Assembly: GCA_034620365.1 (NCBI GenBank)
Contig: JAQGEQ010000363.1
Span: 1-64,000, forward strand
DNA length: 64,000 nucleotides
Reading direction: 5' to 3'
From: Pegea sp. RAD2-039
Taxonomy: Eukaryota > Chordata > Thaliacea > Salpida > Salpidae
Each line of letters opens with the position of its first letter. The stretch's first letter is position 1. The notes beneath the pieces were generated by a model. The model had not been told where the DNA came from. It saw only the letters and a list, made by a program, of their open reading frames with translations, and did no database searches. This document shows positions 1 through 64,000 of this stretch, piece by piece. Position numbers and translations under genes: made by a program.

Positions 1-3000
1 TAATCATCTATTCATCTATTCTTCTATTCATCTAATCATCTATTCATGTAATCATCTATTCATCTATTCATTTAATAATCTAATCATCTGTTCATCTAAT
101 CATTTAATCATCTAATCATCTAATCATCTAATCATCTAATCATCTAATCATCTAATCATCTAATCATCTAATCATCTAATCATCTAATCATCTAATCATC
201 TAATCATCTAATCATCTAATCATCTAATCATCTAATCATCTAATCATTTAATCATCTAATCATCTAATCATCTAATCATCTAATCATCCAATCATCTAAT
301 CATCTAATCATATAATCATCTAATCATCTAGTCATCTAATCATCCAATCATCCAATCATCTATTCATCTAATCATCTAATCATCTAATCATCTAATCATC
401 TAATCATCTAATCATCTAATCATATAATCATCTAATCATCTAGTCATCTAATCATCCAATCATCTATTCATCTAATCATCTATTCATCTATTCATCTATT
501 CATTTAATCATCTAATCATTTAATCATCTAATCATCTAATCACCTAATCATCTAATCATCTAATCATCTAATCATCTAATCAACTAATCATCTAATCATA
601 TAATCATCTAATCATCTAATCATCTAATCATCTAATCATATAATCATCTAATCATCTAGTCATCTAATCATCCAATCATCTATTCATGTAATCATCTATT
701 CATCTATTCATCTATTCATCTATTCATTTAATCATCTAATCATTTAATCATCTATTCATTTAATCATCTAATCACGTATTTATCTAATCATGTATTCATG
801 TAATCATCTAATCATCTATTCATGTAATCATCTAATCCTCTACTCATTTAATCATCTAATAATCTAATCATCTAATCATCTAATCATCTAATCATCTAAT
901 CATCTATTCATCTAATCATCTATTCATCTATTCCTCTATTCGTTTAATCATCTAATCATCTATTCATTTTTTCAATTAATCATCGAATCATCTTTTCATC
1001 TATTCATCTAATCATCTATTCATCTATTTTTCTATTCATTAATTCATGTATTCATCTATTCATCTATTCGTCTAATCATCTATTCCTCTATTCATCTATT
1101 CATCTATTCCTCTATTCAATTAATCATCTATTCATCTAATCATCAATTCATCTATTCATCTATTCATCTATTCATCTATTCATCTATTCATCTATTCATC
1201 TATTCATCTATTTATCTATTCATCTATTCATCTAATCATCTCATCAGGAATTTATTTAATCATCTAATCATCTGTTCAACTAATCATCTAATCATCTAAT
1301 CATCTAATCATCTAATCATCTATTCATTTATTCATCTATTCTATTAATCATCTAATCATCTATTCCTATATTCATCTAATCATCTATTCATTTAATCATC
1401 TACCATCTGTTCAACTAATCATCTAATCATCTAATCATCTATTCATCTATTCATCTATTCATTTATTCATCTATTCATCTATTCATCTATTCATCTCTTC
1501 ATTTAATCATCTAATCATCTATTCATCTATTCATTTAATCATCTAATCATCCAATCATCTATTCATCTATTCATTAATCATCTAATCATCTATTCATCTA
1601 TTCCTTTATTCATCTATTCATCTATTCATCTATTCATCTATTCATCTATTCATCTATTCATCTATTCATCTATTCATCTATTCATCTATTCATCTATTCA
1701 TCTATTCATTTAATCATCTAATCATCTATTCATCTAATCATTTCATCATCTAATCATCCAATCATCTAATCATCTATTAATCTATTTATCTATTTATCTA
1801 CTCATTCAATTATCTATTATTCTAATCATCTATTCATCTATTAATTTAATCATCTAATCATCTATTCATCTAATCATCTGTTCATCTGTTCATCTATTCA
1901 TCTATTCATCTATTCATCTATTCATTCAATTATCCAATCATCTATTCATTTAATCATTTAATCATCTAATCATCTAATCATCTATTCATCTATTCAATTA
2001 ATCATCTAATCATCTTTTCATCTATTCATCTAATCATCTATTCATCTATTTTTCTATTCATTAATTCATGTATTCATCTATTCGTCTAATCATCTATTCC
2101 TCTATTCATCTATTCATCTATTCATCTATTCCTCTATTCATTTAATCATCTATTCATCTAATCATCTATTCATCTATTCATCTATTCATCTAATCATCTA
2201 ATCATGTATTCATTTAATCATCTAATCATCTGTTCAACTAATCATCTAGTCATCTAATCATCTAGTCATCTATTCATCTATTCATCTATTCTATTAATCA
2301 TCTATTCATCTATTCATCTATTCATCTAATCATCTAATCGTCTATTCATCTAATCATCTATTCATCTTTTCATCTAATCATCTATTCATTTAATCATCTA
2401 CCATCTGTTCAACTAATCATCTAATCATCTATTCATCCAATCATCTATTCATCTATTCATCTATTCATCTATTCATCTATTCATCTATTCATCTATTCAT
2501 CTATTCATCTATTCATCTATTCATTTATTCATTTAATCATTTAATCATCTATTCATCTCTTCATTTTATCATCTAATCATCTAATCATCTATTCATCTAT
2601 TCATTTAATCATCTAATCATCTAATCATCTAATCATCTATTCATCTATTCATTTAATCATCTAATCATCTAATCATCTATTCATCTTTTCCTCTATTCAT
2701 CTATTAATTTATTCATCTATTCATTTAATCATCTATTCATCTATTCATTTAATTATCTAATCAACTATTCATCTATTCATCTACTCATCTAGTCATCTAA
2801 CCATCTAATCATCTAATCATCTAATCATCTAATCATCTATTCATCTAATCATCTATTCATCTATTCATTTAATCATCTAATCATTTAATCATCTATTCAT
2901 TTAATCATGTAATCATCTATTCATCTAATCATCTATTCATGTAATCGTCTAATCCTCTATTCATTTAATCATCTAATCATCTATTCATTTAATCATCTAA

Positions 3001-4616
3001 TCATCTGTTCAACTAATAATCTAATCATCTTATCATCTAATCATCTATTCATCTATTCATCTATTCATCTAATCATCTATTCATCTATTCCTCTATTCGT
3101 TTAATCATCTAATCATCTAATCATCTATTCATCTATCCAATTAATCATCTAATCATCTTTTCATCTATTCATCTAATCATCTATTCATCTATTTTTCTAT
3201 TCATTAATTCATGTATTCATCTTTTCATCTATTCGTCTAATCATCTATTCCTCTATTCATCTATTCATCTATTCCTCTATTCATTTAATCATCTATTCAT
3301 CTAATCATCTATTCATCTATTCATCTATTCATCTATTCATCTATTCATCTATTCATCTATTCATCTAATCATCTAATCATGTATTCATTTAATCATCTAA
3401 TAATCTGTTCAACTAATCATCTAATCATCTAATCATCTAATCATCTAATCATCTAATCATCTATTCATCTATTCATCTATTCATCTATTCATCTATTCTA
3501 TTAATCATCTATTCATCTAATCATCTAATCATCTAATCGTCTATTCATCTAATCATCTATTCATCTTTTCATCTAATCATCTATTCATTTGATCATCTAC
3601 CATCTGTTCAACTAATCATCTAATCATCTAATCATCCAATCATCTATTCATCTATTCATCTATTTATCTATTCATCTATTCATCTATTCATCTATTCATC
3701 TATTCATCTATTCATCTATTCATTTATTCATTTAATCATTTAATCATCTATTCATCTCTTCATTTAATCATCTAATCATCTATTCATCTATTCCTTTAAT
3801 CATCTAATCATCTAATCATCTATTCATTTAATCATCTAATCATCTATTCATCTATTCATCTATTCATCTATTCCTCTATTCATCTATTCATCTATTCATC
3901 TATTCATCTATTCATTTAATCATCTATTCATCTATTTATTTAATTATCTAATCAACTATTCATCTATTCATCTACTCATTTAATCATCTAATCATCTAAT
4001 CATCTATTCATCTAATCATTTCATCATCTAATCATCCAATCATCTAATCATCTATAATTCTATTTATCTATTTATCTATTTATCTATTTATCTATTTATC
4101 TATTTATCTATTTATCTATTTATCTATTTATCTATTTATCTATTTATCTATTTATCTATTTATCTATTTATCTATTTATCTATTTATCTATTTATCTATT
4201 TATCTATTTATCTATTTATCTATTTATCTATTTATCTATTTATCTATTTATCTATTTATCTATTTATCTATTTATCTATTTATCTATTTATCTATTTATC
4301 TATTTATCTATTTATCTATTTATCTATTTATCTATTTATCCATTTATCTATTTATCTATTTATCTATTTATCTATTTATCTATTTATCTATTTATCTATT
4401 TATCTATTTATCTATTTATCTATTTATATATTTATCTATTTATCTATTTATCTATTTATCTATTTATCTATTTATCTATTTATCTATTTATCTATTTATC
4501 TATTTATCTATTTATCTATTTATCTATTTATCTATTTATCTATTTATCTATTCATCTATTCATCTATTCATTTAATCATCTAATCATCTAATCATCTAAT
4601 CAGTCATCTAATCGTT
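1..4616. repeat. 8-bp-unit minisatellite array with higher-order repeats
   Basis: An uninterrupted array of octamers, mainly TAATCATC, TATTCATC and TATTTATC. It runs off the left edge, so its full length is unknown. The plus strand is almost free of G. From about 4050 to 4545 the array is a nearly pure TATTTATC tract, while the rest mixes variants. Rare variants recur as blocks: one marker block is seen near 1021, 2043 and 3186, and another near 1401, 2399 and 3598. This points to a higher-order unit of roughly 1.0-1.2 kb. No coding sequence is seen inside. Confidence 0.97.
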
Positions 4617-5050
4617 TGAGTTAATATAGCCTGAGGGAAGGACTATTGGAAAAGCAATCATCAAAATAAAGGTCAATTAAATTGTTGATGATTTTTAAAA
4701 TGATAATTAAGTCGTATTTAGTTCGTCGATTTTCCAAAGTATCTAAACTGAAGAAGCTGAGATGATGTGTATAACTATCGCATTTCATATAAAGTTTTCT
4801 GCATACCAATCTTGTAAATGTTGCCTGAACAGATTCTACTTTTTTAATGTCAAAAACTTGATGTGGCATCCATGCACTAACATTGTATTTAAAAATCGAA
4901 CGTAGGTACAATTTGTAAAAATTGATAAAGAAGTATGTATCCTTAGAGATAGAGATCTTTATAATAAGGTGCCCAAGGTTGATTGATTTTCCAAAGATTT
5001 TGGAAACATAATTATGCCTTTTAAAGTCACATGATAAAATAATGTAGTAT
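4617..5050 (-). mobile_element. LINE fragment, C-terminal end of reverse transcriptase ORF
   Basis: The minus strand at 4621-4911 encodes a conceptual fragment typical of the region after the reverse transcriptase domain of CR1/Jockey-type LINEs. Key words are NVSAWMPHQV, KVESVQATFTRLVCRKL and LENRRTKYDLI. The same words recur in the plus-strand copies at 26.06-26.94 kb and 41.06-42.12 kb. The copy is truncated and abuts the minisatellite directly. It is a remnant without a complete ORF. Confidence 0.8.
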
Positions 5051-6733
5051 ATTGTGTAATTTATCAGATATATATAAGCATATAATATATATATAAGTAT
5101 TATATTCCATAAAAGTTAAGGCCATAACCTATCACGATGAATTTATCTTTGAAGAGTTAGATAAAAAAGCTTTATAGAAGTCTAATCTGCTTTGTTCTTG
5201 ACGATAAACCTTCATAAAGTATTCTTGTTGTAAAATTCTTGAGTTTTTTTCTATGTAGAAATGTTTTTATCATAATGCATTTTTTACTTAAAGTCTAAAA
5301 ATCGATTTGAGTTCCAGGATTTTATCTTTAAAGCTTGAAAAAGTCAAAAAGATTATTAAGATATATTCTTCTGAGATTTATTTCGAATATTTAATGATTT
5401 AGTAATATAATGTTTAACTTAGCAAACTGGTTTAAGTCTTGCCCTTTCATATATTAATTACCTATTTTCCAGTAATATTTATTTAAATTTAAAGATTCAA
5501 TTTTTGTATGTAAAGATTTTTTTCTGTGTGGGAAACATTAAACATATGTCCTAAAAGTCGCTTTTAGCTAGACAAGTTCTTAAGTCGATCTATTCTTGAT
5601 TAGAAATTTTACAAGTTGAAGAAAATAAGTAGAGATTTCTAATTCTCCGAGATAACCATCCAAGCTTCACATGAGTTGGTTTTAGTGATAGAAATACTCT
5701 TTACAAACATAAGAATAGTGTAAGCACTTTTTGCCGACAATTTTCGTATGTTTTTCCCTCACTATGGTTGAGATTGAGCCTCACGTTGCTTCATTTTTAC
5801 AAAAAAAAGTAAAATTATCAAGTTTAAGTCTGGATACATAAATAAATTCAGAAAGTTATTTACTAATTTAAAAATAAAATCTAACCTAATACGTTTTTTT
5901 CTGTATCATTTTGTACTTAAAAGTAGAATTTGTATTTTGTAATAATTTGAGTTTTAATAAAAGAAATTTGTAGTTAGTTGAGTTTTGTTGATTTCTCATT
6001 AAACTGTGGCACAACTAAATTGTGATTTGTTTAATAATTTCTTGAAGAAATTTAGATTTTTATAAAATTTATGTCAAACTTTTTTTACTACTTTGTTTAA
6101 TTCTAATTTTATCGAACTTCCAGAAATACTAAACCTTTCATTTATCATTAAAAATGTTTGTAAACTTATTCGGATTATTTTAGCAATTTTTAGTTGTGCT
6201 AAAAAGTAGTTTTAAATAATCTTCTTTAAAAAAGTTATTTCGGTTGATCTTGAGATAGCAACAATTTTAATTTTCTACTACAGTTCATTACCTTGCTGGC
6301 CAACTAAATAGACCAAAATTAACTAAATATAAAAGTATATTTTTACTCTAATAAAACTTGAATTGTTTTTCAAGCATTTTCCTATAAACAACATTAAATA
6401 TTTGGCACTTTTTCTAATAGTTTTTATGCAAACAAAAAACTAGACTGAAGCATATTTATCTGAAACCCAAAATGTTTCAAAGTGTTTCACAAACTCTGAT
6501 CTTGATGATACGAGAAGTCTTGACGTTCATTTATAATAAACTTTTATTTTTAGACATACATATTATTCAGCAGTTTTTCTTAAAATTTCAGGATTTAATA
6601 CTTGATGACAGCAACTGGGAAGACAATAAGTCATCTAATCACAAACAGTCTAATTATTAGAAAAAATGAATCTCTGATCATCAAACCAATGACTTAAAGC
6701 AAATTATTTTAAGAAGAAAGCAGAAGAAGTAGT
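5051..6733. other. AT-rich intergenic DNA, no gene seen
   Basis: No spliceable coding sequence or RNA gene is recognised. A short open frame at 6472-6660 has no recognisable similarity or splice context that I trust. The right end lies just downstream of the stop codon of the minus-strand Rheb-like gene. Confidence 0.5.
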
Positions 6734-8197
6734 CTATTGAATAACACAGCTTGATGTACAATGTCCTTCTTTCTTCTCGATCGATTTTAAAAGTTCCTCA
6801 AAAGCTTCATGAACTTGCTGCAGAAAAAATTACTTTTATCTTTAAATTGAACTAAATAAACATATCCTTACACAACGTATCTTTGAGGAAACTTCAAAAA
6901 ACTTGACGCCCCACGATTTGGCCAGCTTCTTGCCTTCCTCATAAGACACACGTCTCTCCTCACGTAGATCAGCTTTGTTGCCAACTAGTATCATAGGAGA
7001 ACTAAACATAAAATGTTGAAGTAAAATTAACTAATCAATCAAAAGTTTTTTCTTAATATTCAATTTTCATCTAGGTCTATTTATTATTTAGCTCAATTTA
7101 AATCTTTTCTGTTATTTGTAATTTAAATAATGAAATTGTAAGATCTAAATATTTACAGCAGGACAACTTTCGTTGATAGATTGGCTTTAGAAAACTTATA
7201 AGATGAATATATACTACTCTATAATTTATTTTTCATCTTGAAAGTCTTAACTTACTTTACACACATACTCTTCATCTTTTCATACAATTCTTTCACAATT
7301 TTGAAGCTGAAATATAAAAAGGTCACAAAATCTACAAAAATTGTTTTATGCTAGTTGCAGATTTAACATCTAAAGACAGAAACTATAAAAGATTTCTTTA
7401 AGTTTTACCTTTTACGTGAATCAATAGAATATGTCAGAATGTATCCATGAATGTCAAGAGCCTGCGCATGATGAAACAGGAAATACGTGTCCTGTAATGA
7501 TGAATATTGTTTAGAAATGAACAAATAATGTTATTTATTAAAGTACTAACACAACCAGCTGTGTCGACCACGTCGACCAAAAAACTCTTCTTTCCAAGAT
7601 CAAGTTGCTTGGTATAAGCTGAAAAATTCAACACTTAAAATTAGTAAAGAACAAATGAATAAGAATTGATGTTAGCCTCACTGTATTCAACTGTTGGTGA
7701 ATGTACAAAGGTATACCGGTTTTCTGTAAACTGTAATGCCATTGTTGATTTTCCTAAAAATATTTTGTTTAAGCATTTCAGTTATGCTAAGAAGATAAGA
7801 TAAAATAGAAATCTTTAGAATGTTGTTCAAGTGTAATTCATGATTCAACTTGAAAAAAATTCACACTTAAATAAAAAAAAAATAAGATAAATCATTCAAA
7901 GTATTTTTTTTAAGTATCAAATTATAAAAATAAATAAGTAAATTTTTAATTAAATAAAATTTCTTTAATAAAAGTTTAAACCAATAATAATAAAATACAA
8001 AGTCATAACAGATTTCTATTTCAACAAAGTATTATTACATTTTTTTCTAGGAAATGAGTAAAATCAATAAATATTTTGATTAATTTAGAGTTTTTGAAAA
8101 TAATAAATTTAGATTTTCTAATTTTGGAATTTAAGAAGTACTCACCAACAAAGTTGCATCCCATAATAGAGAGTTTTCTGTAAACTGTAGTCGTCAT
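6734..8197 (-). CDS. RHEB: Rheb-like small GTPase, paralogue 1 (7 exons, 179 aa)
   Basis: A Ras-superfamily GTPase of the Rheb subfamily, which in animals activates TORC1 on endomembranes. Coding exons, in transcript order: 8197-8146, 7753-7682, 7618-7551, 7491-7409, 7306-7256, 7001-6872, 6817-6734. All junctions are GT-AG and the sum is 540 nt in frame. Visible motifs are the P-loop GCNFVGKS (residues 13-20), switch I SPTVEYT (36-42), DTAGC (60-64), GYILTYS, VGNKAD, a SYEEGKKLA segment matching Rheb, and a C-terminal CaaX box CVIQ before TAG. The usual Gln64 is Cys, Arg15 is Asn and Tyr35 is His, so GTPase control may differ from canonical Rheb. It lies in tandem with paralogue 2 and shares every intron position. 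The start is chosen because it fits the Rheb N-terminus. Sure of family, less sure of orthology. Confidence 0.9.
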
Positions 8198-11100
8198 CTT
8201 ATACTAAAATAATTTATAAATTTAAAAGTTCTAAAAAATGAAATAAATTCCTTAGAAATCTAAAAAATGTAATCAATATGTTCAGATAAATTTATATTTT
8301 CTGTTTGTTTTTTATATGATGTAAATAAATCAGCATAAAATGCCAATAAAATATATAATAAATAATTGGTGAATTCAAAGTTTCTCAAGTTTAGTTATGA
8401 GAAACTTTTTGTTTTTAAATTTAAAAACAATTGAACAAATATTTAAAAAACACCCACAATTCATCAAATATTTATAGTAAAAATGAGGTATAAAATATTA
8501 TTAACAAGTTATAAATATTTAGAAATATTTCCAAGTACTATACAGTCAAGTAATTGATTACATAAAAACATATTTTTGCTTTAAAAATTAAAATTATTGG
8601 TCTGTTTTAGGTGCATAAAAACAAAAATAAATAATCTAAGACACCCTTATATTAAAGCTGTTTATTACAATAAAAGATAAAGTATTTCAAAAATTTGTCT
8701 CTCAATTGATAAAAATTAGGCATGCTAATATCATAATATTATATTTAAATACAGCTTTAAAAATTATATAACAAAAACAGTTTTTGTACAATATTCTTGC
8801 TCATACAAGCTTGAAAAAAAGTTTCTAGTCTTATCATCTTAAATGATCTAAGTAGTACAATTTCTATTGAACCAATGTGAAGTTAATGTTATTCCATTTA
8901 TCTTCAAAATGATTATTTCTATGAAAATTATAAAAATATAAAAGCTGATATAAAAAAGTTGTATTGTAACATTTTAGCAAATTGCTTAGAAAGAAGAAGA
9001 AACTGGTAGCTAAAAAACTATCAAACTAAAATAGGGTAAACATTTTCTCAATAGGTTCTGATTTATTTATAAAAATATACCAAAACAATAATAGTATAAG
9101 TTTATTCTAAGTAAACAAATTGCTTCTGTGTAAAATTAAATGTAACTGAATCGTGAAATATTATTTTATACAGAGTGTTGATATACCAGCGAAGTGTTTG
9201 ATTTATTTATTTAAAAACCTTGTTAAAATTTCACTAAGAATATAAAACTTCATTTTAAATCAAACTGATAAGTCCTACTTCTTATCGGGCAAATTTTTAT
9301 ATCTAGCTACACCGAACTAAAGGTCTTACTCTCGGTGGTTAAACGTACTGGACACTAGCTTGTAATAAATGCAAAGAAAACAATCGTCAATACCAGTGTC
9401 ATGACTTAACAAGAAGTCAAGATGAAGTTTGTCTTTTGATTAGACTCCTAGTAAACATGATCTGTCAGCTCGCATATATTTATTGTTATTAAATATTTTC
9501 ATAAATTATTGAAATAATTGGCGAATTATCAAAAAACTCTCCGGCTTTACTTTTACAGTAAAGTCAAAAGTTTTATGAATTATTGACCTTGAACATATCT
9601 TTTTAGTTTGTCAACTAAGTAAGTTTTTAAAAGTCAGTTTTTAAATAAACTACATTACCTCATTAGTATTACATGAGATTTGTTGTAATGACAAAAGCAT
9701 TTTGGGTACGTCCAATCAGCAGAGGCCAATATTGACGTAGTATTAGATTAACTCAATTTTCATCACTTAATGGTATTACTAAATGTTTTACTCATTTTTT
9801 TTGACTGAAATTATTTTTAAATAAATTGAGAGTACCATTATTAAGACAACTACAATAAAGTATATTGTTTGAAGAAGTGAAAAAATAGAACAATTTCTTA
9901 ATGAATACTGTTTTTTAAGCAAGAGTGATAATAGTGAATGCAGATATTACTTGTTAAAATATTTTATTCTTTTTATCAGGAAATTTCTTGGCATAAAAAC
10001 GATAATTTGATTAAATAATTTCTTTTGATATTCTGTTTGAAAATTTTTTTTTAATTCTTTTATTCAATCATCTTAATTATGAAAAAATAATTAGCTGATG
10101 ACATAGATTAGAAACTAACTAGATTAAAACAACTGAAATGATTTGCTTTACATTAAAATTCTCATTAGAAAGAAGAAATTAACTTTGGAGACTTAATATA
10201 AGTTTAAACTTCATGAATAAATCTGAATTTATGTCAGCTATAATTTCCATTTTTTAAGTTGACTGCTTAAATACTTAAGAATAAGTTAACGTACCAATTA
10301 TGTTAATATAAAGAAAAACTATATATATTCATAAAATTCTTCTAAAATAAAAGTAAAAAGTTTGTGAGTAGAAGCGTAATTTTGTAAGTTAGAATCATTT
10401 GGAAAATTTTTCCGCTACCATTTTTTTTCACAGCTTTTGTTGATTGAATAAAAAACGCACATAGATTTTAAATAAATTTTTAAAGTTAACATTTTTTTTT
10501 ATAAAATTTGTTATTTTTTACGGTTTACTTCAACTAGTCAAATAGTCAAATTCTGTTTATTTATCCTTCAACTTACCAATGTCTGTTCGAATCACCATGC
10601 TATGATAGTTTCAGTCTGTTAATTTCTAATAGACAATTATGGCCGTATTATTTAGTTGATTCATTTTTTTATTCAAAAATTTTATAGCAGCGAGTACAAT
10701 AAAAATTTTCTAATAAAATAAAAAATTGTATATTTCTCAACATAAATGGAGAAACAGGGGATATAAGTATACCATATATCAGTACAAAAAGTGTTTTATA
10801 AAAGCTGTTGATAATTTGATGCTGTTTTCGTGTTTGATGATTCATTTAAGTGATTGAAGTAGCTAAAACAAGTCTTCTTTTGTCAACGTTTGTCTTTTGT
10901 CATCAATAACTTTGTTTTAAATCTATTTTTTGCTAATTGAGTCAAAAAAAGGATTTAAATGCAGCATCAAAATTCATGAGATATCTACCTTAAAAACGTT
11001 AGTAAGACAGTCGACTTCAATTTACAAGACTAAATTTATTAAAGCAAATAAATGTTTTACAAAAAGATTCTAGTTTAGTTTCATTTATGACATATTTAAT

Positions 11101-11500
11101 GATTCTAAAAATGTCCAACTGAGTTGATAGTCTGGCCAAAGAATTAATCTTGTCTCTTGGTTCTCATGGCCGAAACAAGGTCTTGAAAAATTTATTAAAT
11201 TTTTAAAAGCAGTCAAACTTTAGAATCAAACTTTTTGAGACTTAATGTATTGAAACAGTTCGCTAGCTTTATTTTGAAAGGGTGTGCAAAAGGTTGGTTG
11301 CAACAAATTTTTATTAGAGTTTAATAATACTTAGCAGCTCCAGTTAAGATATCATTGTTAAATATAAAAAAAATATTGCAAGGTTAAAGCAAGAAGTTTA
11401 TTCATGATAAATAAAACAATTAGATCATATTATTATCAAAAATAAAAATAAAAATGGAAAGAAGAAGAAGAAACTTCAAGAAGAAATCAGTATAACTGGT
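8198..11500. other. AT-rich spacer between the Rheb-like genes
   Basis: This 3.3-kb stretch shows no convincing exon, RNA gene or mobile element. It must contain the promoter of the minus-strand gene ending at 6734 and the 3' flank of the gene at 11501-13005. No clear promoter motif stands out by eye in this base composition. Confidence 0.5.
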
Positions 11501-13005
11501 CTATTGAACAACACAAAGTTTTTTGGGTGATCGATTATTTACAAAATGTCCTTCTTTCTCTTCAATTGATATTAACAACTCATCAAAGGCCTTTGAAACT
11601 TGCTGAAGAAAAAGTAATTTTACAAATATGTTGACCCGCATGAAATAACTCTTACATAACGCTCCAAAGCAGAAAGTTCCAGAAACTTTGCTCCCCACGA
11701 TTTAGCCAAGTCCTTGCCAGCCTTATAAGACACTTGTCTCTGCTTATGTAGATCAGATTTGTTGCCAACTAATATTAAAGGCACTCTACAAATACAATAA
11801 TTTTCCTAAGATTAAAATAAAGTTAATTAACCAATAAGTGTTCTAAAATTTTTTATTCTACATTTGTATATCAACTATCTAAGTTTAGATAAACTAATTT
11901 TTTTGTTTGCTGGCAATATAAACACTGAAATATTGATATTTTGATGTTATTAGAACCAACAAAACTTATAAAGTTAGTTTGATTTTAGATACTACTTAGA
12001 TAACCATTATGTACATTATCTTGAAAGTTTAAACTTACCTTAAACACATATCTTTCATTTTTTCATGTAAAGACTTTACTATTTCAAAGCTGAAATAGTT
12101 TAAAAAGTAATGAAGACTTAATAAAATCAAATGACCATTTAACAATTCTAAATACAGATATAAGATATAAAAGACAACAGCTAAACAATGATTTACTTGA
12201 AGTAAAAATATATTCATTACCTTTTAGACGAGTCAATAGAATATGTAAGGATGTAACCATGTACATCAGCTGCATAAGTATCGTTAAGCGGTGAGTACAT
12301 GTCCTACATATATCAATATCATTTTCAAAATATACAAACAATGTTATTTTTAGGTACTAACGTGACCCGCTGTATCAACTAATTCAACTAAAAAGGTTTT
12401 TCCTCCAAGTTCGACTTGTTTCGTATAGGCTGAAAAAGATTAAATTTCTTAATCTAATGAATAATTTCAAAGATAATATTTCTTATTTGTCTTACTATTT
12501 TCAATAGTAGGTTGGTATACAGATGAAAAACTTTCTTCAGCAAACTGCTTTGCCATTGTAGACTTTCCTAGCGAGAAAAATACTTTGTTAAATCACAAAT
12601 TTGTGAAATCTTGAAAGAAGAAGATGACATGAAGCAAAAAAAAACAAAATTTATCAAAAGGTAACAACATCATGGTGTGACTAGAAACTAAACATTTTAA
12701 ATACACAATTAAACTATCTCTTAAATTTCATCTGTATTACATCTCAAATATTATATTTCTATGAAATAAAATATATATTTTTTAAAGAAGTTCATCAGAA
12801 AAAAAAATTATTAATTGACTAAACCAATTATAATAAATGTAAACTATCTTTTAAAAATTATAGAAATTTTCAGTTTAGTTAAAACTAAATTTTCAAAATT
12901 CTAATTAAATATATTTGGTTTAAACTTTTATAAAAGTTGATCTGAAGACTTACCAACAGAACAGCCACCCATAATGCAAAGTTTTCTGAAGATTTCAGGT
13001 TGCAT
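11501..13005 (-). CDS. RHEB: Rheb-like small GTPase, paralogue 2 (7 exons, 185 aa)
   Basis: The second Rheb-type GTPase. Coding exons in transcript order: 13005-12954, 12567-12496, 12429-12362, 12303-12221, 12089-12039, 11785-11656, 11602-11501. Exons 1-6 have exactly the same lengths as in the neighbouring paralogue (52, 72, 68, 83, 51, 130 nt). The total is 558 nt, in frame. Motifs: P-loop GGCSVGKS (13-20), switch I YQPTIENTYTK (35-45), DTAGH (60-64), GYILTYS, VGNKSD, a [11 protein letters not shown] segment, and the CaaX box CVVQ, predicting farnesylation. It is the more Rheb-like copy because Tyr35 and the PTIEN core are kept. However, Arg15 is Cys and the catalytic-position Gln64 is His. 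The likely origin is local tandem duplication followed by divergence. Confidence 0.92.
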
Positions 13006-15953
13006 CTTAAAAATGATAAAACTTAAAACAAGAAATAATTAATAAATAACATTCATAAAAATCAATTAATTATATTATAACTATTCATTATATTCAAAGA
13101 TTATTAAATGTAATTAGATTATATTTTTTGGTTGTAGGGCATGCTTTTTTATGTAAGCTGATAATATATAATAAAAGAATCATCTTGAAAGACTTATAAG
13201 CTATCTAGTTTTCTTTAAATAACAAGGTTCTTTACAATAGCTTGGGAAATTTATAAGCTATATTATTAAAACTTATTTGATAACAAAATCAGCAAAGTAA
13301 ATAAACTGTGATGTTAAAATAAATCTCTCAAAGTAAAACAAGTTTTATGAAAATTAATTTCTCAAATGTTTTTCACTACATTATATCTATAGAAACATAA
13401 AAATTTGCCAAAACAAAAGTGACTATAGGCCTTTGACTGAAACAAGTTTTGTAGGGTAAACAAATTTATTATCAATAGGCCTGATCTTCAAACAAACAGT
13501 TTTATAGCCTGAAGTAGCTATTAGTTTATCCATATATAGAAATAAATTGAAACGTAAAATATTTATCACACCCTGTCGATAAAAGTAATCGATTCTTAAA
13601 TCATATTATAATTAATATTAATAATAATAATTATTATTATAATGTTTCTCCATTTGACTAACATTTTTAAATGGTTGAAATTTGTCTACATACATAGAAC
13701 GTATAATAGTTGTTAATAAACCAATCTAATATAGGAACCATTTAAATAGTTCAATTTTAGTTTTACATAATTTTTGTCTTGATTTAGAAATAGTTTAACC
13801 TAAAAAAATTATATGGTTTAACCATTTCAATTTCTGATTTCTATTGAAAAACCCTGATTTTTACAAAGCATTTTCTTGATTTTCAAGAAGAATCACAGAA
13901 AAACATATCATCATTTTCATCAGATAATATTTCTCAGATTTCTACTTTCTCTACGAGACTCCCTAAAGAGCTATTAACCCTCACTGAAGCAGTATAAAGA
14001 AGGCAGTTAAGTCTTATGAGCAGTTTGGACATTTGTAACATTTTCGTTGAATGTTTTACTATAAGCAAAAGCAAAAAACTTTGTAGAGTTAAACATCAAA
14101 AGTTATTTATAAACCAGAATATAGTTTCTATATTTATCCAATCTATAAACTTAAATTCATAAATATTTATCTGAAGGTAATTTTTTTATAAGCATACTTA
14201 CTGTCATGAGGGTAGGTCTCCCTGCTGTGCATGACCGCCCATTTGGAAATAATTTGACCACCATTCGTAAAAAAATAAGTTTTTGCTGTTTTTACAGTAT
14301 AACATAATAGTAGTAAGTAAGCAGGCCTTGTACGTATGAACTGGGTGAATCCCTGAGTGTCATTAGCCTCACCCGGAAAGCTGGGTAACTTTCGAGAAAC
14401 GTCACATTATAATATTAAAAGATTTATTTTTCAGATTTTAAGATATTCAGATGCTACATGCTGCGCCATAATTAATCGCAAACTAACGAGCGCGGAGAGT
14501 CTCTTTTCCGAGTATGAGTAAATAGTGCCACTGTCTTGTAGTTTTTTTGGGGAAAATAACAACTGTGAGAGTCTACAAGCAGAAAATTTACAATCCCTTG
14601 ACCAGGAAGTCACTGTTTCGAGTCACCGATTATTTTATCAAACAGCAAATCAAAGAATAAGGGTAAGTCAGCGCTCGCTGCATTTCACTAAAATAAATCC
14701 TAGATATAGCGGAGGTACGAGAGAAGTAGGACTGTAAACTTCCTTCCATCTACCATCTACAAGGCTTACTGAAAAGGTTTATAAGACAATAAAAACCTAA
14801 AAAATTTAAAATGGCCTTATATATAAGTAGCTTCAACTCGAACACTTGAAAAAAGTCCATTTTAGTATTAAGCCTAGTTCAACACTACATGAAAATCAAG
14901 TTTTTCATTAAGGGTACCAAGGTCTTAGTTAACACTTATTAATTAAATTAGTTTAATATAAAGTATATAGTATTATGTATAATTTTAGGTTATTTATTTA
15001 ATAAACAATAATAATTGAATCTCTTATTGGTATGATTACACTTACGATAGATTTGCGTGGTAAAATTATAGGTCATTGCTCGGGAAATTCTTTTTTTAAT
15101 TTCAAGATTTTTTAATTAGTAAAACAGCTATTAATACGTTTTTAAATAAAAAACAGATTTGTTCCTTGTAAATCTATAGTTAACCATTAATTAAAATATT
15201 TATATATATAAAATTTTTTATATTAAATAAAATATATTTTAGTTAAAATTAAATTTATAAATATTTATTTAATAACTAATTAATTGATTAATTAATAATT
15301 AATTAATTGATCATTATAAATTCCTGATCAACTTATGTTTTAATATGAAAAATATTATTTATTTATATTTTTGTTATATAATATTTATATCACTTATAAC
15401 TTTTATAAATAATGGAATAATTAAAAGCTAATATCTGATTTAAATAATATTTGTCAAACAAATATGAAAATATATTTTTATAAATACTAAATAAAAGTTT
15501 GTTGATTTTCTATGCGTCTTATAAATAGTTATACATTTTATCTTTTTTAATATAAACATATCTTAACTAATTTAAGAAATATGTTTGGCTTAAATTTATA
15601 GATTAGATTGAAAGTTCAGTTAGATCTGCTTTTATTTAAAGATTAAAACTTTTCAAAACTGCAAAGTTTGGTATATTAATAATTATATCTGCTTTCTTCT
15701 ATAAAGGTTTTGATAAAATCTATAAATTATTTTACTTGGTATTGTTTTTAATCTTTAATTATCAAAAATTTAAGATGAACCCTTAACTCTTTGGGTTAAA
15801 TATTTAATTATTTATAAATAATCAGCTATTTAAAAAAATTAATAAGCTCTAATCCAATGTTACTTCCTGACTAGACTAATATCAAAATCTTACTAATTTT
15901 TTCAGCAAATCTGTTTGTAAAAATTATATTTGATCAACTTTCAAAGCAGCATA
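13006..15953. other. Intergenic DNA with a possible old transposon remnant
   Basis: Mostly AT-rich sequence without exons. A patch of higher GC at about 14200-14750 carries short overlapping open frames on both strands (for example 14431-14613 minus and 14525-14737 plus). It looks like mobile-element debris, but I could not assign a family. 14950-15900 is extremely AT-rich with small palindromes and nothing else recognisable. Confidence 0.4.
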
Positions 15954-16924
15954 ATGGTAAGACATCTTTATAACAATGATTTTTCTGCCATTAGCTTTAA
16001 TCTAGCTTCAGCCAAGCTTTATATAATCCTGAAACTTGTTTCATAGGTTGACAAGTCAATTTTAACCGCCGCGGGCAATCCAAATCGGCCATTAACTCCT
16101 ATTGATGCTTCTAGATCTACTAAAAATTCTGGTAAGAGATGGACTGTAGTTGGATTGAAGCCGGTAAAATATCTATATATAAAAAGTTTATCATTAATTT
16201 ATATATTTAAACTATTAGAAAATTTACGCTGTAAAAAAAATACCTGGTGAAGGGAACGCAAAAGTATTTTTGTTCCCTGGAGACCAAGTGGTGGTCAACC
16301 TTGCTAACTGTATCGAATCAATTGGTACAATCGAGCGAATAATTATCAAGCAGGGTGGGATAAGCTTAGCTATATCTTGGTACTACAGGTTAGTTAAAGT
16401 ATTTCGTCTCATAAAATACTTTTCCCGCACTGTTTGGTCAGACACAATTGTATCTTCTAGGCTGGGAGAGCTCGAGCGGGTGATGAAATACACTGGCAAC
16501 ACCAATCAAGCTGACAGAAAAGTAGTGAGAAGATTAAAAAAACTAAGTCCGCATCCATTGGTTGCAACAAACCACGTTGACATTGTTGATATCAACTCCG
16601 TGCAACGGAGATGTCTCGCCATTGAAGACAGAATATTTCAATCGTAAGAAATATAGAAATCTTTATTTACAACTAACTATTATGAATAGTGAAATAATTT
16701 TATACTAGTTTAACATTTTAAAATTATTTACCAAATATGGTACCATCAACACTTTGACAAACTATTATAAAAGCTTGTTTCTAAGGATTGATGAAGGTTC
16801 GGGCCAGGCTGAATTAAGACATCTCCTCCGATTGCAAACTGATGAGGATGCACCGGCTTTCACTTCTGTCAGAAGTACGAAGGGGTATTACAACTTTGAC
16901 AAAAGCGTGTTCACATCTAAATAA
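15954..16924 (+). CDS. Small BAH-domain-like protein (5 coding exons, 203 aa)
   Basis: Coding exons 15954-15956 (ATG only), 16047-16163, 16219-16388, 16461-16643 and 16786-16924. All junctions are GT-AG and the total is 612 nt in frame, ending TAA. Residues about 56-150 resemble a bromo-adjacent homology (BAH) domain: FPGDQVVV opens the fold, GTIERI follows, ISWYYR (92-97) corresponds to the W-[FY]-Y-R strand, and NHVDIVDINSVQRRC (134-148) corresponds to the closing D-x-V-P-x-x-x-I-x-x-K-C segment. BAH domains usually act in chromatin and bind nucleosomes or methylated histones. Most BAH proteins are much larger, so a 203-residue protein that is mainly BAH is unusual. No PHD, bromo or other domain is visible. 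The start rests on a one-codon first exon that splices in frame; an upstream in-frame alternative cannot be excluded. Confidence 0.72.
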
Positions 16925-17199
16925 ACGTGGTATCAAGTTCATTTTGTTGTAAAGTTGATAAAAAGAGATTTTAATATTTTATAAAACGTTGAACCAAAGT
17001 TTAGTTAGCCATTAGATAGTATTTCGTAATAGGAATTACAAATATAATTATTACAAAGGTAAATTTTAAATGCGTTTTAAAGTTTCAGAACAAAATTTGC
17101 GTTTTATAAAGTCAATCATTTATTTAGACAATTTAAAAGTATCAGAATAAATTTTAAAGTAATACTTAAAATATTTTTGACTAGATTATAAAAGTTTTT

Positions 17200-17530
17200 T
17201 TCTCAATTCACGAAAATACGGAAAGCAAAATTTCTAAACATTGTAAATTGATTAAAAATTTATATAAAGCCATTCAGATCTATAAAAGTAAACTTCATTC
17301 AACCAAACTAAATTGTATTAAATCTTGAGTGCTAGTATAGTTTAATTGTTTACTCATTAGCAAACTAACAAAAAATTGTGAGAAGAAATGAAATTATTAA
17401 TCGTAATAACAATTTATATTCAAAACAATACAGATTTAATTGACTGATTATATAATCTTATACATAACACTGAATGATCAACAAATCTTAATGCGCTATA
17501 TAAGAACCACCGAGGATCAGTAGTCCTAAA
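17200..17530 (-). repeat. Dispersed repeat, inverted partner of 26990-27330
   Basis: Reverse-complementing this stretch gives clear similarity to 26990-27330. The best-conserved blocks surround CTTCTCACAATTTTTTGTTA and TTAATGCGCTATATAAGAAC. No coding potential is visible. It is an unclassified dispersed repeat. Confidence 0.65.
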
Positions 17531-17699
17531 CATCAAGCAAATAATTCATCATCTTGAATAAAGACTTTATAGTTTTTTGAATGCATTCTGAAGGAAAGCA
17601 GTAATGGCTAATTTTGTAATTTAGAACAAACTCAGACCCATAGTATGAAAAACAAATATTCTGCTAGTTTAGTAAAGATTTAATGTACTTTGTTAAATT

Positions 17700-19140
17700 G
17701 GCAAATATATTACGTTGAAAGAAATCCTTTTCAGTTTAAAATGTTTTTATATATGACTATTATATTTTATATGTGACTAATTAAATTTTGTTCTTTGTAC
17801 TTTGCGTCATGTGGTTATATCTAAATAATATTTATTCAATAAAACGCCATTAATATTCTTTAAATTGTATTTCCTAAATCAGTTTTTAAGTTTTTCTTAA
17901 AAGTTATTTTGTAAGTTTTTTCTAGCTCACCACAATATTGCGTTTTTACTATATTATAAAAAGTGAAAGTTTAACTGTTAAAAAAATTTGTTTAAAGTAT
18001 TTCAGCAAGGAAGTTTGCTATAATAAAGTCTAATTGATTAATCTAATAAAAACTATACCAAAGTTTAAATTTAACTTATTATAAAGTTTCAAATACAATT
18101 AGCTTGTACCTTAAAATATAACTTCAAAGTTTTTCATTCTGGATATAATTTTCAAACAAATTAAGAATTTGGCAAGTTTTCGATAATCGAAAAACTAGTT
18201 AAGTTGACCTATTATTAGACTTTGTGACTCTTCTGATAATTTCATTAGTTGCTGATGAATTAAACTAAAACATTACAAAATAGAAGCAGAGACAATAATA
18301 TTTACATTTCTAAAAGTTTTGTTATGTCAACAAATTATGTTATTATGTTGTCCGGGTTTAATTATAATGTAAAGTCAAATAGCCTACTTGAATTTAAGCG
18401 CTTGAATCCTACAAAGTAGATGATATCTTATTAGGATTCAAATGCTTAGTTTCATTTTAGACACTTTATACAGCTGGCCACAATTGCTTGCTTGACTTCT
18501 ACTTTTACACACCGAGTTTGGATGAAAAACTTGTTTTTGTATACTTAAGAGAAGAAACTGATTCTTATGCAAAATAATAAAAAAATTATTTATGCAAATT
18601 TCCAAAACCAAGTTTTCCAACTATTTTCTTTTATAAAAAGTGAACTTTTATCATTTCTATAAACATCAAGTGTAACCAATTATTGGTTTAAAGAGTAAGT
18701 AAATCAAGATTGGAACTTTGAAGCCATTGATACAAAACTTTTTTTGTGGAAATTATGTTTTTATTTATTGTATTATTAGATAAATTAAATGCTATATGAA
18801 AACAATTGTCGTAACTTACTAAATTCTCAGAGTTTTATTATCTACCAGGGCTTACTACAGGGAATGTCTGAGAGAATGTCGAAAGCCTTGGTCATCATAT
18901 ATGGTCAGGTTTAAGGATACATCTTTACATTTATTTCCTGGCCTTAGTGAAGTTAAAGTTTTCAAGAACTCAAATTTAATTTCGAAAGTAGTTTGCAGGT
19001 TTACAGCGCTAAAACTTTTTTTCAGTTGATTACATGGCCTAGTTAACATATCAAACCTTAAACTCTGTTTTTATCACCAGCGGGCTAATTCTTAGGTGTC
19101 ATACTTTCTGGACTACTCGAAAAATAAGTTCCTGGTACTT
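17700..19140 (-). repeat. Unclassified dispersed element, inverted copy
   Basis: The minus strand matches the plus-strand copies at 24240-26050 and 29885-32050. The part at 18360-19140 is almost identical to 29885-30640 inverted: the short conceptual peptide at 18855-19049 differs from its partner at 29968-30162 by one residue, and the one at 18438-18620 from 30397-30579 by only a few. A segment present in the other copies near 30840 is missing here around 18180. No recognisable protein domain, terminal repeat or target-site duplication could be fixed by eye. It may be a non-autonomous transposon or a piece of a larger unnamed element. Confidence 0.7.
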
Positions 19141-19149
19141 ATTATATAA

Positions 19150-20900
19150 TTAGACATATATATATAATTAGACAGATTATGTAAAATAGGTTTATAGTAT
19201 TGGTGGTGGAACTGTTATTGTTGTTGTATGTTTGATTTGTATAAAAGGAAAATATTCTACTGCATCTGTAACTGTAATTCCAAGACAGACCCAATCTCAC
19301 ATGTTTATCTATAGATTTTCTCCTTGTGCTTACTGTTAGGTGATTCATTCTTACTTGCCGTTATTATTGTGTGTATTTATAACATAATAAAGTTCTCTTA
19401 TAGAGCTTTTATGATTGTATTTTGTTCTCTTATACTTAGTAACAATTTTTGACAAATTGTTGCTAACTGTTTTTTGCTCTTTAATAGAGCCCAACACAAT
19501 TACAGTTCCACAACAGTTTTAGTCGAATAATCTGATGGCAGTGAACAAATGGCTTACGAAAAATGTCCACAACTTTTTAGAAGAATGTGGGTCGAGTTAG
19601 AAGAAAAAATTGGTAGCGCTTCTTAACCACATAGCTGAAGATGTACGCCAGTGTTATCAGACTTATGTTGAATTTAAAGTGACGCTGGAATACTTGCATA
19701 TAAAGAAACTGAAAGAAATGTTTCTTGTCATTGACTTTGAATTGAAATATCCAATTCCTATAAAATTTTCCGAGTACCCTTGTCCGTGTGACCAAGGAAT
19801 TTAGCACAGTAGCAGAATACAGGGATGGTATGATATCAAAGTCAGTTATAGATAGATTATGTTCAAAACAAATAAAGTAACGGATGTATACTATAAGACT
19901 TTGAATTTAGAAATGTGTTTTCCAGCGGTGACACTTGAAGCCCAGCGTTATAACCAATACTTCGGTGTTGAAGAGTCGGTCGAAGGTGCAGCAGAAGCAG
20001 TAGAATAACCTCATCTATTCCAAAACAGAAGAACCAAGCAAAGCTGACAACAGCAGTCATCAAAGGAGTTTGTTTATAATGTGGAGATCATGAATAAAAT
20101 AATATTAAGCCCTATCAAGTAGGTTTTTTCAAATGTGATAAAGAGATATCATAGCCGGGCATTTTATTTTCAGAAGAGGTCTTCAAGAAATAAATAGGCA
20201 CACAAGATAAAAAGGAACTGCAGTGACCAGCGAAGTGCCAGAAATATTAGATTTTCTAAGAAAATGGAGCATACTGCAGTGTTTGTCTTTGTAGAATTGA
20301 TGATATCAACCTTTAATTGTAATATTAGAGATTATTAATTCTATGGAAGTCATAAAAACCATGAAGAAAAAACGACAATAGAAGAAGTAATTTTGACTTT
20401 CATTTTGGGGGTGAGAACTATCAAGGGAAGATTGAGACAGGCCTTGACTTTTTAAAGAGAGAACCGACCACAGAAGCCGGAGAGACAAGTACAGAGTGAT
20501 GAGGAGAATGCTCCCTTATCAAGTGAAGATAAAGATGGTCAAAAAGACAAGATAATGATGGGAAAATATAAAGATAGAGACAGATGAGTCCGTTCTATAT
20601 AAAAGAAATAACGACAAGCTTTGATGGTCCAAGTACCAGGGATTTTGGCCTTAATCCGAAAAGCATGAAGAACAGCAACGTAGAACTTTGGTGGTCTTCC
20701 AGATCTTTTAAAAGTGTTCCTAGAAAACCCTACAAATATGACTAGAGAAGATTATAATGGTGTTGCATTTGTGAAAATGTCCTCTCTGTTACGATCCAAA
20801 TATTTGGTTGGGAAGATTTGATATACTTAAAGTACAAAACAGAAGATTATTTTACTGCATATTTAAATGTAATTTAAAGACGAGCCTGCCCTGATACACT
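19150..20900 (+). mobile_element. Possible LTR-retroelement fossil (gag-like), broken
   Basis: About 19190-19560 has LTR-like traits: a TATAAAAGG box near 19238, a polyadenylation signal near 19386, and an inverted partner at 27480-27930. Downstream, the plus strand has gag-like remnants ending in a zinc-knuckle-like cluster near 20070-20160. The element is clearly broken in many places and old. Family assignment is tentative: it could be Ty3-like or another LTR group. Confidence 0.35.
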
Positions 20901-21930
20901 TGTTTGTATGTGTTTTTTTTTTTTTTGGGCTGACAGTTGAGTTGTTCATCATTACTTCTTGTTGATATTATGCGCATCTTATAATAGAATAAAAAATTCC
21001 TCAAGAGAAATCATGTTTAAAATCCCTGAAAAAGTTAAGTATAAACAAAATATAGCTGAAATCTAATTACTCAGTCATTGATATTAGAAAGTCTATCACC
21101 ACTCTTTCCCCACTTGTTTTTCGTTTGATTATTTCACTAATCTCATGTGATGCTTTCGTTGAGTTCTGTTTCGATCCAGTTGTATATATGGCTTGGTGAG
21201 AGCAATTGATGCTTAGCTTTCACAAGTTTATTTCTGATTATTTGATTGATTGGAGAGTTTCATGATAAATTTTTTATTAATATAAACACATAGAAGCGCC
21301 TAGAAAGAGCAATTTTCGCCAACAAACGTTCTTACAGATAATAAAAGTATAATATAAAATTAATATAAAAACATAAAAACAGATGGTAGTAGTCAATGAT
21401 CCTCGTATAATATAAAAGTGCATAAATACATATAATGTTAGTATTACATCAAAAGTGAAAAGAATCACAATTTAGAAATGAGTAATACGGCATTATCAAA
21501 ACGGCCAACTTCACCTTCAACAACAAAAGAGAATCTGACATGATAATATCTTATGGCTGCTGGTTGCAAGTTTTATTGTCCGGCATGAGAAAAAAAACTG
21601 ATATAATTAACTTAATTATATATCATAGGTATTATTTATGAGGCTGTTTGTTAGCGAGAGGTGCTTTCTACAGACAGTTTGTCGCTGTGCTCAGTATTGT
21701 TCTGGAAGCTTGTGAGACGTAAGCGCGCGTAGCTGCATCAGTCTGTCTGTTCCACTTCATAAGTTGTTGGCGTAAAAATTGGAATTATGCTTCATGGGCA
21801 ATAACAAGATATCCATAAATTTTTCTCTGGCTCACAATATAACGGTTCCATGCCATTTTTTCTTCTTTTAATAATCCTTGAAAATTCAGAGGTATCTAGA
21901 CGAGATTATGTTCTCTGAGATTATGTTCAT
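20901..21930. other. Repeat-like intergenic DNA, unassigned
   Basis: A poly-T tract near 20910-20928, AT-rich sequence to 21460, and a somewhat more GC-rich stretch from 21480 to 21870 that resembles mobile-element debris. No gene or family is recognised. Confidence 0.35.
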
Positions 21931-21939
21931 AACTATATT

Positions 21940-22960
21940 ACCTAATATTACGTTTCCTGCATGCCAATCTGACATTGTATCAAGATTTGGGCTAATGTTC
22001 AACTGAAAGAAGTAGATAAAGTAGTATGGATCCTTAGAATTAGAGGTCTTTGCAATAAGATAAACAAAAGTGATTGATTTTGCAGGGATCTTAGACACAT
22101 AACTTTGCTATCTATAATCAGATGATAAAGTAATACCAAGGTCTCGGACCGAAGATATTTATAAAAAAATATATTAATTGAATATTGGTTCAAGGAACGC
22201 GTGGCTGGTTGATGAGATGAAGTTAGAAATTCTGATTTTGTGGGCTGGATTTTGAGCAAACAACTCACACACCATTATTTTAACGCGTGTAGAGCTGCTT
22301 GAAGTTGTAAAGGATTGAGAGATAATATCTTAATATCATGTGATTAAACAAAAACACTAGCTGCATATACTGCTACAAATCGTCTAATGAGGTATTTAAT
22401 AAAATATAAAAGAGAATGGGGTCCACAACAGAAAACCGAGAAGCCCCACTGGTGACTTGACTACAATTAGATAAAAAGTCTTCAACACAAGTTTGTTGGG
22501 TTCTACCTAATAAGTAATGTTAGATCCACCTTAGGAAAATGGTGTTGATTTTTAATTTTTGTAAAATAATAATATACATATTGACTGGGAAAGAATAAAA
22601 TGACTCAGCAAATCGAAGTAGATGATGTCACATGGAGTATTACTTTCATAATAGGATATAAGCTCATTAAAAAAAGTAAGATATTGAGTTACGCAAGATC
22701 TCTATTTGACAGAACCATGCAGCACATCAGATATTAGACGGTGTTCTATTTAATTACTGGTCATATGATTGTGAATGATATCTTCTTTAGTTCTACAGAT
22801 AACTAAAGTCAGTGAAACTGGTCTGTAGTTATATAAAGAGTTTCGGGGACCTTTTCATTTCAAAGTTAGTAAAACAGCTGAATATCTGACCACTTATCAC
22901 AGAAAAATCCAAAAACTATCTTCAACTTCTGGATGACGTTAAAAAGGAGGATTGTAGAAC
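21940..22960 (-). mobile_element. Degraded LINE reverse transcriptase fragment
   Basis: On the minus strand the frame around 22450 reads SGASRFSVVDPILFYIL, a decayed form of the LINE reverse transcriptase motif SGVPQGSVLGPLLFLI. Earlier in the same strand (about 22850-22680) a YRPVSLT-like start of the fingers region and the DVLHGS-x-KQRSC-x-TQYL region follow. Downstream sequence near 22000-22090 matches the LINE piece at 4920-5040. Frameshifts and stops are scattered throughout, so the copy is dead. CR1/Jockey-like by motif. Confidence 0.75.
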
Positions 22961-24239
22961 AAAAGTATACCGAAAGAAGATGCTAAAACCTCAAACAACA
23001 AGCATATTATAACATCACCAAAAGAACAATTATAACATCACCAAGGACTTACATCTATAGGGTAGTAGCAACCATCTTTTCGAAACTGAAGTGTAGAAGC
23101 CACTGGTAACTTAACGACTTAAACATCAATTTTTGAAAGGAAGTTGGGAGATGCTTCTATCTAAACAAGGAAACCATAACTCAGCTGTCTTTTGAAAACG
23201 AGATAGATGAAAAGCTAGGTTTACCCTTCAGAAGATTTCATTGAATCGGTAATTGGTTTCAGAATTCAATACCATGAAAGAACCTCACTTCTTCTCATTC
23301 GTCAACTCATCGTTTTAGAAACTGAAACAAAAGAACTTGAATGATAATCTGCAAGAATTGAAGAAAACACGGCGAAAAAGATCACCTGGTGTTGAGTTCA
23401 GATCGAAAACTTCTAATTGAGCTCATATCGATCCGTAAACCACTTTTTACTTTTGTTCATCATCCAGCTCCACGTCACCCAGCTGATCCCAGCTTCCAAT
23501 GTCTGTTTTAATAAAAGTAAAATATTGATCAAACACAACACTTAAGAAGGATTAAACTAGTTTAGACGAACCAAAGTCATGGATTACATTGACAGGGCAC
23601 TTCGTATTCGAGTGAGCAATTACATCTAAATTTCAGCTAAGCTTCTGAAACTTTAAGGACTGTTATGCTATTATTTCTTTATTTATCAGAAGCTTACATT
23701 CAAATTGACTCTATGACATTTCTCAAAGCGACATACACTGAAATGACAGTCACAGACTTTATCAACAGAGAACTATTCGGAGAACTATATTCACAGCTTG
23801 ACTGTAATACTTAAAATTACTTCATTAATAAAAAGGCAGTGAAACATCTTTAGAGTAGATCAACTTTTTCCAAAAAAATTCTACATGTTAAGTGTTAAAC
23901 AACTCCAACAATAGCAACCTTAATGATATCAACAACTTGTTAAGGAATCAGCTTGATGACTTCACTTTTATTAGAAAAATACAAAAAGAATTAATCGTTT
24001 ACTAGAAATAACTTCAGCAATAAAAAAACATAACAAAAAGAGTACAATCAAAAAATCTTTATTCATTTTATATGGTTCTTAAAGACATTGAACACAAGAA
24101 ATTTCTACGTATCTAATGTCAGATTACAATTTGCTGAAACTATTATGTTGTTGAGCTGCTACAAAAAGAACATACTAGTCATATAAGAACGGTAGAAACT
24201 ATTTTCAAAAACATCATCGCTAAAAAAGCTTATTCAATC
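22961..24239. repeat. Repeat debris including a direct repeat shared with 29220-29580
   Basis: 23120-23520 is similar, in the same orientation, to 29220-29580; a shared block is CGGCGAAAAAGATCAC. The remaining sequence to 24239 has no recognisable exon. The relation to neighbouring elements is unclear. Confidence 0.5.
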
Positions 24240-26050
24240 AAGAATATTGATTTTGCTAACCTTTTTAAATAAATATTTGGTTATACTTGATATTTATAAA
24301 AATGGTAGAAGCTCAATATTCTATAAAACGTTGTTGAAAAGCTTGGTTTTGAAAATTTGCATAAATAACTTTTTATCATGCATTAACATTATTTTCAGCT
24401 CTAAAATATATAAAAATCAAAGCTTTATGAACCAAATATGGTTTGCGCAAGAAAATGTCAAGCAAGCATTTGTGGCCAGCTATAGAAAGTGTCTAAAATG
24501 AAACTAAGCATTTGGACCGCAAAAATATATAATCTAGTTTTTGAGATTCAAATGCTTAAATTCAAATAGACTATTTGACATTACATTATAAATACACCCT
24601 GACATCATAACAATATAATTTGTTAAACATAACATAACGTTTAGAGATATAAACATTACTGTTTCTCAATGTTTTAGTTTAATCCATCAGCAACTAATGA
24701 AATTATCAGAAGAGTCACAAAGTCTAATAAAAAGTCAACTTAACTAGTTTTTCGATTATCAAACAAAATTTACTTGCCAAAATTTACATTACCAAAACTT
24801 TCAAAAATGTTTGCCAAGTTAATGAATATGTCCAAAATAAAACTAGGTAATTGAATCTTCCTAAGAAATTTGACTATGTCAACTTTGAGAGATTCAGTTA
24901 ACTAATTTCATTTCGACTGTTTTGCTTTTGGCAGAAACATAGATATCACAACAAAAACTATAATAACTATGAGTGGATACAGCTTTATATGACCAATAAG
25001 AAAAACATCTTAAAATATTCAAAGAAACTCTTAAAACTTATGAGAAAATTTGAGCTTAGTTCATATGTTATAGAAAAATGCCAATTGAAAGATGTTTTAA
25101 AACTTTAGTAAAATAAGTAGAAAAACTCACAAGTATGAACTTTGAAATAAGTTAAACTTGAATTTTAATATAATTTTTATTAGATTAATCAATTAAATGA
25201 TAGCAAACTTTTTTGCTGAAGTGCTTTCAACAAATTATTGTCAAAAACTTAATAATGTCATGAGCTATAAAAAAAACTTACAAATTAACGTTTAAGAAAA
25301 AACTTAATAATTGATATTGCAAAGACAATTCACAGAGTCCTAAAGACTTGACATTGACTAAATATTATTTAGATATGAACACATAACAGAAAGTACAAAG
25401 AGCAAAATCTAATTTGTCACTTTTGATTAATAAATAAGTTTAACAAAAAAAAAACATTTATACTGAGGGTTTTATGAAAAATAAACTATAATTTAAAATT
25501 TAATTTTGATAATTAAAAAGACTAATTATATAACTTAAATGTATATACCATCACATACCTTCTTTTATATTTGTTGAAATAATTAAATTTAATAAATTAT
25601 TATATATGTAACTAAAACTAAAAATGGTTTTTAAGTTGATGTCATTAATAATTAGTAACAAATGTTTTCAAAAATATTAAATTTTTAATCTATAAAAGAA
25701 AACTAGTAAGACACCATATGCTGACCTTTTTTATTATTATAACATTATTACTAGACATGTACAACTTCTTATTTAAGTAAATAGATCATCAGAAAAATCT
25801 CTAATCTAATCGAAAAGTTTATTAAATACTAATAAATTACAGTTTTTTAAATGTAGCTTAATTATAAATCTAAACTAACGGTTCATCATTCTCTAAGGTC
25901 AAATCGTAACCGCAAGGTCAAAGTATAAATCAAATTTTCTATGGTTAAATTTATTTTAAAATTTAAATTTTTTGTAAAATTTTGTTTATACAAAGGTGAT
26001 TTGTAAATAAAATTTTGTCTATATTTTTTTTAAATCTTTAAGATCGCTGA
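24240..26050 (+). repeat. Unclassified dispersed element, direct copy
   Basis: A plus-oriented copy of the element also found at 29885-32050 and inverted at 17700-19140. Matching blocks run from the ATTTGGTTATACTTGAT region near 24275 to a shared GGTCAAATCGTAACC near 25900. This copy lacks the 5' block present at 29885-30300. It is more diverged than the other pair, so it is older. The open frame at 24247-24501 is a by-product of this repeat. Confidence 0.65.
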
Positions 26051-26059
26051 GCTTATTAA

Positions 26060-26940
26060 ACTCTCAATTTTGATAGAAAGCAATGCACTATCGAGATGAC
26101 ATCTTGGAATCACTCAAAATTTCAAACTGCATTACACACAGTATAAAACTAGTCTATGAAATGATAACTCAGAATCTAGCCCACAAGGTTTGAACTTATA
26201 ACTTTTTTCTGTAAGCCAGCTGCAAATCCCTTAAACAAATATTCAATCAATAGATTTACTATTTCACGATTATTGTCGGTCTTAAACCTTTGCCATACCC
26301 TATCATCTGGTTTTAAGTGGCACAGTTATGTTTGAAAATCTTCTCAAAATCAAAAAAACTTGTCTACCTTATTATAAAGACCTTTATTATTATTATAATA
26401 AGGACCCATGCTTTTTTATCGATCTTTTCAAATTGTACATGCGTCCAGTTCTTAAAACCAATGTCAGTGCATGGATGCCATATCATGTTAGTGATATCAA
26501 AAAAATCGAATCTGTTCAGGCCACATTTACAAGATTAGTATGTAGAAAACTTAATATTAAATATGATAGTTTTGAACATTGCCTTCGCAAGATAATTCAA
26601 AAATTCGACGGGTTACTTATTACTTATTTTTAAAAATTATCCACAATTTTGTTGACGTTTAATTTGATGCTGTCTTTTCCAGTATTCCTTTCCTCAAACT
26701 ATGTCGACTCAGATGACACAAATAAGAACTTGATAAGCCCATGCCACCTGGTACTTTAATTCGAGTAACTTTTTTCTCACGCCGCACCTTTTGTACTTGG
26801 AATCAGCGGCTATCAGATATTGTCATGTCAGAAACTCTCGTGCTGTTGAAGGTGAAGTTGAACTGTTTTAACACTAACTTACTTGTCATTTCAAAACAGT
26901 GGTTTTTTTTATAAGTTTACATTATTACTATTCTATGTAA
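26060..26940 (+). mobile_element. 5'-truncated LINE fragment, end of the RT ORF
   Basis: The plus strand carries decayed remnants corresponding to the TVENWS-x-x-WQLRIQPTKSE and NVSAWMPYHVSDIKKIESVQ regions that follow the LINE catalytic motif. The clearest piece is 26328-26633. It matches the fragments at 41060-42120 and, inverted, 4617-4911. Several frame disruptions are present. Confidence 0.8.
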
Positions 26941-26989
26941 ATTTGCGCTGTTAGATTGTACAGAGACTCCTAAACTCTCAAGTGATAGA

Positions 26990-27330
26990 TATCTCAAGAG
27001 ATATCCAGCTTTGGTGGTTCTTATACAGCGCATTAAGATTTATTGATCATTCAGTGCTATGTACAAGATTATATAATTAGCCAACTAAATCTGTATTGTT
27101 TTTGAATATAAATTGTTATTACGATTATTAATTTCATTTCTTCTCACAATTTTTTGTTAGTTTGAGTAATCAACTGAACGCCTTTACTCAAGATATGAAA
27201 AAACTTAGTTTGGTGGAATGAATTTTTTTTTTCAAAAAACTTACTTGTATTGTATAAATTTTTAACCAAAATACACTTTTTGAAAATTTTGCTTTGCTAA
27301 TTATTGCGAATTGAGAAAGAACATTTATTA
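26990..27330 (+). repeat. Dispersed repeat, inverted partner of 17200-17530
   Basis: Reverse-complement similarity to 17200-17530 extends over about 330 bp, with an identical CTTCTCACAATTTTTTGTTA core. No coding potential. Confidence 0.65.
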
Positions 27331-27479
27331 TCAAGTCAAAACTATTTCAAGTATAACTTTAACTGATACTTTTAAAATATCTTTATATAATTGATTAATT
27401 TTAGAAAATTTCAATATTTTTAAAACGCCATGAGACACATTTCAAATTTGCGTTTGTATTATTCATAAATGTGATACAC

Positions 27480-27930
27480 CAAATCTCTCTTATCATTCTA
27501 GCTCGATCCACATTCTTCTAGGAAGCTGTGGATATTTTTCTTTCATTGAAGCCCTCAGTTGCTAACAGATTTATGGGATAAAACTGTTGTTGAACTGTAA
27601 TTGTGGTAAGCTCTATTAAAGAGCAAAAAAAAATAGCAACAATTTATCAAAAGTACAAAAAAGTATAAGAGAACAAAATACAATCATAAAAGCTCTATAA
27701 GAGAACTTTATTATGTTATAAATACACACAATAAAAACGGCAAGTAAGAATGAATCACCTAACAGTAAGCACAAGGAGAAAATCTATAGATAAACATGTG
27801 AGATTAGGCCTGTCTTGGAATTACAGTTACAGATGCAGTAAAATATTTTCCTTTTATACAAATCAAACATACTAACATTTCCACCACCAATACTATAAAC
27901 CTATTTTACATAATCTGTCAATCAATTATT
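27480..27930 (-). mobile_element. LTR-like fragment, inverted partner of 19190-19600
   Basis: The minus strand is closely similar to 19190-19600, including the promoter-like and polyadenylation-signal-like portions and the sequence just beyond them. It is isolated from any recognisable internal region on this side, so it may be a solo or truncated terminus of the same fossil family. Confidence 0.4.
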
Positions 27931-29219
27931 TCAACATCAGATTTAAGGCAAATAAGATAATGTATTCTATCTTGACTCAAATCAAACCAACCTATTGTTT
28001 CTGAGTCATAGCTATAATATAACTTTCGAACCCAATGTGATCTGTCCCTAGTGATGATATTATTTGAAATGATTGAATTGACACTAGAGAAGGTGTGGTT
28101 TACTTAGTATGTAGAATTGATTTAAATGCACCAACTCTTTCATTTAAACCCAGAATCTTTCACATTTTCTAAAAATCGTTTTGAATTTGGTTTCTGATCT
28201 TTATAACTTGAAATCAAGATCTAATTTTGCTGCAATTATATCCATCTCTGAACGTCTCAAATCCTTGAAATAAATGGATTCTTCCTCTATATTGAGATGA
28301 TTCTGCCCATAAAGCCTTTCTCAATTTAAAAAGAACGCCACACACTGTATTTGTAAATCCTCTTACATCTTGGATCCTTTTTTTGTCACATCCTTGAACT
28401 TCTCAAATACTCACTTTTTTCAGTCAATACGCCCACCTCTTCCACCTGCCACTATTTTGTCATTTCTTTTTTGGCATAATTTAGTTCACCTGTAAATGCC
28501 ATGTATGGTGATATGGTCTATCCTCATTCTTACCTTTCTATTCTCTAATTGGGGAAGTATCATTAATCAAGATCTATCTTAAATTCTTTATATGACAACA
28601 TGATTTTAATTCCGATCAACTTTATTCATAGTTTCATTCCACTCTAGTTTACCTCCCATGCCATTCGTGTTTTACTGTTTACTTCCACCTTTATATAAAA
28701 TGCTTTTTGAATGAAAACCTATTCATTATCTAAAAAAATCAACCAATTTTTCTTACTAGTAGCCGTATTCGAATAATGAATCGATTATTTTGCAAAAACA
28801 TCTGAATTATCTTCAAAACAGCAATTTACATTTTGGATATTAATTCTATATTTTCTCAATGATCTTTCAGTGATCAGCTGTTTCCATTAGTGGCTATGTT
28901 CCTCATCAAATAACTTTACAACTGATGTCATCTATGCAAACATTAGCAAAGCTTATTATTCACGTTTACGTCTCATTTTAAGAAAACTCTCACGCAATTT
29001 AATATTAGCTTTAAAATAATCTCTTAGTTTGAGCAGCTTCATAATGATAAAAAAGAGCAAACCATCATTAATAACTCTGTTTCAAGTGTCTTTGCTTCTT
29101 TTTGGTGTACCAAAGACAGCGTTATCAGCCCTCATATATTCAGTATTGGAATCAATGACATTATAGGCTTTTCTTCATTACTAAACGGTTTCGGAAATTT
29201 GATGCTGTTTTCTGACGGT
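27931..29219 (+). mobile_element. Old repeat debris with a LINE reverse transcriptase trace
   Basis: Near 29100-29175 the plus strand reads, across one frameshift, GVPK then SVISPHIFSIGINDIIG. This corresponds to the LINE reverse transcriptase motif GVPQGSVLSPLLF-x-IYINDI. The rest (27940-29090) has patchy, slightly GC-richer sequence of the same mobile-element character, with no family assignment. Confidence 0.55.
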
Positions 29220-29884
29220 GCCAAAGAAAGTTGAGAGATGTTTTCATCTAAACAAAGAAACCATAAATCTTCTCTTTTACGAAAACGAAAGAGAAGGAAA
29301 ATTAGGTTTACCGTTCTGAAGATTTCCTAGAATCCGGAGTATTTGGTTTCAAAAAATCAATACCATAAAAGATCTTCACTTCTTCTCATTCTTTAACTCA
29401 TCATTTTAGAAAATGAACCAAAATTAGTTGAATGATTATCTGCAAGAATTGAAGAAGACAAGGCGAAAAAGATCACTTGGTATTGAGTTCTGATCGACCC
29501 ATCAACAGCTTTTTTTTGTAAATCACCCAGCTCGAAGTCGCCCCGCCAAACCCCGGCTTTCAACGTCTGTTTTAATGAGATTATCTTCTTCTTTAGAAGT
29601 AGCAGCTTCTAGATTAAGGAAAACCCGGTATGGGGAGGTATGCCAGATAGCAACTGTTCTATTATTTGGCAAAACGTAAGTTGTGTTTACATTTTGTAGG
29701 TTTGATAAGAGATAAAATCTCTTCAAAATCTTCTCTCATAACACCAAGATTACGGCAATGGCCAACAAGTTTTGGAAACTTGAACAAATGAGCATTGCAG
29801 AGTCTTCATCCAAGCAAGCCAAAACTTTGTTGAATTGGATATTGTTGACTACAAGTAACGGTTATAAGCTAAACAAAAGTTACA
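29220..29884. repeat. Second copy of the 23120-23520 repeat plus unassigned flank
   Basis: 29220-29580 is the direct-repeat partner of 23120-23520. 29581-29884 has no partner that I could find in the window. No exon is recognised; the open frame at 29523-29726 on the minus strand lies within this repeat DNA. Confidence 0.5.
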
Positions 29885-32050
29885 GGAACTTATTTTTCGA
29901 GTAGTCCAGAAAGTATGACACCTAAGAATTAGCCCGCTGGTGATAAAAACAGAGTTTAAGGTTTGATATGTTAACTAGGCCATGTAATCAACTGAAAAAA
30001 AGTTTTAGCGCTGTAAACCTGCAAACTACTTTCGAAATTAAATTTGAGTTCTTGAAAACTTTAACTTCACTAAGGCCAGGAAATAAATGTAAAGATGTAT
30101 CCTTAAACCTGACCGTATATGATGACCAAGGCTTTCGACATTCTCTCAGACATTCCCTGTAGTAAGCCCTGGTAGATAATAAAACTCTGAGAATTTAGTA
30201 AGTTACGACAATTGTTTTCATATAGCATTTAATTTATCTAATGATACAATAAATAAAAACATAATTTCCACAAAAAAAGTTTTGTATCAATGGCTTCAAA
30301 GTTCCAATCTTGATTTACTTACTCTTTAAACCAATAATTGGTTACACTTGATGTTTATAGAAATGATAAAAGTTCACTTTTTATAAAAGAAAATAGTTGG
30401 AAAACTTGGTTTTGGAAATTTACATAAATAATTTTTTTATTATTTTGCATAAGAATCAGTTTCTTCTCTTAAGTATACAAAAACAAGTTTTTCATCCAAA
30501 CTCGGTGTGTGAAAGTAGAAGTCAAGCAAGCAATTGTGGCCAGCTGTATAAAGTGTCTAAAATGAAACTAAGGATTTGAATCCTAATAAGATATCATCTA
30601 CTTTGTAGGATTCAAGCGCTTAAATTCAAGTAGGCTATTTGACTTTACATTATAATTAAACCCGGACATCATAATAACATAATTTGTTGACAAAACAAAA
30701 CTTTTAGAAATGTAAATATTATTGTCTCTGCTTCTATTTTGTAATGTTTTAGTTTAATTCATCAGCAACTAATGAAATTATCAGAAGAGTCACAAAGTCT
30801 AATAATAGGTCAACTTAACTAGTTTTTCGATTATCAAACAAAATTTACTTAGCAAAATGTGAATTTTCCAAAATTTTTAAAATCGTTTTGCCAAGCTAAC
30901 GAATATGTCCAAAATAAAACTAGGCAACTGAATCTACCTAAAATTTTGGACTACGGCAACTTTCGCAGGTTCAGTCACCTAATTGTCAGGTGCCTAATTT
31001 CAGTTTGAATGTTTTGCTTTTCACAGAAAGTATATTAGAACAATAAACAATTTCTAACCAAAACAATATAATTTTTGAGTGGTTATAACTTTTACCTGAC
31101 CAATAAGAAAAAGACCTTAAAATATTCAGTGAAGCCCATAACAAATTATGAATAAGTTTGAGCTTATATATTATAGAAAAATTGGAATTTAAAGGTTTTC
31201 CAAAACTATAGTAGAATAACAAAAAGAATACACAAATGCACTTACTTTACAGTAAGTCAAATTTTAAAATCAATATAATTACTATTCAAGCAATCAATTA
31301 CAGTTTATTATAGCAAACTTTTTTGCTGTTGTGCTTTAACAAAATTGATTCAACAGTAAAAAAATTTCTTTATTATAATCGAAAACTTAATATATTTAAT
31401 TATTTTATTATATTAATAAACTTTAAAACACTTATAAATTAATCTTTAAGAGCAACTTGAAAACTAATCTAGCAAATACAATTTATAGACTATTAAAAGC
31501 TTGATATTAATTAAATATAATTTAAAGGATGTTAAGATAATTTTAAAACTAATATCTTGTCGTGAAACAATAAGTTAAAGTAATATTTACCAAAACTCCC
31601 TAAACGATAATAACAATATTTAATTCTAGCAACCAGTAAAATCTAAGAAATTATTAAGAAAATTATAAATAAGTCTAAAATTAATATAATTTGTTAAAGA
31701 GCTGCAACATTACTCAAAGCTTAAGATCCAAGTAAGATGTTCATTATATAGTTCTATCAACACTTGTTAATTAAATACTAAATAAGTTAATAAACCATTT
31801 CAAAAACAAAACTTTTAATGATATAAGTAAACTGATTATAATAACAATTTACTAATGTCTCACCATACTTTAATGTCAAATCGTAACCCTAAGGTCAAAG
31901 TCTAAATCAAATTTTCTATGATTAATTAATTTATATGGTTAAACTTTATTTTAAAGTTTACATTTTGTTTATACAAGACAACGATAATTATTAAGCTAAA
32001 TTTGTCTATAATTTTTCCAAGTGTTTAAAATCACAGAGTTTACAAAACTT
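29885..32050 (+). repeat. Unclassified dispersed element, longest copy
   Basis: The longest of three related copies. Its first ~750 bp are near-identical to 19140-18360 inverted, and its later part (about 30350-32050) is the direct partner of 24240-26050. The left border against 19140 is sharp: similarity begins at the GGAACTTATTTTTCGAGTAG block in both. Short open frames inside (29968-30162, 30397-30579) are conserved only because the repeat copies are young. Confidence 0.7.
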
Positions 32051-33834
32051 TAATTTCAAATGAAAGGATATGTAATAGTATACATACAATATATAATCAA
32101 TTATTAGTACTTTGAAAAGATGTAAGCATAATATCATATCTATTATAAGGTAATGATAAATTCAAACAATGCTTTTTTTACTTTTAGAGCTAAGCTCAAC
32201 ATCCTCTCTTTCAGTTTGTTCAAACTAATTCTAGGGCTATATTCTTGAACCATGAAATGTCTAGTAATAGGTTATATTTACTATAAAAATGATATATATA
32301 ATTAAAATAATTTTTGTTAGTTGTTTTTTCTTAGACTTACTCTATTATCCTCAAAATGTTAATTGTAAATAACCTTTATTTTATGTGTTTCTTTTTTTTA
32401 ACTTACCTTCCTATTAATTATTTATAATAAACTTTTTAAACATTTGAAAAACTATTATACTAATAAAATAGAGCAGACTCTTGCAGCAAACCAGTGTACA
32501 AAGATTTAACCTCGGAAACAAAGCACTTCTACTCCATATACTGCAATTTCTCAGAGGTCATTTTTGTGTCTCTGATGGACTTAAGAACTGTGGGTGGAAC
32601 GGAGCTATTTTACCAAAGATTTGCAGACTTAATAAGATAACAACTGGAAATCCAACTATAAAAAGGATAGGAAGAAAGTTTCAGGAGTAAAAAGTTTGTT
32701 GTCCGGCTTCCACCATCCTTTTTTCTGCAGTGATGGTAACAAATTCTACGAAATTCACTATTATTCTTGGAAAACGCTCATATCTTTCTTATCGCCGTTC
32801 GTGATTGCTTACGTCTCGCCCTTACTGGTAGCGAGAAAGCTTAGACCTCCTTATTAATCGCAGATTTTATCCAGTAGAGCCTATTGTTTGTTATTTAGCT
32901 CATGAGGTATAGTCTCTTCTTCTGCTTTCCTTTTTATAGTTTTTCTGCCTTATAATAACTGGAGTAACCAGATGCTCTTTCATTTAGCTGAGTAGCACCT
33001 AAATACTCAGTTTTGGTCTTAGCCGTCATCGCAGATTCTTTCCTACTTTTTTCCTATGCGGCTACTTCTTAGATGATACAATTTGAACATCACAAGAATG
33101 AGCATATACTCTCTCTCCACATTTAAAATTTTTTACCCTTTATAACACTTACAGTATTATTATTTATATACAAATGTAAATATTATGCTTATTTGAAGTA
33201 TTTTGGTGTTAACTGTCTTATATAACTGTCTTTTATTGTATTCCTTATTTTTAAAAAAATTTATAAAAAAAGTTAGAAACTGATTTATAAATAACAGATA
33301 AAAAATTGTGTAAGATTCCTCATAATTTCTCTTGCTTAAACTTCATTTAAGTTTTTTTACTGTAAGTGTATATGAAAGTAACTAAGGCTTGAAAACGATT
33401 TGCCATATTTTTGTTACTGTGATAATTATCCGAACAAAACTAAAGGTAAGCTTATCTTTATTTTATTATTTTATTTCGAATATTTTTACTTCTTTAGCTG
33501 TATGCAATAAAAAAGTATCTACTATCACAGTCATGCCATTATTTAAGCATTTATTAGCTGGTAGAGACAACTTTTAAAAGTTTTTAACAAGAGCCATTAT
33601 TATAATCAAAAGCTAAAAGTAAGAGTACAATATAAAACTCTGTCAACTTTACTTATGTTGTGAAAGATTAAAATTTATACTAAATCATATACAATTATAA
33701 AATCGACATGCTCTCAAAATGTATGTATTTGTAATAAAAAACTTTAAAGAAATATGAATTAAGTCAGTGCTTTTTATTAATTTGCATGAAACATTTATCA
33801 GCTAATAAAGCAAAAGTATTTCAATGTTAACACT
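32051..33834. other. Intergenic DNA left of the peptide-gene array
   Basis: No gene is recognised. A more GC-rich patch at about 32470-33070 contains an open frame (32481-32690, plus) without similarity that I can name; it looks like old mobile-element sequence. 33080-33780 is AT-rich. Weak similarity to the 3' flank of the other type B genes starts about 70 bp before 33835. Confidence 0.4.
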
Positions 33835-34592
33835 TTATTCTTGTTGTTTTTCATCCTTGATTGAGAATGGAGTGCGTTTGTGCCACCAACAAAATCCGAT
33901 GCAATGACGATATCTATTAATCCAATGAAGAAGAGTATGGTATGATTTGCGATAACGAATTTTAAGATGGTAGAGAACATGATTAAGATGGCTGATACGA
34001 TGATGGCAATGGCTACGATGAGCATACAAATGATGTCGGCATTGATGGATAAGAACTCTGAGTCTTTTGATATAATGATAGAAATGACGAGTATGTTGGT
34101 GGACGGTTTGTTGAACAACTACTTGATGAAAAACTACATGGTCATCATCAGCAAGGTCAGATCTGTTTACAATTTTTATTTAGTTTTAATTTAGGTACTT
34201 TAAACGAATGTGATTTAATTTAAACAAAATTTTAATTCTACGCTGACTTTATGTTTTACTGTATAAAGTTAAAATCAAATTTCTTTTGTTAAATTCATGA
34301 TGAACCTACAAGAATGTAAAAAATAAAATAATAAAAATGAAAACAGTAAACTATTTCTTGAAGCTTTAAGCATTTTGTATAAAAAAGTATAAAATTTCCT
34401 TTTAAGTTAAAACATGAAATCTGGTAATGTAGAAAATAATTTTTAATTATTTTTGCTTAAAATAAGAAAAAACTCTTCAATGTAAATTAAAATAAATACA
34501 AGTGTAAGAACTTACAAATCTTTAGATTCTTCGTCAGCTCTGGCTGCTCCAATAAAAAGCAAAGTTGCAACAAAAAGTAAAATTAATTTCAT
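33835..34592 (-). CDS. Secreted His/Arg-rich Cys peptide, type B copy 1 (134 aa)
   Basis: Two exons, 34592-34516 and 34162-33835, joined by a GT-AG intron; 405 nt in frame. Exon 1 encodes a signal peptide (MKLILLFVATLLF..., cleavage predicted after the AARA site at residue 19) and the start of an acidic stretch (DEESKDL...). Exon 2 encodes LADDD, a His-rich linker and a cationic domain with Cys at 66, 77, 112 and 116 (C-x10-C-x34-C-x3-C), the motif HC-x-x-FCWW and an acidic/Gln tail. The family is not recognised. Role is inferred as a secreted cationic or metal-binding peptide. This is the most diverged type B copy: linker VVVQQTVHQHTRHFYHY instead of the GHYGGGWSRV form of the others. All four Cys and the reading frame are kept, which argues for selection. 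The stop TAA lies inside an AATAAA signal. Confidence 0.8.
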
Positions 34593-35323
34593 CGTTTATT
34601 TTCTTCTGAAGCTCTACAATAGAAGTTAAAAGATAATGATGAAAAGTAACTTGCATTCCCTTTTATAACTTTTTTTTGGGCTTATTACTTGCAACAAATA
34701 ATTTTGTCGTAGGCAGAGACCACCTCCACACAAAAAGGAATTTGTTAGTGGGAAAACTTGCTTTCTAGAACAAAAATTAAAAATAGTCTACCCACGATGA
34801 ATAACATTATTAAAATTTGAAAACAAAAATTCAGTAATTTCATATACAAATGGAGAAACTTATGTTGTTACCTTATAGTCCATTGTTTTATCCACATTTG
34901 TGATTGAACTATTCTGAGTTTATTATTATGTCTTTAACTTAACATGAGAAATAACAATTAAAGCTAACTAATAGTATTTTTTTCACAAATTTACTGCTTT
35001 TAGAAAAACAACCAATATTTTCTTTTGTAGTTACATCAAATTTAAACGCTTAACTAATTGATATAGGTTAAAGTTAATGAATCAATGTAGTAAAGTCGTT
35101 AAGCATACAAGCCCACAAACTTCTCAGCAACATTCGTGTTCCCACATATCCTATTTTCATCAAACTTATCTTTAACCTCCCACTTAATATACATCCTTTA
35201 CACACACCAACACAAATGGGAAATGTTTTTGAGACCTTCAATAAGTGATATATATAGCGCATTAATTAGAAAACTTCATCATACTTTTCTTAAACTTCCA
35301 AGTAAAAAGTCTGAAAAAAGAAA
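34593..35323. promoter_or_regulatory. Divergent upstream region of pair 1
   Basis: 731 bp between the two start codons. On the type B side a TATA box (TTATAAAAGGG on the minus strand, near 34665) precedes the start by about 70-75 bp. On the type A side TATATATAG near 35250 precedes the ATG by a similar distance. A degenerate version of the dyad found in the other pairs (CGTAGG...CCTCCA) lies near 34710-34735. The middle is more diverged than in pairs 2-6. Confidence 0.6.
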
Positions 35324-36038
35324 ATGAAGCTGTTCGCCATTCTTGCTTTTTCTATGTTTGTCTTAGCAGTAGTTGCTGTTGAAGAACAGTAAGTTGTTTA
35401 TTATTTGGTTATAAACTAATCTGTATTTTAAGAAATCTAAATGTTCACTAACTAATTTATTTGTAGATGATAGATCACAAGAATATTAAAATTATTCAAT
35501 GAAATTATTTTGTTTATTTACAATTATTCTTACCTTAACCTTTGCTCTAACTAATCTTACTATTTATTAAATTTTATTATTTTTTATGTGACTCTACAGA
35601 AAGGACAACGAAGCTGCTGATGGTTAGTTTGTTATTGTTTTGTGACATTATTTTTGATATAAATTCGTTTTTCAACTTATTTTAAAATGTATTTTAGACT
35701 CTTATTGATATTGAAATTTAAAACAAACTTTCTATCTTCTAGTTGCAACTAAATCCGACTACTATTGCACTCAACATCACTTCACTATCATCATCAACCG
35801 CTTGAAACATACTCTTCGTATCTGTAGACATCATACTCTTATTGCAACTAGAAGTTGTAGACATCGTATCCACGTTCTCTTGACCTACATCAGTCAATAC
35901 AGAGCCCACATCCGATCAAACAGTTACAGAATCCGTAGTTTCATCTCTAGATACCACGCTTGCCGTCGCAACTGCTACTGGAGCTGCAATCGTATCCTCA
36001 AGCATGCCTACAGAGGTGATGAAGAATCCCAACAATAA
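35324..36038 (+). CDS. Secreted His/Arg-rich Cys peptide, type A copy 1 (127 aa)
   Basis: Three exons, 35324-35388, 35600-35622 (23 nt) and 35743-36038, GT-AG throughout; 384 nt in frame. Exon 1 is a signal peptide (MKLFAILAFSMFVLAVVA, cleavage predicted after residue 18). Exon 2 and the start of exon 3 give an acidic segment (EEQKDNEAAD). The rest is a strongly cationic His/Arg-rich domain with six Cys at 38, 57, 68, 103, 107 and 111, ending GDEESQQ. Cys 57/68/103/107 have exactly the type B spacing, and IHRYxxC-x3-C[YW]W plus the GDE tail are also shared, so types A and B are paralogues. Unlike the other copies, residue 98 is Ser rather than His. The stop codon is embedded in AATAAA. Product function is unknown; an extracellular defence, venom-like or metal-binding peptide is possible. 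Confidence 0.82.
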
Positions 36039-36072
36039 ATATTCTGTCAAATATTTTGCAATTAAATCGTTG

Positions 36073-37600
36073 ATGTTGTAAATCTTTTCTACGATATGCA
36101 TCGGTTTCTGTGCAATACAATATTGAAATTATAACACGTTCGAGTAGAATTATTCGTTAATTTGTAATTCTTTTAACTTTAAATAAAAGCTATTTTGTTT
36201 TAGATATTTATGACCCATTTAAATATAAATTTGTTAAGTTTTTAAATATTAATAATGTGGTCAAAGGTTAGATTATGTCGTGACTCATTTTATTTAAGAA
36301 ATCTATCATTGAAAATTATAGAAAGCTTTTAGATCATTTCTTTTTTATTTCTATGTAAAGAAAAGAAGTTTGATGTATAAGCAACGCTGGATAAATTATT
36401 AAAATAAATGAGGGATCGAATTCTTAAGAAAACTAGTTTCAACAACTTACTTCTTGAATTTAAAAGACACATCTCCTAAAAAAATCAATTTTATAAAAAT
36501 CTCATCAAAAGATTAATAAAAATCACTTTGCTCTAATACTTCACTATCAATATCAATCATCCTAAGTTCAACACAACTTATCATGATAAAAGAAGTTTTC
36601 AGCAGTTGTTCTAGTCATTTGGAGTTATGTCGTATATTTCCAAAAGTTAAGTTATAAAGCTGTGACAAATATTAAAAAACTTACATGATTTTCGTTTGAG
36701 CTTTCGAGAAATTTCATAAAGATTATAAAAAAGTCTTTTTACCTGATTATTAGCATGAAGTGATACAGATTTAGTAGTCTCGTTCGACATTATATCTTTA
36801 ATTCTCAAGTCATTCTCTACAGGAAAAAAATAGAATCAATTACCACTTGTATTGTGTTGTTATGAAGTAGTAATTGAAAACTTTCCATCTTGAAAATAAA
36901 GCTTGCTGATAGCATTGCAATGATATCATTTTCAAACTCTGTCAAGTTATCATACAAACTAAAATTTAGAGATTAATTATTGACCTTTTAATAGCTTGGT
37001 TCATAAGCTAAAAATTAAGAACGATTGGAAATATTCATTTTTCCATTAATATATCTGTTTTAATACTTACAAAATATGTTCATTATTCTCTTGCAGTTAG
37101 TATATTATTCATTTCTTACCAAAATCGAAACACAGGTGCTTTTAGAAGGCCGACTAATTTAAAGAGCAATCAAGAAGGTTTTGCAAACTAAATCCTGCAT
37201 CACGGTTATTTATTTTGATATAACTCGGCATAATAAAAAAGGCCTTACTTTAAATTACCAGCAAGTATTTGCAAAAATATTTTATCAAAAGTAAAGAAAA
37301 ATTGTTCTGTTTAATTTGTATTATTAACCTGTTCTTTCTAACTACTTTAACATTCTAAACCGGTTTTATATACAGAAAAGACTTATAAAAAAATCTGATC
37401 TGCTTGAATATAAGTAGATTATCTAACAGTCTATCTTCAAAAAACTACTATTTCTCACCTAATCTAAAACAAACCATCTTTAAATGTCACTGAAAATATC
37501 TTAAATAAAAACTTTGATCTTTTAAAGGTAATTGTCAAATATAAATCACAAGTTCTCATCAGGCTTAATTGATTGGTTTCAAATGCTTTATTTAATTGCA
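36073..37600. repeat. Array spacer, type I
   Basis: AT-rich DNA between the 3' ends of pair 1 type A and pair 2 type B genes. It is closely similar to 45540-46880 and 49080-50640. It contains no exon; the sequence is part of the duplicated array unit. Confidence 0.75.
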
Positions 37601-37648
37601 TGAAACAACTTTCAGCTGATTAAGCAAGAGCATTTCAAAGATAACACT

Positions 37649-38346
37649 TTATTCTTGTTGTTGTTCATCTCCTTTGAAATGGAAAGTATAGGGTTTTCTC
37701 CACCAGCAGAATCTGATACAATGACGGTATCTGTGAATCCAAACGTTGAGGGTATGAATTGATCTGTGATAACGGAGCTTCAAAAGATGAAGAACGTGGC
37801 TGAGATGGTGGATGCGATGATGACAATGGCGACGGTGAAGATTTAAGCGATGTCTGCATCGATAGATGAAAACTTCGAGTCTTCGGGCATAAAGAACTCG
37901 GGACCAGCCACCACCATAATGTCCGTGAACAGATACTTGGTGAAAGACGAAATGGTCATCATCGGCGAGTTCGGACCTGTTTACAATTGTCAATTAGTAT
38001 AACTTCAATCAAATTCATCTATATAACTCAAAACAAGTAAGAAGAAATATTATTCAATCAGTTAATTGACATTATCTGTAAACAATTAGAATATTATTTA
38101 TCTTAATCGAATAGGTGATGAAGAAGCACTATGTGTAAAAAGTAAAGTTAAGTTTTAATCTATTTATTTGAAACTAAAATCTAGATGTAAATTAATTAAT
38201 TTATTACAATTTTACTGAAACATCGAGATTTTATTTTCTAGTAGAATCAATACAAGTGTAAGAACTTACAAATCTTTAGATTCTTCGTCAGCTCTGGCTG
38301 CTCCAATAAAAAGCAAAGTTGCAACAAAAAGTAAAGTTAATTTCAT
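37649..38346 (-). CDS. Type B peptide, copy 2 (134 aa)
   Basis: Exons 38346-38270 and 37976-37649. The precursor is signal peptide MKLTLLFVATLLFIGAARA, then DEESKDLSELADDD, then a linker with GHYGGGWSR, then the cationic domain. About 18 of 115 mature residues are His. Cys are at 66, 77, 112 and 116. Residue 64 is Tyr here, where copies 5 and 6 have His; copy 5 is otherwise almost identical to this one, so the two are recent duplicates. The linker, RHCHHRIHHL and HCIRFCWWRKP blocks can serve as the type B reference. Confidence 0.82.
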
Positions 38347-39047
38347 CGTTTATTTTCTTCTCAGATACTACAATAGAAGTTGAAAGATAATGATGAAAAG
38401 TAACTTGCATTCCCTTTTATAACTTTTCTTGTCCTTATTATTTGCAACAAACAGTTTTCTTGTAGGCAGATATCATCCACCTACACACTGAGTAGTGGGA
38501 AAACTTCCTTCCTTCAATAGAAAATAAAAATCAGTTTCCTAAATGTAAGATGCAAAGTTTGTAGATATTAATAATAAGATTAAAAATAAATGTTTACGAT
38601 TAACAATTAATTGATTTAATGTTTCATCTAATAAAATGAATTATTACTTTTACTTCGTTTAAAAAACTCTTGTTGCATCTAAACTTACTTATTCTTTAAG
38701 GTTCTTTCGTATGTTATTTAAGCAACAGAAAATTTATCAAGTGATATTACTGATTACCATATATTTTTATATTTATTGAGATCAACTTAGATTGCAGTTT
38801 ACATTTTTACATCAAATGAGTCCGCTCAGATACCAACTATAAATTTTTCTGCATTTATTCCTGTTCCCACACATCTTCTCTATTAATCATACCTTCGGAT
38901 ACCCACCTATTCCACATCCTCAAAAACACACCAACACAAATCGGAAATGTTTTTGAGACCTTCAATATTTGATATATATAGCGCATTGATTAGGAAACTT
39001 CATCATACTTTTCTTAAACTTCCAAGTAAAAAGTCTGAAAAGAGAAA
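38347..39047. promoter_or_regulatory. Divergent upstream region of pair 2
   Basis: 701 bp. Type B TATA box at 38415-38421 (TATAAAA on the minus strand, about 70 bp from the ATG). Type A TATA box TATATATA at 38973-38980 (about 70 bp from the ATG). An inverted repeat TGTAGG-N13-CCTACA spans 38461-38485, just beyond the type B TATA box. The 130 bp before the type A TATA box, rich in CCACA/CACACC words, is conserved in all pairs. Confidence 0.65.
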
Positions 39048-39762
39048 ATGAAGCTGTTCGCCATTCTTGCTTTTTCTATGTTTGTCTTAGCAGTAGTTGC
39101 TGTTGAAGAACAGTAAGTTGTTAATTATTTTGTTATAAATTAATCTGCATTTTAAGAAATCTAAATGTTCACTAACTAATTTATTTGTAGATGATAGATC
39201 ACAAGAATATTAAAATTATTCAATGAAATTATTTTGTTTATTTACAATTATTCTTACCTTAACCTTTGCTCTAACTAATCTTACTACTTATTAAATTTTA
39301 TTATTTTTTATGTGACTCTACAGAAAGGACAACGAAGCTGCTGATGGTTAGTTTGTTATTGTTTTATGACATTATTTTTGATATAAATTCGTTTTTCAAC
39401 TTATTTTAAAATGTATTTTAGACTCTTATTGATATTGAAATTTAAAACAAACTTTCTATCTTCTAGTTGCAACTAAATCCGACTACTATTGCACTCAACA
39501 TCACTTCACTATCATCATCAACCGCTTGAAACATACTCTTCGTATCTGTAGACATCATACTCTTATTGCAACTAGAAGTTGTAGACATCGTATCCACGTT
39601 CTCTTGACCTACATCAGTCAATACAGAGCCCACATCCGATCAAACAGTTACAGAATCCGTAGTTTCATCCATAGATACCACGCTTGCCGTCGCAACTGCT
39701 ACTGGAGCTGCAATCGTATCCTCAAGCATGCCTACAGAGGTGATGAAGAATCCCAACAATAA
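39048..39762 (+). CDS. Type A peptide, copy 2 (127 aa)
   Basis: Exons 39048-39112, 39324-39346 and 39467-39762. The encoded precursor is identical to copies 5 and 6 and can be taken as the family consensus; it differs from copy 1 only at residue 98 (His). Both introns are nearly identical to those of copy 1, so the pair separated or was homogenised very recently. Confidence 0.84.
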
Positions 39763-39789
39763 ATATTCTGTCAAATATTTTTGCAATTA

Positions 39790-42700
39790 AATCGTTGATG
39801 TTGTAAATCTTTTCTACGATATGCATCGGTTTTTGTGCAATACAATATTGAATATTTGAGAAGTTTGGTTAACATCATTTATTAGTTTTAAGCTGTTGGC
39901 TTGTATATGACTCTTTTATAATTGAAGTATGGTATTCAGACAGACGGCAACGTTGAATGTCTTTTAAAGTTTTTGTCATTTCATTTTATATTCTTTTGAT
40001 TTGGGTACAACTAAATGCTCGGGTATCTACCAGCAACCACTAACTCAGGCAATTTTTGATTAAGCACTTTTAACGGTTTTCATCATTTTCAAATTGTCGA
40101 AGCCGTGGAGTTAAATTTTATTCTCTTATTAAAAGTTTTTAAATTACAATAAATTCAGCAAAAAAGATGAGTCAAGTAGTATTAAAGCTGAACACCAAAA
40201 ACTTTTTTTAATTTTAACTAATTACATCTTTTGATTTAGTAAATACACATGCAATGATAATAATTGAAAAAGGCAAAAGACTTATCAGCTATTTGTCCAT
40301 GGAAAAATGTATTATAAAAGAAGACGGTATAGATGATCACAGCTTACTACAGTTTTTGATCAATGAAAAAATGAGCCTTACTTACAATTGAACACACGCC
40401 AGATACAGTAATTAAGTATCAAGCAACTTCTTTTTATACATAAGCTTATGGATGAACATAACCACAAAACTTCATTTTTCTATCATGCACCCACAACCCT
40501 TTACAAACTAAAAACTTTCTAAAAGTAATAAATGAGAAACATGACACAACAACTAGATTTACAACAATAAAGCTTATATTTCACACATAACATTCAAACC
40601 TTATGGATGATAACTGAACTCTTAAACTTAATGAAAATAGACTAGGATTAAATACTCTTGCAGTATACGAAGTTCTTTCTTGTGAACTACTGTCAAAAAA
40701 ATAAAAAGGATAAAATTTAAAACACAGTTTTGTGTCTGGCTATAAGATTTATTAGTTTTAATACTTTTAAGCAGAACATTTTTTAATCAATTCCTTACTC
40801 TAAATACTTTAATTTATCTTTTAATACAACTGGGTATTAACCACTATTGATAAAATAAAATTACAAAGCCAACTGAAAAACGGCAGCAATATCAAATTAT
40901 TTCAAACTGATATATTCCACGGCAAATAATCTGCGTAAAAATTGGGATATTCTATAAACTACTTTTGTACAAATTCAAACACAGAATTCTTCAGCCACAA
41001 AAAATGCCAAAGTAACGAAAGAAAAACCGATAATAATATAAATATATATATTTACTTAAGATTAAAAACGTTATGTTGATTTTTACGTATGCAGATATCA
41101 AGCTATTATCTTGTAATCCTTCAAAACTTCAAACTGCACTACACACTGTAGAAAACTGGTCTACGAATTGGCAGCTCAGAATCCAGCCCACAAAGTCTGA
41201 ACTTATAACTTTTTCTCGTAAACCAGCTGTAAATTGCTCAACCAATACTCCATCAATAGATTTATTATTCAACGAGTATCTTCGGTCCTAGACCTTGGTC
41301 TTACTCTCTCATTTGACTTTAAATGGCGCGATTATGTTTCTAAAATCTTTGCAAAATCAATCAACCTTGTCTTCCTTATTATAAAGAAAGACCTTTGATT
41401 CTAAGGACCCATGATTTCTTATCAATCTTTTCAAATTGTACGTACGTCTAATTCTTGAATACAATGTTAGTGCATGGATGCCATATCAAGTTAGTGATAT
41501 CAAAAAAATCGAATCCGTTCAGTCCACATTTACGAGATTAATATGCAGGAAACTTAATATTAAATAAGATAGTTATAAACATCGTCTCAGTTTCTTCGAT
41601 TTAGATACCTTGGAAATTCGACGGATTAAATACAACTTAATTCTTATTTTTAAAATTATCAACAATTTAATTGACATTCAGTTTGATGATTTATTTTCTA
41701 TTAATCCTTTCCTCAAGTTATATCAGCTCAGACGACACACATTACACCTTAATAAGCCTATAACACCTAGTACATTGGTCCAAGCAAATTTTTTCTCATA
41801 CCATACAATTAGTACATGGAACCAGCTGCCATCAGACATTGCCATGTCGAAGTCACTCGCGTTGTTCAAGCAGAAATTGAACCGTTATAATATTGCCAAC
41901 ATTGTCATTTCTAAACTGTGATTTTTTTATCTTTTTTATATTTTTAACATTCCATGTAATTGTTCACTGTTATATACTTTGAGTGATATCGAAATACCAT
42001 GTGTTACATCTTTTACTTTCTATATTTTTGACTAAATAGGTGTTATTTGTGAGAATGTGTGTTAGCAAGAAGTACTCTCTTCAGGTACCCTCCTTCGCAT
42101 TTATTGTAATAAATAAATAAATTAAGAAAAGTTAAGTTCAGTTTATTAAAGATCTACCTTAGGGATAATTAATAACAGCTTATATGAACTTAAAATAACT
42201 TGTAAGTCTTTCTAATCTCCAAACAAACTTTTATTGAAGAAATTTTTATTTTATTACAACGTCTATTCGTTATTTGTAAATCATCATGCTCATGTTAGTA
42301 TGAAATTAAGGAAACCTTGATTAGTAGGATAAAGGTGAGACTTAATGACGAAAAGTCTTGAGTATTTTTTGTAGCTAAGTATCATTAGATTATTAAGTTT
42401 AAAAATAGTTTAAATTTTAACAGGTGACTGGCGTTAGTTTTTAGAAAATTTAATTTAAGACTCATAATTATTACTACCATTTAATAGAATGCACAATATG
42501 AAAAAATATAATTTTGGGTATGATACTCTTTCTTAATTAGTTCTTAACAATTTTTAAATTGTTCTTTGGTGAAAGGGTTGAAGATTTGTCTAATGGTATG
42601 TATGTGGATACAAATTGATGTAAATAATTTCCAGATGATTCTAGTGAAGCTCAGAAGAAAACTTAAATGCCAAAGTGTATCGGCCAGTCTGGGCAACTAC

Positions 42701-43350
42701 TTAAGGCAACAATGTTCAATAACATGTGGTTCTGGATAGAAGAAGCACAATGTCAATTGTGTGTCTCTAGAAAAATCCTAATTTCATGACAGAAGTATGA
42801 AATGATGTTCCAGTATTTGATTCTGCTTACATGTGCTTTAATTGCTAATTTTTTTAAATCATCAGAATAATAAAGCATTCTAAAAGCCGACAAACTAACA
42901 GACATTTTAAACAGAAGTTAGAAACTACATTTTGGACAAAAACATCAAAATGAATAATGAAATTAAATCAATTTTGGTGGAATATATTAGAGAAAAAAAA
43001 TTTTAAGATAATTATCTTACAAATAACTCAATTATTTTATCAAACTTTGTGATTTTTATTATTAGTTAGTAGTTAAGTATTACTTTAAGAACCTAAATTG
43101 AAGTTATGTACAGAAACGATTTGAAAAACCTGGTCTGCTTGAATACTGGGAAAGCTAATAAAGACTTAAATTTACCCAAAGTTATCATTTAGCAACTTAT
43201 ATAACCTACAGTTTAAACTCAGGAGTAATAGCTAAATACAGAAGAATTTTGTAATTTAGCAGCTAATCTCTAACAAATCAAAGTGATAAATTAAAAATAC
43301 TTAAAAACAATATATACAATGGCTCAAATGCTTTATTTAATTGCATGAAG
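39790..43350. repeat. Array spacer, type II, enlarged by an insertion
   Basis: The flanks (39790-40282 and 42782-43350) match the type II spacer at 52810-53890. About 2.5 kb at roughly 40283-42781 is absent from that partner and contains LINE sequence, so it was inserted after the spacer type arose, or was lost from the other copy. The insert outside the LINE shows no exon. Confidence 0.7.
41060..42120 (+). mobile_element. 5'-truncated LINE, reverse transcriptase end and 3' tail
   Basis: Begins near the catalytic motif: 41073-41291 encodes TYAD-IKLLS, where LINE reverse transcriptases normally have YADD, so one Asp of the pair is missing. It continues with TVENWSTNWQLRIQPTKSE. 41610-41921 encodes the LEIRRIKYNLILIFKIINNLID region. 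A frame break separates the two. The element ends near 42120 with a short AATAAATAAATA-like tail, typical of CR1/L2-type LINE 3' ends. It is the best-preserved of the four related fragments in the window. Confidence 0.85.
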
Positions 43351-43393
43351 CAAATTTCAGGTGATTAAGCAAGAGCATTTCAAAGATAACACT

Positions 43394-44093
43394 TTATTCT
43401 TGTTGTTGTTCATCTCCCTTGAAATGGAAAGTATAGGGTTTTCTCCACCAGCAGAAACTGAGACAATGACGGTATCTGTGAATCCAAACCTGGAGGGTAT
43501 GAATTGTTCTGTGATAGCGGAGCTTCAAAAGATGAAGAACGTGGTTGAGATGGTGGATGCGATGTTGACAATTGCGACGGTGAAGATATAAGCGATGTCT
43601 GCATTGACGGATGAAAACTTCGAGTCTTCGGGCATAAAGAACTCGGGACCAGCCACCACCATAATGTCCGTGGACAGATACTTGGTGAAAGACGAAATGG
43701 TCATCATCGGCGAGTTCGGACCTGTTTACAATTGTCAATTAGTTTAACTTCAATCAAACTCATCTATAAAACTCAAAACAAGTAAGAAGAAATATTATTC
43801 AATCAGTTAATTGACATTATCTGTAAACAATTAGAATATTATTTATCTTAATCGAATAGGTGATGAAGAAGCACTATGTGTAAAAAGTAAAGTTAATTCT
43901 TTTAATCTATTTATTTGAAATTTAAATTTAGATATAAATTAATTAATTTATTACAATTTCACTGAAACATCGAGATTTTATTTTCTAGTAGAATCAATAC
44001 AAGTGTAAGAACTTACAAATCTTTAGATTCTTCGTCAGCTCTGGCTGCTCCAATAAAAAGCAAAGTTGCAACAAAAAGTAAAGTTAATTTCAT
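43394..44093 (-). CDS. Type B peptide, copy 3 (134 aa)
   Basis: Exons 44093-44017 and 43721-43394. All four Cys, the signal peptide and the acidic segment are intact. About ten residues differ from copy 2, all in the cationic domain: Arg64, Gln65, Tyr71, Asn76, Gln78, Asn85, Thr98, Gln103, Leu113, Ser114. Four of these are non-conservative, so this copy has drifted or been diversified while the linker stayed unchanged. Confidence 0.82.
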
Positions 44094-44793
44094 CGTTTAT
44101 TTTCTTCTGAAGTTCTACAATAGAAGTTAAAAGATAATGATGAAAAGTAACTTGCATTCCCTTTTATAACTTTTTTGTCCTTATTATTTGCAACAAACAG
44201 TTTTCTTGTAGGCAGATATCATCCACCTACACACTGAGTAGTGGGAAAACTTCCTTCCTTCAATAGAAAATAAAAATTAGTTTCCTAAATGTAATATGCA
44301 AAGTTTGTAGATATTAATAATAAGATTAAAAACAAATGTTTACGATTAACAATTAATTAATTTAATGTTTCATTTAATAAAATGAATTATTACTTTTACT
44401 TCGTTTAGAAAACTCTTGTTGCATCTAAACTTACTTATTCTTTAAGGTTCTTTCGTATTTTATTTAAGCAACAGAAAATTTATCAAGTGATATTACTGAT
44501 TACCATATATTTTTATATTTTTTGTGATCAATTTAGATTGCAGTTTACATTTTTACATCAAATGAGTCCGCCCAGATGCCAACTATCAACTTTTCTGCAA
44601 ATTTTACAGCTCCCACACATCTTCTCTATTAATCATACCTTCGGATACCCACCTATTCCACATCCTCAAAAACACACCAACACAAATCGGAAATGTTTTT
44701 GAGACCTTCAATAACTGATATATAAAGCGCATTGATTGGAAAACTTCATCATACTTTTCTTAAACTTCCAAGTAAAAAGTCTGAAAAGAGAAA
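44094..44793. promoter_or_regulatory. Divergent upstream region of pair 3
   Basis: 700 bp, closely similar to pairs 2 and 5. The dyad TGTAGG-N13-CCTACA lies at 44207-44231. The type B TATA box lies near 44163 and the type A TATA box (TATATAAAG form) near 44720. Confidence 0.62.
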
Positions 44794-45508
44794 ATGAAGC
44801 TGTTCGCCATTCTTGCTTTTTCTATGTTTGTCTTAGCAGTAGTTGCTGTTGAAGAACAGTAAGTTGTTTATTATTTGGTTATAAACTAATCTGTATTTTA
44901 AGAAATCTAAATGTTCAATAACTAGTTTAGTTTTAGATGATAGATCACAAGAATATTAAACTTTTCAATGAAATTAGTTTGTTTATTTACAATTACTCTT
45001 ACCGTAACTTCTTGCTCTAACTAATCTTACTATTTACTAACTTTTACTATTTTTTATGTGACTCTACAGAAAGGACAACGAAGCTGCTGATGGTTAGTTT
45101 GTTATTGTTTTATGACATTATATTAGAAATAAATTCTTTTTTCAACTTATTTTAAAATGTATTTTAGACTCTTATTGACATTAAAAATTAAAACAAACTT
45201 TCTATCTTCTAGTTGCAACTAAATCCGACTACTATTGCACTCAACATCACTTCACTATCATCATCAACCGCTTGAAACATACTCTTCGTATCTGTAGACA
45301 TCATACTCTTATTGCAACTAGAAGTTGTAGACATCGTATCCACGTTCTCTTGACCTACATCAGTCAATACAGAGCCCACATCCGATTAAACAATTACAGA
45401 ATCCGTAATTTCATCCATAGATACCACACTTGCCGTCGCAACTGCTACTGGAGCTGCAATCGTATCCTCAAGCATGCCTACAGAGGTGATGAAGAATCCC
45501 AACAATAA
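44794..45508 (+). CDS. Type A peptide, copy 3 (127 aa), most variant
   Basis: Exons 44794-44858, 45070-45092 and 45213-45508. Four residues depart from the type A consensus: Leu88, Asn90, Asn95 and Thr102. All lie between the second and third scaffold Cys, where the chain should be most free to vary. Introns are also more diverged than those of copies 1 and 2. Confidence 0.83.
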
Positions 45509-45539
45509 ATATTCTGTCAAATATTTTTGCAATTAAATC

Positions 45540-46880
45540 GTTGATGTTGTAAATCTTTTCTACGATATGCATCGGTTTTTGTGCAATACAATATTGAAAT
45601 TATAACACGTTCGAGTAAAATTATTCATTAGTTTATAAATGTTTTAATGTTACATAAAAGCTATAATGTTTTAGATAGTTATGACTTATTTAAATATAAA
45701 TTTGTTAAGTTTTTAAATATTAATAATGTGGTCAAAGGTTAGATTATGTCGTAAGTCATTTTATTTAAGAAATCTATCATTGAAAATTATAGAAAGCTTT
45801 TAGATCATTTCTTTTTTATTTCTATGTAAAGAAAAGAAGTTTGATGTATAAGCAACGCTGGATAAATTATTAAAATAAATGAGGGATCGAATTCTTAAGA
45901 AAACTAGTTTCAACAACTTACCTCTTGAATTTAAAAGACATATCTCCTAAAAAAATTAATTTTATAAAAATCTCATCAAAAGATTAATAAAAATCACTTT
46001 GCTCTAATACTTCACTCTCAATATCAATCATCCTAAGTTCAACACAACTTATCATGATAAAAGAAGTTTTCAGCAGTTGTTCTAGTCATTTGGAGTTATG
46101 TTGTATATTTCCAAAAGTTAAGTTATAAAGCTGTGACAATTATTAAAAAGCTTACATGATTTTCTTTGAGCTTTTGAAAAATCTCATAAAAATTATAAAA
46201 AAGTCTTTTACCTGATTAGCATGAAGTGATACAGATTTAGTAGTCTCGTTCGACGTTATATCTTTAATTCTCAAGTCATTCTCTACAGGAAAAAAATAGA
46301 ATCAATTACCACTTGTATTGTGTTGTTATGAAGTAGTAATTGAAAATTTCCATCTTGAAAATAAAGCTTGCTGATAGTATTGCAATGATATCATTTTCAA
46401 ACTCTGTCAAGTTATCATACAAACTAAAATTTAGAGATTAATTATTGACCTTTTAATAGCTTGGTTCATCAGCAAAAACTTATTTATTTTGATATAACTC
46501 GGCATAATAAAAAAGGCCCTACTTTAAATTACCAGCAAGTATTTGCAAAAATATTTGATCAAAAATAAAGAAAAATTGTTCTGTTTAATTTGTATTGTTA
46601 ACCTGCTCTTTCTAACTACTTTAAAATTCTAAACCGGTTTTATATACAGAAAAGACTTATACAAGAGTCTGGTCTGCTTGAATATAAGTAGATTATCTAA
46701 CAGTCTATCTTTAAAAAACTACTATTTCTCACCTAATCTAGAACAAACCATCTTTAAATGTCACTGAAAATATCTTAAATAAAAACTTTGATCTCTGAAA
46801 GGTATTTGTCAAATATAAATCACAAGTTCTCATCAGGCTTAATTGATTGGTTTCAAATGCTTTATTTAATTGCATGAAGC
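45540..46880. repeat. Array spacer, type I, with internal deletion
   Basis: Matches the other type I spacers, but a block of about 190 bp present at 36990-37210 is missing around 46470. No exon. Confidence 0.7.
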
Positions 46881-46922
46881 AAATTTCAGGTGATTAAGCA
46901 AGAGCATTTCAAAGATAACACT

Positions 46923-47622
46923 TTATTCTTGTTGTTGTTCATCTCCCTTGAAATGGAAAGTATAGGGTTTTCTCCACCAGCAGAATCTGATACAATGACG
47001 GTATCTGTGAATCCAAACGTTGAGGGTATGAATTGTTCTGTGATAACGGAGCTTCAAAAGATGAAGAACGTGGCTGAGATGGTGGATGCGATGTTGACAA
47101 TGGCGACGGTGAAGATGTAATTTACGTCTGCATCGATGGATGAGAACTTGGACTCTTCGGGCATAAAGAATTCGGGCGTAGCCACCACCATAATGTCCGT
47201 GGACAGATACTTGGTGAAAGACGAAATGGTCATCATCGGCGAGTTCGGACCTGTTTACAATTGTCAATTAGTTTAACTTCAATCAAATTCATCTATATAA
47301 CTCAAAACAAGTAAGAAGAAATATTATTCAATCAGTTAATTGACATTATCTGTAAACAATTAGAATATTATTTATCTTAATCGAATAGGTGGTCAAGAAG
47401 CACTATGTGTAAAAAGTAAAGTTAATTCTTTTAATCTATTTATTTGAAATTTAAATTTAGATATAAATTAATTAATTTATTACAATTTCACTGAAACATC
47501 GAGATTTTATTTTCTAGTAGAATCAATACAAGTGTAAGAACTTACAAATCTTTAGATTCTTCGTCAGCTTTGGCTGCTCCAATAAAAAGCAAAGTTGCAA
47601 CAAAAAGTAAAGTTAATTTCAT
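46923..47622 (-). CDS. Type B peptide, copy 4 (134 aa)
   Basis: Exons 47622-47546 and 47250-46923. It has its own set of changes: Lys18 in the signal peptide, YARIL in place of WSRVL at 50-54, VQVLIH at 59-64, Arg68-Lys69, His71, Gln78, Thr98. All Cys are kept. Variation here is concentrated in the linker and just before the first Cys, unlike copy 3. Confidence 0.82.
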
Positions 47623-48339
47623 CGTTTATTTTCTTCTCAGATACTACAATAGAAGTTGAAATACAATGATTTAAAATATCTTGCATTCCCTTTTATAACA
47701 TATTTTTGATCAGTATATAACTTCGATGTAGGCAGAGATCACCTACACATTGATAATTTCCTTCCTAAAACAGAGGAAAAAGACAAGTTTTTTTTTAATG
47801 TTTTATGATAACTTTGAAGATACTAACAATTATACAAATTGCTTGATTCTTCAGAAATATTTAATTAATCTTATTCTCTCTATAAAATTCGAAATAAAAT
47901 TGATATTTTATTTTTGGATAAATCCTTTTATGTTTTTAAAAACTCATGTTGTATACTAACTTTTTTAATATATATATTCTTTTCCATTTTTAAAACAGTG
48001 AAACTTGTACCATCTATTCATAATGATTATAAAATATTTTGTATAAATACGTTAAAATTATAGTTTAATGAAATTAATTTAGATTGCAATTTACGGTTTT
48101 ACATTAAATGTTTCCACCCAGATACCAACTATCAATTTTACTACAATTATTCCTATTGCCACATATCTTCTCTATAAATCATACCTTTTCATACCCACCT
48201 ATTCCACATCCTCAAAAACACACCAACACAAATCGGAAATGTGTCTAAGACCTTCAATAATTGATATATATAGCGCATTGATAGGAAAACTTCATCATAC
48301 TTTTCTTAAACTTCCAAGTAAAAAGTCTGAAAAAAGAAA
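47623..48339. promoter_or_regulatory. Divergent upstream region of pair 4
   Basis: 717 bp, of a second sequence class shared with pair 6. The dyad is kept as TGTAGG-N9-CCTACA at 47727-47747, with a spacer four bases shorter than in pairs 2, 3 and 5. The type A TATA box (TATATATAG) lies near 48266. The central part is unlike pairs 2, 3 and 5. Confidence 0.62.
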
Positions 48340-49055
48340 ATGAAGCTGTTCGCCATTCTTGCTTTTTCTATGTTTTTCTTAGCAGTAGTTGCTGTTGAAG
48401 AACAGTAAGTTGTTTATTATTGGTTATAAACTAATCTGTATTTCAAGAAATCTAAATGTTCAATAACTAGTTTAGTTTTAGATGATAGATCACAAGAATA
48501 TCAAAAATATTCAATGAAATTATTTTGTTTATTTACAATTATTATTAACTTAACTTCTTGCTCTAACTAATCTTACTATTTACTAACTCTTATTATTTTT
48601 TATGGGACTCTACAGAAAGGACAACGAAGCTGCTGATGGTTAGTTTGTTATTGTTTTGTGACATTATTTTTGATATAAATTCTTTTTTCAAACTTATTTC
48701 AAAATATATTTTAGACTCTTATTGATATTGAAATTTAAAACAAACTTTCTATCTTCTAGTTGCAACTAAATCCGACTACTATTGCACTCAACATCACTTC
48801 ACTATCATCATCAACCGCTTGAAACATACTCTTCGTATCTGTAGACATCATACTCTTATTGCAACTAGAAGTTGTAGACATCGTATCCACGTTCTCTTGA
48901 CCTACATCAGTCAATACAGAGCCCACATTCGATCAAACAGTTACAGAATCCGTAGTTTCATCCATAGATACCACGCTTGCCGTCGCAACTGCTATTGGAG
49001 CTGCAATCGTATCCTCAAGCATGCCTACAGAGGTGATGAAGAATCCCAACAATAA
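48340..49055 (+). CDS. Type A peptide, copy 4 (127 aa)
   Basis: Exons 48340-48404, 48616-48638 and 48760-49055. One residue differs from consensus, Phe13 for Val in the signal peptide; two further base changes in exon 3 are synonymous. The second intron donor and acceptor are standard. Confidence 0.83.
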
Positions 49056-49079
49056 ATATTCTGTCAAATATTTTTGCAA

Positions 49080-50640
49080 TTAAATCGTTGATGTTGTAAA
49101 TCTTTTCTACGATATGCATCGGTTTTTGTGCAATACAATATTGAAATTATAACATGTTCGAGTAAAATTATTCATTAGTTTATAAATGTTTTAATGTTGC
49201 ATAAAAGCTATAATGTTTTAGATAGTTATGGCGTATTTAAATATAAACTTGTTAAGTTTTTAAATGTAACGTAATTAATACTAACGTGGTCGATATTTTT
49301 ATTTTGTCGTAACTCATTTTATTTCAGAAAACTATCATTGAAATAAATATAAAGCTTTTAGATCATTTCTGTTTTATTTCTATGTAAAGAAATTAATTTT
49401 GATGTATTAGCAATGTTGGATAAAATATTAAAATAAATGAGGAATCAAATTCTTAAAAAAGACTATCTTGATCAACTTACTTCTTGAATTTAAAAGACAT
49501 ATCTCCTAAAAAAATCAATTTTATAAAAATATCATCAAAAGATTAATAAAAATCACTTTGCTCTAATACTTCACTCTCAATATCAATCATCCTAAGTTCA
49601 ACACAACTTATCATGATAAAAGAAGTTTTCAGCAGTTGTTCTAGTCATTTGGAGTTATGTTGTATATTTCCAAAAGTTAAGTTATAAAGCTGTGACAAAT
49701 ATTAAAAAGCTTACATGATTTTCTTTGAGCTTTTGAAATATCTCATAAAAATTATAAAAAAGTCTTTTTACCTGATTATTAGCATGAAGTGATACAGATT
49801 TAGTAGTCTCGTTCGACATTATATCTTTAATTCTCAAGACATTCTCTACAGGAAAAAAATAGAATCAATTACCACTTGTATTGTGTTGTTATGAAGTAGT
49901 AATTGAAAACTTTCCATCTTGAAAATAAAGCTTGCTGATAGTATTGCAATGATATCATTTTCAAACTCTGTCAAGTTATCATACAAACTAAAATTTAGAG
50001 ATTAATTATTGACCTTTTAATAGCTTGGTCCATAAGCTAAAAATTAAGAACGATTGGAAATATTCATTTTTCCATTAATATATCTGTTTTAATACTTACA
50101 AAATAAGTTCATTAATTCCTTGTAGTTAGTATATTATTCATTTCTTACCGAAATCGAAACACAACTGGTTTTGGAAGGCCTATTAATTTAAAGAACAATC
50201 AAGAAGGTTTTGCAAACTAAATCCGGTATCACTGTTATTTATTTCGATATAACTCGGCATAATAAAAAAGGCCTTACTTTAAATTACCAGCAAGTATTTG
50301 CAAAAATATTTGATCAAAAGTAATGAAAAATTGTTCAGTTTAATTTGTATTGTTAACCTGTTCTTTCTAACTACTTTAACATTCTAAACCGGTTTTATAT
50401 ACAGAAAAGACTTATAAAAAAATCTGATCTGCTTGATTATTAGTAGATTAACTAACAGTCTATCTTTAAAAAACTACTATTTCTCACCTAATCTAGAACA
50501 AACCATCTTTAAATGTCACTGAAAATATCTTAAATAAAAACTTTGATCTCTTAAAGGTATTTGTCAAATATAAATCACAAGTTCTCATCAGGCTTAATTG
50601 ATTGGTTTCAAATGCTTTATTTAATTGCATGAAGCAAATT
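49080..50640. repeat. Array spacer, type I
   Basis: Full-length type I spacer, closely similar to 36073-37600, with some diverged patches around 49250-49480. No exon. Confidence 0.72.
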
Positions 50641-50677
50641 TCAGGTGATTAAGCAAGAGCATTTCAAAGATAACACT

Positions 50678-51375
50678 TTATTCTTGTTGTTGTTCATCTC
50701 CCTTGAAATGGAAAGTATAGGGTTTTCTCCACCAGCAGAATCTGATACAATGACGGTATCTGTGAATCCAAACGTTGAGGGTATGAATTGATCTGTGATA
50801 ACGGAGCTTCAAAAGATGAAGAACGTGGCTGAGATGGTGGATGCGATGATGACAATGGCGACGGTGAAGATTTAAGCGATGTCTGCATCGATGGATGAAA
50901 ACTTCGAGTCTTCGGGCATAAAGAACTCGGGACCAGCCACCACCATAATGTCCGTGGACAGATACTTGGTGAAAGACGAAATGGTCATCATCGGCGAGTT
51001 CGGACCTGTTTACAATTGTCAATTAGTATAACTTCAATCAAATTCATCTATATAACTCAAAACAAGTAAGAAGAAAAATTATTCAATCAGTTAATTGACA
51101 TTATCTGTAAACAATTAGAATATTATTTATCTTAATCGAATAGGTGATCAAGAAGCACTATGTGTAAAAAGTAAAGTTAAGTTTTAATCTATTTATTTGA
51201 AACTAAAATCTAGATGTAAATTAATTAATTTATTACAATTTCACTGAAACATCGAGATTTTATTTTCTAGTAGAATCAATACAAGTGTAAGAACTTACAA
51301 ATCTTTAGATTCTTCGTCAGCTCTGGCTGCTCCAATAAAAAGCAAAGTTGCAACAAAAAGTAAAGTTAATTTCAT
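50678..51375 (-). CDS. Type B peptide, copy 5 (134 aa)
   Basis: Exons 51375-51299 and 51005-50678. It differs from copy 2 at residue 64 (His for Tyr) in the exon 2 product. Its 3' flank and intron also follow copy 2, supporting duplication of a two-pair block. Confidence 0.82.
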
Positions 51376-52070
51376 CGTTTATTTTCTTCTGAAGTTCTAC
51401 AATAGAAGTTAAAAGATAATGATGAAAAGTAACTTGCATTCCCTTTTATAACTTTTTTGTCCTTATTATTTGCAACAAACAGTTTTCTTGTAGGCAGATA
51501 TCATCCACCTACACACTGAGTAGTGGGAAAACTTCCTTCAATAGAAAATAAAAATTAGTTTCCTAAATGTAATATGCAAAGTTTGTAGATATTAATAACA
51601 AGATTAAAAACAAATGTTTACGATTAACAATTAATTGATTTAATGTTTCATCTAATAAAATGAATTATTACTTTTACTTCGTTTAAAAACTCTTGTTGCA
51701 TCTAAACTTACTTATTCTTTAAGGTTCTTTCGTATGTTATTTAAGCAACAGAAAATTTATCAAGTGATATTACTGATTACCATATATTTTTATATTTATT
51801 GTGATCAATTTAGATTGCAATTTACGTTTTTACATCAAATCAGTCCGCCCAGATACCAACTATCAACTTTTCTGCATTTATTCCTGTTCCCACACATCTT
51901 CTCTATTAATCATACCTTCGGATACCCACCTATTCCACATCCTCAAAAACACACCAACACAAATCGGAAATGTTTTTGAGACCTTCAATAATTGATATAT
52001 AAAGCGCATTGATTAGGAAACTTCATCATACTTTTCTTAAACTTCCAAGTAAAAAGTCTGAAAAGAGAAA
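51376..52070. promoter_or_regulatory. Divergent upstream region of pair 5
   Basis: 695 bp, of the class shared with pairs 2 and 3. Dyad TGTAGG-N13-CCTACA at 51489-51513, TATA boxes on both sides. Confidence 0.62.
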
Positions 52071-52785
52071 ATGAAGCTGTTCGCCATTCTTGCTTTTTCT
52101 ATGTTTGTCTTAGCAGTAGTTGCTGTTGAAGAACAGTAAGTTGTTAATTATTTTGTTATAAACTAATCTGTATTTTGGGAATTCTAAATGTTCAATAACT
52201 AATTTAGTTTTAGATGATAGATCACAAGAATATTAAATTTTTTCAATGAAATTATTTTGTTTATTTACAATTACTCTTACCTTAACCTTTGCTCTAACTA
52301 ATCTTACTATTTATTAATTTTTACTATTTTTTATGTGACTCTACAGAAAGGACAACGAAGCTGCTGATGGTTAGTTTGTTATTGTTTTATGACACTATTT
52401 TTGATATAAATTCGTTTTTCAACTTATTTTAAAATGTATTTTAGACTCTTATTGACATTAAAAATTAAAACAAACTTTCTATCTTCTAGTTGCAACTAAA
52501 TCCGACTACTATTGCACTCAACATCACTTCACTATCATCATCAACCGCTTGAAACATACTCTTCGTATCTGTAGACATCATACTCTTATTGCAACTAGAA
52601 GTTGTAGACATCGTATCCACGTTCTCTTGACCTACATCAGTCAATACAGAGCCCACATCCGATCAAACAGTTACAGAATCCGTAGTTTCATCCATAGATA
52701 CCACGCTTGCCGTCGCAACTGCTACTGGAGCTGCAATCGTATCCTCAAGCATGCCTACAGAGGTGATGAAGAATCCCAACAATAA
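52071..52785 (+). CDS. Type A peptide, copy 5 (127 aa)
   Basis: Exons 52071-52135, 52347-52369 and 52490-52785. The precursor matches the consensus exactly. Its 3' flank follows copy 2 rather than copies 1, 3 and 4, starting just after the AATAAATATT block. Confidence 0.84.
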
Positions 52786-52809
52786 ATATTCTGTCAAATA
52801 TTTTTGCAA

Positions 52810-53890
52810 TTAAATCGTTGATGTTGTAAATCTTTTCTACGATATGCATCGGTTTTTGTGCAATACAATATTGAATATTCGAGAAGTTTGGTTAACATCA
52901 TTTATTAGTTTTAAGCTGTTGGCTTGTATATGACTCTTTTATAATTGAAGTATGGTATTCAGACAGACGGCAACGTTGAATGTCTTTTAAAGTTTTTGTC
53001 ATTTCATTCTATATTATTTTGACTTGAGCACAACTAAAAGCTTTGGTATCTACCAGCAACCACTAACTATGACAATTTATGACCAAGCACTTTAAACGGT
53101 TTTCATCATTTTTAAATTGCCAAAGCCGTGGAGTTTCATCCTACTATTAGAAGTTTTTAAATTATCATAAATTCAACAAAAAAGATGAATTAAGTAGTAT
53201 TAAAGGTGAACAACAAAAACATTTTTTATTTTTAACTAATTACATCTTTTGATATATTATATACCCATGCAATGATAATATTTGAAAAAAGGAAAAGACG
53301 AATAGCCAAAAATGCTATTTTGATGACAGAAGTATGAAATCATGTTCCAGTATTTGATTCTGCTTACATGTGCTTTAATTGCTAATTTTTTTAAATCATC
53401 AGAATAATAAAGCATTCTAAAAGCCGACAAACTAACAGACATTTTAAACAGAAGTTAGAAACTACATTTTGGACCAAAACATCAAAATGAATAATGAGAT
53501 TAAATCAATTTTGGTAGAATATATTAGAGAAAAAAAATTTTAAGATAATTATCTTACAAATAACTCAATTATTTTATCAAACTTTGTGATTTTTATTATT
53601 AGGTAGTAGTTCAGTATTACTTTAAGAACCTAAATTGAAGTTATGTACAGAAAAGATTTGAAAAACCTGGTCTGCTTGAATACTGGGAAAGCTAATGAAG
53701 ACTTAAATTTACCTAAAGTTATCATTTAGCAACTTATATAACCTACAGTTTAAACTCAGGAGTAATAGCTAAATTCAGAACAATTTTGTAATTTAGCAGC
53801 TAATCTCTAACAAATCAAAGTGATAAATTAAAAATACTTAAAAACAATATATACAATGGCTCAAATGCTTTATTTAATTGCATGAAGCAA
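52810..53890. repeat. Array spacer, type II, without the insertion
   Basis: About 1.1 kb matching the outer parts of 39790-43350. The junction at about 53302-53320 marks where the 2.5-kb LINE-containing block sits in the other copy. The minus-strand open frame at 53257-53442 is not supported as a gene. Confidence 0.7.
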
Positions 53891-53930
53891 ATTTCAGGTG
53901 ATTAAGCAAGAGCATTTCAAAGATAACACT

Positions 53931-54630
53931 TTATTCTTGTTGTTGTTCATCTCCCTTGAAATGGAAAGTATAGGGTTTTCTCCACCAGCAGAATCTGATA
54001 CAATGACGGTATCTGTGAATCCAAACGTTGAGGGTATGAATTGCTCTGTGATAACGGAGCTTCAAAAGATGAAGAACGTGGCTGAGATGGTGGATGCGAT
54101 GATGACAATGGCGACGGTGAAGATTTAAGCGATGTCTGCATCGATGGATGAAAACTTCGAGTCTTCGGGCATAAAGAACTCGGGACCAGCCACCACCATA
54201 ATGTCCGTGGACAGATACTTGGTGAAAGACGAAATGGTCATCATCGGCGAGTTCGGACCTGTTTACAATTGTCAATTAGTTTAACTTCAATCAAACTCAT
54301 CTATAAAACTCAAAACAAGTAAGAAGAAATATTATTCAATCAGTTAATTGACATTATCTGTAAACAATTAGAATATTATTTATCTTAATCGAATAGGTGA
54401 TCAAGAAGCACTATGTGTAAAAAGTAAAGTTAATTGTTTCAATCTATTTATTTGAAACTAAAATCTAGATGTAAATTAATTAATTTATTACAATTTCACT
54501 GAAACATCGAGATTTTATTTTCTAGTAGAATCAATACAAGTGTAAGAACTTACAAATCTTTAGATTCTTCGTCAGCTCTGGCTGCTCCAAAAAAAAGCAA
54601 AGTTGCAACAAAAAGTAAAGTTAATTTCAT
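53931..54630 (-). CDS. Type B peptide, copy 6 (134 aa)
   Basis: Exons 54630-54554 and 54258-53931. Changes against copy 5 are Phe14 for Ile in the signal peptide and Ala98 for Ser. The upstream sequence beyond about 30 bp of 5' leader is of the pair 4 class although the coding part follows copies 2 and 5, so this copy is a mosaic. Confidence 0.82.
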
Positions 54631-55347
54631 CGTTTATTTTCTTCTGAAGTTCTACAATAGAAGTTGAAATACAATGATTTAAAATATCTTGCATTCCCTT
54701 TTATAACATATTTTTGATCAGTATATAACTTCGATGTAGGCAGAGATCACCTACACATTGATAATTTCCTTCCTATAACAGAGGAAAAAGACAAGTTTTT
54801 TTTAATTGTTTTATGATAACTTTGAAGATACTAACAATTATACAAATTGCTTGATTCTTCAGAAATATTTAATTAATCTTATTCTCTCTATAAAATTCGA
54901 AATAAAATTGAGATTTTATTTTTGGATAAATCCTTTTATGTTTTTAAAAACTCTTGTTGTATACTAACTTTTTTAATATATATATTCTTTTCCATTTTTA
55001 AAACAGTGAAACTTGTACCATCTATTCTTAATGATAATGAAATATTTTTTATAAATACGTTAAAATTATAGTCTAATGAAATTAATTTAGGTTGCAATTT
55101 ACGTTTTTACATTAAACGTTTCCACCCAGATACCAACCATCAACATTTCTGCAATTATTCCTGTTTCCACGCATCTTCTCTATTAATCATACCTTCGGAT
55201 ACCCACCTATTCCACATCCTCAAAAACACACCAACACAAATCGGAAATGTTTTTGAGACCTTCAATAATTGATATATATAGCGCATTGATTGGAAATCCT
55301 TATCATACTTTTCTTAAACTTCCAAGTAAAAAGTCTGAAAAAAGAAA
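54631..55347. promoter_or_regulatory. Divergent upstream region of pair 6
   Basis: 717 bp, of the same class as pair 4. Dyad TGTAGG-N9-CCTACA at 54735-54755. Type A TATA box TATATATAG near 55273. Confidence 0.62.
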
Positions 55348-56062
55348 ATGAAGCTGTTCGCCATTCTTGCTTTTTCTATGTTTGTCTTAGCAGTAGTTGC
55401 TGTTGAAGAACAGTAAGTTGTTAATTATTTGGTTATAAACTAATCTGTATTTTGGGAATTCTAAATGTTCAATAACTAATTTAGTTTTAGATGATAGATC
55501 ACAAGAATATTAAAATTATTCAATGAAATTATTTTGTTTATTTACAATTATTCTTACCTTAACCTTTGCTCTAACTAATCTTACTATTTACTAACTCTTA
55601 TTATTTTTTATGTGACTCTACAGAAAGGACAACGAAGCTGCTGATGGTTAGTTTGTTATTGTTTTATGACATTATTTTTGATATAAATTCGTTTTTCAAC
55701 TTATTTTAAAATGTATTTTAGACTCTTATTGACATTAAAAATTAAAACAAACTTTCTATCTTCTAGTTGCAACTAAATCCGACTACTATTGCACTCAACA
55801 TCACTTCACTATCATCATCAACCGCTTGAAACATACTCTTCGTATCTGTAGACATCATACTCTTATTGCAACTAGAAGTTGTAGACATCGTATCCACGTT
55901 CTCTTGACCTACATCAGTCAATACAGAGCCCACATCCGATCAAACAGTTACAGAATCCGTAGTTTCATCCATAGATACCACGCTTGCCGTCGCAACTGCT
56001 ACTGGAGCTGCAATCGTATCCTCAAGCATGCCTACAGAGGTGATGAAGAATCCCAACAATAA
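55348..56062 (+). CDS. Type A peptide, copy 6 (127 aa), end of array
   Basis: Exons 55348-55412, 55624-55646 and 55767-56062. Consensus precursor. Similarity to the other type A units stops abruptly at about 56072, ten bases after the stop, immediately beyond the AATAAA signal. This marks the right border of the amplified array. Confidence 0.84.
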
Positions 56063-56072
56063 ATATTCTGTC

Positions 56073-59000
56073 GTAACCTTTTGCTACTAAACTTATAATT
56101 TTGATACAATTTTCAAAGAGAATTGACAAATTGTTGTTTTGTTGCAATAAATACTGTTAAAGAACCTATTACATATTTTTTGTAGTTTATTATCATTAGT
56201 TTTGTGCAGTATTAGTTGAAAAAGTTAGCTTATTAAACTATTATAAATGACATTATTCTTATGGATTGTAGTTAAGAGGGACATCAAAGAAATAACACAT
56301 TTTTCTACTTTTCTAAACTCCTTGTTTACATAATTTTGACTTTTGTTATCACAAGGCCCGTTAAAATTATCCATTTAACTTAAAAATAAACAAAAGATAA
56401 TAATTCTATTCGTTGCTATTTTAGATATTTAATTCAATTTGATTTTCTGGTATGTACTCTGGATTAAAAAGTTTTTCTTATTAGCTTTACTAATCAACAA
56501 ATGTATATTTTATTTTTAGAGAGTATTTTGATTGTTGGTTAATTAAACTGAATCTTTTCTCTATTCTGTGTTCTTCTGAATCATTATCCATCCTCTATCT
56601 TTTCTGTAACTCATTGGAATCTAAAAGAATAGTTTTATAATAACTGAAAGATTGAGTGTGTTGTACAATGGAACGATTGATAAGTTTGATGAAAGTAGCG
56701 CTGGTGAGACATCGTCAATATTTCGGCTCTACCTTATAGTGATGTCAGAAAACTTTTTGATTTAGTATATGAGCCTAATATGGTCATGATTAAAAAGTAA
56801 CTTTCGTATAAAAGCCTTTTCTTTTGAAAAAAAACTCATTTACTTAAAGATCAATTGATGTCCAAATAGTCTTTTCCTTAGTTTTTTATCGTGACTTGGT
56901 TCCTACATCATTTTGTAATTACCTTTAGTTAGTTGTAATAACGCACATCAAGTTCTTATCAATTTTTTAACAGTCTTGTAAAGTTTTTCGAGACTTTTTA
57001 ATTTATAAGTAAGAGTTGTTCTGATCTTGATTCATAAATATAAATAATTTCAGCTTTAATCATTAAATTGTTAACTCCACCTAAAAGATGAATTAAGCCA
57101 GTATTTTCTATCTCAAATATTTAGAAAATTATGCCAAACTATTTGATGAGTCCCAAGTAATGTTTTCAAAGTAAGAATTTAGCTAATATTTGTCACTGCA
57201 AACTTTATTGTATTAGTTTAAAAATCGCGATATTTTATAATCTACAGACTGAGTCTGCAAACCTTTTCAGCTTCAAAGCTTGAAACAAGTTCGTAGGCGG
57301 AAAAATTGGAAACCAATTATAAAAGCAGATTTTACACAAAATCCATTTTTCAGTCATGTTTAAGTCTTATTTAACATTTAAGTATCCTGTGTTTTATTCG
57401 AAATTGAAAGTTCAAGTAAATTTGTAAGTCCTCCCTAAATCTATTGATGTTTGTTTAACAACAAACTATGATCTAAAGTAGCGAATTCTATGAAAGTTTG
57501 ATTATTTAATTATTAATCAATAAGGTTTACAAAAATAAGTCACCTACTGTTAACTGATCATTTATATTCAGTTTACTTCCCGTAGATAGTTTATTTACGG
57601 GTTCAGACTTTAGGACTAGTTTAAAAATTCAAAAAGTTAATTTATATATTTATTTTATTAACAGTTACCGTTATTTGACAAAAATACAATTTTCTTATGG
57701 AAACAAGTTGAAACTGTTGAAATCGAATCTGTTATTATAATTCCTTAGATAATTTATCATATGTTGTTTTATTGAAATATACTTTGTATCAGCTCACTTC
57801 TGTATCGTTATGTGTTCCATTTTATTACTATCATTTTATTTGCCTATTTCAATTTAATTTTAGAATACAAATTTTGTTCAGCAAGGTCTTAAGCGCACCA
57901 TAATACTAACAATGTACTGAGCTAAAGAAAAGTAACTTTGTTTGCTTATAAAACTTTTATCAGTATTAAATATTGATTTCTTTAAAATTAACATGACTCA
58001 CTATTTGCTATAAGGCTAAGAAGTTTACTGTTATCATGCCTAATTCTCACTATATTGTAATGTTGAAAATAGTGTAATATAAATATTCTGACATAGTATA
58101 TTTTATACATATAGAGAATTAATATTTAACTTAAAAATTTCAAATTTCTTTAATGAAATTAAAATAAATTTAGCAAACTTACCTTGCCTTTTTTAGCTTT
58201 TTAAAATATTGACGTAATAATTTAAAATAAGCCATATTATCCCTCTTTTTACCAATCTAATGTGCCCAAGAATCTCTAGACAATCATTATCTTTTACTTC
58301 TACCGTACAGCTGCCTTGGTTTTTGAGGCCTTTTTAAAAAAAAAATTGGAATTATTTATCCCTCGATGAACGATTTTTTTCACCTTAAAGATCATATGAT
58401 AATTAGCAATGATTTTTATTGATTATTTTGTTGGTATGTAGCATTGAAAAGTACTATCTTAATGACATTTGATTTATAAAGTTGAAGTAACTTTTATTAT
58501 TTTGTCAAACTGTTTTTATAACTTTTCCACCTACAGAATTGATGGTTAATATTTTTATATGCTGATAAAATGTAGTTCTTATCATAAGCTTCAAATGCTT
58601 TCATGTCTGAGTGTTTTAATATAGTTTACTCATTAATTGTTTTTATGATGTCTATATCACTGTTTTCATAGCAAAATTGTTTAAATAAAATAGTTTTTAT
58701 CTTATATCATTACTTAGTTTGTTTCATATATAAAACTTTGTTTGATAATACAAATATTTTTTATAACATTTTTACCTTTTTTTGTAAAGTTTATATGTAT
58801 TTGATAACTCTTATAAATTGTTTTGTGTTTAATGCAAATTTTGATTAAATTTATATTTATTTTGTTGCAATTTACATAAAACTCATATTTTTATGTTATT
58901 TGTTTATATATTTTAAAATATTTCTGTATATGTACTGTTTCAGTACAATTAAAATAATTTTTTATAATAGAACTTCTTTTGCATGATATAAATAACAAAT

Positions 59001-59246
59001 ATCACATATACTAAAATTAAAAGTTTTTTCAAACATAATAATATACTATAATTGATATTTTATCTAACTTTTAATTTTAAATAAAAGCTATAAAATTTCT
59101 TTTGAAAAATACTTTCAAAATCTTTATATTTGAAATCAGTTTTATAAATAATCTGATTTTATTTTTATAACTATATTAATGTATATTTCTTATAGTATTT
59201 TCTACTCAAATTTTTGTTTCAGCTTTAGTATTAAAGTCTCATAATA
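56073..59246. other. AT-rich intergenic DNA, no gene seen
   Basis: No exon, RNA gene or mobile-element similarity is recognised over 3.2 kb. A pyrimidine tract and AG at about 59211-59221, just before the next ATG, look like a splice acceptor, so a 5'-UTR exon of the next gene may lie in this interval. Confidence 0.5.
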
Positions 59247-60659
59247 ATGGTTGGTGCTTTAATTAATAGGAGATTATTACTCCATAGGACTTTTAAACAA
59301 CAATTTGTTATAAGAAGGCTTATATCAAAAGAATCAAATAATTCTACAGTAACTGAAGCTCATGATGAATTTTCGGAAAGTTATTCCTTAGCTCATGATT
59401 TTTTGAGTGAAAATGTAACAAATGATCAAAAACTTCTTAAAGACATCATGCGCCAGCTCAGTATTGCAAAATATCCAACTAATACAAGCTGGAAAGGTAA
59501 ATTTAAAAATACAACAGGTGAACCTTTGGTAGATTCATTATATGCTGAAGACTTTTTACGTGATGATAAATGTGATGAAATAACTGATTTAGAACTTAGA
59601 CAGAGGCTTATTTATAATATCTTATTAGACTTAGAGGTTCCAGGTCATAGAACTTTACCTTTTAAAAACTTTAATGAGTTTATTAATGATTCAAAATTGA
59701 AAAATGAAGCTTTAGAATGTATAGTTTTAGGAAAAGGAAAACTTGAAACTAAGTTTCTTCTACGGTTACTTCTAATTTGGAATGAAAAAGCAAAATCTGC
59801 AATAAAACAGGCAAATAAACAAGCAGAAAGACAAAAAAATTTAGAAAGTATAATTAAAGAGAAAAAATTATCTGGCCCAAGAAAAACTGTTTTAGGATAT
59901 ATGAAAACTGGTCACTTGAATTCATTTTTTGAAAATAGAATTGAGCGAAGAAAAGAATTTGGTCAGCCTCTTATAATAGATATGCGTTTTTCTAGTAATC
60001 AAAATAATAAGATTGCTCATACAGTTATACAACTTGGAAGTGTTCATTCTTTAAATAGAGCTACGCCTAACCCTTTTAACCTAATTTTTAGCAATTTTCA
60101 AAAAGATACTGAATTTAACAGAAGATTTTTTCAGTCTGGTTGGTCAAAAGAAGCCTGTACAATTACATCTAAAAGTTATTTGGAAATGGAACCTATGGTG
60201 AACAAAGAACAATTGGTATATCTTTCACCAGATGCTGAAAAGGAAATGACTACTTTTGATTTTAATAAAGTTTATATTATTGGTGGATTAGTTGATAAAC
60301 ATTTAACAGAATCTTTGACTAAAACTATTGCTTTTAATGAATCAATAGCATGTGAACGTCTTCCATTACAAAAGTATCTTGACTGGGGAGGTGTGACAGG
60401 AAGAAAAGATTTGAATATTATGACTGTGTTTGAAATTCTTTTGACTTTAAGAGCTACTGGTTGTTGGGTTCAAGCTCTTGACCATATCCCTAAGAGATTT
60501 TATACTGGCCTTTCAATGTATGGTAAACATTATATTAATTATGATCAAGATGTGATAAATCATTTTAGTACTGGTATGGACATGTATGAAAAAAGAAAAA
60601 TGACTTATAATAAAGGAACACACAGTTTTACAACACTTTCAAAATACTTTAGAGGCTAA
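59247..60659 (+). CDS. TRMT10C: TRMT10C-like mitochondrial RNase P subunit 1 / tRNA methyltransferase (470 aa)
   Basis: A single coding exon. The family (MRPP1/TRMT10C) is the SPOUT-fold methyltransferase that makes m1R at tRNA position 9 and, with MRPP2 and MRPP3, forms the protein-only mitochondrial RNase P. Seen here: a basic, hydroxylated N-terminus suitable as a mitochondrial presequence (INRRLLLHRTFKQQF); a Lys/Gln/Glu-rich probable coiled coil at about 185-210; and a TRM10 domain at about 245-435. The domain contains QLVYLSPDA (322-330), the cofactor-loop segment VYIIGGLVDKH (341-351), LPLQKYLDW (371-379) and ALDHIPKRF. It is longer than the human protein (403 aa), mostly in the N-terminal half and a C-terminal extension. 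The start is the first ATG after a probable 5'-UTR splice acceptor. It lies 450 bp upstream of makorin on the same strand. Confidence 0.93.
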   Translation: MVGALINRRLLLHRTFKQQFVIRRLISKESNNSTVTEAHDEFSESYSLAHDFLSENVTNDQKLLKDIMRQLSIAKYPTNTSWKGKFKNTTGEPLVDSLYAEDFLRDDKCDEITDLELRQRLIYNILLDLEVPGHRTLPFKNFNEFINDSKLKNEALECIVLGKGKLETKFLLRLLLIWNEKAKSAIKQANKQAERQKNLESIIKEKKLSGPRKTVLGYMKTGHLNSFFENRIERRKEFGQPLIIDMRFSSNQNNKIAHTVIQLGSVHSLNRATPNPFNLIFSNFQKDTEFNRRFFQSGWSKEACTITSKSYLEMEPMVNKEQLVYLSPDAEKEMTTFDFNKVYIIGGLVDKHLTESLTKTIAFNESIACERLPLQKYLDWGGVTGRKDLNIMTVFEILLTLRATGCWVQALDHIPKRFYTGLSMYGKHYINYDQDVINHFSTGMDMYEKRKMTYNKGTHSFTTLSKYFRG

Positions 60660-61109
60660 ATTGGATAAAAACATTGAATATTTAGTCCATTGTGAATTTT
60701 TCTCATCAATTTTTGTACTTGATTATGATAAAGTACATAAATATTTGATTATTACTAATTTTTTGTAAGTAATAAAGGTTTCTTGAGCATTTAGGTTTGT
60801 TTTCACATTAATATAGTTTTACTATATTTTCTATTTGTTCATATGATTATTAAATTGTTAGTAAAGAACTAACGTTTATTTATAAACTTTTTTATAGTTT
60901 TATTAACTTTAAGTAAACTTTAATTCAAAAACACTTAACTATCAAAAAAGTTTCTTTGATTTCATCTCTATTTTGATGAAAGTTAACAAATTATGTCTTC
61001 CTAAATTTATTTTAAAACAGATAGAGTTAGTTTCAATATAAATTTATTAAAACATCAAATAATTTCTGTTTTTTGTTGATAATTAGTTGTTTATTATTGT
61101 CAACATCAA
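60660..61109. other. Intergenic region between TRMT10C and makorin
   Basis: AT-rich 450 bp holding the TRMT10C 3' UTR (AATAAA near 60770) and presumably the makorin promoter. No separate gene is seen. Confidence 0.5.
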
Positions 61110-63768
61110 ATGGCAGCAGACTCAGCAAAGCCTAAAGTAATAAGATCTGAAGAACTAGAACAAAATATAATATGCAGGTAAGCTGTTAATTATTATCATA
61201 AATATATTTTTATTATAAACTATAATCAAAACCTTAATAGCTTCTTATTCTGACATATTCTATAATTTGTTATTCAGTATGATTTTTATTTGTAATTATG
61301 TATTAGCTTCAATCATATTTATCTTGGATTTTAAATGAAATTTTATTACTACTTTGTTTTAATATATGCTTTCTTCTATTATATAAATATTCGTTTTTAA
61401 AGTTGCTTCTATATTTTTTGGGAAACTGTTTGTTTTATTCTAAACTTCTTATATTTACATCTGTTCATTTACATATTGGTTAAAATTGTCTTTAAAAAAT
61501 TGTTTGTTGTTTTATTATTTCATTCAAAATACTATTTGTTGATTATATTTGTTGTATACATTTAAATAAGTCAATTAATAATCTCATGAAATTTGTTGAA
61601 ACAGTAGCTTAATTATAGGAAGTCATAAACATAAATAGATTAGTTTTGTTAAAACTAATGGTATTTTTAAATAAATAAAAATAAAACATTTTTGAACTGA
61701 TGATTGGATTTAGATTTGGTTGTAATCATTTCTAAATGGGTTTATTAAAATTGTTCTGATATAGATGTTGGTATTTATTTGATGTTAAAATTCTTGGAAT
61801 TTTCAATTTAAGTTTTAAATACAACTTTATATATTTAACAACATTTTTAGAAACTTGTTTTTTTTTCAAGATGGGTATTCTAATGTTTTTTCTAAATGTT
61901 TTCAGGTATTATTTGAACGGGTTCTGTAAGTTCGGAAGTAGATGCAAGTTTTCACATAATATCACTGATGCAACTTCACAGATCTGTCAGTTTTTCCAGA
62001 AAGGTCATTGTAGAAACGGAGATGAGTGCAGGTTGTTATAATTTATCTTGTTATTGTGTTGAGCAAAAATAAACAAAAACATTTTCGATGACTCATCATT
62101 ATCAGCGTGACTTGTAAGAACTTTTTACACTGATGTGATAAATTTCAGATTCTTGCATATAGTACAGGAAAACTTATCCGGAAAAACTGTTACAGAAGAT
62201 GCATGCAACAGCCAAAAGTGAGTTAAACATCTTTTCATACAACATTCATCTGTTGATATTTGTTCAGGTCAAACTCAGTTACACCTGCTGCTCTAACAGT
62301 ACCTGGTAGTTGGGTAGATGCTAAAGAATTTATTCCTGGCCAGAAATATACTTCCAGATGTAAGTTGGTGTTTGCTTGACTTCATTGATAGTTTACAAAT
62401 ATCAAATCCAAACTAAAATAAAACGTTCTTCAGTTGAAGATGATTCTTATTCATCTGCTCTGAAAGTTGGATTGCCAAACAAAGAAACTTTGTGTAGTTT
62501 AGCAATTGAAGGCCAATGCTTGTGAGTAATCTTGAGATGAATTTTGAATACCAATAGCTGCTTACTAAAACTATGTTTTTGTAGAGATGGAGAAAACTGC
62601 CCTTATCTGCATGGGTTGCTTTGTGATATGTGTAATTTCTACATTATACATCCAACAGATAATGTCAAACAAAAAGAACATAAACAAGTTTGTCATCAAT
62701 TTTGTTTTGATGCTTTTTTACTGTTTCAACCAACCTCAGTTTGATTTTGTGATGTTCTTTTTAAGGCGTGTTACAAGTTTTTTGAAGAAGAGATGAAAGA
62801 CTCGTTCAAAATTGCTCAGACAAACAACCTAACTTGTGGTATTTGTATGGAAAAGGTAAATGAATAATCATGTTTTGTGGCTCATCAATTTTAAACTTAA
62901 GATTTGTTTTTATTCATTCTTTCCAAACCACTAAACTTCCATTTATGTTACATTCCAATGGAATTTGATAATTTGGTTTCTCATCAATTACACTCAAATG
63001 CTGAATGGGATTTTTTAAAGGTTTCGGAGAAGTCTCCACCATCACTTCGTCGATTTGGAATCTTGGAAAACTGCACTCATGTATTTTGTCTCGAATGCAT
63101 CAGAACTTGGCGAAGTGCAAACAACTTTCAAAAAAAAGTTGTCAAGTAAGATGAAATATTCATTGAAATATCCTCTAATTTTCTTCTTATCATTCAGATC
63201 ATGTCCTGAATGTCGAACTGCATCTTCCTTTGTCACTCCCAGCTCTTCATGGGTAGATGATAAAGAAGAAAAAGCGAAATTGATTGAAGAATACAAGCAA
63301 CGTTTAAGGTGAGATTACTCACAAGAGGTCGCTGTTTTGACGACGACGTCATACTTCATCATTTATTTGAATTTTGTTTTGATCAGCAAAAAACCTTGCA
63401 AGTACTTCAACCTTGGCAAAGGTAAGTGCCCCTTTGCCCGACACTGCTTTTATCTACACGCCTACCCTGATGGAAGTGTCCAGGACAAGTCCAGACTACC
63501 TTTCAAAAGATCTGTTGTCAATCAAGATGGTGACCATGAGGTTTGTTCCTAATCACTCGTGATGATCTTTTAAACGTTCCTCTTCTTCTAGGAATTTGGA
63601 GTCAGTTTTCTAAGCTGGTTGGAAGAAGGGAACAGTGACTATCTCCTCAGTGAAGTTAATGACTTCTTTGATGTTTACTTCTATGATTCCTCGTTAGATT
63701 CGGAAACTGAATTTGATTTCGACTCACTTGTCAGCGCCTTATCAGAGCACGAGGAATCTTTTTTATAG
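61110..63768 (+). CDS. MKRN1: Makorin RING-type E3 ubiquitin ligase (11 exons, 400 aa)
   Basis: Coding exons 61110-61177, 61906-62031, 62149-62217, 62268-62359, 62434-62521, 62585-62687, 62766-62855, 63021-63145, 63198-63308, 63387-63540 and 63592-63768; 1203 nt in frame. Makorins bind RNA through CCCH fingers and ubiquitinate targets through a RING. Domains in order: CCCH fingers at 22-40, 50-68 and 139-157 (all C-x7-C-x5-C-x3-H); the makorin Cys/His motif from CDMC (161-164); a C3HC4 RING at 206-259 (CGIC, CTHVFCLEC, CPEC); the fourth CCCH at 295-315 followed by the diagnostic HAYPDG; and an acidic tail ending in about 50 Asp/Glu/Ser-rich residues. Domain order is canonical, so it is probably functional. 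Introns are GT-AG, one donor (GTTGTT at 62032) being weak. A polyadenylation signal lies at 63931-63936. Whether it is MKRN1, 2 or 3-like cannot be settled here. Confidence 0.95.
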
Positions 63769-64000
63769 GTCCGTTAAAGTCCTAATGAGCTTGCTTATGT
63801 CAGAGTGCTTACAGATAAGAAACAATAATTAAACTTGCACGAGTGTGTACCTGCTGCAAATAAGTCTTGTTGTTTTGTACTTATTGTTTTACTGTTAAGC
63901 TTTCTGCCTTATAGTTTTTAAAAGCTCTGAAATAAACTAATGCAAAATACTTCTCCCATTGTGCTTATTTAGTTTATATATGTTTTCAAGCTGCTAACAT

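Follow-up and report, generated by a model that had tools for sequence, protein, structure and literature searches.

Six divergent gene pairs in a tandem array

Between positions 33835 and 56062 of a 64,000-base window, the beginning of a 2.64 Mb contig (C21), small genes of two types, A and B, alternate on opposite strands. Such regular pairing raises the question of whether it reflects joint use of two products or the copying of one arrangement, and of what the products might do. We rebuilt the genes from the DNA by exon searches and splicing and recovered all twelve: six type B genes on the minus strand, each with two exons and 134 aa, and six type A genes on the plus strand, each with three exons and 127 aa. 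Every intron begins with GT and ends with AG, and all twelve reading frames are free of internal stops, which confirms the claim of the initial annotation that twelve intact genes stand in a strict head-to-head order, B on the minus and A on the plus strand, repeated six times.

The array is bounded by the stop codons of B1 (33835) and A6 (56062). The first unit consists of B1 (33835-34592; exon 1 34592-34516, exon 2 34162-33835) and A1 (35324-36038; exons 35324-35388, 35600-35622 and 35743-36038). B1 is the most diverged B copy, with about 60% amino acid identity to B2-B6 in exon 2 and a nearly identical exon 1. B2 (37649-38346; exons 38346-38270 and 37976-37649) and A2 (39048-39762; exons 39048-39112, 39324-39346 and 39467-39762) are followed by a long spacer of 3631 bp (39763-43393), whose central ~2.5 kb has no counterpart in the other spacers and shows partial matches to dispersed repeats elsewhere in the window. 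The third unit holds B3 (43394-44093; exons 44093-44017 and 43721-43394) and A3 (44794-45508; exons 44794-44858, 45070-45092 and 45213-45508), and the fourth B4 (46923-47622; exons 47622-47546 and 47250-46923) and A4 (48340-49055; exons 48340-48404, 48616-48638 and 48760-49055). The last two are formed by B5 (50678-51375; exons 51375-51299 and 51005-50678) with A5 (52071-52785; exons 52071-52135, 52347-52369 and 52490-52785), and by B6 (53931-54630; exons 54630-54554 and 54258-53931) with A6 (55348-56062; exons 55348-55412, 55624-55646 and 55767-56062). The gap from B start codon to A start codon is 695-731 bp in all six units, and the unit period ranges from 3253 to 5745 bp.

A and B as branches of one orphan family

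The two gene types had been taken for two unrecognised families. A 15-row alignment gave 26-32% identity between the A-type cores and the first B row, with invariant columns that include four cysteines (C40, C51, C86 and C90, forming a C-x10-C ... C-x3-C frame) as well as R41, H53, R54, L58, I80, Y83, W92, D103 and E104; the A core has two cysteines more than this shared frame. A-B core alignments scored above all 2000 composition-preserving shuffles in each of the four pairs tried (z 5.5-6.9), and a DE tail is common to both types. Because the cores match beyond composition and share both the cysteine pattern and the tail, A and B are, as judged from these alignments, homologous and represent two paralogous branches of one family. 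The proteins thus remain unrecognised, while their division into two separate families does not hold.

A search of 5.8 billion proteins with B returned one match, a B-like ORF (P0001; 84% identity, 119 aa) on a 983-bp contig, which is the sole outside relative found; the same search with A returned none, and no periculin was returned for either. P0001 is probably a genomic ORF, since its N-terminus, inspected by eye, reads like an intron end. Pfam contained no family matching B2, and A gave only ParBc_2 below the cut-off (E 0.14); single rows of the 15 gave DUF6577 (E 0.0096, one row), Ogr_Delta (0.016) and DUF3136 (0.11), which we take as chance. NCBIfam yielded nothing convincing, individual rows reaching E 0.12 and 0.15, and the PDB no match up to E 10, so that the absence of a known family, as first proposed, stands against these three collections. 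Term searches of the open-access literature turned up no description that we recognised as this family and no match on divergent antimicrobial peptide (AMP) gene pairs. Bacterial, archaeal and viral contigs contained no relative, 86 and 27 pattern stretches in genome and viral contigs, respectively, having yielded no confirmed case; a bacterial or viral origin was rejected on this lack of relatives in genome and viral contigs.

A second locus and the history of the copies

The whole assembly (105.7 Mb in 387 contigs) was searched with B and with A, and each search recovered the six array copies plus one extra copy of its type, both on contig C194; such copy counts are lower bounds where a family is large. 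This additional pair also stands head to head, with A7 on the minus strand (start 70326) and B7 on the plus strand (start 71038), and both genes are intact. The tail of A7 is longer and contains HHKVGRP-type repeats, and a further search with A7 added no copy to those already found. No convincing copy was found in the assembly beyond the array and this pair; a match on contig C35 (E 0.167, one stop) was dismissed as chance. The 40 kb around the C194 pair have in common with the window the genes and their near flanks, plus short repeat-like matches only, and the pair therefore occupies a separate locus.

Divergence among the copies is uneven. Units 2-6 are 89-97% alike to unit 5 over kilobases, and in the eight of 15 possible unit pairs that were tabulated, A exon 3 differs by 0-2.0% as against 3.8-9.5% for A intron 1. 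The intergenic regions fall into types, units 2, 3 and 5 differing by 2.7% among the pairs tabulated and units 4 and 6 by 5.2%, with 23-25% between these two groups and 31% between units 1 and 5. B1 and B5 are 1.3% apart in exon 1, 40% in the intron and 30% in exon 2. At the second locus, exon 2 of B7 is 94% identical to that of B2, whereas its intron and exon-1 DNA match within the range of 30 shuffles, exon 1 still being 73% identical as protein. This mosaic of exons, introns and intergenic types suggests that sequence has moved between copies by gene conversion or unequal exchange, between loci as well. The strict pairing of the array consequently reflects tandem copying of one pair together with mosaic exchange, rather than six independent pairings.

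Selection was measured on B exon 2 and A exon 3. The old splits have dN/dS of about 0.2-0.4, indicating purifying selection (B1-B2, dS 1.20 and dN 0.27; A1-A7, dS 0.86 and dN 0.33; B2-B7, dS 0.19 and dN 0.036). Among B2-B6, 18 of 21 variable codons alter the amino acid, so constraint is demonstrated for the old splits only and not for recent B copies; the three synonymous codons, set against about 20% synonymous sites, are unremarkable. Counts of 1 synonymous versus 11 non-synonymous changes for B3-B5, and 0.5 versus 13.5 for B4-B5, are suggestive only of positive selection on B3 and B4. The lack of a synonymous excess in B2-B6, and the kilobase-scale likeness of units 2-6, which is error-prone for assemblers, would suit copies that are mis-assembled or are non-functional, decaying duplicates. 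We consider this highly improbable given that the units differ in period, spacers and intergenic type, that all twelve frames are intact, that the old splits are constrained, and that an ORF 84% identical to B occurs in another genome.

Promoters and the meaning of pairing

Four of the seven divergent intergenic regions (units 1, 4 and 5 and the C194 pair) were aligned, and in these TATA-like boxes lie at corresponding places on both sides, with a block, ACACCAACACAAAT, common to the A side. In unit 5 (51376-52070, 695 bp), the boxes are near both starts. Conservation of the boxes and of the block suggests that the divergent regions are working promoters, such that A and B would be read outward from one region of ~700 bp and may be co-expressed.

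The initial annotation had suggested from strict pairing that the two products are made together and may act together. The six-fold repetition does not amount to six separate pieces of evidence for this, one pair having been tandemly copied. A head-to-head pair does, however, also persist at an unlinked locus, where the two genes are intact and their core promoters conserved, and this favours some shared use of A and B. A stronger version holds that A and B are co-expressed and form an obligate heteromer serving as effector, pore former or signal. Both branches are indeed intact and divergent at both loci, TATA-like boxes are conserved on both sides and the cysteine frame is shared; with the pairing in the array copied instead of repeatedly assembled, we nonetheless regard such a heteromer as unlikely, and a toxin role found no specific support. 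Quite unlikely is the fuller proposal of a lineage-specific tunicate obligate heteromer with a shared driving region and a new disulfide-braced fold, acting in secreted immunity or metal-dependent hardening. If A and B do act together, their divergent layout would be a genomic signature by which two-part peptide effectors could be found; should they instead be defence or matrix peptides of an ordinary kind, amplified for dosage, they add one more orphan family.

Protein features and possible functions

The predicted layout of signal peptide, acidic segment, cationic domain and acidic Gln-bearing tail was upheld, the signal by eye and the charges on nine of 14 proteins. A hydrophobic N-terminal stretch, for which a signal cleavage site is plausible, precedes an acidic segment (net charge without His -4 to -7), a core of 76-123 aa (+15 to +23) and a tail (-1 to -3), in which Gln and Glu follow the invariant DE; the cores of the same nine proteins contain 4 or 6 cysteines and 10-20 histidines. 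Whole precursors have 4-7 cysteines, and 16-21 histidines in the B proteins and A7 or 10-11 in A1-A3. By eye, B has a dibasic site ahead of the core (ARR or IKR), the tails bear RGD in A and KGD or KD in B, and there is no Gly-rich region in A and merely a short GGG in B.

Our preferred reading, which we hold tentatively as a substantial possibility, is that A and B are lineage-restricted secreted defence peptides. Inverted duplication of a gene for a small secreted peptide would probably have produced the two branches; the pair came to sit at two unlinked loci and was amplified in the array to six tandem units, whose copies were shuffled by conversion or unequal exchange, and a higher copy number would give a higher dose. 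The product would be a preproprotein in which a signal peptide and an acidic segment precede a His/Arg-rich core, marked by the C-x10-C and C-x3-C motifs, and the acidic DE tail, which includes Gln, comes last. Its acidic flanks might balance the cationic core until processing, after which a cationic peptide, secreted or stored in granules, could act in host defence as an antimicrobial, and the core histidines may make its charge pH-dependent or serve to bind metal. In favour of defence are the acidic, strongly basic, acidic charge layout with its core cysteines, the small multicopy family with tandem array and mosaic exchange, the restricted set of relatives (P0001 aside), a lineage restriction like that of Hydra AMP families, the existence of His-rich pH-dependent AMPs in tunicates, the dibasic site of B and the purifying selection on old splits. 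Against it, the core is long for an AMP, and in none of five cores does the helical hydrophobic moment (100 degrees) exceed that of shuffled sequences (132 to 594 of 1000 shuffles reach the value). A classic amphipathic alpha helix of the clavanin type is accordingly unsupported. At the beta angle the moment is somewhat high in A2 (21 of 1000 shuffles) and not clearly high in the other four (61-213 of 1000). Structure prediction, proposed at the outset, did give AlphaFold2 models of A and of B, mostly helical, but at low confidence (pLDDT 52.8 and 66.4, pTM 0.30 and 0.31, respectively), which also counts against the defence reading.

Arrays and lineage restriction fit matrix or egg-coat proteins too, and the rival readings partly overlap. 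Matrix proteins of tunic, mucus, house or egg coat could set through disulfides, through bonds between metal and histidine, and through enzymes that crosslink the Gln-bearing tail, a role for which the conserved cysteines, the Gln/Glu stretch after the invariant DE, a dose raised by tandem amplification and a His count that stays high though only two His columns are invariant would all be apt. The array copies lack long low-complexity or repetitive sequence, short repeats being confined to A7, and so high a net charge would be unusual in a bulk matrix protein; we therefore find a matrix role doubtful, if worth serious consideration. Histidines and cysteines in such numbers might also mark secreted proteins that handle Zn, Cu or another metal. 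We think this improbable, as just two His columns (A1 H12 and H53) are invariant over the 15 rows, so that no fixed site is evident, and no known metal protein was matched.

Comparison with known effector families

For secreted defence peptides, the nearest parallels are partial. Clavanins, from tunicates, are not known to contain cysteine. They are described as His-rich AMPs with pH-dependent activity (PMC5465252, PMC5198042), helical (PMC5465252) and 23 residues long (PMC4904370). A and B resemble these and other tunicate AMPs (Styela clava, Ciona) in being tunicate and cationic, and clavanins also in being His-rich, and differ from the short helical peptides portrayed there in their far longer core, its 4 or 6 cysteines and a helical amphipathicity at chance level. 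Periculins and other Hydra AMPs are depicted as small, with a signal peptide, bipartite charge and a cysteine pattern, their paralogs clustered by tandem duplication and homologues absent outside the lineage (PMC10945409). The general format of A and B matches periculins, by description and not by sequence; Hydra belongs to another phylum, however, and divergent A+B pairs are not mentioned in the passages of PMC10945409 used here. A cationic core (nine of 14 proteins) and a putative signal peptide (by eye), as expected of an AMP, are both found.

The SpTransformer (Sp185/333) genes of sea urchins, likewise deuterostomes, are reported as small clustered genes with recombination among copies, a His-rich and a Gly-rich region and two exons, of which the first encodes the leader and the second the mature protein (PMC5491942). 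The likeness, again one of description rather than sequence, lies in the two exons of B, the clustering and the histidines. Unlike SpTransformer as presented there, A has three exons, the pairs are divergent and a Gly-rich region is lacking (by eye); core cysteines number 4 or 6, and the word 'cysteine' does not occur in the text of PMC5491942. Neither A nor B combines Gly-rich, RGD and His-rich elements in one two-exon gene. This two-branch family, which retains divergent pairs while its copies have been amplified and shuffled by exchange, is a compact example of the origin, pairing and diversification of secreted peptides restricted to one lineage.

A probable tunicate host

Among animals, a cellulose synthase that carries a GH6 domain is a mark of tunicates. 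In the assembly, CelA-like exons at C14:71914-72770 have a GH6 exon on the same strand within 3 kb, at C14:74494-74718. The GH6 match is barely over its cut-off (27.5 versus 27 bits), with none of 14 control genomes matching; with 106.8 bits the CelA match falls well short of its cut-off, and 11 of the 14 match that model too, so that alone it is unspecific. A TRMT10C gene in the window (59247-60659) has Phallusia mammillata as its best named match (40% identity) and falls with it in a seven-row clade (98/95; 24 rows, Phallusia flagged as a long branch). The CelA-like exons beside GH6 and the grouping of TRMT10C make a tunicate the probable host. A Hydra origin, first considered because of the AT content and the periculin-like layout, was rejected on the 105.7 Mb size of the assembly, the C14 exons and the TRMT10C grouping; a search for COX1 gave no match. 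Few tunicate species have had their secreted effector peptides described, although tunicates form the sister group of vertebrates.

A second TRMT10C sequence, P0002, is 84% identical to the copy in the window. It may come from the same relative as P0001, and if the two share a source, B would evolve about as fast as TRMT10C.

Similarity between the array and an unlinked pair

DNA comparison of B2, the minus-strand gene of the second array unit, with the unlinked head-to-head pair on contig C194 of the same assembly matched its exon 2 to C194:71296-71619 at 94% identity, whereas similarity between the two copies in the intron and exon 1 falls to shuffle level. Because this near-identity of exon 2 is set in intron and exon-1 DNA no more alike than shuffled sequence, conversion between the two loci is likely. 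The C-terminal region of A7, the type A member of the C194 pair (C194:69541-69954, minus strand), carries an extra stretch with HHKVGRP-type repeats preceding the acidic tail, which is absent from all six array A proteins.

Repeats and neighboring genes

The long spacer of unit 2 contains a repeat, and comparison within the window uncovered further copies of it, including one at 26101-26956. An ORF at window 41610-41921 (plus strand) may encode the terminal part of a LINE-type reverse transcriptase. Contig C21 itself opens with approximately 575 copies of the 8-bp unit TCATCTAT (window 4-4602), a block of extreme GC skew that may be satellite DNA from the terminus of a contig or chromosome.

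On its downstream side, the array is followed by a single-exon gene for TRMT10C, mitochondrial RNase P subunit 1 (window 59247-60659, plus strand), whose product matches Pfam tRNA_m1G_MT and human TRMT10C structures. The intron-containing gene at approximately 61110-63770 (plus strand) appears makorin-like by eye from its CCCH-like and RING-like motifs.

Elsewhere in the assembly, at C14:72994-76218, CelA-like exons are followed on their own strand, after approximately 1.7 kb, by a GH6 exon, an arrangement like that of a cellulose synthase-GH6 gene.
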